Source: Ceratodon purpureus (taxonomy: Eukaryota; Streptophyta; Bryopsida; Pseudoditrichales; Ditrichaceae). From it: DNA of 64,000 nt. The notes under the pieces are model-generated. The model worked only from the letters and a program-made list of their open reading frames with translations, was not told the origin of the DNA and did no database searches. The first letter of the stretch is position 1, and every line of letters begins with the position of its first letter. Of this stretch, positions 1-64,000 are shown piece after piece. The position numbers were made by a program, and so were the translations under genes. The stretch spans positions 52,314,478 to 52,378,477 of the forward strand of contig CM026426.1 in the NCBI GenBank assembly GCA_014871385.1, written 5' to 3'.

Positions 1-201
1 GTCTTCTTTTGCTTTTGCTTTTGCTTGTGCTTGGCTTTGGTAATGGAGGGCGGATGGCGCGTCAACAACGCGAAGCTCGACAGTAGAGGCGGCGGCTGTG
101 AGAAGTCATCTTTCTCCAGAGGCGGGAGCAGAGGCGGTGGCGGAAGGTGCATCTGCTCTGTATGTAGCGCGAGGCTCGCGAGTTGATGTTGATCGACGAA
201 G

Positions 202-535
202 GTGGTGATGCCACTGATTCGCTTCTCTATTGGATCGCTGGTTCTACTACGACGCCTGCTCTTGACCAGCAGAGACGGTAGCTTTGGCTGCGAGGATGGA
301 GCACAAGGAGCACAACTTCTGGAGATAAAGGAAAATAACAACAAGGTAAGTATATTTACTTTGCTTGAGTTCATTCTTTGTATTAATAAGTTAAGATCTT
401 GCTTTGTTGTTTTGAGATCTTGTTTGATTGTGTTGTCTTGAGAGATCTTTGAAATGTCACTTCTGTTTTTACAGAGGCTATTTCTCCCACTCAAAGATTG
501 CTCAAGATGTTGAATACTCCCACTCAAGGTAAGAG
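202..535 (+). other. Possible spliced host exons next to the copia element
   Basis: On the plus strand a short frame from an ATG at 202 ends at a good donor (ACAAG^gtaagtat near 346). A pyrimidine-rich acceptor (tttttacag near 473), a short exon-like stretch and a second donor (CTCAAG^gtaagag near 530) follow. This looks like a piece of a spliced gene flanking the retrotransposon. The same bases also resemble a copia polypurine tract on the other strand, so the reading is uncertain. No protein family was recognised. Confidence 0.2.
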
Positions 536-590
536 GTCCAGAAATCAAAAGTGCTTGATTTATTGATTTTTGCTGTAGATTTAAAAGTGA

Positions 591-3500
591 AAACATGCCA
601 AGCTTATTCATACAATAAAGATGTTTGTCTCGTGGCAAAGCCTTGGTGAAAATATTAGCTGTCATTTCAAATGTAGATATAGATTTGAGCTGAATTTCAT
701 TTGTTAAAACTTTCTCACGTGTGAAATGATATTGGGTATCGATATGTTTGGAACGTGAGTGGTATTTTGGATTGGCGGCCAAGGCAAGAGCACTTTGACT
801 ATCTGAATAAATGGTTGTAGGGGCAGTTTGTGGGAATCCAAGTTCTTTCAATAGTTTTCTTAACCAAATGGCTTCAGCTGTAGCTTTAGCTAGTGCCATG
901 TATTCTGATTCCGTTGAAGAAAGGGCCACTGATTGCTGTTTCTTGCTGCCCCAAGAAATTACACCATTAGCTAAGAGAAAACAGTAACCTGATGTTGATT
1001 TTCTTGTATCTTTGCAGCCAGCCCAGTCTGCATCAGAATATCCATGGAGAATAGCACCTTGTGGAGATTGTTTATAACATATTCCATAGGGTAAAGTGCC
1101 CTTAATATATCTTAAAGTTCTTTTAAGAGTTTGAACATGTGATTCTCCTGGTGTACTTAAATATTGTGCTAAAGTGCTAATTGTATAAGCACAATCTGGT
1201 CTTGTATTGACAATGGCATGCATGAGGCTTCCTACTATTTGTGAATAAAGATGTTGGTCCTCTTGAGATATAGAAGGGTCTTCTTTACTTATAGGAAGCC
1301 CTGATTGCATAGGTGTACTTATAGACTTGGAGTTCAACATATTGAATTCTTCAAGTTTAGAAGTTAAATATTTTTGTTGATGAATGAATGTCCAACCTTC
1401 AGATCTGTTTCTTAATATGGCATTACCAAGTGTGAAATGTAATTCTCCTTCATCTGACATATCAAATTCCTTTTGTAAAAGGATTTTGATACGTTGAATG
1501 AAACTGATTTGATTACTTACTAGAATACAATCATCAACATAAACGGTGAGTATAAGAAAAGTATTGTCAATGCCCTTTTGTACATAAATACTTGCATCAG
1601 ATTCTAATCTTTGAAAGTTGTTTTGTATGAGATATTGGTCTAGTCTTTGATACCAAGCACGAGAGGATTGCTTAAGACCATATAAAGATTTGCACAATTT
1701 GCAAACTAAGTCTGATTGTGAAGGTAATGGTAAACCTTCTGGAATTGACATGTAAATGTCTTCTTGGATATATCCATTTAAGAATGCAGTCTTAACATCT
1801 AACTGGTGGATTTCAAAGTTATATTGTGTGGCAAGGGCTAATAAAACTTTAATTGAATTAGTTTTAACTACAGGAGAAAAAGTCTCCATGTAATCTACAC
1901 CTTGAATTTGACTAAATCCACGTGCTACTAAACGAGCTTTGTACTTATCTAAAGTACCATCAGCTTTAGTTTTGATTTTGAATATCCATTTAGAGGTTAT
2001 TGGTTTACGATTTGGAGGCAATTTTGTGAGTATCCAAGTTTTGTTATGTTTTAAAGAATCTAACTCAGCTTGAATGGCTGATTGCCAATGTTGAGAATCT
2101 GACCTTTTTAAAGCTTCTTGGTATGTTTTTGGAGGGTCCATTGTTAAAGAAACAATGTTTGCTTGATGTGATTTTGGATTTGTTTTCTTTGTGGATGGTC
2201 TCCCAGCAATTGACTCCAATAATCGTTTTGTGGGTTTGCTTGTTCTTGTAGGGCGAGCTAAGGAACTTGAAGGAGCATATTTAGATGAAGAGCCTGAAGT
2301 TTCTTCTTCATAGTGTAAATCATCAGGTAAATCTTGTTCCTTTGTACTTGGGGATAGATAAGGATCTTCTAATGAAGATGAAGAGCCTGGTAAACTCAAT
2401 AAAGGAGATTGTTGTATTGAATTTGCAGGTTCTTCAACTTGTGGAGGCGGCTGAAATTGTTGCAATATAGGAGGTTGCTGTAATTGTTGCAATATAGGAG
2501 GTTGCTGTAATTGTTGATTTTGAGGTAAATGTTGTAAATTACCTTTCTCTATTGGCTGATACTGAAATAATTCAGTAGTAAGTAAAGGTTCCGTTTCGAT
2601 AATTTCTTGGTGGTTTTTCTGTGTACTAAAGAGTTCATTAAAAATCACATCTCTTGAAATTATTAATTTCTTACTTTGAACATTTAGTAATCGGTAAGCC
2701 TTGGATTCTTCACTATAGCCTAAAAAGATTGCTTCAAAGGAGTGAGAATCCAATTTTCATCTTAGTTCCTTGGGTATAAAAACATGTGCTGGACAACCAA
2801 ATATCCTAAGGTAAGATAAGTTTGGTTGTCTACCATACCGTAATTCATATGGAGTTTTATTTTCAGGTATTGCCTTTGTTGGACTTCGATTTTGAAGGTA
2901 ATTTGCCGTATGTAATGCTTCTCCCCAAAATCTTTTTGGCAATTTAGCATAGGATAGCATGGATAGTATGGCACCTACCAAAGTTCTATTCTTTCTTTCT
3001 GACACTCCGTTTTGCTGTGGTGTGTAGGCAGCAGTCTCTTCATGTTTAATGCCTTGAGATTGATAAAAGGCTTTGAATTCAGTAGAGGTATATTCTCCAC
3101 CTTGATCACTTCGTAATATTTTTATACTTTGATTGGTTTGTTTCTCAACATAATTCTTATAAATTTGAAATTTGTTGAATGCTTCTGATTTTTGTTTCAT
3201 TAGATAGACATGACAAAATCTAGTGAAATCATCTATAAAAGTTATAAAGTAAAAATAACCCATATGTGTTGCTATTTGCATTGGTCCACATATGTCTGAA
3301 TGGATTAATTCTAGTTGTTGTGTGGCACGTCTTGCTCCCTTTTTAGGGAATTTAGCTTTGTGTTGTTTTCCTTCTATGCATGATTGGCATAAAGTAACTT
3401 GTTTTTCATCAAAAGGCTGTATGCCTTTTGAAATTTTCTGAATTTGACCAAGTCTTTGCTGATTTATGTGCCCCAAGCGTAAGTGCCATAAATCTGCTGA

Positions 3501-4847
3501 ATTTAGAGAAATAGTTGCTGGGTTTGCTAGAGCAATATTGTTTGATAATATTGTTTCGCCTAACTCATATAAATCCGGATTAAACTTACATGTAGCTATT
3601 TTTTCTCCTAACTTGTTTATAAGGATGGAATGCCCATCTTTTATATGGATTTCTCCACCTGCTTGGTCAAATTGCTTCGCTGAGAATAAATTCTTTGCTA
3701 AGCCAGGTATGTATAACACATCAGGTATGTACTTAACTTTTCCATTAGTCAATTTGACATTGACATCTCCATGTCCTTCAATCATGTATGAAGTGGAGTC
3801 ATCTCCCAAATAAACTACTTGGTCATCTTGACGCTTTGTGTAATTTATAAATCCCTCCTTTTGATGACACATGTGTTGGGTTGCCCCAGAATCCACGTAC
3901 CATGTGGAATTCACGTGTCCTTGGTTTTTAGAAACTACCACATAGAGTTTATTATCTGTTGTAGCAAGATTGGTTTGCCTTGTGTTTCTTGCTTTTTCTA
4001 CAGCAATCCTAGCTCTACAGTCTTTAATGTGGTGCCCGGGTTTTTTGCAATAAAAACATTTCTTTTCAGCTGCAAGATTCTTCTTCTCTAAAGGTGTGTA
4101 GCTGCTGCCCTCCCCTTTAAATTCTGAATTTCTGCTTAAATTCTTGCTGAAGAATGGTTTCTTGCCTTTGTTGAAATTTTTCTTTCCAACATAGAGTGCT
4201 GAATTGTTTTCAGAAGTAGAACTCATATCTTTGATAAAAGTTTCTTCTTGAATCAAATCTGTGATTAGTGTTTGCAATGTTAACCCAACTTGCCTACGCA
4301 AGGATCGAATAAAGGATTGATATGATTGAGGAAGACTCCTCATCAACATGATTATAGCCTCATCATCTGGAAGTGGTGATCCGGCTGCCTGAAGCTGCTC
4401 TAAATGAGCTCTAAAGGTATGAATGTGTTTTACAACACTTGTATTTTCCCTCATTTTTAGTGTAAGCAATTTATCTTTGAGGTGCATTTTTGTCACTATA
4501 TCTTGTGACTCAAAAATACTAGTCAACTCTAACCAAGCTGAATCAGCTGTTTGACAAGATTGAATGTGAGAAACTATTGAATTCTCAATGCAGTTATTAA
4601 TTATGGTTTATGCGATTGCATCTTGTTCCTTCCACAGAACGATGCTTCCTGCACCTGTAAGAGGCAAAGCGGCAGCTCCAGCAGCTATTTCTGCTTGCGT
4701 GGGTGCCACTGGTAAGGTTTCCGTACCACTTACCAAAGACCATAATTTTTCCGCTTTAAAAATGAGAGTCAATCTGTGTTTCCAAACATTGAAATATGTG
4801 CCATTGAATTTTGTGACATGGCTAATGTCTATTTTATGTGTTGACAT
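591..4847 (-). pseudogene. Copia Gag-Pol polyprotein with two in-frame stops
   Basis: A single reading frame encodes the whole retrotransposon polyprotein. It starts at the ATG at 4845-4847 (MSTHKIDISHV). Gag includes a CCHC zinc knuckle (CFYCKKPGHHIKDC), followed by the protease motif VDSGATQH. The integrase has a zinc finger and a catalytic core with ELIHSDICG, ILRSDQGGEY and a GVSERKN glutamate. The reverse transcriptase has YVDDCIL. RNase H contains SSTESEYMAL and ends in NKLGMF near 591. The frame is broken by TAA at 4605-4607 and TGA at 2754-2756, both explicable by single C-to-T changes. No frameshift is seen. Beyond the RNase H the same frame stays open to the left edge, reading into non-copia sequence. 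The element is probably inactive. Confidence 0.9.
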
Positions 4848-5132
4848 TGTCTGAATTGATTTTTACAAATTATTGATTTGCTTGTTCTTGATTATTCATT
4901 TCTAGGGATAATCTTAAAACTAACATATCCATAAAGTTAAAGAATTCTAAATCGGATATTGGGTGAACAGGATTATCTGCAATTGAAGGTGGAGGAATTT
5001 CAACATCAAGCTCCAGGTTTGTGAAGTTTGTATTTGTTTCATCTTCCACTTCAATTTCAGATTCCTTTTGTAAGGAATTATTTTGTGATTGACACATTGT
5101 GTCAAATCAATTTTAGTTATGAAAGGTAGATC

Positions 5133-5144
5133 GCTCTGATACCA
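5133..5144 (-). other. Primer binding site (tRNA-iMet type)
   Basis: Minus-strand TGGTATCAGAGC directly abuts the 5' LTR. This is the classic complement of the 3' end of plant initiator tRNA-Met used to prime copia reverse transcription. Confidence 0.9.
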
Positions 5145-5317
5145 TGTTAAATTAAGAGAGAGAAGAATAACATTTTGTATATTATTATTTATTAATGAGA
5201 GCATCTTCTTCTTATATAGAAGAGTTAAAGTAAGTGACATTCCAAATAATGGAAAGGTCACACCTTTTCAAATGTACACTATACTACATAATTGTGTATA
5301 TACTAATACTTCCAACA
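5145..5317 (-). repeat. Copia 5' LTR (173 bp)
   Basis: Read on the minus strand, the LTR starts TGTTGGAAGTATTAG and ends TTTAACA, giving the usual TG...CA ends. A TATATAAG box lies in the middle (5213-5220). The primer binding site follows immediately. It is short, as is common for copia elements. A partner LTR was not found in the window. Confidence 0.85.
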
Positions 5318-5899
5318 ATTTTCCCATGCATCCGTTGCATGTCCAAAAACATTTGTTTCAGGTGGTGCCATGAATGGAGAATCCATCCTCTGTGCAGTTG
5401 CTGTCGGGAGCCCAAGGGAAGCGCAACCAAGGTTCTCAACTCCCACGCAGTCGGCCATGTCCGCATCTGAGAATGGCTGATGCTGATCCCCCCTCCTTCG
5501 TTGCGGTTGCTTTGAAGGTCTGCCTCGGGACCCCTGGCCTCTACGCATGAGTTCCTGGAATTGTTCCAGAGCAGCCTCAAACCCGGCTTGGTATTTCAAA
5601 GAGTCCTCGTCTTTCTCGCGGATCCCCCGTTCCGGAATACTCTCCCGTTGAAATTCAGCGTTCAGGTCGTTCCGAGAAGGTGATCGAGTTACGGACGATA
5701 CATACCGTACCCTGTTTGTTTGATCTGAAGACATGGGCATTGGAGACGATGACGGTGTCGGATGGATAGGTGATCTTGGAGTAAACGTACCATTTGCCGC
5801 TCCTGCAACGCCGTCATGCCTCCATGCATTCAGAATATGCAGCGTTCCTGGCATGTTCGACTCGCTTCGATTGTTCGACGATGGTCGAAGAGGATCCAT
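5318..5899 (-). pseudogene. Unidentified ORF cut by the copia element
   Basis: From an ATG at about 5899 (MDPLRPSSNNRSESN) the frame runs about 194 codons before it enters the copia LTR at 5317, where it stops after a few LTR codons. A splice acceptor (gcttttcag) lies just upstream, so the ATG may be internal to an exon. The protein is rich in Ser, Pro and Arg and has a basic stretch (RGRPSKQPQRRRGD) like an AT-hook or nuclear localisation signal. No family was recognised. It lies left of the proposed CACTA-1 end, so it may be host sequence or part of another element. Confidence 0.35.
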
Positions 5900-5950
5900 T
5901 ATATCTGAAAAGCAGAGGTTGAAACAATGCAAGATCAGATGAAAACCCAT

Positions 5951-6393
5951 AAAATTTTATATACAAGCAAGTTCCTGCATGCAAACTGAACTAAGACAGT
6001 CGTAGTAAATAATCAAAACCAATGTCTGAGCCATACAGTGTAAAATGTTCAACAGCACGCACTGTAGTCAAAAAACCCATATGTTCTGTATACGTGTATA
6101 CCAGCGTTGGTGTTTTAGTGAAAAAAAAAATGGTTTACAGTTTATTTTAAAACAAACAAACTATTAAAATCTATAAATACTACTCCCCAAAAATTTTAGA
6201 AACATAATTTCAAGCATATGTGGTGGGACAGATGTATTGAGTTTTACACTCTGATTGCGGTGAATAAAATAATGACATGCATCAAATGACCACGATTTTA
6301 CTTCCAAATCCAAATGGGTACGGCGCTAGTGGCACAAACCCCATATAGAACATCAGTAGAACACATCTTAAGAATTTAATTTAGGGGTAAACA
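5951..6393. other. AT-rich intergenic stretch
   Basis: No convincing exon, repeat or RNA gene is seen here. The stretch ends at the proposed left end of CACTA-1, where ACA (6391-6393) would be its target duplication. Confidence 0.4.
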
Positions 6394-7123
6394 CACTAGT
6401 ACAGAAGTGGTCGTTTTGAAGGCCCGGAAACGCGCTCCCTTATCGCTCTATACTGACCAGATGATGGAAGTGCTGGGCCCAGGCCCGCAGTGACACTGTG
6501 GACGACCCCACCTTTTCCCGTGGCCAATGGGAGCACTTTGAATCGGGAGCTCCGAGGGTGGTTACTTTGTGGGGGGTATATCTGGGAAAGTGAATGGAGT
6601 TCACTGGTGGTGAGGGTGAAACTTTGAGGTTTAGGGTAATCCACAGTGACTTGGGAGAGTTACAGTAGCGTTTGTTACAGTCGAGAATTTGGCCAGGTCC
6701 CGAGTTGAATGCATCTTGTCCAGGACCTGGGGGTGTCGAACAGGGTGCTCCTTTAGGGTATTGAGATGTTTCGGGGTTAATGTAATACGCAAACATGTGG
6801 TCAATGTGGAAATTTGGGAGGGAGCTTAGAACAACCGCTTTTGTAGGAAGCAAATACAGAATATGACAGGCTATGTTATTACAATGTTCCAAAAAAATCA
6901 AAACAATTAACTGGTGATCGGAATGTAGCAGAAGAGGTCAACTGTTTTATGTTCAAAAGAATAGTTCACCGCGTGTCTTGCTCCTTCTATCACCTATGCA
7001 ACTTCTGTATATCCAATGGTAACCATCGTTCTCGATTGCTCCGTTCCTATGCTATCTCTGATTATACGTCCGCCTATCTCACTACCTATATCTGTAATCT
7101 TTCCACTGCAACTGAATATGATT

Positions 7124-8201
7124 CTAGTTTGCGAGCTTCGTGACGTTGAAGGCAGCCTTACCGACCTGGGTGAAAAAGATAACGTTGTTCAGTTGGAAGT
7201 GGTTGCGCCGACGAAACTCAGTCCATCCTTCTCCGAAATAGCATATCGTCTGTGCCGGGGTCACTTTGACCTGTGCGGTCACCGCCATTGACGAGCGTGG
7301 GCCACGGAGTTCATATGGCACCCCGTCGAACTTCTCCTCGCCCACGCGTCGCCAGAATTTCACAGGTATATCCTGCATAGCAATGCAAGCGGGAGTCATA
7401 TTCCTCAATTGAAAACAAAAGATCCCCTTCGTGTAGAGTCAGAATTCCCCTTCATTCCATAGCTTCTATGGTTACATTGTGAGACTAAGAACCAGCATCC
7501 GAGAGGGAATATTCATCACATGCAATTTCTACGTTCCAGAAGTACAAGTTTAACAAATGCATGAACATCTGCAGTTTGAACTCAGCATGGTCAAGAATCG
7601 GAGACTTGTACGATCTAGAATTTTTAACTCACCAGTTTCGAGGACTTCGCCATGGCACAGTGACAGTGTTTCAGCTTCTTCGTAAAGGTTCCATAATTCA
7701 CCACGTTATCAGAGTTCTCAGTGTCACGTCGCTCAGCTCGCACGCTCTGCTCCAATACCGTCGTGCTGGCATTTGGTGTTGAGCTCCCCGTATTGGTCAG
7801 GACCTGCTGCATAGTTCGCTCAAGCGTCGTTGTGCGAAGCAAGGTGGAGGATTTCATCGTGCCCTGCTGAATTGGGTTGACAGGCTTCTTGAACATCCCG
7901 GTGTCATTGCGGGGGTACAGAGGACGGAGGGGCCCTCCAAACGCCGCTGTGTCGTCACGGGGGTATGCTGCGGCAACAAGGATGCGCTCATCTACAACCT
8001 CGAAAACCAACAACTGCCCTGCACGAATCTGGTGAGCACGAAGGAATTTGCCCCAGCCTGTGCCCACGCTCCTGGCGGTGTCGCCGGTTCTCTTGAATTG
8101 CACAGGCCATTCATTCAAGTGGGTGACTGATGTCACAATCGCGCAATCGTCCTTCCCAGGCCAACTTGTTCGAGATGTGAACTGGGCTGGAATCTCCTGC
8201 G
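7124..8201 (-). CDS. Protein with two B3 DNA-binding domains (partial gene model)
   Basis: Two minus-strand exons each encode a B3-like domain, a plant-specific DNA-binding fold. The first exon follows the acceptor gcgcag (8201 to about 7634). It has EIPAQFTSRTSW, then NEWPVQF, GTGWGKFLRAH, and GQLLVFEVVDERILVAA, followed by a Ser/Thr-rich tail, and ends at donor AAACTG^gtgagt. The second exon follows the acceptor gctatgcag (about 7378 to 7124). It has DIPVKFWRRV, YELRGP, GEGWTEFRRRNHF, and NNVIFFTQVG, then a stop. The IPxxF start, the GWxxF motif and the VFxxxx end match the family. Tandem B3 domains resemble REM-type factors. The gene lies inside the proposed CACTA-1 on the same strand as tnp2, so it may be a captured host gene. 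5' exons are not defined. Confidence 0.6.
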
Positions 8202-8381
8202 CACACACAGGACCAGAAAATTAGAAGACGATAGCCACCTCGAGGAGGATCTACCACATTAATCACTCGGTGAACATCAAACACGTCCGCATGTGCAAAA
8301 AACCAACCATACTATCTCGGTCACGACGTAGAATAGATCGCATTCTTCTACATTCATGTTTTTATCCAGGGATTGACAGAC

Positions 8382-8753
8382 CTAGGAAGGTACAGTGAGC
8401 TCTACACTCCAACGACTACTGTAAGCATGGTTGGTGATGTACAGAGCAGTCCAGTAGCATCTACAACGACGAAGACTTGTAGCGCCATTCAATTCCAAAA
8501 AAAAAATTAACTCATCGGCGTGAGGGAGCACAGGCTGACCGAGAGGGGATGGAAAACGTACCAGAGTTTCGTGTGCTGCCATTGACTCCATGTACACTGC
8601 GAAGTAGACGGCCTCTACCTCATTCAATTCACTCACAACCTTCCAGAATACGTCCGCCATTGGCACCTGTGGCTCTTCCTCAAGTTCTCGCAATGTCCAG
8701 CGAAGTGGTCGATGTAAACACAAGATGGATTGGTTAGAAAGAGCAACGTGCAC
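8382..8753 (-). CDS. Possible upstream exon of the B3 gene
   Basis: A 123-codon minus-strand frame contains WTLRELEEEPQVPMADVFWKV and further conserved-looking acidic and aromatic residues. It lies about 180 bp upstream of the first B3 exon on the same strand. No domain was recognised. It could be an N-terminal exon of the B3 protein or an unrelated frame. Confidence 0.3.
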   Translation of the reverse strand: MHVALSNQSILCLHRPLRWTLRELEEEPQVPMADVFWKVVSELNEVEAVYFAVYMESMAAHETLVRFPSPLGQPVLPHADELIFFLELNGATSLRRCRCYWTALYITNHAYSSRWSVELTVPS

Positions 8754-10525
8754 TATGTAGAGGATGAGCCCTGTATGATGTTTTTTTGGCTACCGGGATA
8801 CCAGGTGTAGGGGGTTAGGGTTCAGCATAATCACGCGATTCTCAGGGCGTAGCCACTCATCTCTGATGTGTCAAAGACGACATTAATACTCTCAAGGCGC
8901 ATTGATAACTACACTAAATCCAATCTCCCTGTAGTTATGACGGGATCGTGATCAGTCAGCACCATTGAATGAGCCTAAGTGCTCTGTGATGGTGGTTCAT
9001 CACCGCACTAGCAATTCCAGGAAATGGCTTCTCTGTTGTGAATGCATTTGCAAATGGAATCACTGAGGAGCAGAGGGTTGGCAAGTACTCACCTTAGATT
9101 TGCAGATAACGGAATTGTGTCCTCCCTCACTGAGTCGACTGTCTGTGCACTGAATTCCGTGCATATTGGGTTTAGGTGCGTGATGTGGTCGATGGGATGT
9201 TACGCCATCATTCAGGGAACGCGATGTAGTCTATTCACAGCCGCCTCGGAGCTCCCTGGAGTCCCAGTCAGAGTACATCCTACATGGTGGCCATGATGTC
9301 CTGGCCCATAACTGTGTCATTCAATTGCAGACGCTCAAATGTCAAGTCTCGTAGCATGTCCCCTAAGACCGCCGATTCTGACCCTTGACCGCTGTTTTCG
9401 CACGGTAAGAGGACGAGGCCACGGTCTTCAAGTTCACTGCGGTCTTCGAGTCTCAATGCGATCATGCATCCACAATGTATAAGATGCTGCCAAGGATAAG
9501 GCGATTAAGCATATGTTTTACAACAACATGTGGTTCAACATAGAATAAGAGGGGGAGAAATATTCCATGCCACATTGTCATTAATATCGGATTAAGACAA
9601 CAGAGTCTGTGCTCAACATACCTCAAGCAGAACTTAACTTAGAGAACAATCGGCGATAAGAAACTTATTCTTCGGGACAAGAAGCGTAATGGAATTACAA
9701 ATTATTTGATTGGTGCACCTGAGTAGTAGTTGGCATCATGTAAGATCAATTATCAGGACTGCGTTGAAATGCTGTAACTTTACGTCCTACAAGATCACGT
9801 GCGGCAGTTGCTTGGGTTTTAGTTCATTGAGAAATTGGTACCATCGTTTTGGCGGAACGCTCTTTGTTCCTCCTCTTATGCTGCTCCCGTGAAGCAGCAG
9901 CTGCCTGCAGAAGAATCCATTTAACAGGCTCATCATTTCCTCAAAATCAAATTTCTCGTCTTTCATTACGTGTACAATGATGTGGTGGAACAATGTTTGG
10001 ATAATGTCTGTCCTTAAGACACTCTAACGTTGTGGTAAATTTTCTATGTGTGTTATTTTGCACAATAGGTTGATCATGGATATCATAAATATTTCTGGTG
10101 GCCTTATAGTTTTTGGACGTACCAGGGCTGTTTAGATTGGTTAAGTCTCGACTCGCCAAGCATCAAGCTCTTCATTCACTCTCCATTTCTCTTGCAAGGA
10201 CTCCTCTGCGTGTTGCCGATCATCGCACATCTAATGTAGGCGGCGAACTTAAGAATTCATGGTGTTCACACATCCTCTCGCTCCTGTAAGCCCTGTCGCG
10301 GTGTCCCAAACCTCCACCTGCAAAGGCATGTAGGAAAATTCACTAACAGAGACAAAGGGGACTGAAAAGCATAGTACACTCCCTAATGAGACATCTTGGA
10401 CTTCGCTGGCTTACTCAGTGTGGCATGTACAGATTGCACCAACAAATTATAACAAGTCCTAAATTCACATGGTCAAGTACATGCCGGGAAGGAACTCTGA
10501 GACAAATATAGGATAGATGTTGCAC
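8754..10525. other. No confident gene
   Basis: Only short frames without recognisable motifs occur here. It may hold further exons of the B3 gene or intron sequence of CACTA-1. Confidence 0.4.
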
Positions 10526-10656
10526 CTGATTTTCTGGCAGCATAGCGTCTACAAAAGAGGAGGCCACTGTTCCAAGAGCTGAGAAAACTCCAAACATTTT
10601 CCCTACTGGACTACCAACAATGTTGTAGTCTGCATGGCCTATATTTGCATTTCTCA
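10526..10656 (-). pseudogene. Exon of an amino-acid/auxin permease (AAAP family) fragment
   Basis: A 131 bp minus-strand exon lies between a good acceptor (cctttgtgcag) and donor (GAAAATCAG^gtgcaac). It encodes RNANIGHADYNIVGSPVGK, MFGVFSALGTVASSF and DAMLPENQ. This matches the conserved AAAP transporter stretch with the D-Y-x-x-x-G-S and A-x-G-T-x-A...x-M-L-P-E-x-Q patterns. No continuing permease exons were recognised on either side. It therefore looks like a gene fragment carried in CACTA-1 rather than a working transporter. Confidence 0.45.
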
Positions 10657-11645
10657 CTGCACAAAGGAATAAAAAAGTGGTTGTACATAGTCCAATCTCC
10701 ATTTATAAGAAAATAAATGTCGGATTATAGAAAACAATGATAAGTAATTAAAAAATAATAACATTTGAAAGAGGTTTGGGGATCATGAAACTTACATGCG
10801 TGGGAGCAGAGACACACCACAGATACAGAGAAGCCAACGGTGCAGCCAGTGGATGAGTCAACGGTCTTCATCACGTTCTACGACCTCAATTTCGCTGTGA
10901 AATAGTGACCATCGATGCAGTGCTCACATATGTCGATATGTGCTTACGTACCTCGAGAATCCAGATAATGCGATACAATATTTCACCTGCGCCAGTCGGT
11001 GGCTTGGCAAAGCTCAAACACTTAGTTAAAACATAAGTTAAGCAATGTACAATAAACTTGGACATAGAGGTATATTCACAAAGAGGTCCTCTGCAGTAAC
11101 GGCGATCAGACCGTGAACTGGAGTAGACTTGTATTAGAAATTGAAAGCAATACATTACGATACTCAAAACCACTGGCGTGATTTTGCACATGATGACGGT
11201 ATACTACGTAGATGTGAACTACTCAGTCATCCTGAGGATTATTAAAAGCTGTTACAGTTCTATGGGAATAGGTTTAGTACTCAAACAGGCGATCAAGCAT
11301 GGAAAACCATGATTGAAATTTACAAGCGCAGTAACCAAAGTAGTGCCCAGTCAGGTAAGAAACCTAAGGGGGGGACCACGACTATGACAAATAGGGAGTA
11401 TGTATTGTTCGAAATATCGGGTAACGAGGGGGGCATTTCGGTGAAGGATTTCGGTGCAGGCAACCCGGAGACAGTGAACTGACCCCATGCGACTGCACCA
11501 CATCCGTATTTTCTGACAATGTCCAAACGAAAAATTCAGAGGCTTCATGATAAAACATCATATAAATTCAGAGTAGAAAGCAAAATACAAAGTGGACATG
11601 GAATAGGGCTTTGGGAATCGGTTTGTGCCAGGGTGGTTAACGCAC
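10657..11645. other. No confident gene downstream of tnp2
   Basis: This stretch lies between the permease exon and the stop codon of tnp2. It holds short frames only. A small plus-strand frame near 11384-11482 (MTNREYVLFEISGNEGG) has no recognisable relatives. Confidence 0.4.
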
Positions 11646-13229
11646 CTACAAGAAGTCCATTGCGTCCGGAGTAGAGGGTGGCACTTGGGGAGCGTTCAAG
11701 ACGTCCACGCCCTCTACGTTCTCTGCTTCGTCTAGAGGGACACTGTCGTCTTCGTGGTCGACATCCTCGAAGGCAGCGCCATCCTCTCCGGGCTCCTCAC
11801 ATGCCATAACCTGGTCAACTTTGACCCTGGGGACTGACTCTCCGGGAACAGAGTTGGGATCGATGTCGCTGGGTACATGCCTCCTGATATTCCTTGTGGA
11901 ATGTAACGAGCCAGCCGCGCTCAGATTTCCATCGTCATCCGCAGCTGTGACACGCCGAGACCGGGGCTCTTTCACTCTGACAACTTTCCAATCCGGGTCG
12001 GTGACGTCGTCCACAAAGAATACCTGTTTGTGCTGGACATCTTTAGCAAACGGAGGAGACTATTTCTTCCACAATACTTTAAAAAAATGACAAAATAGAA
12101 ATTGAGTTAGGGAGCTGCCTACTTGCTTGGCATGGACAGGTAAAATGTAGGGCTCCACCGCTGGGATTTGCCGTGCCTTCAACTTAACCAGCCAGAACCC
12201 ATGGTCGTCACGCTTGATAGTTCGTATCCCCTCAAGCTGTGGCCTGATCCACGAACACTTCATCGTCGTCCACAAGATGTGTCCGTACTCTACCTGCAAA
12301 ATGTCCTTAATAATGCCCACGTACAGTAGGTCTGCCTCTACGGGGCGGCGGTCAGCTAAGGACGACCTACACTCCTGGGTTATGATAGCCGCGACTCCAG
12401 AGTCGTTCGTGACATGGTTCGGTCCAATCTCCTCGTCGACACGGTAATGAAACCCATACGCCCACATTGACATATAGTGCTCGACTTCTGAGGACGGGAG
12501 CTTCGTCATCGTGGCAAGGTTGATATCCACAACTTCCCCAGCTTCCCTCCTAGACTGCACCTTTCTTCGTAGCCAGACCCCAAAGGACTCGTAGCCTCCT
12601 TGCCGTCCCCTTTCGTATCGATCACGCTCCTCTTCGTACTCCCTACGCACAGCCGGGGGTTCATCAGTGAAATGCAATGTCTGGTTTAGAGAACAGCGGA
12701 CCAAGGGGGACTGACATGAAGGAAGAATAAATGGAAACTACCGTCACTTCTGACCAGCAAGTACAACTATGAAAATCTGATCACTTCACCGCCATAATAA
12801 GTAGACCGGGTTGTGGGGGGGGGAGGAGCTCTTACTGGAGATATGGCGATGTGACGGCCGAGTGCCTGATGATGTGCTCGTGGAGCTCCTCCAGCTCTGC
12901 AGTCTGCCATGTTTTGATCTGAGGCTTGCCTTCAAGAATCTCACCAGAATCTCGGCCATCCTCCTCCACGCTCCATATCGTTCGAGCTGCGCCCGGGTAC
13001 ATGTCAAAGTGCTCGCTGACAAACCCTAGCGCTTCCTCAAATTGATAGCCTACGGCGATCGATCCTTCGGGCCTCGCTCTGTTTCTAATGAGGCCCTTCA
13101 GATGCCCAAGATGTCGGTCAACACCATACATCCACCGGGTGTGAACCGTGCCGCACCAGTACACCTCGCGCGGGAGGTGAAGCAAAAGGTGCGGCATGAC
13201 GTTCCAGAAGCCCGGTGGAATGTGGACCT

Positions 13230-13239
13230 CCAGGAGTGC
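13230..13239. repeat. MULE target site duplication, left copy
   Basis: CCAGGAGTGC directly precedes the element. The identical 10 bases recur at 34393-34402. Because the element itself ends in a C run, the true duplication may be 9 bp. A 9-11 bp duplication is typical of Mutator-like elements. Confidence 0.85.
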
Positions 13240-13312
13240 GGGGAAAGTTAGCATGCGTGCGGCGAGCGGCAAGCGGAGAGCGGCGAGCAGAGATGAGAGA
13301 GCAGAGATTTGA
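13240..13312 (+). repeat. MULE left terminal inverted repeat
   Basis: It begins GGGGAAAGTTAGCATGCGTG and continues with GCGGCGAGCGGCAAGCGGAG AGCGGCGAGC. The right end read inward gives GGGG..TAGCTTGTATGG.AG and then GCGGCGAGCGGCGAGCGGAG AGCGGCGAGC. The core of about 30 bp matches with one difference. Confidence 0.85.
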
Positions 13313-13814
13313 CATTTTACCAAATTTTTGGAAAAAGAAATGCACCCTATAACCGTGGTGAAGTACTAAAATTAGTGTACTATTTTTGGGAATCAGCTAA
13401 AAAAAGATAATTAATTTTGTTGTATTATTTTTTGAAACTACTTTATTTCTCATTCACTTATAAACGACATTTATATAGGGAAAGAAAATTAGGGCTGACG
13501 TCGTGCTGACGTCATGTTCATAGCTAATCAAGAGAGAATATTTAGAGTTAAATGAGGTCCAGGTCTTCTTTGCTTCTGGTACAGTGAAAGGAATTTTGCA
13601 TAGCAGATAATATACCTTTTGAAAACTTCTTTGGATATTTCAGAATAGGTGTACAATAATGCTTATAATGAGTCCAAAATTATATACCTCCTAGAAATGC
13701 CTGAAATTATTGATAAATTCTTTGTCTTCAGATAGGATCTAGTGTACCTTTTAAAGTCTAGTATTATACCATATAAACCTAGGTGGGTTGAGTTCAACTT
13801 AATTCAATCTGCAG
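13313..13814. other. MULE left subterminal region
   Basis: AT-rich sequence between the left inverted repeat and the first ORF. It probably contains the promoter of that ORF. No repeats or motifs stand out. Confidence 0.35.
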
Positions 13815-14372
13815 TTGGTTGAACTGAGTGTTGCTTATGGTAGACATAGTTTTGAGAGTATGAGCAATTCCCTTGAAGTCATAGCTTGTGAAACAATTCT
13901 TCAGGATTTGCTACAAAGGATGGCAGATGGACCTAACCCTTGGGAGTCAGTGGGATCTTGTACAGGACAGTCTTGGTCTCCTCCACCAGTAATTACATTT
14001 CAAGATGTTGAGAATGCTCGTGCTGTTTCGAAGCTTTGGAATAGGGAGATTGACAGCAGTACAGAATACGCTTGCCTTCGACTTGCCAAGTGGGATTATG
14101 ATTCATACACGGGAGGGCACTGGACTTCCAGGGATGAGTTTCAAGCGGTTCGCTTCAATGTGAACTGGAACATTTTTAAGAATTCTTGGTCATTAGCAAA
14201 TCCAATTGGAAATGACAGGCTAGAGACAGCGTCACTTGGGAAACTTAGCTGTAGTGAGTTAGATCAATTGAGGACATTGTTAAGTACCAATGGTAACCAC
14301 TCTCTGTGGCTTGAACCTGGAGAAAAACTTATTCCAGGTGATGGTATTTGGGTCTCACCTAAACATAGATGA
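13815..14372 (+). CDS. F-box-like protein encoded in the MULE (185 aa)
   Basis: An intact plus-strand frame. Residues about 25-40 read CETILQDLLQRMADG and residues about 58-85 read VITFQDVENARAVSKLWNRE followed by YACLRLAKWDYDSY. The order (helical L-x-x-L stretch, then A-R-A-V-S-K-x-W) resembles the second half of an F-box, the motif that binds SKP1 in SCF ubiquitin ligases. The match is weak and the usual N-terminal LP motif is absent. The rest is unrecognised. It is the first gene inside the left end. Its presence next to a RING-like protein gene would suit a ubiquitin-related role, but this is inference. Confidence 0.45.
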   Translation: MVELSVAYGRHSFESMSNSLEVIACETILQDLLQRMADGPNPWESVGSCTGQSWSPPPVITFQDVENARAVSKLWNREIDSSTEYACLRLAKWDYDSYTGGHWTSRDEFQAVRFNVNWNIFKNSWSLANPIGNDRLETASLGKLSCSELDQLRTLLSTNGNHSLWLEPGEKLIPGDGIWVSPKHR

Positions 14373-17059
14373 GAATGGTATGACTATGAATATATGGATT
14401 CAACAATTTTGCATACAATAATAAAATGTAGTTAGTTCGAAAAACAGATATGTCTAGTCCGGTTCAGGGTTTATCATTGTATTCATAAAATCTTACAATA
14501 TTCAAGATGCGTCATTAAGTTTATTCCATTATGTTACTAAATGTTTATTCAATACGATTTAGTAAAATTTCTATAACTGTATGATAGTTTTTTGTGTTTT
14601 TATTATCCTTGTGCATTTATTTTTATTTTATTTTTAAACATATAGTTGTATCACGTATAATCAAGAGACTTCTAAATATTCTCTGAAAATTTGTATTTAA
14701 TAATTTCATTTTCTCATTTCTGCATTCCTGAATCATTTTGAATTAAATTTACCTTTTATATACTGCTTATGTTTTTTAACATCCTTTTTTCATTTTTCTT
14801 TTTCTTAGTGTCAAACTGTTCAGTAATTACTGTCTCTTTTTAATTACCAATATTTTCTAGTACTTTCAGACCTTATATTTCTTGTTGCATTATCCTTATT
14901 AGTTTTACATCTAGTTAGATTCAGGTTTTCCTTTGATATTTATCATGTTCTCATAATTGGATGACCATCATCCTATCCAGAATGTTTAGATGAAAGGATT
15001 ATGGGTGACATGTTACGATTCAGCTGTAAATGGTATCGGCGCATTTAATGAAGCCGAACGATACCCCGTCTCTGTCGAAGGTACGTTGAAGAATTTACAC
15101 CTAGACCTAGTACATGTCTGCCTGCTCCGTGGATTTTCATTCTTGGTTCTCGTGTCTGCTGACCTTGGAGGGTCTACACTTCTTATGTGTCTGGAATGTA
15201 TTAGAGCAAGCACAGTTTAGCAAGAATGTTTTCATTTCTCTGGACATGGTAGGTCAATGCATTGCTCATTCGGACTTTATTCACTAGGTGCATTTTTCAT
15301 AGTTTTTGTAATTGAGAGTGTTGGACTAGAAGAAGTTACAGGATATTCATTTAGATATTGAGATTTCACATTGGTAATGTTTCGTTGCAGATGATGTATC
15401 AAATAGATTCAATAACGATTCAGCTCGAGTGCTAGAGGTCTTCACAAACCTGATAGAAAATATCCTGTACATTTTGCAGCTTTGCGAGAGAAGGTGTTTG
15501 CGAACCTCGTCTAAGGAAAAGCCAATACAACTCAAACGTAAGTTCTGGTTACAATGTCAAGTTCTGATTTGTGTTCGTCAAATTCAGTGAATTAGATGAT
15601 TTGCTAGGGCGCTTCAAAGTTATTTCTCGGGTGTTAGGCGGCATGCTGTGGTTGCTTTTTGTCAGCATTCATTTTCTAGTTCTGTGCATTCCTGATCCGA
15701 ACTCATTCTGCTCGGTTTCTTCCATTAACAGGTAGTGGAGTTTTGATACTTTTTTTTATTGGATCAAGGATATTGAACATGCTGCTTTTATTCATTGCAA
15801 GTTGTAGTACTGAGTAATTTAGAACACTGTCGCATAGTTTAGAAGAATCTACCTGAAAATCAAGCCAAGCCACATCAGCTGCATCAATCACCTGTATCTT
15901 TCCTTTAAGGATCAAGGAATGTTTAAGTGAAAGTTACCCAATTTTAAGTACAATTAGGGGTAACAAGAATAGAGTTGGGAGTGTGAATCACGATTCTATT
16001 CTAGTTATGCTGAAATGTCCAATTCAATTTCACGACATGGTTAAGTTTTTTGTTGATTTAGAGAACTTGGAGTGCACTTCCGGAGTTCCGTAAACAGGGA
16101 CTCCCAGTTGGAATTTTGAGAGACCGTATCTTACTGGCCGTCACGTTTCTCAGGTATTAAGTCAAATTGGCTGTTGCATTCTGCAAATGTAGGCTAATAG
16201 TAATTTTTTGTGTTCGGCTATATTCTGAGCTGCATCTCACCACACTTCTCTTATTTTCTATGACCAAGTTGGAACTTTAGAAGCTTCCTAGATATTATTT
16301 TGGTATCACAAGCTGAGACGAACACCATTTGTCAGTTACTGCGTGTTGATTTGTAACTGATATTCTGTTGATCGAATAAGCGTTTCAGGATGATGATGGT
16401 GCGAGTCCAAAGATGCGGGAACCATTGAAGTAAGTCCATCTCTTCATGCTATCACCTCTTTGAGTATTGCCAATGTGCAATTTGCTATCAGACCACACAT
16501 TGTATTGGATTTTCAGAATTAATTGTTTAGAAATTTCACTTCTTATATTTCAATCTTCTCATGCAGAAAGGTGGAGACTGTTCAACAGCTCGATGCATAT
16601 TCTCCATCTGTTCAGGTACTCGTCTTCTGAAAAGTGCAAGATAATAGCTGATTTGAATGTTTTATGTCTTGCAGCTTCTTGGGAATTAGTATTGGAACTC
16701 AATCTCCATCGATTTACAGGAGCCGACATTGCTGCAGGTACCAGAATTCTCCAAGGTATCATTCCTAAACTGGTGATGGATCTCTTCTAAGTTTCATCCC
16801 TATTTTTTTCTTTTCCTTTTGGTTTCTACTTGCACCTCGTTCCTTGTTTTGCTCAAAACTAGGGTTCTCCATCTGCGTTCGAGGATCTTGAAACTGGTAG
16901 AGGATGGAGATCATGAGTCAGTTCTGGCATTATGTAAGGTTTGCTTATTTGAAAAGCCTTGTTATTTTCTTCGCTGATGGTGGTTTTTACTTACAATTAC
17001 GCAAAAATCTGGTGGTGTTTTTCTGTACAGGTTTCAGGCATTGCCATAGTGGTTTGATC
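14373..17059 (+). other. Region of small exon-like stretches between two MULE genes
   Basis: 14.4-14.98 kb is very AT-rich and looks non-coding. From 14990 several short stretches are bounded by acceptor and donor sites: about 14990-15080 (ends GTCGAAG^gtacg), 15392-15538 (starts after cgttgcag, open in one frame with SARVLEVFTNLIENILYILQ), a stretch near 16060-16152, 16390-16429, 16567-16615 and 16675-16738. The frames do not join cleanly under one simple model. They may be 5' exons of the RING-like gene at 17060 or a separate small gene. No product could be assigned. Confidence 0.3.
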
Positions 17060-18535
17060 ATGACGTCCAAAAGGAGTAGAGGAAATAGAAATCAGCGGAC
17101 CAAGAATACTCCTCCAATCGAAGCTGCCGAAAGTGGTGATGAAGTGGCCCAGAATCCAGTGGAAGAGTCCTTGATGGAGCGCTCCTACTGTGCTGAAGAA
17201 TTCGATCAGCCATTTGACCTAGGAGATATACAAGGAGACATTCGTGAGAAGATGTTACTTGTAGCTCCAATGCTGCTGGGTCAATATGCTGAGTATGGTA
17301 AAGATTTCTTTGTGAATGTAGTAGGTTTATGTGATCAAGGACCAAGAATCCGGGACGTGGCCAAAGTGTATCCATTTATTAGAGACGAAGACATCGGTAC
17401 AGTCTGGAAAGAAGGGGCAACAAAGGGACGCTACGAGCTAGCAAGGTGCGAGGATCTGGAGTTGTTGAAGAAGTTCCGACATCATTTCTTCAAGGTCTAT
17501 GGTAACAAGCCTGACAATACCTACTTCCCTTTGCGTTTTCTCAAGGCTTGCTATGCAACCTTTGTGCATAACAAGCCTGTCAACTGGTGTGCTGAGGCCC
17601 TTGATCGGCACAAAGCAAGACTGAAGAATGCTAGGCGCAACCCGGCTAATTTGGGCCCCATTGCGACTCGATGTCAAGTTCAGGGCCTGATTAATATCAT
17701 CCAAGAGTTGTCATGGAGGTCTGGAGAAAATGCCGCGAATGTTCAAGAGCTATTGGCAGTTCAAGAGGTGGAACAAAGAAGGAGTAATGAGGTCAATAGT
17801 GCACACGCTGTGTTAGAGGGATTTGAGGAGAAATACAAGGCAGCACTAGATAGGATGACCAAAGAGGCTTCAGATGTTGCAGAGGACGCTCTAACAGCGA
17901 AGTATTCTGATCTACAGAAAAGGTCTAGGCGTGTCCTCCTTGAAGGGGGCTCACCGCAAGAATACAAGGCTCTGACCAATGAGATGGAGGCCATCACTGT
18001 TCAAATTTCCAAGATACGAGAAGCCGATGCAGAGATACAAAGGGAAGTTCTTGAATTCAGGGCAGAGGTAAACAAGCAGCGTTTTATTCATAGATCTGCT
18101 ACTTTAGCCTGGGAGAGCGCTAAGGCTAGTGTCGAAAAGGTTAGAGGTAAGTTAATAACCATGAAGACACCTAGAGTCTTCGATTATCCACATGAGACAT
18201 CCATGCCTCCATTGGGTATTCCAGGGAAGGATATCTGCGCCTACTGTGGCTTAGGCTTTGTTTGGAAAGCCGCAGTGGTTTCTTCATGTGGATGCATGTT
18301 GCACCCACCTTGTGTTGCAGAAATGATTGCAGGTCAGATCTATAAGTGCAAGAAATGTAAGGATCAGCTTCTTGCATCGTCACCTTTACATCTGACAGGA
18401 CCATGGATTGCTCAATTTGGTGGAGAGTTGGACCAACATCACCAAGCGGAATGTGCTGGATTCACTACTGTTCTACAGGCAGCAAAAGAGATGGATGGGT
18501 GTGCTGAGACCAATCAATCTGGAGCCAAAGTGTAG
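17060..18535 (+). CDS. Coiled-coil protein with a C-terminal RING-like zinc finger (491 aa)
   Basis: The frame is open from 16904, but a splice acceptor (tgtacag, about 17032) precedes the ATG at 17060 (MTSKRSRGNRNQRTKN), which is the preferred start. A basic N-terminus is followed by an uncharacterised globular segment (KVYPFIRDEDIGTVWKEGAT; LELLKKFRHHFFKVYGNKPD). A long heptad-rich region follows at about residues 230-370. A cysteine-rich finger lies at about 390-435 with spacing C-x2-C-x13-C-x-C-x2-H-x2-C-x11-C-x2-C (CAYCGLGF...CKKC), a RING-like pattern that could bind two zinc ions. RING proteins are commonly ubiquitin or SUMO E3 ligases. The family was not recognised beyond this. The frame is intact. 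Confidence 0.6.
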   Translation: MTSKRSRGNRNQRTKNTPPIEAAESGDEVAQNPVEESLMERSYCAEEFDQPFDLGDIQGDIREKMLLVAPMLLGQYAEYGKDFFVNVVGLCDQGPRIRDVAKVYPFIRDEDIGTVWKEGATKGRYELARCEDLELLKKFRHHFFKVYGNKPDNTYFPLRFLKACYATFVHNKPVNWCAEALDRHKARLKNARRNPANLGPIATRCQVQGLINIIQELSWRSGENAANVQELLAVQEVEQRRSNEVNSAHAVLEGFEEKYKAALDRMTKEASDVAEDALTAKYSDLQKRSRRVLLEGGSPQEYKALTNEMEAITVQISKIREADAEIQREVLEFRAEVNKQRFIHRSATLAWESAKASVEKVRGKLITMKTPRVFDYPHETSMPPLGIPGKDICAYCGLGFVWKAAVVSSCGCMLHPPCVAEMIAGQIYKCKKCKDQLLASSPLHLTGPWIAQFGGELDQHHQAECAGFTTVLQAAKEMDGCAETNQSGAKV

Positions 18536-20264
18536 GGAGCAGTGATAGGGATATGCATTATGTGGGGCAAAGGGACTATTATACTGATAGGTTGTTATAG
18601 GTTGTTAAACTGAGTTGCCTTATGGACTGTTGTACTAAGCTTTTGGGGATGAACTTGCAAAGGATATGTACCTAATATGTAAAGCTTATTTTAATATTAG
18701 TTTATATACCTTCAATCATAGAGTAATATAAAACAAGCAGCTTGCCGTTACTAACTGTTTTTCAAAGCCTTAGTCTGAATTGCAACATATACAATGTGAT
18801 ACTATTGTGCATTTGATTTTGTACACAGACTATAAAAAGTGAAACTTTGTTTTCAAATACTGACATTGATCCTAGGCGCCAACAGTATTGAAGTGGTATT
18901 ACAGAAGAATTCTACGTCCATTGGATTACAATATACGTTGTTTAATTGCACTAAGCGAAGATGAATTCTGTATAGTCTTTAAATTAAAGTTAGTGTGGTC
19001 CAGAAAAAAGATTAATTTAATTCCAAGGGGAGGGGAGGGGATGAAAAGAAGACCGGAGGAGGGGAGGGGAGGGGATGGAAAGTGGGCGGGGGAGGGTAGG
19101 GAAGGGGAGGGGAGGGGATGGGAAGGAGACGGGGGGATGGGAGGGAAGGGGAGGGGAGGGGATGGGAAGAAGACGGGGGGAGGGGAGGGAAGGGGAGGGG
19201 AGGGGATGGGAAGGAGACGGGGGGATGGGAGGGAAGGGGAGGGGAGGGGATGGGAAGGAGACGGGGGGAGGGGAGGGAAGGGGAGGGGAGGGGATGGAAA
19301 GAAGACGGGGGAGGGTAATGACATAAACACACTGTTACTAATTTAATTACATGTACCTTTCATCGCATTTCATATTAAAACATCTGTGAGGATCTTGGAT
19401 TTATAAATCTAGATTTTATTTGCAATTTTTTCAGCTGAATTCTACATAATTCTTTTACTTTAATTTGATTTAGAATTTTGCAAATAGAAATTTATTAAAT
19501 AAAAAAAATATGAAGAATAAATATGGTATTCGTCCAATTGCAGCATGTATAATTTTCAAATTTGTCTCCTTGGTAAAGTTATTAATAAGCTTAACACTTT
19601 TTATGAAGAATATGGTTTGAGCATGTATTTCACCGTCAATATTTTGGATCATTAATTTTCTCTATATGAAGAATAATGAATTGTCCGTTGTATTTCTTTC
19701 TTCATACGGGTAATGACATAAATATTCCAATGCAGACCAAACGAATAAAATTAGTTAAAGATGTTTGATATTGAAAGATGTATGGACCAACCACCGTCAG
19801 AAAATAAAAATGTGCTCCCTTTCAATGGTACTCTATGCTACTATATTGACTCAAAAAGTAAACTTTCTCAATGCGTGATAACTCATAAATAATTACGAAA
19901 ATACTCATGTGGAAAAGCATATCACCGTCGGAGTATGATTCGAAGGTCTTGGGATTATAAAAGAACTGTCCAGCAAAACAAAGCTTTACTTTGTTGACTA
20001 GAGTTCGGGTCGGTGAGATTCAAAATGTGTACAATATATTTAACCATAATTGTTCTGAGTGAGGTCAAATAATCCACTGTGTCAATACGCTTTTGCATTT
20101 GCTAGTCCAGAAACAGTTATATTTGTACGGCATAATCCAAAACCCACTTCTTCAGACATACTTGTGAACAGAGAGCATTCAAGTGCAGGAGTTCAAAATG
20201 AGAATTATCATGTGCAGTTTGAGGTTAATTTCACAAATTTGAGAATCTCAGAGGATTAAGAAAG
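18536..20264. other. Intergenic region between convergent MULE genes
   Basis: Apart from the minisatellite, the region is AT-rich and without convincing exons. A 15 bp direct repeat (GGGTAATGACATAAA) occurs at 19313-19327 and 19708-19722. Confidence 0.4.
19022..19316. repeat. G-rich minisatellite, 44 bp period
   Basis: Plus-strand sequence made only of G, A and a few T. The marker AGACGGGGG recurs near 19127, 19171, 19215, 19259 and 19303, exactly every 44 bp. Alternate units differ (GGATGG versus GGAGGG), giving an 88 bp higher-order unit. It contains many G3-G6 runs and could fold into G-quadruplexes. It lies between the 3' ends of the RING-like gene and the methyltransferase gene. Confidence 0.9.
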
Positions 20265-23200
20265 CTAAGGAGAAAACAGGTTGTCACTTTCAATTGCACT
20301 GTGATCAATGAACTTGAGTACATTAGGGTCATAGTAACGTGGTGAAGACGACGCACTGGAACTATGCTCAGATTCATCTGCAAGGGCCTGAGCTCTGGCC
20401 TCGGCATATGACGGGAGACTCCAGCTGTTCTCGAAATCAAAACTGGACTCGCTGGAAGGAGAAGTGCCACTCATGCGACTGCAACACATATTTTAATAAT
20501 TAGCATTTAGGTAAATGTACATAATAAATACTGAAGATAGCTATATTCAGAAATAGCGTGAGCATAAGACTTACTCACATAGATCAATTTTATCTTCCTC
20601 CGGGTATGGAGCTTCTTCATCGGACAGCTCTTGAACATCAGTGTGCTCGGTTCCTGTGGTGCTTATTAAAGGCAATTGAAGTCGCACCAGAACCTCCCCA
20701 TAAATTTCTCGGTCTCCTTCAAGTGCAACTATGTTCCTATTGTTTGCTATTGCAGCGCGGACCGAGGCACCTGAAAAATGAATGCAATTTAGAATGATGG
20801 ACTGATGTGAAGTTTAAACATGGAATTCAAAGAGTCGCAGGGATGCATACCTGTACCAGCAGTGAGGTCGACGATGGTCCCCTTTAGAGGACAAGTACCA
20901 GTAATGAGGGTCTGGAGTAAAGGAAAGGACTTCTCTTTCGGGCCCCTCCAGGGCTTCCCCTCCGTATTCTTGAGACAATCCTCCAACGTAACCCAGTTAA
21001 ACAAGACGTCATCTTTTGCCAGGTTTGTCATTCCCACGCTCTGGCTGGAGGAAAGAAGAAGAGGCTTCGGCTGCCTGGCTACGGTGGCTCCAAATGATCT
21101 CACCAGCACGTACGCTTTGAATTTTAAAGTCTAATGAAAAAACATTGCCACACCAGAAGGATCATCACTCAAGTAATTTTATGAATTATTGACGATATGA
21201 AACTTTTAAAAATTGTAAACAAAACTAGCAAAAAACTTACATAGCTCCCGGGGTCTGTGGGATGAGACAAGTGGAGTGCGTTGATTATGGACCACTCCTT
21301 CAACTCCTTAAGGTCATTGTTGTTGAGGAAGGCAGTCAACTCTTTCTTAATATGAGTGCTATCAGGAGCAAAAATCAACAACGCTCCATCGTCGTGCAAA
21401 TATCCACCGCAGAAACCAATAACAAACTTGATGAAGAATTTTATTTGCTGGTTCCAAGCAGGTACTTGGGAGGGGGGGTCAGACACTCCAGGAACCGCAA
21501 GGCCGTCAGGGAAATCAGCTATCACAAGGTCCACCCCAGGCTTATATGGTTCGAGTTTCCCACCAAAGTAGAATTCCCGATTCGCACGAGTCTGATTTCA
21601 CATTGAAGGCAATACATTAAACGATGAATTATAAATAATACCGTAAAATAAAAAGCAGAGTAAAGGTATAATAAAAGTACCTTAAGGAGAAATGCTATCA
21701 TGTCGTCGAAGGATTTTGGAAATTTCTTTTGCTTGTTCTTGTACTCCATCATCTTTGGAAAAGAATCGTTAAGGACCAACACCGCAGAGGAATGTGCTGA
21801 GCTGGACGAAGGCTGGGATATAACCAAGGATTTTAGCGATGGGGGGATAAGAGGGGTACTTGAAGCAGTCTCCATATTTTCAACATGTGGCTTCTTATGT
21901 ACCAGCGGCTTTGGTGAAGGGGACTTTGGTGCAGGTGCAGTCTCAGCAGGGGCTTCTCTTTCAACCAACTCACCACTCGCAGCCGTTGTTGCAGGGATGT
22001 CTTCGTCTTGAGTCTCCTCAATCTAATCCGTGGCTTTGCGTTTTGCCCCCCGAGTCTTGTTTGCTCCAGCAGCCCTTCTGGACTTCTTTGTCGCGGTAGG
22101 AGACACACCTGCTTTAGCTGGAGCTGGTGCAATGTTTGCAAGTGTGGGCTGAAGAGAATCTCGGAGCTGGACATCGAACGGAGGTGGTTTCTTCACCGGG
22201 CAGTCAAGATACCAACCACAACGGTCATAGTGGCAGTTGTCCCATGCCTTCAGGATTGCACTCGTATACATGCACTCGGGACTAGTGATGTCAAGATATG
22301 CAGGAAAGAAGGGAGGTACCCGTGTCACTGCTTTCCTAGGAAGCAATATGTATTTGAAATATCGGTAAAGGATTCGTCGCAAAGCTGGCTGGAAATTGGG
22401 CTGCTGGTCCTTAGTCTTATTCTTGTGTGCCTGATCAGCCCCCATGAATTCTCTGAAAAACGCATTGTCCCAAAGGGAGCAACGCATGGCCTCTACATAA
22501 TCAAATATTTTCTCAATAGGATTCTCGCCATCTGGGCAATAATTAATTGTCACCCCTAAGTCGGTGACAACCGCCTCAAATAGCTCCTCAGCTTCTACTG
22601 CCAACTGAAAAATCAAAAAGGTTATTAGCAAATTAGAAGGCTAAGAAACAAGCATTGAAAACAAAGACATTCCAATCCTCAATTACACATGCTTAATTGT
22701 GACCTTATGCAAAACATTGGTAGCCATATGGTAAATTGAATTAGTGAGCATAAAAAGTAACTGCCGTCAATTGGAGCACTAAAACACAGTATCATCAAAT
22801 CATTACTTTTGAGACCATGCAAACACGGCCTGGCATTCACTGCCATATTGCCAATCAATCGAAAGAGAAATGAAGACTCTGGTACTGCCGTTAACGGCAG
22901 TACATTGGGAGTCTCTACCGGCAAAACAAAAAAAGCTCTGCAATGTACTGCCGTTAACGGCAGTACCGGAAATGCGCATAAGAATTCTAATGCAAAACAG
23001 CTAACTACTACTTCTCCTACTTCCTCAGCATCTACTGCGAAGTGTCAAGGAGATTATAAGCAAATAATACTCAAGCATTAAAAACATTTAAAACAGGAGG
23101 ATAATATTCGAGATTCAAAATAATATTTGCTAATGACGAAGACTAATGGAAGACTAATGGAAGACTAATGGAAGACTAAGGTACTACAACTGAAGCTAGG

Positions 23201-26200
23201 AAATTTCACTTAGAAGAAGAACCAGGTTCATTTTGCTGCAGCCCCAAATTTGTGAGGCATGTAAAGACTATCAGTGCCATATAATTAATAAAATAAAATG
23301 AAGCTTTCAATTGTGTGCCATATAATAAATAAGTAAAATGAAGCCCCTGGTACTGCCGTTAACGGCAGTACATTTGGAGTCCATCGCGGGACTTAACATA
23401 CTTAACATCGAAGCCTCTGGTACTGCCGTTAACGGCAGTACATTACAGGTCCATCACGGCACTACAGAAAAAGCTGGAAAACGTACTGCCGTTAACGGCA
23501 GTACCAAACCAACACCATTGAATTACAAAAACAGTGAAGCCTCTGGTACTGCCGTTAACGGCAGTACATTAAGAGTCCATCGCGGCACAAAAAAAAAGAG
23601 CTTGACAATGTACTGCCGTTAACGGTAGTACCAGGGGCTTCATATTCGAAGTATTTAAAAACTCATTAACGAGTTTATAAGAAATGTAGCTAAAGCCCAT
23701 ATAATTCAGATTCCACTCATAAGTCGCATGCTAAAAGAGGAAACAAATTATTTACTTGGTACTGCCGTTACCGGCATTTCAAAAGGAGTCTTGCACGGAG
23801 AAACACAAAGACCATAAAAATGTACTGCCGTTAACGGCAGTACCAAAAGAGTATATCAAAACATCTAAATTTGATGCCGAATCAAAATTTTAGAAGTTGT
23901 AAAACAAACAAATTATCTGAAATATTTGATAATGAAAACGTTACCCGTGCCCACCACGTGACTTTGTGAAGCCAAGGAGGAAACACCGTGTCTGCAAAAG
24001 AAGGCTTGGGGAACCTGTGGGACTTTCGGATTGACTCCGGGGAGTTCCAGCGCTCTAACCACTTGATTTTCATCTTAGTTGGGATTGCAGATGTGGCAAA
24101 CATGTTCATTTTCTCCTGCTGCATTTCTGGGGACGGAAACTTCTCATAATGAAGTTTAATTTGCTCAAGAAATGCCGGTGTATGCTTCGGATCCGCCACC
24201 GGTAAAAGTTTCTTCAGCTCCCCTTGTTGAGTGGCTACGACTTTCTCAACTGCTTGTCGAACCCATTCATCTACAGACTTGTTTGTCCACATGTGCTTCT
24301 CGGGATACATTTCGTAGAATCGCTGCTCTGCACTTGAAGCCGCTTCTCCAATTTCTTGCTGTGGAATCAACAAGCAATGATATTAGAAAATCATTAAAGG
24401 TGAGGAAAGATTAAGCAATAAGTATTAAGGCAGTTGAGAATTACCTGGTATAGAAATGCATTGAGTGACTCTACAGTCAGAGTATACCAAGTCCTCTTTG
24501 CACCCGCTTGCTTCTTCTTGGCACTCTCAATTGCCGCACTTGGAACAAGCCCTTCAAAGTAACTGAATGGCTGCGGTGCAACACTCTGTATTCTAAAAAG
24601 TTTGTGGACCATATTCGTGGTCACATGAGACTTCTGATTTCTCCTGCACATTTAAGGATCAATCAGTTATTTAAAGATCCAAAATCTAAAAGGGTATCGT
24701 GATAAAATATAGAGACAGAATGCTTACCAATTAACTTCGTGTAAAGCCGCTATGACTGCTGGAACGTCGCCTTTCGGGTCCAGTATAATGCTCTCAACTT
24801 TGTAATGCCAGTTTAAGTCCCGGGAGTGATACTCGTTTATAATGGGATACCATGCCTGCAGCCGATGATTACCATCCCATACCATAAACATTTTATTAGA
24901 AAAGACCTTCAGATCCTCATCCTCTAGCAGCGTCTTTTCGAAAGCTTCATTAACCTCACGCCATTCCGGGCTCCAAGTGTTTGTGATAGCCGGAGTAACT
25001 TCAACATCAGATGCCCCAGGTTATCCTGAAGAGAGACATAGAAGAACCCGTTGCCTTCCAAGTATCCTGTCTTCACGAAGAACGATGCTAGCTGCGAAAC
25101 ATCTGTCTTCAAATATGGCCTCACAACTGGAAGAGACTGCATCCGACAAAGTGGTATAAACAATCTGCCCTTAGCTTTAGGCTCCCACTTCAAGTCACCC
25201 AACCGCAACGCAGTATTCGGAATCTCCTTCTCAACAAGATCATGAAGCTTTGCTTTAACTTCGCTCTCTGTTAAGGAGATAGCATCTGCACAAGAATATA
25301 GACAAAGAATCATAACGTCAGATCCAAGTAACAAGAGTACAAGCAAATTCACGCGTGTGTTCAAAGCAGTACCAATAGAGTAATGATATGAGACTTGCAA
25401 TTAGATTTAAAAGAACTGCCGTGAGAGACATTACTAAATCACAAGCTAAACAGAGCACAATGGTGCCTTTTAATAAGTATGGTCGAATTTTAGAGACAAT
25501 TAAAAAGCAACCAATTTGAGTGCCGTTAACAACAAAAGTCCACAAAAACAGTCGTTACAGCTGAGTAACTCCATTACATATCACTGGCATCGATATCGAA
25601 AATTCAACACTGTTTATGTACTGCCGTTAACGGCAGTACATTTGAAGCAAGAAAAGATGTCAAATCGAAAACATGAAAATGTACTGCCGTTAACGGCAGT
25701 ACTGAAGCGGCATACTGCAATGGTCCACGACGATGGTCAGTTATCATCAACAATACTCTAACAACTAGATGAACCGAGCTAAAAATCGCATTCTGGAGTC
25801 GAAAGATGAGACATCCAACAGGCCTGAAAACATACTGCCGTTAACGGCAGTACAAAATCATCCAACTGAAAGCTCACATCTTGTTGGATGATTTTGTACT
25901 GCCGTTAACGGCAGTATGTTTTCGGTCCGCAATGATGCCAAAACATAGGATTATTTTGGTCAGACAGAATGTACTGCCGTTAACGGCAGTATAAATGCAG
26001 TGTGTAAACCGTTAGAGGATTAACATTCAATGGTCCCTTATAATTGTCCATTTTCTTAAGTTAGTGTTACTAAAACAGCATCTTCATACATTTAAAACTT
26101 AAATTATAATAAAATTCCCTCAAAAATGAGCTGCCGTTAAAGGCAGTACCAAAAAGGAACTAAACAGAGACATAGATTAGCGGCTACATGGGTACTGCCG

Positions 26201-28657
26201 TTAACGGCAGTACCCTGAGGACGTCTTAAATTGCAAAATATTGAGAAATTCATCACATAGTCTGGGTCAATATCCGTTCATGGAGGGTCGTAAAATGCCT
26301 CACAAATGTACTGCCGTTAACGGCAGTACAAAATCAACATACTAATAATTCTGAAAAAGTCTTGGGTTGCACATATAATCAATCAGAAATCTAAGGCCAA
26401 CTATTGCGCACGACACAAATTAAATGCGTTGCTTTTGTACTGCCGTTAACGGCAGTACGTTTGAGGTCAGTCAATATATCAAACCGGAGGATTTAAAATG
26501 TAGTTCCGTTAACGGCACTAATTGTCAACTCCCACTAAGGTACTCTAACAATGAGTTTATCTTCGAACCAAAACAACATGATAAATAATATAATGCCTTC
26601 TAAACTGTACTGCCGTTAACGGCAGTACATGATTCGGAACTAAACTAGAACGAAGATGAGCGGCGACATGGGTACTGCCGTTAACGGCAGTACCCTGAAA
26701 ACATTTTCTATTGCGAAGTCGAAGAGATGTGCACACCTAGTCTGGAGACTGTTACCGGCAGTTACCGTTAACGGCAGTACAATTTGTGATGTACATGAGA
26801 TTGGAGATTGACTGCTCTATTAGAACTGCCGTTAACGGCAGTACCTTATTGGTCCTTGAAAAATTCATCCTCAATCATCTGCTGTGAATAGTTAATACAA
26901 TTTGTTAGTATAATACTGCTAGAAAACTTTGAATACTCTCGTTTAAAGGTGATATCTATTTCATTTGATTTACGCAATATGGTGAATATCGGGCTACACT
27001 TTGATTAGAAAATAGGTTAGTACGATTACTTAATTATACCTATACCACTTAAGGCTTATTTACAAACAATCTTCTAAGACTTTGACACAGAATCTAACTG
27101 AGCGTCCACACTAGTAATGTTAACGGCAGTACCGTTTCATCTAGAACTATGTAAGCAAATGTCGTGCCAAAATTGTACAGCCGTTAACGGCAGTACTTCT
27201 ACAGGGCCTTTCATCAATCTCAAATCGAGCATTCTTTGAATAAGACTACCCTTGAAGTTTAACTATGACTAAAGGATACGTAAAAATAAATGACATTATA
27301 ATGTTGGCAATCAGGCTTAATGTAAAGAGAAAGTGATAATTAATGGCAATAACTTAGAACAGTATGCTAATGCTAATGGCCACATTAGTACTGCCGTTAA
27401 CGGTAGTACGTTTGTGAAGCAAATCACAAACATTGAAGACCCGGCTGCCGAGAAAATACACAGGCGTACTTTGCAACATCAACCTATATTCAAAGAATCT
27501 GTGTCAACGTTTGTAATGCCGTTAACGGCAGTACTATCGACGAGCAAATAAGTCAGAGCTTAATAATCGTAGAAAAAATGAAACCCATCTAAAGAACGAC
27601 CTAACTCCAAAGAATCATACGGCCTGTCTGTAGATGAATTACGAGTGCAATTTCAAATAACAAAACACGCAGTGCAGCAAGTGAACAAATATGGCTTACC
27701 TTCAGACTGCTCCGGCCTCGGCTCGTTATCAGCGTCGTCCTCTTCATCGTCCTCATTGTCGTTGTCATCCTCACCGTCATGGCCATCTTCACCGCCATGG
27801 CCATCGTCACCGCCATGGCCATCCACATCTTGCATGTTCTCGTCTTCATTGCCGTTTCTCTCCGTAGGCAAATCAGAATGAGGCGTCCTTAAAGCCTTGT
27901 CCTGCGTCACTTCTTCTTTGGATTGCTCCGATGCCTCCTGCTGCGTACCCATCATCAAACACGTTCACAGTAAATAGTCTAATCCAAATCTGCAAAAACT
28001 GCTATTGCGAAAGCTCTCAACCCCCTCAATCAGCTAACCAAATAGACTTGTACCCCGAAAGAAGTAAATGAGCTAACCCGATTCTCACACTGAACTCACG
28101 ATAACGAATCTCCTGCAGCAAGGAAGGTGTCCAAGCTTAACCCTAAAGGAAGCCAGAGAAGATGAGCACATAAACTGAAATGAAGATAAGTCGAAGGCAG
28201 TATTGGAGGTGGTAAAGGATGGGCGATCTTAACGAGGTCTTAATTATTTGGGGAACCTAAAATAAGCTACCCGGCGATGTTAACTGTCGTGTCAAAGGTT
28301 GGTAATAATAACACTCAGTAGGCAATTGAGTAAAATTCAGTAGGCTATTTTCGAAGATAAAACATGATAGCAGATGAAACATACCTTATTTCCAGCGCTT
28401 ACACTTGTATCAGATACCACGACTTTTGAGTTTTGATGCTTGTGACGTCTTCCGTAACGCAATGTGCTATCTTCTTCAATGCCCCCCAATGCTGAATCTC
28501 CGTCTGTCTTCTCAAAGTCTAATGCTCTAGTTATGCCATCCTTCTGAAATCTTTCAGCCTCTTTTCTAGCTCTAGCCATCTTACTACGTCTAAGGGCCTT
28601 AGTGCTACTAAAATGAGACGACACTTTCTTTCGCCGCTTCTTAGGTATAGCCAGCAT
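20265..28657 (-). CDS. ParB-like + beta-class DNA methyltransferase protein of the MULE (10 exons, ~1216 aa)
   Basis: Proposed exons: 28657-28385, 27940-27700, 25285-24728, 24643-24445, 24358-23945, 22604-21681, 21591-21241, 21130-20851, 20770-20575 and 20478-20265. All have GT-AG borders and agreeing phases. Residues 1-170 are basic then very acidic (GHGGDDGHGGEDG repeats). Near residue 309 VWDGNHRLQAW resembles a ParB/sulfiredoxin-type motif. From about 890 the methyltransferase motifs appear in permuted order: DLVIADFPDG (position of motif IV, normally DPPY-like), GALLIFAP, AYVLVRSFGA, then EGKPWRGPKEKSFPLLQTLI (X), VDLTAGTGASVRAA (I) and NIVALEGDREIY (II). This order is that of beta-class N4-cytosine/N6-adenine enzymes. 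Two breaks are seen: a 1-base loss in the C-run 25014-25017 and an in-frame TAG at 22023-22025. With the lost base restored the length is a multiple of three. Confidence 0.7.
22882..23843. repeat. Palindrome array A, in intron 5 of the methyltransferase gene
   Basis: Nine copies of a 22 bp palindrome (half-site GTACTGCCGTT plus its reverse complement). Starts: 22882, 22945, 23350, 23420, 23483, 23546, 23610 (one change), 23759 (diverged) and 23822. Start-to-start distances are 63, 405, 70, 63, 63, 64, 149 and 63 bp. Several spacers share a weak consensus (AGTCCATC.CGGCAC then AAAGCT), so some pairs are old duplications. The host intron spans 22605-23944. Confidence 0.95.
25618..27534. repeat. 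Palindrome array B, in intron 2 of the methyltransferase gene
   Basis: Eighteen copies of the same 22 bp palindrome. Perfect copies start at 25618, 25681, 26192, 26308, 26437, 26607 and 26672. Single-change copies start at 25832, 25896, 25971, 26823, 27175, 27388 and 27513. More diverged copies start near 26128, 26500, 26759 and 27111. Pairs are again 63-65 bp apart (25618/25681, 25832/25896, 26128/26192, 26437/26500, 26607/26672, 26759/26823, 27111/27175), and some larger gaps are close to twice that (129, 125). The intron is 25286-27699, 2.4 kb, and the array fills most of it. Confidence 0.95.
25826..25923. repeat. 98 bp inverted repeat built around two palindromes
   Basis: Arms 25826-25866 and 25883-25923 are exact reverse complements over 41 bases (starting GAAAACATACTG and ending ATCATCCAAC), separated by a 16-base loop. 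Each arm contains one 22 bp palindrome, so the DNA could form one large hairpin or two small ones. Confidence 0.9.
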
Positions 28658-29239
28658 AGCACACTCAAAACATTAAGAGGCAAACAGCAAAATGATAGGT
28701 TACACTCATAACAGCAAAATGCACACACACCCTAGAAAATAGATGACAAGAGCTTCAGTCATTTCTTATATAGAGTCCTCTCATAATAACGAAGAATACA
28801 TGGATGAACGATATCTGTCCTCTACAACATTGACATTCAATTGAATCTGCAGACTTTCAAATCGTGCAAAGCCACAATTGAAGGGATTTTCTATTTACAA
28901 CTATAAATAACAATTCCAATACCAGATCTAACTAGAGTTTATTTCAAAGACGGCTATGCCTAATAATGTGCAAACATTAGACGAGTAGAAAGTGGACCAT
29001 GATGCGAATTTTAAAAATACTTTGGAATGACACGTCTGCACACCAAACGACGGCTCCATAATTGATTCATTCTATTCTCTCATAGTCCTTTTCATCTACG
29101 AATATGAGGTATATAGAATTCACTTAAATGAATGTGTAATTCTACTTAGAATAAATAGAGTGAGCACAATGTCCTATTCCTCTCAATTCGTGTTCACAAA
29201 TTCTTTTAGCACCAGTTCATTCTATCAGCACATCTTAGC
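28658..29239. promoter_or_regulatory. Bidirectional promoter region of the MULE
   Basis: 582 bp separate the start codons of the methyltransferase gene (minus) and the transposase gene (plus). A minus-strand CTATATAAG (28765-28773) lies about 110 bp before the methyltransferase ATG. A plus-strand TATATAG (29110-29116) lies about 125 bp before the transposase ATG. None of the 22 bp palindromes lies here. Confidence 0.5.
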
Positions 29240-32200
29240 ATGGCTCATCTCCCTGCAAACAGAGTGTTAGGCATGGCCGTGCTCAGAGCACACGGTGTTG
29301 GTATTCCACTTACAGTACGTGTAGATGAGGATGGCTTGGCTCTTGTGACGGCACAACGCCTTAGCCTCAGATTTCACTTCAGAGAGGAGACTATCTGTTT
29401 AGAGGAAGAAATTTATGATGATGAGACAAATGAGATTACACATACGCTAGATCAGGTTTCTGAGAAAGATGATGATGATAACAGGTTCTGGAACCTTTAT
29501 CCTGGTAGATACAGAGTTTATGGTCTTACAGAGTCCGAGATGCAGGCGTCTACTGAGATTCTAACTCCTCGTAGATCATCTACTGTTCAGACTCCTCTGC
29601 CTCGTGATGTGAAGGTTAAGGTAGAGCCTGGCTTGGACACTCCTGATGTAACACCAGTCATCTCCCTCTCATCAGATGAGGAGACTAGTCCTATCAAGGC
29701 ATCACCTGCTTTGCCTAGAGAGACTGTAGTATCTAGCACGCCAGCTACACTACCAGAGAAATGTGCCAATACCTCACAGACATCAAAGGAGGAGACTGTC
29801 AATGTACTGCCACTCATCAGGACACTTGCAGAGAGACCTGGGAGGAAAAATATTCTGAAGAGAATAGATTTCTCCACAGTTCGTCAGGAGAAGGTGGAGT
29901 ACTTACCTGCAGTCTTCAACAACAATGTCATATTTGAGCTCCCTCCAGTTGGTGACGGGGCTTCCAAGACGCAAGCGAAGGCTATGAAGGGGATGGACAA
30001 GCGGTACGACGGCCACATTTGGACGAAAACAATCACTACCAACATCACTAACGAGTTCGGCCTGTCGTTCCGCTATTCTAGCTGCGTTGGTTGGCTGCGA
30101 TGCGTCAACAAAGAATGTATCCTAGGGCATGTATCCATCAAGGAACACATAATCATCCAGTGAAGGTTGGAGACTATAGAGACACTAAGGAGGAGATCAA
30201 TAGCTTGATTGAAGAACAGGTGGAGAATATTCCCCGGGCTACGAAGAGCGCCGTTGTCTTGGAGGCTAGCAAGATCCTGATTGGGAACTACCTCCTACAG
30301 CCTGAGGACGCACCACCGAAGAAGCTCACTATGGAGGAGCTCATTCCTGTACTTGACCGGTGCAAGGACATTGCTTCCCCAAATATCCGCAACAAGGTGA
30401 TGACGTTCAAGCGAATTGGAAGATACGGAGTGATGGACGCCATCACCAAACTCCTTGGGATCAGTTTGTGGGCCTTCGTCCAAGAGAACAAGTTCCCGGG
30501 CCAAGGAGCTGACAGAGAGAAGGTCTTCGTCTTCAAGATGTCAGAAGTTGGGCCGGGTTGTGGTGTCGACTTAGTCACCAGAATGCAACCTGGTGGGGAT
30601 CTTGACAATGCTTGGATTATGTTCGACCACGTGAAGCGTGTACGGGATTGGTCCACGATGGCTTGCCATGTTTATGACGCCACCTACTGCCGCGTCATGA
30701 CGATTGCAAGTTGCGACATGCAATCCGAGGACACCGAGGCTCAGCTGGTCTTCTGGAAGAACCTAAACAGCGTTATGGAGAGGAATGGCGTTGCAGCGCC
30801 AAACTTTAAAGGCTTCATGGCGGACAATGCACAAGCAAATTGGAATGCGGTGCGTATTCTCTACAGAAACGGCAACAAAGAAGACAAAATGGAGGATCGG
30901 GAAAGGTCATGCTTGTTCCACTCGACCCAGAACATGGTCCAGTACACTGACAAGTACTTCCTCGAAGAGCTCCGGGAACAGCACAAGAAGATGTGCAACC
31001 AGTATAGGACAGCAACGACTTTGACAGAGGCGGACACTCTTTATCACGCGTTGCAGGCATGGTGGATATCTACTGGGGTCCTGGGAGAGAAGGCCCTAAC
31101 CAATCTGGGGACTTGGCTCGCATTCTGGCACCACCGCTATCGTCAATGGGGTGGATTCATGTCTGCGGTATGATGCTACTAAACCCTGCTGCAGTACTTG
31201 TTTTCTGTAGAGGTAAATTTACTCAACATCACTTCTATAATTGATCCTAATTATTGTAATTGCTCAAACTGCAGAAATTTACTGAAGAAGAACTCACAGA
31301 GATGCCGACCTGTAACCTCGCCGAAACAGTTCACAATAAGTGGTTACAAGCATCAGGTAACAACGGCAGCGACCTCTATGTTGCGACTGTGGACGATTAC
31401 GTTCGCGGCTTTCTGCAGGTTGTAAACTACTACCAGTTCCTGAAAGGAGATGTAGGCGGAACTGGACCTTCAAAGAAGGAACTCAAGCTTCAAATGGCGG
31501 AACGCTTGGCGAAGAAAACAGGAAATCCTAAAGTCCTTAAAGATCCCATGCTGGATATGCCTGGTGCAGATGAGTTCTGCACCCGTGAGCCTGTCCTGGC
31601 CGGAGCAGAGGTGTTTGGATCACAGAAGCGTAAGGCGGACGTTCCCATCGGAGCTGACGAGGAGTCACACCGACCAGACAAGGTTAACTTCTCACGTCCT
31701 AGAGGTGTTGGACGCAACGTTCGAGCTCGCACTGTCCAGCTGCCCATCATCGTCGAGGACGATTCTGAAGAAGAAGAGGCCCAAGAATCTCCCGCCCAAG
31801 AAGCTTACTCGCCCCCAACGTCTCCTGTGAACGAGGTCGGCGTTCGCCATGTCAACGCTGTTGAAGAAACCAAGGTTGATGTGAAGGAGTGGCACATTGC
31901 AAGACTTCACAGAGCTTCTGCAAAGTGCTGCTGGGCCCAAAGAGCTGGTACAAAAAAGAAGTGCACTGAGAGAATTGTCAGGGGCCCAAACTTCACTGCT
32001 GCACCGACCTACACCGGAGTTTGGACAAACTATCGCAGGAATACGGTTGAGAGGACAGAGTTTTTCTTCTGCTCCGATGATATTGAGCGCTGCGTGAAAG
32101 GCACAAGGCGCAAGTGGGTTGCACACTACTCCAAGGACCTCGAAGTGCCGCCGATTCCAGAGGTGTGGCCTGTAAAACTAGGTACTAACCTGAAGCTTAA

Positions 32201-32759
32201 TGAGATCCTCGCCCTTGAAGCTGCAGGGTTCCAACTCCCGCCGAAGAAGCCTGTCTCCCCAAGACGTCTCTTCTCGTCTGCTCCGCCTCCTGCAAACCTC
32301 GCTTCGTTGCCGATTCCAGCAGAGGCTGACCGCTACCCTAGTAAGCGAGATGGGAAGATGGTCAAACGCACAGCAACTCGACCTAACCCAGCGCAGCGAC
32401 TCTCCATGGGCTCCTCTCAGTCCCTCAAGGCTCGCCTCCGTTCCATCACCATGATACCTCATCCAGGCCATGGTTGCATTATCGGGGTGGATTCGGGCGT
32501 TGCTCCAAACATCACACAGTACAACATCACCATCACCTCTTACCCGAGTTGCACTTGTCCAGCTTTCAGGAAGATGATGACTAAGTTTCGAGGTAAGATA
32601 CAGTTTTCATACTGTAAACATATTTACTACATCCTTTTAAAGGTCTGCAACCGTAATCCGGAGGCCGAGCTTTTCATCCATGCGCCTACCTTTAGTTTCA
32701 ACGAAGTCAAGCTAGTCCTAGAGAGCGGAATCTTGACACACCCCTTGGCCAAAAAATAG
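29240..32759 (+). CDS. MULE transposase with zinc finger and SWIM finger (2 exons)
   Basis: Exon 1 is 29240-31167, the intron 31168-31274, and exon 2 is 31275-32759, about 1137 residues. Start ATG gives MAHLPANRVLGMAVLRAHG. The N-terminal third has VKVEPG (SUMO-site-like) and VISLSSDEE (SUMO-interaction-like). A zinc finger reads SCVGWLRCVNKEC then ACIHQGTHNHP (C-C...H-H, GCM/FLYWCH/WRKY-like). The catalytic region has CHVYDATYC (about residue 478), GFMADNAQANW (about 527) and the MULE C-x2-H motif SCLFHSTQ. The third acidic residue was not assigned. Exon 2 opens with MPTCNLAETVHNKWLQASG and ends with a SWIM finger (CTCPAFRKM...SYCKHIYYIL). The frame shifts once inside the zinc finger near 30118, so this copy may be defective or misread there. 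Confidence 0.8.
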
Positions 32760-33018
32760 GAGGCACTATACTATTTTGGTCTCAAGTATGCATAGTGGAC
32801 AGTGGTACATGCGGATACTTAGCCGGAGGTGATTGAATTTTTCCTTGTACTGAGTCAGCAATACAAATCTCGTATTGCCTATTTCAATATAAAGGTTTTG
32901 TCATTCACATTTATTACGTTGTATTACAATACCATTCATTTCAACAAGTGGCATTTGTTATTTATATCAACGCACAATTGGACTGTACTCAGTCCATGAA
33001 TACATTCAAATATAGATT

Positions 33019-33519
33019 TTATTCCTTGAACTTAATGCGTTTAGGTATCCCCTTCGCATTTTCAGCACAATCACGAACTACCTCCTGCACTACAGGACAA
33101 GCTACATTGACATTCATTGTTCGTTCCCTAATTGGCACTTGTCGTGGGCGGGGACGTTTCAACAATGGAATAGCTTCACTCTTTCCACGTAATGCCTCCC
33201 TAGAATAAGTCCCCGGTGGAATCTTCCCGACCTTGGAGTATGCATGAGGTGCGAAAGGGATAATCGGTTCCTCCTGGGTAACTCCGAGAACGCGTGGCTC
33301 TTCTACAGCCACTATGTCTCCTATCACATCTATTTTTGCTTCCACGCCATCATTTTCAAAATGCCCTTCATTGCACCCATTCAACTCCTCTTCTCCCTCG
33401 ACCTCCTCGTACGGATGAAATGGGCCAAGGACATCACCAAGTGAGATAGTGGTTTCCCCGGCAACTTCCATATCACAACACGCTCTTCTTGGAACTTGAT
33501 TCAAGAAGAGCACGAACAA
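33019..33519 (-). CDS. Small acidic protein next to the MULE right end (up to 166 aa)
   Basis: An intact minus-strand frame, tail-to-tail with the transposase gene. The ATG at 33519 (MFVLFLNQVPRR) or the internal one near 33472 (MEVAGETTISLGDV) could start it. The centre is acidic (YEEVEGEEELNG) and the C-terminus basic (PKRIKFKE at the end, LLKRPRPRQVPIRERT before it). No family was recognised. Its intact frame and position inside the element suggest an accessory transposon protein. Confidence 0.5.
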   Translation of the reverse strand: MFVLFLNQVPRRACCDMEVAGETTISLGDVLGPFHPYEEVEGEEELNGCNEGHFENDGVEAKIDVIGDIVAVEEPRVLGVTQEEPIIPFAPHAYSKVGKIPPGTYSREALRGKSEAIPLLKRPRPRQVPIRERTMNVNVACPVVQEVVRDCAENAKGIPKRIKFKE

Positions 33520-33818
33520 AGAGGATGAGAGCTTCTACTGCCACTACTTAAATATTGAGGAGGTAGATGCTCGGCGCCCTTGAATAGTGGGATATATAAG
33601 AAGGTTTAAATATTATAACACTCCATGGCATGAGTAGGTTTGTCATCACTGTTTTGATAAAATACCCTAAACCATCAATGGAGAGTGAACTAGAAGGTCT
33701 TTCAAAAGATAAAAGATAAAAAATGAAAAGGTAAAGACTTAGATGATAGTAAACTGGAGGACGAATGAAAAAAAAAAAGTGTTTAAAAAAAGTAGAAATC
33801 AAAAAAGATAAAAGATAA

Positions 33819-33863
<45 letters not shown>

Positions 33864-34319
33864 TTGAAGAAAAAAAAGAAAACAGTGTAAAATAAACTAA
33901 AATTAATGATAATAGAAAATAAAAACAATGAAAAGATAAAAGGTATGAAATTTGAAAATAATTAAAAAATGATTAAAGATAAAAAGAATAAATGATAAGA
34001 AAGAGTTAAAAGATAAAATGTTAAAAAAAATTAAAAATTAAATAAATATAAGATAATAAATGCAACTTCTAGATGATGCATTAATATGAACCGTAAATAG
34101 TATTTAAAAATAAATCCAAGAAGGGAATAACACAAATGAAAAATCAAATTTATCAGAAATAGTGAATTCCAGTCCACGGTTATAGGGTCATAATTATTAC
34201 CAAAAATAGTAATATTCTCAGAGTATTCTAAAAATATTCTGAGAATATTCAAATTTGCTAATAATAGTTTTTATTTTTAGTAATAATATTACTGTTTTTA
34301 GATTTAGACCTCTATTTTC
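33520..34319. other. AT-rich MULE right subterminal region with (TA)n
   Basis: Extremely A-rich plus-strand sequence with many GATAAAA-like words. A TA dinucleotide run spans about 33820-33861. No gene is seen. Confidence 0.7.
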
Positions 34320-34392
34320 TGCTCGTCGCTCACCAAATCTCCGCTCGCCGCTCTCCGCTCGCCGCTCGCCGCTACCATACAAGCTACCCCCC
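34320..34392 (-). repeat. MULE right terminal inverted repeat
   Basis: Inverted partner of the repeat at 13240-13312. The shared core is the GCGGCGAGCGG / GAGAGCGGCGAGC segment. Beyond about 55 bp the two ends diverge. Confidence 0.85.
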
Positions 34393-34402
34393 CCAGGAGT
34401 GC
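34393..34402. repeat. MULE target site duplication, right copy
   Basis: CCAGGAGTGC, identical to 13230-13239. On the minus strand it supplies the codons that join the two halves of the tnp2 exon. Confidence 0.85.
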
Positions 34403-37400
34403 AACGGTTTCCGCAACGTAGTTGTGTAGTAGAACTAGGTCCCGGCGTCTGATCACCTTTGCGCACAGACTCTTAAAGCAGTGGCCAAGTCGGATTATAG
34501 CAACTTTGGGACCCTCGGGTAGAAGCCCCCGGATGCAAGCTGGTAAAATGTCCTGGATGAGGACGTGCCAGTCGTGGCTCTTCATGAATTGAAGTTTTTT
34601 CTTTTCCATATTGACAAGTTTCTCAAAGTTCTCGCAGTGACCCGTGGGCGTCTTACAAGAATGGATGGCTTTTAGTAGCTTCACTTTCTCGTCCTCCTTG
34701 AGAACATATGGAGCATGTGGTTTAAAGAACCTCTGGCTATCTCCCTCTTGCCGTAGGTGCAATTCGGGCCTTGCACCGGCCTCGACCATGTCTTGTCGCA
34801 TCGCTATCGTGTCGCTCTCGCCCATCAGGAAACCGAATGTCGTTGCAGCCACGTTCTTTTCTATGTGCATAACGTCCAGTGTATGCCTCACAGGTAGATG
34901 CTGCGCAGTGACACATAGAGTCCTCAGATTAGTATCTCTTCGATGTCACCAGGCTAATGTTGAGGCAAAAAGGTATGAAGCAAGAAAACACCACGGACAA
35001 CACTGTTACCATGGTTTACTGAACCATGGGCAATACGAGGCAGTTATTCTATGTAAGGCAATCCTAGAAAATTGTCTACAGTTCTAGGAAAAAAAGGACT
35101 TTAGGTGTGCAACCTCTTCCAAAGTGGAAGTAGTTTAGATGTGTAATGATAATTACATTCCATGCGTCAACTTGAAAAGCACAAATCATTACAGCAAAGC
35201 GATGACTGTATAGAGATGGCGCGGCATCAAAACGCAGTCCTACACGAATAATACACTATAGTGACTATGTTCAACCCCGTTAAACTCTAACCAAAGTTCT
35301 AACAAGTATATGATCAAACACTAATCAATGAATACATGACACAGTCGTTTACGAGCACCCTGTGAACAGACACAGGATCCTGCAAATTCGCTGCACAATG
35401 CGACACACGGTCCTAAGGAAGTCAAGAACATGGCACGAGAGGACAAATATGAGCATCGATAAATAGTTTCCCCTACATAGCGAATACCCGTTGTAGAGTT
35501 TGCATTGAAAACTGCTTTCAGAAACAAAATTACAGTGATGGCTATGGCCATTATGAGACAGTTGCAAAGACGTACGCGTCGTGAAGCGAGACGGCGTAGA
35601 GTAGATAAGGTGAAAAGGTCGAGAACGGAACACCAACAGTCCACAAGAACAGAGCACTAAGACGCTAAATTATCAAAGATACGATTTTACGAAAATAATA
35701 AGACCTTAACGGGAAGAAACGTGGGACTCTCTACTAGACATTGCACAGTCACGCGTCATGCGTGCCACCACGAGGAGTATGAAATCAGATGGGTAGAACG
35801 AACACGAACCTTCCAGTAGGGAAGCTTGAAAAGGACTGTCTCATATTTCACGCCATATGTTCGGACAGGGTCGTTCTCTGTTGGGGCACCTTCCTCGGCC
35901 AGCCATCTCTCTCGCTCACGGGCAAATGCTAGCGCCTGCTCTCCACTGACGGGCACAGGAGCAGTTCGCCGTTCTTCACCGGGAAAGTTTGCAGCATCGT
36001 TGCGGAGATGGTGGTCCGCATGTAGCCACCTCCGAGCACAGGGACAAAAGACGTTCTTATGGAGGACCTTGGACCTCCGTGTTCGGGTGCCATGGCCACA
36101 AACGGGACACGCAACATAGCCCTTTGTGACAGTGCCCGCAAGCATTCCATAGGCTGGAAAGTCTCCTATGGTCCAAAGGACCATAGCTTTCAAACTGAAA
36201 TGGGACTCATCTTTATACCTCGCTGCGTCCATGCAATACACTCCTACCTCCCACAAGTGTAACAGCTCTTCCACCAAGGGCTCCAGAAAAACATTTAGCT
36301 TCTCAGCCCTCACAGCATCTGGCCCGGGTATAAGGATGGCAAGCATGATGAAGTAGTTCTTCGTCGTGAGCCACGGTGCGACGTTGTAATTCATCAGTAA
36401 AACTGGCCATAAGGAATAGACGCTCCTTTTGTCAGAACAGGGATTAAACCCATCCGTTATGAGGGCTAGACGGATGTTGCGATCATCTTTTGCAAAATCA
36501 TCCCGGTAGCGTTCATTTATGTACTTCCACTGCCTTGAATCCGCTACATGCTTGATTACAGTCCCATCTCCCTGATTTGCCGCCCACCAAGTCATCTGTA
36601 ACGCCTGTAATGGGCTCCGAAACATTCTCTTCAGTCTCGAGGTGAGGAGAAAGTATCTTGCAACTTTCTGTGGAACCAGAGACTTCCCCACTCGTTTTCT
36701 TCTGCTTGCGCGGCATGAGGGGCACACTGTTGCATTGCTCAGAGTTCCACGGAAGAGGTGACAATTATTGGGGCAAATGTCGACACTGTTGTACGAGTGG
36801 CCAAGGCGACGCAAGTATTGCGAAGCCTCTTGGTATGATCTGGGCAATGTGTTGGGTTGAAGGAGGATTGTCATGCTAAAAAGTCGGAAAGTCTCGTCCA
36901 GATGAACGTTTGTGGCTTTGTGAAGCTTCCCTGAGCTAAGGATGAGATACGCCGCGCCCATGCTCGACGTCACGGAACCAGCAAACAGAGGCGTTAGCGC
37001 TGCCTCCTCCAACATCTGAATCGACGTGTCGACGTCGTCATCGACCCCCCCCCCACTCAATGTCATCGTCGTCTGAGCTTTCAGGATTCTCCGCCGCTGG
37101 CCCTGGAGGCGGTTGCATGGCATCTGGAACGGGAGCGTCGTCGCCACGGCCATCGCCAGCGACGTTGCCCTCCATGGGCTCCGCACCGTTATCTTCGCCT
37201 TTGTTATGTGCTGGCGTTGGCGGTCTATCACCCCTCCCCTCCGACCGCGCTCGCCTAGCATCTCGGTCCTCTCCCTCTGCAATTATCTCAGCCCTGATGC
37301 GGTCACCAATGGCGAAGGAGTCCGCAATTGCATGCTGCATCGCCATGCCTGGGTCCAAGTCCCGTCGTAATGGCCGAGCAATGCGTTCTCTGGCCTGTTC

Positions 37401-37459
37401 GCCATAGTACCATCCAATATGCGTGTCCCACTCGTCGTCCGAGTCATTTGGATCGTATC

Positions 37460-38506
37460 CCTGTAAGAGGAGGGGGCGCGATAGAGCACACCACACTCAC
37501 AACATTAGGACGAGGGCAAGGACGGAAGGGGGTGTGCGGAACCAAGCGAAAAAACCGGAATCGACGAATTCTATAACCCTAATACCATTGCATCAACTGG
37601 GGAATTATGATTGAAGCAGCTGCTAAGCACCACTCACCTCAGACCGTCCAAAGAACCAGGGGTGCCGGCCATGCTCCCGAAGGCATCGCCGATAGCTTCG
37701 AAAAATAAGCCCTGACCTCGTCTCTCGGCAGTGGATGGTGCAAGGGCACGGGATTGTCCTCCAGCCTTGTCTCTCAGCGTAAGCAATCTCCCGTTCCACA
37801 AGCGTAGCCTCCCTAGCCCGAATGCGTGCTTGGTCAGGAGCGCCGCGACGTATGCCCTCCGCCATGATTCCTGCAAGGGCAAGCAATGCGTAAATGACTG
37901 TCCATAATCCGCGATAACGTGCACGTCCATCCGCAGACGCAGGACTCAATGGCCTCCTGGGGGCGCGGCCGGGTAAAGTCGGTTGCGATGCAAGGCGAAG
38001 CCCCGAATAGCGAATGTGAAACGGGCAGGAGCTCCTCCAACCACGATAACAAATCTGTGCGATGACAACGAATCCCACTAAAGAAACATGGGCTGGACCT
38101 AAAACCTAACTCAAAAGATAGCGCGGGTGGTGTTCTCGGCGAGAGCGCCTGCTCGTCAGTACGTGGAGTGGTAAAGAGACTCACTTCATAGCGCAGTACG
38201 GTCCGTGGAACGCCTGAACTGAAGTCCGCACTCTCGCTAAGACTACGTGTGAACAATGATTACTTGACAGGAAGGGCACATAAATGGCTCGTCATGGCAC
38301 CAGAAGATGAAGATTTTGAAAAAAGTTACATAATTGCATTAGTGCTATCTGCCTTTGTACAATGCACTTGAGTGCGTGGCACGTCTGGACTGTGAGAATG
38401 TTTCGGGACGCTGGTTGTTGGATTTTCGTCTCCTACCCGAGAACAATGACCCCTCACATACCCTAATGCAACGTATGTATTGCGTGAGTTCACTTCTTAG
38501 GAAACC
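37460..38506 (-). other. 5' region of tnp2 copy 1
   Basis: This covers the first tnp2 exon (37865-37638), its intron, and upstream sequence. A minus-strand frame at 37834-38256 is open but shows no recognisable motifs. It may be 5' untranslated or an extra N-terminal exon. Confidence 0.3.
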
Positions 38507-39214
38507 CTAAACTACTGTTTCAGTGGGACTACTCGGAGAGTCCTTCCGCGGCTTCGTAACTACGCTTCTTAGGGGGGAGGACGGATGCAATCGCCGCTTC
38601 TCTTGCGACGATGTCGCCGTGTCAGAAATCTCCGCGATATGCTCCATGTTTCCGCCCAGAATGTGCGGAGCGAAGCCGGGAACCAACACAAACAGCTGGG
38701 CGTCTCTCGCTAGGATTTCCGTCGCAATTGATTGCACTCTTCGAATCCGCGACTCCGGAATACCAGGGGAGGTATCACTCATCTCGTACTCACTGTCGTT
38801 TATTCCGCAAAATAGGTCCATGTTTGCTTGCGGACTATCATCGGTCTCCTCGCTATGTTGTTGACTCTGTGTAGCCTCTTGCGTTGACATCAGCATGAGG
38901 CATTCGCAGATCTGTGGGGGAACGTACCCCTCTTCTTCTGGGCTGCATCGACATCTCCACCATTTTCTCCTCATTCTATCATCGAGTCCCAAAGGTAACC
39001 ATCGTTCTTTTCCTAGTTTGCGGTTGCATATGGGATGTTTGATCCACTGCAGCCTACGACAAACCATGCATGTGCAATTCACGGAGCAGTCGTGACGGGG
39101 TCCATAGAGGCCAGTCTCATACTTCCGTACAGCGCTTTCTAACCATCTAGGGTTTCCGCCAAACCTATCGACCCTATCAGACCAGACCCCGTACTCTTCT
39201 CGATACATTACCAC
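38507..39214 (-). CDS. Unidentified cysteine-rich ORF upstream of tnp2 (235 aa)
   Basis: An intact minus-strand frame. The N-terminal half is rich in Cys and Trp (HDCSVNCTCMVCRRLQW; RMRRKWWRCRCSPEEEG; ICECLMLM), suggesting a zinc-binding domain. The C-terminal half is Ser-rich and of low complexity. Its place between tnp2 and the divergent second gene suggests it belongs to CACTA-1. No family was recognised. Confidence 0.45.
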   Translation of the reverse strand: MVMYREEYGVWSDRVDRFGGNPRWLESAVRKYETGLYGPRHDCSVNCTCMVCRRLQWIKHPICNRKLGKERWLPLGLDDRMRRKWWRCRCSPEEEGYVPPQICECLMLMSTQEATQSQQHSEETDDSPQANMDLFCGINDSEYEMSDTSPGIPESRIRRVQSIATEILARDAQLFVLVPGFAPHILGGNMEHIAEISDTATSSQEKRRLHPSSPLRSVVTKPRKDSPSSPTETVV

Positions 39215-40780
39215 AGTAGGTGCGAGCCAAATGATTGTTCAATTCTCATGATATCGAATACTAACCTTGTGATAGAGAGTGTAGTGGACAGCAGTCGATT
39301 CTTGGTGTCTTTGTAAGGCCGAATTCCTCAATACACTAAATCTGAAAACTCTCCATGTCTATCACCCTGAACTTGATCCCCGTCGGTCGTGACATAGTGG
39401 CCATAGTGATATGCTACGAGATTTTGTAGTTGGGATAGAGATGGTCGATATTCTATACAGTGCACCTCGCGCCCTTCAAGTATAGGGTGGAATGACTCTC
39501 CTCTCTGACCAAGTTGGACACGTTTGGCTGGCGGCAGGAGATTCCGTCTCGAGGTACAGAAACTGTCTTTTTCGAAGAGAACAGTGCAAGAATCTCTATT
39601 CTCGGACAGTAGAAGTTATTGCCGTCGACACCGTCTGCGAGGTGGCAACTCTAAGGTACTGTAAATCTAGAATGCATAATGTGAATTGTTGTACTTGGTA
39701 GAACGCTGCGTCGTGCGTACACGGTCCCCGAGGTTGGGATCAAATTCTGATGACCATTCATTCCCTGTGACAACCCTATGTCGCCGTCATGGTACCTTGC
39801 ACCCGTAGAACTGAGTTTTTTTTTTTCCCTAGCAGGCTCGATTTAGCGCAATTTGCCAAGGCAGGCAGGATTTCCAGAGGATCACGCCAAGAACGCGACC
39901 TTTGCCGCACATCGCAATTACTCCAATACGGCGTGTCAGGAATCGCAGGTTCGGCAGGATATGGCGGCCATGACCTTTAGGTGCGGCGGGGGCTGCTACA
40001 TCCGGGCGGAGGTATCGCAAGCTGGCAATGTAGCTGCAACGAGAAGCCACTCCGCAGACGTTGGAGACGCCACAAGGGCAGAAGAGGTCAGTGACTGTCC
40101 AATTCCCTTGCAGAAGCTCTTTCATTTTGCTGATACATTGTATAGCCATTAGAGTCCATTTCCAGTGCTCCCTCGAGAGACATTCACGTGCTAAGGTACG
40201 TATCGTCTTCCTTAGGCACCGATCTAAACCTAACCCTACAGAGCCATGGAGAAGAGGCGATTAGATGGAGGAAGTCCCATAGCCCTGTAGAAGATGAGTT
40301 TTAGAGGTCGTTAGAAATTCTGCTATTTGGAGTCTGTGCTTGGAGAATTTCATATAGGTGCAGTGATCGAGTGTACGTACTGTACACGGATTAATAGGTT
40401 TGCCCGCAGAATGCGGATATAGATTCTGATAGAAGGGGAGCTCCGAGATTGACCACGTTGTAGGGGCACTCAAAAGTGTTGTATTGAACTGATATCTTAA
40501 TACATGGACAGTTTCGTAATATTGCAGTCGTTCACTGCCGCAAGGCAACGTAGGATTTCTAACGTCTGACAGTCTGTGCTGCCCATCACGAACTGGCTCG
40601 GTTTAAGTATGCCACCGCAACGAATTATTGTTTTGGTACTATCATGTGGACTCCTCCCTATTACGAAGAAACAACACACTCTTGGTTACTAATGGTTTAC
40701 CGTACTTGCAGGCAACCGTGACGTTCTTTTTTTCGAACCCTCCTTCACAATCGTCAAGGCAATATTCAATCCCGGAAGCG
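39215..40780. other. Intergenic region between divergent CACTA-1 genes
   Basis: No convincing exon is seen. The region probably holds the promoters for the minus-strand genes to the left and the plus-strand gene to the right. A 10-T run lies near 39820. Confidence 0.35.
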
Positions 40781-40945
40781 ATGGCTCAGAATGGATACGG
40801 GACGGGAGGCTCTCACAAACAGGTACATTACGACCTCCATCTGTCGGTTCAATGTACCCTAAATATCCGGCGTTCATAGTCTCATTTCCATACGTTCTCT
40901 GTCTATGCTATTGACTGAGTGATATTTTTGTGCATGCAATGACCA

Positions 40946-41009
40946 GGGCCTCGGATCAGGTAACCAGGGCCTCGGATCAGGTAGCCTGAGCCTCGGATCA
41001 GGTAACCAG
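40946..41009 (+). repeat. 21 bp tandem repeat encoding GLGSGNQ
   Basis: About three units of GGCCTCGGATCAGGTAACCAG with small changes (one unit reads SLSLGSGNQ-like). The 21 bp period keeps the frame, giving a Gly/Ser-rich linker. Confidence 0.85.
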
Positions 41010-42789
41010 GCGCTCCAAAACACTTACACGGATCAGGGGATGTACGTTCAACCCTTGGAGCAACCACATGATGTATAATGGTGGTCCTCCAGTGACCATA
41101 GGAGGCGGGGCACCATGGCCCACGTGGGGAGATGAGTCACCCATGATTCCATACAGCAACATGAATGCCCAGAGAGGTGTACCTCCCGCCGTCCAAACCG
41201 CAGGAGCCATGGTACCCAACGGATTGAACCCGAACCTCGCCGAGGATTTGGACATCCTCCACGTAGCACCATGGGAGGAGTCGAAGAGGTCGCGGCAGAG
41301 AAGGCTTCAACGTTTGGCTAAATCCGCCTTCAAGGCCAAATCTAGTCAGTGGCCGATGAAGATAGAATGCGATGCGGAAGGAAAGCCTAACCCCACCTAC
41401 CGCTTTTTTGTGCACAGGGTAATCAGGATGGTTGCAAAACGTTGGCTAGACCTGAGCCTAATTAAGTTCCGAGACCAATCAGATAACGACATCCAGCTGG
41501 TGAGACAGGAAATTGATATGCGCTTCACGTTCACTCCCCCGCTTCGAGAAGGGTACATTATGTGGCACCTGGAAGATGCAATGCGATCTTCTAGATACCA
41601 ATGGAGGAATCATTGGAAAAACACGGGAGGGGGGAAAGGCATCCACAATGTCCAATTGAAAACTATCCGTCGTTGGCGAGGTACTGGGTGACCAAAGAGG
41701 CGGAGGAGGAGAGGAGCAGGCGTGAGAAGACACATCGAGAGGAAGTGAAGAACGCAAGACGAATTCTGCTGGAAAATCCCAACGGTGATAGCGAAGAAGT
41801 CCAGAACGCGAGACGACTCCTGATCTCAATTGGCGAAGATGACGCCCCGCCTAACATGGACAGCAATCTCACATGGGGGGTAAGTTTGAATCCTACTTTA
41901 ATTCCATGTCGCAAGTTCTTTGTTTTCACCAGCGGAATGACGGCAACTGTAAAATGGAGTCATGATGTGTCACGTAAAACACGCTCAAGGATAATGCCTT
42001 CGAAGAATCCAGTCTCTGTATGTACATTATGTAGTATGTTGCTGGAGTGCTAAGACGTGGTCCCTGCAGCAAATGAGCGACACCATGACACAGGGGACAT
42101 ACGGTGGGATGATTCGGATGACAACCCTGGAGTCAGATGCCCAAGCTACGCCAGGCAACAGCGTAGCATGCTCGAGCCCCCTCGGACAGGTGAGGATTAA
42201 GTTTCCGAGCCGTCCACGTCTCCCTCGTTTTGACCAAATCTCGGATGTGCTATCGGATGTAACCGGATGATGTAAAGAACCGAACGTTGGCCGCATATGC
42301 GGACTATATTGCCTGTCTTGTAAACCTGGTAAGAACACTATAACTTACTGTTTAATTCAAAAATCATTAAGTTTTGAAACCCGGAGTTATAGGATCCGGT
42401 AGACCGTTCGCAGGTGACCGTTGCCAGAGGATACTACCTTCCATCGTCGACTACAATAGTGGCGAAGCGTAGTTGTGGATGGCACAATATTGCCATTCCG
42501 CACCGTGATATATTACCAGTTAGGTCGTTGTAGTTTACCCATGCCATTGTTCATTGATAGGATTTGCATCTGCCTCCCCCGGCCATTAGTGCATGTCGAA
42601 TGGGTCCTGTCTCGAAGTTCCTCGTCATTCCTGCTTGTAGCGTGGTGGATGGCATTTGGGGCCGTCGACCCATGGCATGAGCGTTGTGGAGCACACGCAG
42701 TAGCAGTCTTCCTCATGATGGCGTGCGCTGCGTTCGGCATGCTCAGACGCTGCCCGCGTCTCAGGGACGACCTTCAGGCTGAGCGCCAC

Positions 42790-43090
42790 AGTGTTTTGCC
42801 AAGTGTAACCCTAGAGCAGTCCTCTTTTAGAGTAGACCTCAGCGCCTTTGAAGAGGAGGATGTGGCTCATCACCCTGCCTCCACGATGGAAGAAGAGGAG
42901 CCTGGGTCAGAATTAACGCTCCTTCCGGGACTGGATGACGATATTGTTCGTCACTGCATCTGGTCTCGAATTATAGACATCGGGGAAGGTTTTACACAAT
43001 GGTCGAGGCAAATGGCAATAGTCAGGTCTGTTTGCAGGTCATGGCGACGGTGGACAGAGGCACCGGGGAATATCGAGACTACGCTGAGTC
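42790..43090 (+). CDS. F-box-like segment within CACTA-1
   Basis: Within an open plus-strand frame (42475-43227) lies LTLLPGLDDDIVRHCIWSRI followed by AIVRSVCRSWRRWTEAPG. The L-P-x-L-x-D-D-I...C-x-S-W layout matches an F-box, the SKP1-binding motif of SCF ligases. An acidic stretch precedes it. It lies between exons of the second CACTA gene, so it may be one of that gene's exons or captured host sequence. The upstream part of the frame does not look like protein. Confidence 0.4.
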
Positions 43091-45120
43091 CCGGGTTGAG
43101 TACCTGCTGCAATATGAACGGACCGACGAACTTTCGAGTGACTCATCCGTTGACGACTAGTAGGGTCTACACGATGCAAGTTTTGCACCCTGCGTGTACT
43201 TTTGGCTCCCTCACTCATAAGCCTTAAACGCTGACACACAGATCGTGACTTAGTTTTCCCGCTTTGTACAACCTGATTGCAGATGCTATAGTCTGATGCT
43301 TACTCTTGATTATCTGGCTGTCTGGTTACAGATGGACTCATCAAACACCTCCCCCCCCCCGCGGCGGAGATGCCCGCTGCTGCCGACGCGGTACATTACA
43401 ACGCAACACCCGTGAACTATGAGTTATCTCATTAAATGCTATGTGTGGTAACATCTGATGCACAACATGTGTTTGTCAAATTTTCAAGAACGAGGAGTCG
43501 AACTAACCATTACCCTGTTGCAGCGGACAACCGTTCAAAATTCCAACGGGGAGCCCAGCCCATGCAGGGTGGAATCCGGAGTCGTACTGGACCACTCTAA
43601 TGACCGCTCCTGTGAGCAGAGAACTGCTTCAGATGAGAACGAATTAACGAGAACGTAATTCAGATGGCAGAAGGGATGGAAACCGCAGCAGCGAGTAAAC
43701 ACAACAGACATGGCTGACATCAAGATGAGTTGGACCTGATTTTGCAGATTCACCTAAGAGGAAACGATAAGCAGACCTCAAGTGTTATCAGCCCCTTAAA
43801 CAGAAGCGGGGACAATGTTTCTCTTAACACCGGACCGTCCACCTTATACTGACAAGGACATGCGAGAGGAACGTCGCTGCACTCACAGCAGAAAAAACTG
43901 GCTCCGCGTCAGGTGTATCTCAAGAGGCTTGGACTCGATGCAACGACACTACGCTAGGTTGTACGACAATAATTCCTGCCTATACCTCAATCCACCCTGC
44001 TCAATCTTTCGGTACAACGTAGAAGCTACTGTACATCATAACTAACTCACGTGCCCACGATGTGCAATGATGGCGTAGAGTCTGTGCCAACCCCGTGCAG
44101 ATGGGAGCACCAACGGACCCACTCCTGTCGAAGACCGCACAACACATCTGCGAACTGCTTCAGAGTCGGCCTCCTGGTTACGGTCGACAAGGATAACAAC
44201 GTCAACTGCCACATGGAAGGCATTGGGATGCCAGCCCGAACGCACTACAGGCCGCATTTGGATCTTTCGACGACGATGATCTCGTGGACAAAGAAAAAAG
44301 AAAGTCGCCCGATTCAGGTGATGGTCCTCTCTCATGCTCAAAGTGGACATGCAAACTCTGATTTTGAACACAGTGAATCGCATACTACTTGTAATATGTC
44401 TCTAACGCTTCTTCTTGGATAGGGGACGATTTTGAGGACGTTCCTGCAGCACCAGGCAAGAAGGCCAGGAACGACTTGAAGAACACGTGACTACGAAGCA
44501 GAGCAAAGCTTCAGCGGCCTAGGTTTTGACACTAGGAAGCTCAGAGCAAGGGGGGTCTACTTCAAAATGCTTGAGACTACGACGTCAGCGGAAGAGGCCT
44601 GCCAAGTACCTGGAGTACATCCCACCGGCGAACAATAGACCGCGCGGAGAGAAGGTACTCCGACTTTACAACTACTTTCCCGATGTAACCAAGTATGGTT
44701 TATATTAGAGGACGCAATTACATCCTTTTCCACTCTTTTCTAACATGTCGTATCCCCCCCCCCCCCCTCGCCCCCCCTCCCCAACAGGGCCCATTAACTC
44801 CCAAGAAATATGTATGGGTGATGCACCCTGATCATATCGGACAAACAATAGCTCTTGGGAGAAGCGGGCCTCATTGGCGAATGTCCAAAAAGAAACTCGT
44901 TCCGGACGTGAAGGCGGTTGCATGGCAAGTTGGAATGCAGCAGGTCACGATAGAGCACGTGTACCCCCAGTGGAGTCACGTGAAATTATTGTTTCCAGAT
45001 CATCAGAGGCCAGGGATTACGACAATGGCAGACACGCAGATTGGAGCTTTTGACGAGGACTCAACGATACTGTGGCAGACGAATTGTTTGAAGTACGTTG
45101 AAGTGGCGAAGGTGAAGTGA

Positions 45121-46232
45121 GCTCACTTGCATACAGAAGACATCAGGTAAGTCAAAACAGTATAAAACTTCGAAAGGATGGATGCGTGTGCCTTGCCCAG
45201 ACTCAATGCTTCACTGCGTGCTGAAACATGTATTACATAGAACTGCAGTATGTGCCTAATAAATTGTCCGAACGCATCACGCAGGGCTGGACGAGGTGCT
45301 TTGCGTTTATGGGATAAGGCATAGATATGGCGTATTTCCTGGACCCGGTTTCTCACGGCTGATGTACGGATTTGAGAATGCACGGTATGTGAGTCTGCAT
45401 GAACTGTCGGTATGGAGAATTCAGGGACAATTGCAGGCAGGGAACAGAAGCATATGTTACAATAGGAGCTTGAAATGAATACACCAGAAACCGTATTCCT
45501 GTGATAGATTTTCCATATATGTACATCTCACTTGATGAATAACATGTTTAAATGGCAATAGCTGTTGTATCACTCCGATTGTGTGCATTGCATTGGGCGT
45601 CATGTGGAAAGAATTCGTTATGCAATAAGCGTCATTTGGTACATATATGCAAAGGGGTCTCGAGCATATCCAGAGAGACCACACCTGCAAAATAAATATT
45701 TATGATTTTCGAGAAAAAAAAAAAAAAAAAAAAAAACAAATTTCAAAATATCGAAACATATGTCATTGGGCCACGCGGACAATCTCTACAGGGCAATACA
45801 AGCCTGTCAAGTAAAACCACGTGGCATTGTTGGAAATCATTCCCCCAAGGTTTGGGGGGCCCACATCCACGTCCCCTAAGATTCTGCACCTTGCCAACCA
45901 ATCGATCTCGCTACATCGTAGGACTCAGGAAGTAGGATCTCGACACTGGGAACCTGGATTCGACGGCGTTGAGAGGCCGGGCATTCACCAGCCCAGCGCT
46001 GTAATTACACAATAGGCATTCCACGTCGGACGCGGTAATGCTTGGTCACCGCCCATCTAACTTCATCGGGCGCAGGTGGACAGCTGACCTGGCAGGTCCC
46101 ACCTCTTGTCGCATGTGACCAACTCTACTCTCCATCGCACTTCAGAACTGCGCGAGCGTCAATGAAAGTGGCGCGGGTTCACTGAATTATTTCTAATAAC
46201 AGGAATCCAGAGCGTCAGTAGTTCTACTAGTG
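45121..46232. other. CACTA-1 right subterminal region
   Basis: No gene is seen. A 20-odd base A-run lies near 45714-45736, and a GC-richer stretch follows at 45.77-46.2 kb. The region ends at the proposed terminus CTACTAGTG. Confidence 0.4.
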
Positions 46233-48169
46233 ACACACAATGTTGTTGCACACACAACTCTGCTTAAAATATGATCAAAACTGTCAAGATAAAAAAACTT
46301 ACGAAGTTGGCAACTAAACTTGATTGCCGTTCTGTGCATTCGATCGAGACCGCGGAAACAGCGTTGCAAGCGAACAAAAAATGGGCAGAAAGCTTGAGGG
46401 TTTAGTAGAGTTCGCTCATGTAAACCCTAAAAAGTAAATTGTATCAGTGCCTGCCACGAACTCACAGTTTCCTCAAACAAAATTAGAAGGTTAGACTGCG
46501 CTTCTTCTATAAACGTGGCATACATCTGTAAACATGTAGCTCATGTTCTATTTAAAAAATATCATTTTATCTGTTATCAGCAGAGCTCTGTGCCATCTTC
46601 TCTCTTTCGCTCATGATATCCTCGGTAAGAGTCCACTGCCAATCCTCGATGTTATCATTCATGTTGCATTCAGCAACTCAATTGGGCTGTGCTGTATTGA
46701 ATCAAATTGTTTCACTGATTTATTGATGCATGCGCAGGATAACTGATTGCTGCAAGATTGGCGTTGCGTTCCAGGTTGTGCGAATACATTGTTCAGCACC
46801 ACAGAGTAATCATGAAAACCGCAATTTATGCTTTGTTCACAGTCAATTCGTGTAAAAATTCACTCAAAACCCTTGCCGGAAATATTATGGGTATTTATTT
46901 GCGTATCGTGATCGAACCAAAATTACAAGAATCATATTTCGATTCGTGTAATTTATATTCAAGCCCGTTTTCAGACATCCGTTTGCTAATACGCACAGTC
47001 GTATTGGTTATACTCATATCTCTCGATAGAATTCTTTAAGATGAACAACAGAATCTGATCTATGTATGCGTATTTCGCTCTGTACTTATACAGAAACAAG
47101 CATACATCGCCCGCGCTAATTTTAGAGTTTAAGTTAAATCATTTGATGTTTTCCCATGACGACCTAACCTAGGACTCTATAAATCAATCGACTGCAGTGT
47201 ATGTGGTGTTTCTCTAGACGATTCCCTCTTCTAAGTATTGTTTACGGCATGACAAATTTGTTGTTAGTTGTATACCTCCTTAGTATCTCTGCGTTTTTGG
47301 TCCGTCAACGTACGAAATTGGTATCTGTACAATTCAGGGTTAAGTTAGAATTACATTCTTACTCAATATAGATCAGAAAATGAACACTACTAATCAATAA
47401 CTCAGGTTAGGCCATGGCGTTTTGCGCAGCTCAAAAAAGAAAATTTGTCGGAATAAAGGTGTTTTTATTGAATGTTACAACTTGAATAGGTGAGATCTTT
47501 AAACATAAGCTTCGCAGGAGTGTTACCGTAATTGTAATTTCCTCGCACTCTCGAAGAAGGAAACCTCAGTACTCACGTTTACTCACTTGACAGGGTATTC
47601 ATGATCAAGTAATTTAGAACCTATCTAATTCTGTCGATGTTTCTAAGCGTATCGGGAACACATATGTCTAATCGTTCACGTGATGCGCTATATTGGATGG
47701 CAACTTTTTTCTCTCGTTCATCACGTCATTGGAACATAGATACAGTGCATCTCAAAAGTGGACAATATGCGTTAGATTAACACAGCCAAGCGCTGTAACA
47801 CGTTTATGTGTCCGCTTTTTCCATTTACAGCATCGTAGCTAGAGAGAGGAAGGATTCAGGGTTTCATCGGTGACGCCGATTTTTACTGAGCAACTTTTAA
47901 TTGTCTGATTTTGTTACACTCCTTTGTATAGGCACGTACAAGGGCAAACGTGACTCTGCGATTAGCATCTGAAGAAAAGGTATGAGCGCTGTCGACAATC
48001 TTGCAAATCCTTTTCATTTTACGATGTTCGTATTACCCAATGCTACCGATGTTGTTAGATAGTTCTCTAGAAACGCTTGGACTTTCATGTCGGCCATTTT
48101 TCTATGGTGGCTAAGACAGATCTGCATATGTTCTACCTCAGTCATTGTTTGCTGAATATTCAACTGCAG
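46233..48169. other. No confident gene; spacer between the two CACTA elements
   Basis: AT-rich sequence with only short frames. The left end of CACTA-2 should lie here, but no CACTA terminus with a matching partner on the right was found. Confidence 0.4.
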
Positions 48170-48478
48170 GCAACCCTAAAGGGCAGAGATGAACCAGCGC
48201 CGCGTCTCACCGTACGGATCCCATAAGATTCAGGCACGTGAACGCAAATTATGGCTTCGTGAGATTTCTTTTGCTATTCGGGAGCAGATGAGGACCTCAC
48301 AACCTTATCTTAAATCTCATTTCCATGTCGCCTCTGCGACCGAGGCTTTCGGCAGGAGAAGTACGTCAACACCGTTCTTGAACATCTTCATCCAGTGAGA
48401 GGGTATGGTCGAGATCCAAAGAATTATGGTAAATCTGAGGTCAGTGATATCTCCTTCTCCCTGGTAAATAATATATGG

Positions 48479-48480
48479 TA

Positions 48481-48512
<32 letters not shown>
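48479..48512. repeat. TA dinucleotide repeat
   Basis: A TA run inside the first intron of tnp2 copy 2, preceded by a short duplicated GGTAAATAATATA motif. Confidence 0.8.
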
Positions 48513-48515
<3 letters not shown>

Positions 48516-50472
48516 TTTAAAAAGTTTGAAGAAGTCGATGTAACATATGCATCAGCAGCATCGAACGGTTTATAGGAATGTTCTATCCTTCAATTTGAAA
48601 TCTAATTTATATTTTTGCAAGAACCGATAGCCTCTCCGCCACCATAATTTTCTGTATTAAATACTGTTGTTTTGATGTTTAATGTATGCATATTTCATTT
48701 GACTGCGTCAGTTTACACCAAGTCGACGTCACTCGAAATTGTCGTAATCAATATGCTCTTACACGTTTTCACAAGATGTATTTCTGGTTTTGCACTGCAG
48801 TATGATTGTGCTCGAACCTATGACATTACAATCCACTTTTGTTCACTAAGCACATAACATCATTTGGCGTGTACGTGATTCCAGGGTTATAAACCAGATG
48901 ACTCGGATTGTGAATGGGAAAATCACATCGTCCTGACATATGGAGAAATTGCTGCCGCACCTGCAAGAGGGAATGCTCCGGAGACGATTATGACCTAACA
49001 GAATGTAGCGGGAGCTTTCCAAACGTACGACGCTCGCGTAGGGGAGCAGTTTCCAGGCGAAGAAAGACAGGGGGATGACACGCACGTAGATCCAGAACAT
49101 ATTCCGCAAGGAGGAGGTCCAGAAATTCACCACCAACATAGCGAGGAATCACCCGTCCAGGAACAACAACAAGATATCCGTGACCAAGACATTAACGACG
49201 GAGAAGGAAATGACAACCGTGCACATTCTCAGAACGAGCAGGATGAGCAGGGAGACGACAGTAGTAATGAAGCCGAAGGGGATCAAGAGAACGATGAGTA
49301 CTTATCAGACAGTTCAGAAGATGGCGAGGGCCTCCACTGGAATGATGGAGACGCAAATCCGATGTCAACAGAGGAGGCATATTTGAGAGACACAGCCCGC
49401 ACACCGCTGTTTCACAATTTGAGGGTTTCCGTCCTCAGCGCAGTTCTCCTCATCTTAAACTGCTTACGAATGCATAGGGCCTCCTCTGCACTGGTGAGTG
49501 AGCTGTTTACTTTGTTATCCAAAGTGATTTTACCAACTTTGAACAGTCTTCCAACATCTGAATACGAAGCCACGAAGATGCTGAAGAATTTAGGCCTCAA
49601 ATATGAGATGATAGACGTCTGTCCAAACCAGTGTCTTCTCTTTAGAGGTCCTGAGTACTCTGAACTCGACACATGTCCTAAGTGCAATGCTCCAAGGCGG
49701 CGAAAGAGTGGCAAAAGCATGGTTGCTCGACGGGTACTAAGGTACTTCCCTTTGATCCCCAGAATAGTTAGATTTTTTAGAAGTCCTATGTTGGCTTCCG
49801 CGCTTTCTTACGCTGCCACGCACAGGAGCAAGGATGGAAAGATGAGAGGCGTTGCTGATTCGGATCAGTGGCGATTCATAGACCAGAGGTATCCGGACTT
49901 TGCAGCAGACCCCCGTAACCTTAGGCTGGCATTAAGTACAGACGGGATTTATCCTCTTTCAGAAAAACGTAGCACCTATTCTGTTTGGCCCGTTATCCTC
50001 TTGAATTATAACGTAGCGCCCTGGTTAACTCTCAAGAAGTTCTTTGTTCTCATATCAGTGATTATTCCTGGACAAAAATCAGTCACAGGGGAACACTTCG
50101 ATATGTATATCGAGCCTTTGCTGGAAGAACTTCGACTTCTCTGGACCAATGGAGCTTTGATCAGAGATGCCTCCAGAGCGCCTCCTGATTCTTTTCTTTT
50201 TGTCAGAGCTATTCTGATGTTCACTGTCCACGATTACCCCGCTTATGGTATCGTGGCAGGATTAGTAACAAAAGGATACAGAGGATGCGGTTCATTTCAG
50301 AGGATGTGTAGAACATAGGCTGCCTTCTCCTAGATTGACAGGTGATGAAACTAAGCAGTGCGATGAAGAAAGAGAGAACTGTAATGGAGGCGTCAGCGGA
50401 GCTGTAAATGACCCGGTTCGACGTCATGGTGTAAAACGACTCTCAGCGTTGTTTACTTTGCCGTATTGGAGG

Positions 50473-51756
50473 GTGAGTTTTATCCCTTTCTATTATTCAG
50501 TGCACTGATCATAAACTATATGTTTCTGTATTAAAATCGCGTGCTGAAATGAGTTCTGTACAATTGGAGACGCATCCTTTGTTGACTGCGGATATTTGTT
50601 TGAAGTTCCCGTGTTTGGCAGTCGGGATAAATTATGTAGAAAATCCGTTCCGAATATTTATTTTGCAGACAGTTACACTTGATTTCGATAACTTTTCAGA
50701 AGTAGGAACCATTTTGATTTTTGCCAAATACCATATTCCAACTAATAGTATTCCACTAAAAAAATCTTCCTCTCAACTGTATGACATTTGTTTCGACATT
50801 TAGTCGTTTGTTTTTAAATCTATTTCATGCGCTGTCATCAATTGATTGTTTGATTGTAAACGTGGCCACAGTAGGTTATTGACAGAAATCGTTTACTTTA
50901 CACTCGGGAAGGCGGTTAGGTTTCTCAGTAATATTTTCACACTCATAATCGGAACTAATAGTCGGTAGGGGTTACAAATAGTTTGTTTCGAGGCGGTTAT
51001 CTTTTGTTTTTTACCAAACGAGTACAGAATAGGGACATCGTACTAGTACTCTATGGAAAAAGAAATGACTATGTCTACTGGTTGACTTCCTGAACTATGT
51101 GCTCTTTATCTTGTGTTTTTATATTCTTAAATTACAGTTCCATATTTATTTTTTAGGTGTCATAGTTTGAAGCTGATGACAGATCTCAAGTTTTCTCAAC
51201 GGACGACTTGTAATTATTAGCGGATTTGAGGTAGTGTCCCGCGTTGTGGGGTTTATTCATCTCAGTTTTCTGATTATAGTTTGTTTTGAACATATTTTGG
51301 TTGACGGTGTTCTGCTTTATTATATCAGTTGTCTGTAACTGTAAAGCCTGATGAAGGTTTTCCATGTGGACCATCCGCTGTCATTAAATTAATCGCAGTC
51401 AGGTATACGGAGTTCTCATCAGGAAACATGTCCTGTTTATGCGTACACGTAGGTCATGTGTAGTATTTTTTTACTGATGCCTATCTCTAAATTCCACCAG
51501 TTTATGGTATTCTCTTGTTTAGACCTGTTCCTTACACGGTTAGTATCCAGCAACGTAGAAAGAAGTTATCATTATTCAGATCAACGTACAAACTTGACTT
51601 TATGGTACGATGAAACGCGTTTAATTCAAGTACGGTCATGAACTCAATATTGATAACATGGTTAGTTCATTTTCCTCTGTTTTTTCACTAGAGTATGTGT
51701 CATTAAGTAGGAGATCAAATACGTATACGTATATTTTGAGTAGGTCTGTCCGAGAC
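50473..51756. other. Left part of the tnp2 copy 2 intron
   Basis: Starts with the donor GTGAGT at 50473. AT-rich with short frames only. It continues on the far side of the gypsy element at 60597-60947, ending at acceptor gatgcag. Confidence 0.6.
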
Positions 51757-52381
51757 TGTTAACGGGATTTTTTACCTTTTACCTAGAAGCAGTAAAACAG
51801 GAGCAGGAATAGTAAACTGCTAGAAATAGTAAAATAGTGGAATTACTGTTAATTCTCAGTTACTGCGTTTTGGATGAAGTTTTCACAGTCGGATGAAAAA
51901 TTGACTTGGATGAAAAACGGACAGATTGGATGGTGACGGCTAGGGTTTTGGGGGGTAGTGAGGAGTGAGGCCTTGGCGGTTCTCACTCTCTCTCACTCTC
52001 TTGCAGATTTGCAGCTATGGAGGTTAGGATGATGGTTAGGAGGTTAGGAGAGTTATGAGGGTAGGAGCAGGACTGTAAGGAGCAGGACTGTAAGGAGCAC
52101 GACTGATTGTATATGGCAGGCTTTTATTGCTGAAACTAGGACTCTTTTGAACACATTGGACTTGATGGGTATTGAATGCTAGGGTTTTGTGGGGAATGTG
52201 TATTGGATAGTTGCATTGATGGCAGTTTACAAGGAGCAGGAGTTGGGTTTATCTAGTACAGCCTAGGAGCAAGATCTGTAGAAGTAGCAAAGGTTAGGTG
52301 GGTACTAAAATTTTGAGGGTTTCTCTTTAGATATGGACAGTAAACTAGCTTTCAAAGGGTGAGCTAAATCACCCTTTAACA
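51757..52381 (+). repeat. Gypsy 5' LTR (625 bp)
   Basis: Starts TGTTAACGGGATTTTTTACC and ends CACCCTTTAACA. Nearly identical to 59983-60596, apart from scattered substitutions and small indels. Confidence 0.9.
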
Positions 52382-52395
52382 TTGGCGACCATGCA
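52382..52395 (+). other. Possible gypsy primer binding site
   Basis: TTGGCGACCATGCA directly follows the 5' LTR. TGGCG starts are common at gypsy primer sites, but the matching tRNA was not identified. Confidence 0.4.
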
Positions 52396-52546
52396 TTAAG
52401 TGCAAACCAGGTGGCTCTTGCTGCGACCCTACACAGCGAAGACAGTTCTGTAACACGTGGACAGGCATAGTGGCCGAAGCACAGGATTACAGTCTCAGGA
52501 GTAGAGTCACAGGATTATAGTCACAGTATTACAGTCACAGGATTAC

Positions 52547-52730
52547 CACTACTAGAATTTGACCCCGTTTGCTACGTTTGGATTTTCACTAAAACCTCGT
52601 CTGGGGTGTAGCTCTAGCTACGTTTTTGTTGAAACGTAGCTTCAAGCTACGTTTCGTAGCTAGAGCTACACCCCAAACGAGGCTTTAGTGAAAATCCAAA
52701 CGTAGCAAACGGGGTCAAATTCTAGTAGTG
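52547..52730. mobile_element. CACTA-type foldback miniature element (184 bp)
   Basis: Starts CACTACTAGAATTTGACC and ends with the reverse complement. The inverted arms extend about 75 bp with few mismatches, meeting near the middle. It is flanked by TAC on both sides (52544-52546 and 52731-52733), the 3 bp duplication of CACTA elements. It inserted into the gypsy leader. Confidence 0.9.
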
Positions 52731-52745
52731 TACAATCCTAGAAGT

Positions 52746-52950
52746 ACCACAGATGCTGCAGCAGGAGCACAGTTCGAGGCTGAGGGGATCAGGTTCCAGA
52801 ATCAAGTGAGGAGGAGCCAATGTCCGAGCAGTCAATGTTACACGAGGACCACAGATGCTGCAGTCGGAGCACATTTTGAAGCTGAGGGTACCTGGTTCCA
52901 GAATCTCATGGAAGAGAAGCCAATGCCCAAGCAGTCAACGGCACAGGAGC
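52746..52950 (+). repeat. 102 bp tandem duplication in the gypsy leader
   Basis: Two diverged copies starting ACCACAGATGCTGCAG at 52746 and 52848. The 102 bp period preserves an open frame (TTDAAAGAQFEAEG / TTDAAVGAHFEAEG), so it may be part of an N-terminal Gag-like coding region. Confidence 0.8.
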
Positions 52951-53713
52951 TGAGGACAGCTCCAAAGCAGAGGGAGGATAGTCGCCAGTATTCAAGTATG
53001 TCACAAACTAGTATTGAATTGAAGCAATGAGGAAAGAAACAGTAGGTTGCGTGAAAAACGAGCAATAAAAAGTAGCAGTAAAAATCAAAAAGTTGCTAGC
53101 CAGTAAAAAACATTCGAGTAGTAAAAAGGTTGTAGTAAAAATCAAAAAGTTACTAGTTAGTAAAAACAATTGAATAGTAAAAGGTAACACTGAAAATTAA
53201 GGGTAAAAATGCGAACAGTAAAAATGAGCTAAGAAAACAGTAAGTGGCTTAAGAAGAAAATTGAAAAGTAAAAACAAAAATGAATGGACAGTAAGGAACC
53301 AAGAGAAATCCTATGGGAGAAGCTTGCAAAACTGTAATGTATGGAAGTTTAGAACGACTGAGACTATGCTAGAACTTGCGAAACTAAGGGCTGAAAACTA
53401 TCTACAGTGGACAGTAAAGACTGATAGGTCCCAAAGGAACCAAAGTGGAAGGGTGGCAAAGGGATGGACTGGACAGGAACCAAGGAACAGAAGGATTAGC
53501 ATTCGACAAACCGGAGGAGGGCTGGGAGAGGAGCCGATAGCACCTACCCAAGAGTTTTGAAGGAGCAGACTCAGTTACTGGAAGCACCAGCCGAACCAGA
53601 AGAGCACCTGACCAGAGAGTACCAAGGGAAGAGCAGCTAACTGCACTACAATGGATAGAGAATACCCAGGGTGAGACAAGGAGGAGATAGCCAGGAGACA
53701 AGCAGCAGAACGG

Positions 53714-55495
53714 TTGGCAAGGTACGAACTCAGAGAGCAAAGAGCAGCAACAGAAGTAGGAAAACCAATGGGAGGACAATTGAGTTTTGAAGAAAGAATA
53801 GCTAAAGGGAGAACCAGGGACCTGATTGATATGGACCTGGTAGGAGAAAATTCGAGCCAGGATACAATACTGGGAGTAAGCAGGAAGACAAGGTTAGCAA
53901 GGGGAGAACCTGGCCCAAGCTTCAAGAACTGGCAGGAGGATGAGGAAGAAACTCGGAAGTATGAGGGAAATCCACTATCACCCAAGACTATTAGGAGAGA
54001 ATTCCCAAGGCCAGGTGACGGAGACACACAACATTGCTGGAACCCCCAGACTAGAATGGCATCAGCGTATGACCATTACCAGAAGGAGGAGCAGAAAGGA
54101 GGCAGCAGACCAGACACACCAAAACCAGGAGAGAAAACACCAGGTGATTTGGTGGAGACATTAGAAACGCTGAAGAAAAAGTTGGAAGAGGTTCACACTG
54201 GGGACAGAGTCCAGACAGGAGCAGCAGCACTGTCAGAGATGTACAAAACGGGTAAGCCAGCACAGGTGAATCCCAGAAGACCAGTGGTACATTTTGCACA
54301 AGAGCAGTTCCAAGAAATGGAGCTGGAGGAAGATGAGGAGGACAGAAGACAGCTGGAGGAGTTAAAGGCTCGACAGCACGCTGAAAGACAAGCAAAGAGA
54401 GAGCGAAGAAACCAACAGGCAGTGGAAGACGTGTACAGAAGGCAGATGGAGGAGCTAGGCTAGGTAGCCAGGTTCAGAGAAACAATGGAGGCTTGGAAAA
54501 AAAAGAATCGGGAGGAGATTAAACCGCTGACCTACTCCAAGTACAAAGAGGGGATGAATCGAGATGCTCATATACGGCTATTTGAGAGGATCCTATGGCA
54601 CAATGAAGAGACAGTCGGATACTGGTGGCCAGCGATACACCCGGATCTCTCAGAAAAATTCTGCAAGGCGTGTGACAGATACCAGCGAGTGGGGGGAATG
54701 GCAAATACTGGTTTAGCTACTTTAGTGGCCAGTATGCCAGCAGAACCATTTATGAAATGGGGATTGGACTTTATCGGGCTCATTAAACCAACCGCATCAA
54801 GAACAGGGAACAAGTACATACTGGTGGCTATAGATTATGCTACCAAGTGGGTGGAGGCAAGGGCGCTCAAAACCAATTCAGCACCAGTTACTGCTAAGTT
54901 TTTGTATGAGCAGATCCTTTCTTGTTACGGGTGTCCTTTGACACTTGTAAGTGACCAGGGTTCTCATTTTATTAATGAGGCTATAGAACACCTGGTGGAG
55001 CATTTTCTGCTCCAGCATCCTACATCAACAATCTATTACCCCCAGGGTAATGGCCAGGCAGAATCAACAAACAAGGTGATTGGTCACTTACTTAGCAAAC
55101 TGGTTATTAATGATGAAAGAACAGATTGGGATGAGCATCTTCATACTGTACTGCTCTCCTACAGGACTGCCTACAAAGTTACTACATGTTACACACCGTT
55201 TCAACTGGTCTATGGCTTACATTCGTTAATGCCAAGAGAGTATATAGTACGGACCAGGAAGACCAACTCCGAAATTGATTATACACAAACCCGGGTGTTG
55301 GCAGCCAGGATTGCAGACTTGGAGCAGATGGACACTTCAAGACTGGAGGCCCAGGAAGCAGTAGGGGCTAGGCAATGGAACAGGGCACTTTGGAGCCAGC
55401 AACACTACAAGCGAAAGGATTTTAAAGTGTGCGATTATGTGCTCTGGTATCCCAAGGGCCACAAGGAGCATGTGGGGAAGTTCAAAAGTTGCTAG
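53714..55495 (+). pseudogene. Gypsy Gag-like region fused to integrase, RT deleted
   Basis: A frame with one internal TAG (54461-54463). The first part (MARYELREQRAATEVGKPM onwards) is charged and ends in a coiled coil. After the stop, RDAHIRLFERILWHNEETV resembles a retroelement Gag, and it passes directly into integrase: YWWPAIHPDLSEKFCKACDRYQR (zinc-binding end), then the catalytic core with GLDFIG, LVSDQGSHF and GNGQAESTNK (D, D, E). YRTAYKVTTCYTPFQLVYG follows, a conserved integrase feature. An in-frame deletion therefore removed the rest of Gag, protease, reverse transcriptase and RNase H. The stop after KFKSC ends the frame. Confidence 0.8.
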
Positions 55496-56299
55496 TTTGG
55501 ACCTTATAGGGTCCAGTACAGACTCCCCAACAATACTGCTCTGCTGGTCCAGGTACAAAATTTTGAACCAGACTTAGTATTGGTTAACATTAATAAATTA
55601 AAACCTGATAAGTTTTATGAGAAAAACGGAGTAGAGACCAGGACACCAGGACACTTGACCAGAGGACTGGTCAACGACCAAAGGGGGATAGTGTCCAATC
55701 GGGGTTAGAAAATACAGGAATAGAGGGTGAAAAAAGCTGTGAAGAAAGAGGCAGTGAAGCAGTAAACCAGTAGGGGGGTAAAGAAAACAGTGAGAGAAAA
55801 ATTAAAAATCAAAAGAAAAAGGAAAATGAGCAAGAGGAAGGACAGCAGTCAAGGGAAGGAGACATGAAGGAGGTGATTGAAAAAAATAAGGAAATGAAAA
55901 AAATCAGAAAAAAGAAAAAATTAAAGATAAAGGAGAAAAAGAAAAAACAAATGAGAAGGAAAGGTTAGAAATTATTGGGTGCGGAGTAATGGAGATTGTA
56001 CCAGTAGAAGTCAAGGTGATGGGACAGTCAGGGTTGTAGCCCATTAAGTTGGAGGAAGGACTTGATTCATCCGTCCAGCAGATTTCATCCATCCAGACTC
56101 AAGAGGGCAGGAGGATGGATGAAGACATCATGTAGGGAAGAAAAATGGCGACTTAGGGCAAACATCCAAAGTCCACAGACACCACCGAAGGAGGAACTTC
56201 GACCTCACTTTCTGGAGCTGTAGAGAGAACAGGGCGAGCAGCGAGGTATAGAGGGATGACGAGATTAGGGAGAGAGAGTGGAGTTACAATAGAGAGGAG
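55496..56299 (+). other. Gypsy spacer between integrase and the 3' ORF
   Basis: The first part (to about 55700) still reads like the integrase C-terminus in another frame (PYRVQYRLPNNTALLVQVQN-like). The rest is A-rich and non-coding. Confidence 0.4.
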
Positions 56300-59200
56300 C
56301 AGCGGCTCCAGTTAGAGAAGGAGAGGGAGCGATTGCTCCAAGACGAGCAGTGACTTCACCCTGAGACAGAGCAGCGGCGGCTTCGGGAGAAGCAGCAGCA
56401 CCAACTGCAAGAGAAGCAGTGCCAACTTAGAGAAGAGCAGCAGCGCCAACTTCGAGAGAAGCAGCAGCAGCTTTGGGAAGAACAACAACGTCAGTATCAA
56501 GAGAAGCAACGGGAGCTTCGGGAGGAGCAGCGGCGTGAGCACTGAGAGAAGCAGCAACAGCTACTACAGGAAGAACAGCAGCAGCAAGCGGCGCTGAGCA
56601 GCCAAGGGGAACAAGGGTTTGAGCGACTAGGGTTTAGGGTTACTGACGGAGAGAACACTTGCCGCAGGCCATATCGACAGCAGTCAAGAGAGCTAGAGGA
56701 GGGACGACAACCGCCAAGATCAGACGAAGAAAGGCATTCCATCGGCGGTGGGATGAGGCAACTAACCACATGAAGAGAGGAGAGATCAACAGACAGAAGA
56801 GGAGGAGCTGTTAAAGGTCGAGTGCAGCAGCAAGCCGGCGGTAGAGAACAACAGCCGATAGGAGGAAGAAGGGGAGCTATTGGTGGCGAAGCCCAGCACC
56901 TCACCAACGGAGAAGAACGACAGTCAGCTGCAGGAAGGGAGCAGCAAGAGGGCGTCGACAAGGGAGAAGACAAGGACGGAGTAGCGAAGCAACTGCAACA
57001 AGGAGGAGAGCTGCAACACCAATCTATACAACTAGTGCAGCAGTTGGAGCAGGTAATTCTATCAACCACAGAGTTGTGGAGAGTTTTTCAGCTCGAGTGT
57101 GAAGGAGCTCAGGAGAACTACAGTCCCGGAGGACTTAGATTGGAACAGTGGGGGTTAGCTAGGGCAGTAGAGGAAGGTAATCAGAGGGGCATAGAATCCG
57201 CAAGCCTAGTAAAAACAGAAGGAGTAGAAGGCCGAGTAGAGATTGAGGAACCACCTCTGAATTTTCGGGACTGGGGTAAAGGCAGGACGATAGAGGGGCC
57301 TAGAGAATCAGAAAAGCAGACAGAGGAAATGGTAACAAGTGGTGATGCGGGAAAAAGAAGATTGAGGTAGCCAACACCACAGAACAGGAGGGCCGTGAAG
57401 GGAACACTCCACGAATACGTCACCAGGACCGAACTGATGGGAGAGATGGATCAGATGGAGATACAAGAGGAAGGAGGAGCACCACTCCAACCTACCCAAG
57501 GAGTCTCGGAGGAAGACAAAGGAAAAGAACCAGAGAGAGAAGAGGGCCAGACAGAAGAGGGCCAGACGGAAGAGGGCCAGACAGAGGTGGGCACAGGGAC
57601 CAGAAGAAAGTTCACCAACACGCTATCCAGAGTACCAAAGCGGGTCACCATTGAGAGGAAGAGGAAGAGAGCCATCGAACTCACCTTTACTCCCTTGGAA
57701 TACTGGCGGCTGTGGAAGGAACTGAAAGACGATTATTGGGCCAAGAAGGTGAGCTTGGGCTCTTTTTACAAATACACTTGGCCGAAACCCCGAGTGGAGC
57801 TGGTCTCAAATTTTGTTGAAGGATTCCAGTATGTGAAGGGGGAGAAGATTGAGAGCAGTATGCCAATCACGGCAATAGTGAGAGGTGTACCGGTGGAGGT
57901 CATTGCTTGAACTATCTAGCAGGCCTTGGGGATCGAGGGGACTAGGATATCTGCTATTCCAAAGAGCAGGAATGACTTGGACCTATGGTACATGAAGATG
58001 TTTGGCCTTACTAAGGTAGACCATAACTTGGACGGGATCAGGATCAAGGGGTTTTTAGAGGAGTACCAGGACAGAGTGAAGGCCCCGGTCAAGATCATGT
58101 GTGTGAAGAAAAAATCCTTGTACGCCAATAACGAGCTCTTGAAGAATATGTATCAAGCAGTGAAGAAGGGGGACCATAACTGGGCGCCATTGATTCTATC
58201 AAGCCTACGAAGGATGCTCATCAGAGTCCATACAAGTCCGACTTGGGAGATTAAGGGAGCTAAGCTGATAGACGCTGTACTGAAGAACTGGTTCCCTGAC
58301 CAGGAGGAGTACATTGATCCGGAGCCGGACCAGGAATCTGAGGAGGTGGACGATGGTAGTGAGATCCCACCTGACTTGACCTCCATTAGACCAGAAGGAG
58401 AATTACCATCCGATGTGGCCAGTGGTGAGGGGACCAAAGGAATCAAAGGGAAGAAACGGACTAAGGGATGGGCTGACCTGAATAGAGAAGGAGAAAACCA
58501 GCAGTCGCCTTCATCAGGGCAGGAGCGGATCACAAGGAAGGGGAAACGGAAGATGCCAGCGACTTTATCTACACCTAAGGACTAGGGTTTGATCTTCAAG
58601 CGACTCTGGAGGGATGAGACAAAGTCGAAATACAAGGAGAGCACGACGGGGTCTTTAGACTCCAGGGAAGCCGAGGAAGTAGAGAGAGGGGCTGTCACCT
58701 CTAACACCAGGAGGACTTCTACAACCAGGAGTATGGACAGGGCTATGGCTCCACTGGATAAGCCATGTGCCGGGACACCATTGGAGGCTTCCCGAATACT
58801 GCTGACCCTGAGAGAGTCCCAACCGACAGTTCCTACAACAGAGGAGGGGGAAGCGTCTCAACAACCACAGGAGGATAAGGGGCAGATAATGGATGCTGCC
58901 CGGCAGAATGAGCCACTATCGCCTTGGAACTTGGACGGGGCCTTTATGACAGCAGATGGAGGACGGTCAGAGGTAGTAGTGGGCTTGGAGAGTTTGATGG
59001 AACAGATGAGGACGTGGCTGGAAGAAACGAAGAGGATCAAAAATTTACAGACCCGGTTGGACCAAAGAAAATCCTCTTATGCAGAGCTGGTAGAGCGCAA
59101 CCGAGAGCTAGAAGGGCAGACCCACCAGTTGACCGTCCAGTTAGGCCAGGCAGGGAAGGAGATGACTGAGCTCAAGACGACCTCGGCCGACACTAGGAAG

Positions 59201-59845
59201 AAGTTAACGGTTTTTACCGAGGAGCAGCGGAAGGAGAGGGCCAGATGGGCAGCCCAGGGAGGGGCCATTGAAGAGGTACGGAGGCATAGATTGGAGCTAG
59301 AGCTAAGAACAAACGCCAGATTGAAGGACTTTGACCGCTTGGCCCTGGAAAATCAGCAGTTGAGGCGCCAATTGGATGTGGCCGAGACCAGTGTAGCTCC
59401 ATATAGCCGAGGTCTGGCCCGACATTTGCTGACTATCTCCAAGAAACAGGTGTGTGACGAATTGAAGGCTTATGGCGAGGACCAGGATCAGCTCAACAAA
59501 TATTTAGTTTGGTTTGTGGAAGCTTTCCCTACGTTTGCCTACTGGTCAGATGAAGAGCAGACAATGGCAGAGGAGCAGGGGGCACCCGAACCAACTACTG
59601 GGTTTGAGGAGGTGGATCGTACTATGGGGACAATAGTGTCTTCCTTGGACACTGCTGGAGGACCAGGACCAATATCTATACCAGCCTCAGCAGTGGGACC
59701 ATCCTCGGCAGCAGGATCAGCGGCGGCAGTAGGACCACACACGGTAACTGGAGGACTAGTAGCCACAAGGACACCACCAGGATCAGTTGCAACACCAAGA
59801 GGACCAGAGAAGATAGTAACCGAGGCTTCACCAACTAGTGGCTAG
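56300..59845 (+). pseudogene. Long 3' ORF of the gypsy element, coiled-coil, with in-frame stops
   Basis: One frame spans about 3.5 kb without a frameshift but with TGA at 56351, 56543 and 56771, TAG at 57368, TGA at 57908, TAG at 57917 and TAG at 58583. It starts with Gln/Glu-rich repeats (QRRLREKQQHQLQEKQ), has a 15 bp EEGQT repeat near 57540-57586, then a segment with aromatic-rich helices (LEYWRLWKELKDDYWAKKV; WYMKMFGLTKVDHNLDGIRI), and a long coiled coil (LQTRLDQRKSSYAELVERNR) with an Ala/Pro/Gly-rich tail. No known family was recognised. Its position after integrase is where some plant gypsy elements carry an extra or env-like ORF, but no membrane segment or signal peptide is visible. 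Confidence 0.6.
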
Positions 59846-59969
59846 GAGTAGTTTTACGAAGAATACTGGTAGGACTAGTAGTAGATTCTTATTAAATTTT
59901 TGACACTTTTTTATTTTTGGCTAACTACATAAAACTAGAAACCGGAGCATCTAAGGGCAGATGCAGACT

Positions 59970-59982
59970 AAAAGAGGGATAA
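59970..59982 (+). other. Polypurine tract of the gypsy element
   Basis: AAAAGAGGGATAA lies immediately before the 3' LTR, the usual position for plus-strand priming. Confidence 0.6.
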
Positions 59983-60596
59983 TGTTCACGGGATTTTTTA
60001 CCTTTTATCTAGGAGCAGTAAAACAGGAGCAGGAACAGTAAACTGCTAGGAAGAGTAAAACAGTGGAATTACTGTTAGTTCTCAGTTACTGCCTTTTGGA
60101 TGAAGTTTTGACAGTCGGATGAAAAATTGACTTGGATGAAAAACGGACAGATTGGATGGTGACGGCTAGGGTTTGGGGGGGGGGGTAGTGAGGAGTGAGG
60201 CCTTGGCGGCTCTCACTCTCTCTCACTCTCTTGCAGATTTGCAGCTATGGAGGTTAGGATGATGGTTAGGAGGTTAGGAGAGTTATGAGGGTAGGAGCAG
60301 GACTGTAAGGAGCAGGACAAATTGTATATAGCAGGCTTTTATTGCTGAAACTAGGACTCTTTTGAGCACATTGGACTTGATGGATATTGAATGCTAGGGT
60401 TTTGTGGGGAATGTGTATTGGATAGTTGCATTGATGGCAGTTTACAGGGAGCAAGAGTTGGGTTTATCTAGTACAGCCTAGGAGCAGGATCTGTAGAAGT
60501 AGCAAAGGTTAGGTGGGTACTAAAATTTCGAGGGTTTCTCTTTAGATATGGACAGTAAACTAGCTTTCAAAGAGCGAGCTAAATCACACTTTAACA
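59983..60596 (+). repeat. Gypsy 3' LTR (614 bp)
   Basis: Starts TGTTCACGGGATTTTTTACC and ends CACACTTTAACA. Partner of 51757-52381. It includes a run of about 10 G near 60176-60185. Confidence 0.9.
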
Positions 60597-62580
60597 GAGA
60601 GCTCTTTAATCTACGGGCTTATAGGGTTCTGGTTTTAAAACGAATTATATGGTACTCATTAAATATTTCGATTGATCCCGATGTAGAATAACAAATGAAT
60701 CGAATCGGTATTCAATGGTACACTATGATTTTCAGATAGGCTGTCTTCGTTTTATTTATCATTGTTCATTTTATATGATTTTTGGCATTCATGTATCTGG
60801 AAGGACTGTATCTCTTATTCTGCATCTCCTCTGTTCCATGAATGGGGTCCTCAATTATCAATCACGGTGTTGATGAGTACCGTTTTAACTAAGCTCAAAT
60901 TTTTTTTGAACAGATATTTCATTAATATCGAGTTTGATTTGATGCAGGAGCTGCCTATGAGACACACGTTAGACACCATGCACTGTGAAAAAATGTCAGC
61001 GCAAGCATGATCGGATTCATTTTAGGTGAGAAGGACACAGTGCAAGTCCGGAGAGACATGGAGGAGATTGGGCAGCCTGCAGGACCGAGTGAAGTGGCAG
61101 ATCCTCGACACCAACACACTCCACACCTACATTTACGACCAATTGGTATCACAGGTCGGTTTCTCAAGCCACAAGCTCCATACGCCTTGACTCATCAAGC
61201 TCGAGGCAGGTTCATTAACTTAATCGCTTCAATTAAAATACCAAGTGGCTACGCCGGACAGTTAGGTAAACACATAGGTCAACGGCGCTTGAGTCAGCTT
61301 AAAAGCCATGGTTTTCACGTTCTTGTTCAACAGATTATTCTAGCATCTATCCGCAGGTTCCTACAACCAGGCGCGAGAGATGTAGTCATTCGAGTCGGCA
61401 ATGTATTTAGAAGGGTATGTGCAAAGGTCATTGATAGAGAAGAGTTGAACAACTTAATGACTTACACAGCCGAAACTCTAAGCTTTATGGAGATCTGGTT
61501 TCCCCCTGCATTTTTCGACTCGATGCCACACCTTCTGGTTCATTTGGTGGAGGAGCTGCGAATATTTGGACCTGTGCATAGCAGGTGGTGCTACGGAGTA
61601 GAGCGTTACCTCTACGAGTTGAAAAAATCCGTTCGCAATAGGTATAGGCCTAGGGCGTGTATGGCTACAAACTACATTTCTAAGGAAGTCCTGGGGTTTG
61701 TCTCCGTTTACACTGCACTCTCTCCTTATTTGAAGAGAAGGATGTGGGATATGGAAGATGATGAGCGTAATTATGAGGAAGTACTTGAAGGATCACCAAA
61801 AAGGGTCAAACTCTGTGAACGGGATTTGATTGACATACACAAGTATATAGTGTGGAACTCTGTTCCCACACAAGAGCTACGGAAGTAAGTCTGTTTGTTA
61901 ATTACTATTTTTCTGAGTTATCGAAATATCCATACTGAATAACCTGCAATATCATACTATGTTCAATGTATTTGATTATTAAATCCCCCAGTATGTAAAA
62001 TTGTTTAGATCTGCTATTCACGTATTGTAATGCTGATTAATATGAACAGGGAGTATGAAGACTTACAGGCAGAGATGGCCAACAGGAGAAGGCCCCAACC
62101 ACCCCCCCTCCTGGAGTTTCATTTATGGCTCAGAGAGCGTCTACAGACCATGCTTAGAAGAAGAGATGTCGTTGACGTAGATCTTGTTCTCCTCTCCACT
62201 CCGCCATCCCATGACGCTCAAGAGTACACCTCCATGTATGCGTATGGGAACCACTATAGATGTTTACCGGATGATGAATATGTTTCTTTCAAAACCTTCG
62301 ATTCCGGTGTTTTCGTGATGTCACCTCAAGGCTGCAGGGCCTCTCCGCTAGATAGAAATATAGTGGATGCCCATCTTCCCTATATTGGACTGTTAAAGAA
62401 AATCAAATCAGTGACCTATGGCGTCACTCCACGATTCATCATGATGTGTTCTTGGATCCGGCCAAATTTAGCAAGGAATCCGACAGTTAAACAAGATGAG
62501 CATGGTTTCTAGCTGGTCAAGTTCAACAGTCGTCAGGATCCCCTGCGTGAAAATCCATACGTCTTTCCTTATTGAGTTTC

Positions 62581-62879
62581 TCAGGTAAGATTACTTGTAT
62601 ATATGATGTTTTTTTTTTTTTTAATTTCCAGAATGTTTGTCCATCATCTGCCATTAATGTAGACTATTAAATAGAGAGAAGGAAGGAGTACTGCAGGGGA
62701 CGTGTACTTCAGTATATGAATTGGTGAAATAAGTGCATATCATGGTTGTCATAATGGACCGACTGTCCGTTAGTCCGTTAGTCCGTCATGGTGACAAGAC
62801 AGACCCCCGTGTCCGTCACATAAGGGCGTTGACCAGTTGACTCACGGTAAGGGTAAAACGAATTTACCTAGCACTGAAT
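62581..62879. other. No gene; GT-CCGT simple repeats
   Basis: AT-rich stretch with a T-run near 62609 and a short GTCCGTTA tandem repeat near 62765-62790. Confidence 0.5.
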
Positions 62880-63150
62880 TAGTGCGGGCGCGAGCGCGAT
62901 TACGGGCGCGAGCGGGTGGGCGCGAGCAGGGCGACGGGCGCGAGCGTCCGCGCGAACGCGATGTCACGGGCGCGCGCTGGAGTGCGGGAGAGCGAGGGCG
63001 CGTGCGAACGGGCGCGAGCGACGCTGCGGGTGCGATCCAGTTGACGGTCGCGAGCACACTTATCAGGCGCGGTCATGTGGGCGCGAGCCTGGATCGGGCG
63101 CGTGCATTCGGGCGAGTGCGCTGCATCGGGCGCCGGCGGTCAGGCGCGAG
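62880..63150. repeat. GC-rich irregular repeat of GGGCGCGAGCG
   Basis: At least six exact GGGCGCGAG words plus many near-copies (GGGCGCGTG, AGGCGCGAG, GGTCGCGAG) at irregular 12-40 bp spacing in about 270 bp. Composition contrasts sharply with the AT-rich neighbours. It lies where the right subterminal region of CACTA-2 might be expected, and CACTA elements often have such subterminal motif clusters. Confidence 0.8.
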
Positions 63151-63344
63151 CGCTGCAGGTTAGTAGGGAAAGAGCGACATCGGGCATAATCACAAGAGAG
63201 GGCATGTATTTCAGAAGAGGGCAATTGGGAAGTGCAATGTTTATTGAAAAGTATTGCAAAATTGTGGGAGTAAACCACTTACAAAAAATGTCCCCTCTTA
63301 TGGAGAACTGAGAATATCACATTGTTGTCACTACTTGCCTACTT

Positions 63345-64000
63345 CTAAATATGTTTGCGATAACAACACTCTGGGATTTGGAAATTGTAGGGAGGGGCTG
63401 TTAGAGTAGCGTGGACCAACTGCAAGGTGGAGCGGCTCTTGGGATCGGGATTTGTGAGCTCCTTCAACGCCACCGCAAATCTAGCCTTCCCCGCTGTATC
63501 CTTGAAAAGGTCAATGTCGTCCTCGTTATCCCAAATCTTATTTGCTACCACTCCAACCGAGTACGCATCGGCAGCCTGCGTATATAGATGTCTCCTCCTT
63601 AGAGTTTCCAATGAGTTCTCCGAATTTGGCTTACCATAAGTGTACCACAACTCCGGAGCCACAATAGTACCACGTTCCTTGAAGGCAGCCGTACGCGCCT
63701 GACTAGTTGGGTAACCATAATTTGAAGGAGTTGTCTCACACACCCGACTTGCAAGGCCCTAATCGCATACTCCAATGTAAACTTCGCTCACTTTATCCTC
63801 TGGGAAGTGAAGCAAGACGTTTCCCGGGGAGATGTCATTATGCTGCAAATACCCCTTATGGACCCGGTCCATAATACAGATCAGTGCCCAAGCTAGCTTG
63901 GCCCTATGGGTACGGAAGGCCTTAACACGGTCACGTGTTTCCATGGGCATATTGGTTTGCTTGTCGATGTTACCGTTCTGAGTACCCTCGGGTGTAAGTA
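63345..64000 (-). pseudogene. Protein kinase domain, truncated at the window edge, stop at the DFG site
   Basis: The minus-strand frame has the catalytic loop YLQHNDISPGNVLLHF (H-x-D-x-x-x-x-N), then YIGVCD followed by TAG (63759-63761) and GLASRV, where DFG or DWG is expected, then APELWYT (APE motif) and ADAYSVGVV (D-x-x-S-x-G). The C-terminal lobe continues to YRKHI and a stop at 63345. The N-terminal lobe lies beyond 64000. The stop would arise from TGG by a single G-to-A change. The family cannot be assigned further. Confidence 0.7.

Follow-up and report, generated by a model that had tools for sequence, protein, structure and literature searches.

The introns of a methyltransferase-like gene, carried by a Mutator-like element of the moss Ceratodon purpureus, contain a dense array of 22-bp palindromes, and each array-bearing lineage of the family that was scanned has one dominant palindrome. 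Comparisons of sequence among copies make it probable that these palindromes are docking sites, most likely read by the methyltransferase-like protein that the element itself encodes and most likely serving to counter silencing. The array was studied in a window of 64,000 nucleotides, to which all coordinates refer unless a contig is named.

The element spans 21.2 kb (13240..34392). It was delimited by the edges of homology to other copies, at 13236-13237 on the left (C10 and C3) and at 34391-34392 on the right (C10, C11, C12, and C3), and by alignment of its ends, terminal inverted repeats that start GGGG(A/G)(A/T)AG and align over 56 columns. Comparison of the flanks gave a target-site duplication, CCAGGAGTGC, at 13230..13239 (9 to 10 bp, its edge blurred by a run of G) and again as CCAGGAGTGC at 34393..34402. 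Duplications of 9 to 10 bp were present in all three copies for which both flanks were compared (the window, C10, and C3), and those of C10 and C3 differ. The methyltransferase-like gene lies on the minus strand (20265..28657) and has nine introns in the splice-aware window model, and the transposase gene lies on the plus strand with one intron (29240..32759). A further plus-strand gene, g3 (17062..18535), encodes a protein that has a coiled coil and, at its end, a cysteine-rich part called RING-like, a name given by eye alongside a subthreshold zf-RING-like match; g4, on the minus strand (33019..33534), is a 171-codon open frame that is 95 to 96% identical in copies with the type B palindrome described below. 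The window methyltransferase-like gene is broken by one frameshift and one in-frame stop. The window transposase lacks 196 bp near 30118-30122 that are present in four compared copies, including C10, and is therefore probably inactive. The transposase gave no profile match to the MULE transposase domain, and its matches to the SWIM zinc finger fell below the cutoff (E values of 0.11 and 0.15). Between g3 and the methyltransferase-like gene is a purine-rich tandem array (19058-19315; 5.9 copies of a 44-bp unit) whose length differs among element copies. The element seems to have inserted into a CACTA-type transposon (12832-13365 and 34304-37282); the frame in the right flank leads into tnp2 (Transposase_21, E value of 6.3e-62, 35756-37282), and in the left flank, read by eye, there is a further long frame of the same orientation.

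Scanning the whole window with GTACTGCCGTTAACGGCAGTAC (given as the plus strand, the site being its own complement) returned 28 sites at up to 6 mismatches, 14 of them perfect and all inside 22882-27534, from the first perfect palindrome at 22882..22903 to the final one, with 1 mismatch, at 27513..27534. This reproduces the first-pass annotation, which had counted about 27 copies with 14 perfect. Its placement of the sites in introns 2 and 5 alone also stood: among 25 sites scored against the splice-aware gene model, 9 were in intron 5 (22605..23944, minus strand), 16 were in intron 2 (25286..27699, minus strand), and none were exonic. So did the repeated spacing of 63 to 65 bp, noted for at least 12 pairs and found here for 12 of the 27 successive gaps. 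Across nine copies, 178 of 178 sites were intronic in the stretches scanned, with model introns making up 47 to 63% of the gene and intron calls being rough in the divergent N-terminal part.

The gene around the arrays is maintained in other copies. Intact models of 1,220 codons, without stop or frameshift, were obtained from C10 and C12, and in diverged pairs the gene is under purifying selection (dN/dS of 0.04 for C10-L026, 0.10 for C8-L027, 0.09 for C11-C1n, and 0.08 for L030-L034, where any dS above 1 is near saturation); recent pairs gave 0.31 (C10-window) and 0.61 (L029-L030). The C-terminal part of the protein matched the N6_N4_Mtase profile in all five relatives (best E value of 1.2e-8), while the window-type protein alone fell below the cutoff (E value of 0.0059). 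Pfam scans of single exons found no methyltransferase match, whereas the spliced protein together with its relatives did match. PDB profile matches of the C-terminal part included DpnA (E value of 7.8e-6) and CcrM (E value of 0.0065), and the protein shares with these beta-class DNA amino-methyltransferases both the fold and the order of motif IV followed by motif I. The GxG of motif I is kept. Motif IV, however, reads DFPDG, DFSDG, EFPDG, or DIPEN in all 13 models that reach it (6 partial models end short of the motif), compared to DPPY in CcrM; the catalytic consensus [DNS]PP[YFW] was found in 0 of these 13, being replaced by D/E-F/I-P/S-D/E-G/N. Catalysis has presumably been lost or changed, and its conservation is not supported. 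The moss protein also differs from CcrM and DpnA in its long N-terminal extension and in being encoded by an intron-rich gene of a eukaryotic transposon. Searches of phages with tblastn returned only methylases covering at most 23% of the query among the matches listed, and a scan of viral contigs found no relative of the protein. At one locus (L013, C12:4704940-4714939), a second methyltransferase-like gene, 36% identical, starts at the end of the C12 element, an arrangement which suggests that one element was inserted in an intron of another.

Relatives were collected from the 362-Mb genome by using the transposase as a query (112 places scored of 2,307 candidates) and by using exons of the methyltransferase-like gene (best 150 of 1,950 candidates scored). 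Besides the neighbors of the window, the comparison drew on 17 genomic places, which yielded 18 gene models, with L028 too partial for the tree. Palindromes in each copy were sought with an unbiased gapped-palindrome scan that used no preset motif (expected numbers of about 1e-4 each), and arrays were present in seven of the eight gene-tree lineages. The lineage palindromes follow a common plan, GCCG-N4-CGGC plus flanks, with both arms altered together. Type A is TGCCGTNNACGGCA, which occurs 23 times in C10 and is found again in L034. Type B is TGCCGGNNCCGGCA (13 times each in C11 and C3, 14 in L025, and 10 in C1n). Type C has the core of type A with AGTGCC arms and GCAGTGCC flanks (29 times in C8 and 15 in L027), and type D is CTGTCGNNNNCGACAG (16 times in L028). 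Types E (L031) and G (L032) are given by GCCGGTACCGGC, with 7 and 8 copies, respectively, and type F (L033) is ATGCCGNNNNCGGCAT, with 5. Relative to the half-site ACTGCCGTT, type B alters the eighth base, type C the second, and type D the fifth, in both arms each time.

The gene tree, of 18 rows, separates lineage A, lineage A2, and the groupings B plus C1n, C plus G, E plus F, and C4 plus C12R; its first lineages are about equally distant, at a core identity near 0.67. Sister genes share a code in the case of E and F (the GCGATGCCG flank) and in that of B and C1n, but the sisters C and G, 74% identical in the core, have different codes. Lineages A and A2 have the exact 22-mer in common, although their proteins are 54% identical and at least as distant from each other as from those of B or C. 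Apart from these two cases, C with G and A with A2, the codes track the lineages. Sites in A2 are 98 to 107, 116, 127, 157, or 163 bp apart and not 63 bp. In an alignment of the A and A2 genes, exons 3 to 5 and short stretches at the 22-mer could be aligned, plus a few matches of less than 20 bp, and no homology was found between the A and A2 spacers. Copy C8 has two palindrome species, with AGTGCC and ACTGCC arms. Three type C sites of C8 lie outside the methyltransferase-like gene, between both transposase open frames, and fit its lineage; this trio is the sole case seen of a matching code beyond the gene. In the same copy (L018), at positions -3832 to -2550 relative to the transposase mark, the type C flanks vary symmetrically (AAAG/CTTT, GAAG/CTTC, and AAGG/CCTT), which could reflect dimer contacts or correction of the palindrome by template switching. 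The 30 kb of C4 held no site of types A to D at up to 4 mismatches, and palindrome scans of the C4 gene region, of C12R, and of the 6 kb that precede the C1 transposase found none of this plan. A C4 signal, TCCGGANNTCCGGA (16 times), stems from a tandem-repeat region.

Type A sites were found at 1,663 genomic places at up to 3 mismatches, a count that may take in type C sites, which differ by 2 to 4 mismatches. The reversed pattern was found at none, so the sites are not due to chance. Type B gave 556 places versus 19 for its control, and type D gave 1,776 versus 0. The first-pass annotation expected the 22-mer to occur only in related elements, and this was checked on the six perfect-site clusters among the matches listed, which run from the beginning of contig C1 as far as C2:4.75 Mb. 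Four of these adjoin a family gene, as judged against the best 150 of 1,950 methyltransferase-like gene candidates, and a fifth (C1:28054001-28054399) lies 11 kb from a family transposase; the last is an isolated perfect type A site at C1:7086405, where the 3 kb around it (L001, C1:7084905-7087926) showed no similarity to the element. Six of the seven type B clusters among the matches listed adjoin a family gene, and the other, at C1:16394904-16397128, had no family gene among the best 150 of 1,950 candidates.

The view that the palindromes outlast their spacers was borne out in the more distant comparisons. Between C10 and the diverged L026, identity in introns 2 and 5, respectively, was 0.81 and 0.91 for sites compared to 0.45 and 0.49 for spacers, and between C10 and the window it was 0.98 and 0.96 compared to 0.93 and 0.87; in intron 2 of the near twins C10 and C12, the order was reversed (0.986 for sites and 0.994 for spacers). 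The exact 22-mer is retained at a dS of 1.4 (L030-L034) and of 2.2 (C10-L026), values near saturation. Two of ten window spacers of 63 to 65 bp resemble another at 0.76 to 0.79, where shuffled spacers reached no more than 0.68, and a pair is similar at 0.74; the regularity of the array is partly due to duplication of site-bearing segments.

The 63-bp spacing had been read as six helical turns. We examined gaps of up to 330 bp, collapsed per group to 47 distinct values with L031 to L034 left out. The best period was 10.60 bp at a phase of 0.03 turn (R of 0.47), with a P value of about 4e-4 (2 of 5,000 jittered sets equaled the observed fit) that is optimistic, since gaps from related copies are not independent. 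With the period fixed at 10.5 bp, the signal was weak (mean cosine of 0.19, P value of 0.03). Whole helical turns are therefore retained from the original proposal, at a 10.6-bp period, but 63 bp is no general rule: unit lengths in other lineages are about 74, 106, and 210 bp, and arrays of 106 to 108 bp and of 211 bp are regular. Because unit lengths differ in this way (63, 74, 106, and 210 bp), tandem copying of one unit fails to explain the common phase.

Which protein might read the sites was addressed by comparing elements that carry different codes. From 28993 to its right end, the window element is 92 to 97% identical to C11 or C3, and its left 1.2 kb is also common to C3; the methyltransferase-like genes are 54 to 55% identical in the same comparisons, and the codes differ. 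A cassette of gene and sites has been exchanged beside a transposase half that is nearly constant. Lineages A, A2, B, and E all have transposases 95 to 98% identical to that of the window; next to C1n, whose gene has the B code, DNA identity of the transposase drops to 76.6%. Since transposases of 95 to 98% identity adjoin arrays of at least three different palindromes, the transposase is unlikely to be the reader. The RING-like protein is likewise unlikely, because g3 is missing between the ends of C3, which has a type B array. The earlier suggestion that a protein of the element reads the site remains the best reading, narrowed to the methyltransferase-like protein, which elimination and co-divergence point to as the reader. 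The exchange leaves this protein unproven in that role because the sites lie within its gene. An argument that the exchange between A and B is a double dissociation naming the methyltransferase was dropped, as sites and gene are linked and A2 has code A.

It is possible to assign the sites to a host DNA-binding protein, of the MYB type or another, which the element exploits. Two opposed TAACGG cores lie within type A, and the persistence of one site in A and A2 despite a gene identity of 54% is what a common reader from outside the element would produce. However, the palindromes of types B and G are without the TAACGG core, which disfavors the MYB alternative raised in the first-pass annotation, and a single host reader would leave the lineage-specific codes of elements in one genome unexplained; we consider a host reader unlikely. 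Plant transposases bind repeated internal motifs, and the arrays sit in mobile copies, as would suit internal recruitment sites used in transposition by the transposase or another element protein. This explanation is very improbable given that near-identical transposases adjoin type A, B, and E arrays, that sites in the scanned stretches of nine copies lie only in the introns of the gene and none at the ends, and that g3 is missing from C3.

Neutral turnover would require no reader at all: a palindrome-prone tandem repeat would spread by duplication and keep its symmetry through template switching. The duplicated spacers, the symmetric variation of type C flanks (GAAG/CTTC and AAGG/CCTT), and the regular arrays of 106 to 108 and 211 bp are all in keeping with such a process. 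Turnover does not readily account for retention of the exact 22-mer at dS values of 1.4 and 2.2 and at 54% protein identity without spacer homology, for helical turns shared by the gaps of different lineages, or for the lack of sites in exons, and we doubt that it is the explanation. The sites are also self-complementary, intronic, and transcribed, and so might work in RNA as hairpins, in splicing or as precursors of small RNAs. Phasing at 10.6 bp has no reason in RNA, however, and complementarity is not preserved at the center of type D, which leaves RNA hairpins with the lowest probability among the alternatives.

We hypothesize instead that a two-fold symmetric protein docks on the palindromes, which would act in cis as DNA. 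The methyltransferase-like protein would bind the phased copies, dozens of them, that its own introns contain, presumably as a dimer, and the bound arrays would mark the element, along with its family, for a local effect that is most likely a shield from host silencing by analogy with VANC in Arabidopsis. As the sites are within the gene of their putative reader, sites and reader would travel as one cassette upon recombination between elements, and each lineage would be free to drift to its own code.

The closest parallel is with VANDAL elements. VANC21 binds arrays of YAGTATTAY in noncoding parts of VANDAL21, including introns, and VANC6 recognizes motifs other than those of VANC21 (Hosaka 2017, PMC5735166). 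On the basis of that and a second report (Sasaki 2023, PMC10398659), VANDAL and the moss element share a Mutator-like element with an accessory gene, dense repeats of a short motif in noncoding parts that include the accessory gene's introns, motifs that vary between related elements, an accessory protein that diverges far faster than the transposase, and target regions with turnover of tandem repeats. VANC motifs are 8 to 9 bp long, nonpalindromic, and in one orientation, whereas the moss motif is a palindrome of 14 to 22 bp phased at 10.6 bp, and VANC proteins contain DUF1985 and DUF287, whereas the fold of the moss protein is that of a methyltransferase. Neither DUF1985 nor DUF287 was matched in Pfam scans of the entire methyltransferase-like protein and five relatives, and the moss element is therefore not classed as a VANC member. 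On our best reading, it would work like VANC/VANDAL with an unrelated protein. A literature survey of partial coverage, without bioRxiv and judged by title or abstract, found no description of such an element.

Palindromic nucleation sites are also a feature of the ParB/parS system. By eye, the conserved block KMFxVW(D/E)GNHRLxAW resembles the ParB/sulfiredoxin signature. Four segments of the protein gave no Pfam match to the ParB family at E values up to 10, which lends membership in that family no support. A more far-reaching version of the proposal, which we put forward only tentatively, is that a captured bacterial-type methyltransferase, now noncatalytic, has become a sequence-specific self-recognition factor. 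It would nucleate in ParB fashion on the helically phased palindromes of its introns and counter silencing, with private codes arising in each lineage and passing by cassette exchange between elements that have one transposase in common. If the proposed mechanism is correct, sequence-specific transposon anti-silencing arose at least two times, with unrelated proteins. The genome would then hold a natural series of readers and sites (at least A, B, C, D, E/F, and G) beside near-constant transposases, which would allow a direct test of co-evolution between a DNA-binding protein and its site, and the location of the sites in the reader's own introns would explain why code and reader stay joined.

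Two further observations concern the transposase copies. Upstream of an 82% identical transposase, locus L021 (C4:12053155-12063154) contains a 117-bp unit repeated 21 times and a 2,052-bp unit repeated 3 times and is rich in TCCGGA. Contig C6 holds 54 of the 112 transposase matches, and its share varies with identity, amounting to 18 of 19 matches at 91 to 94%, 5 of 5 at 86 to 90%, and 7 of 30 at 97% or more. Old copies thus seem to persist on this long contig, which is perhaps a sex chromosome.
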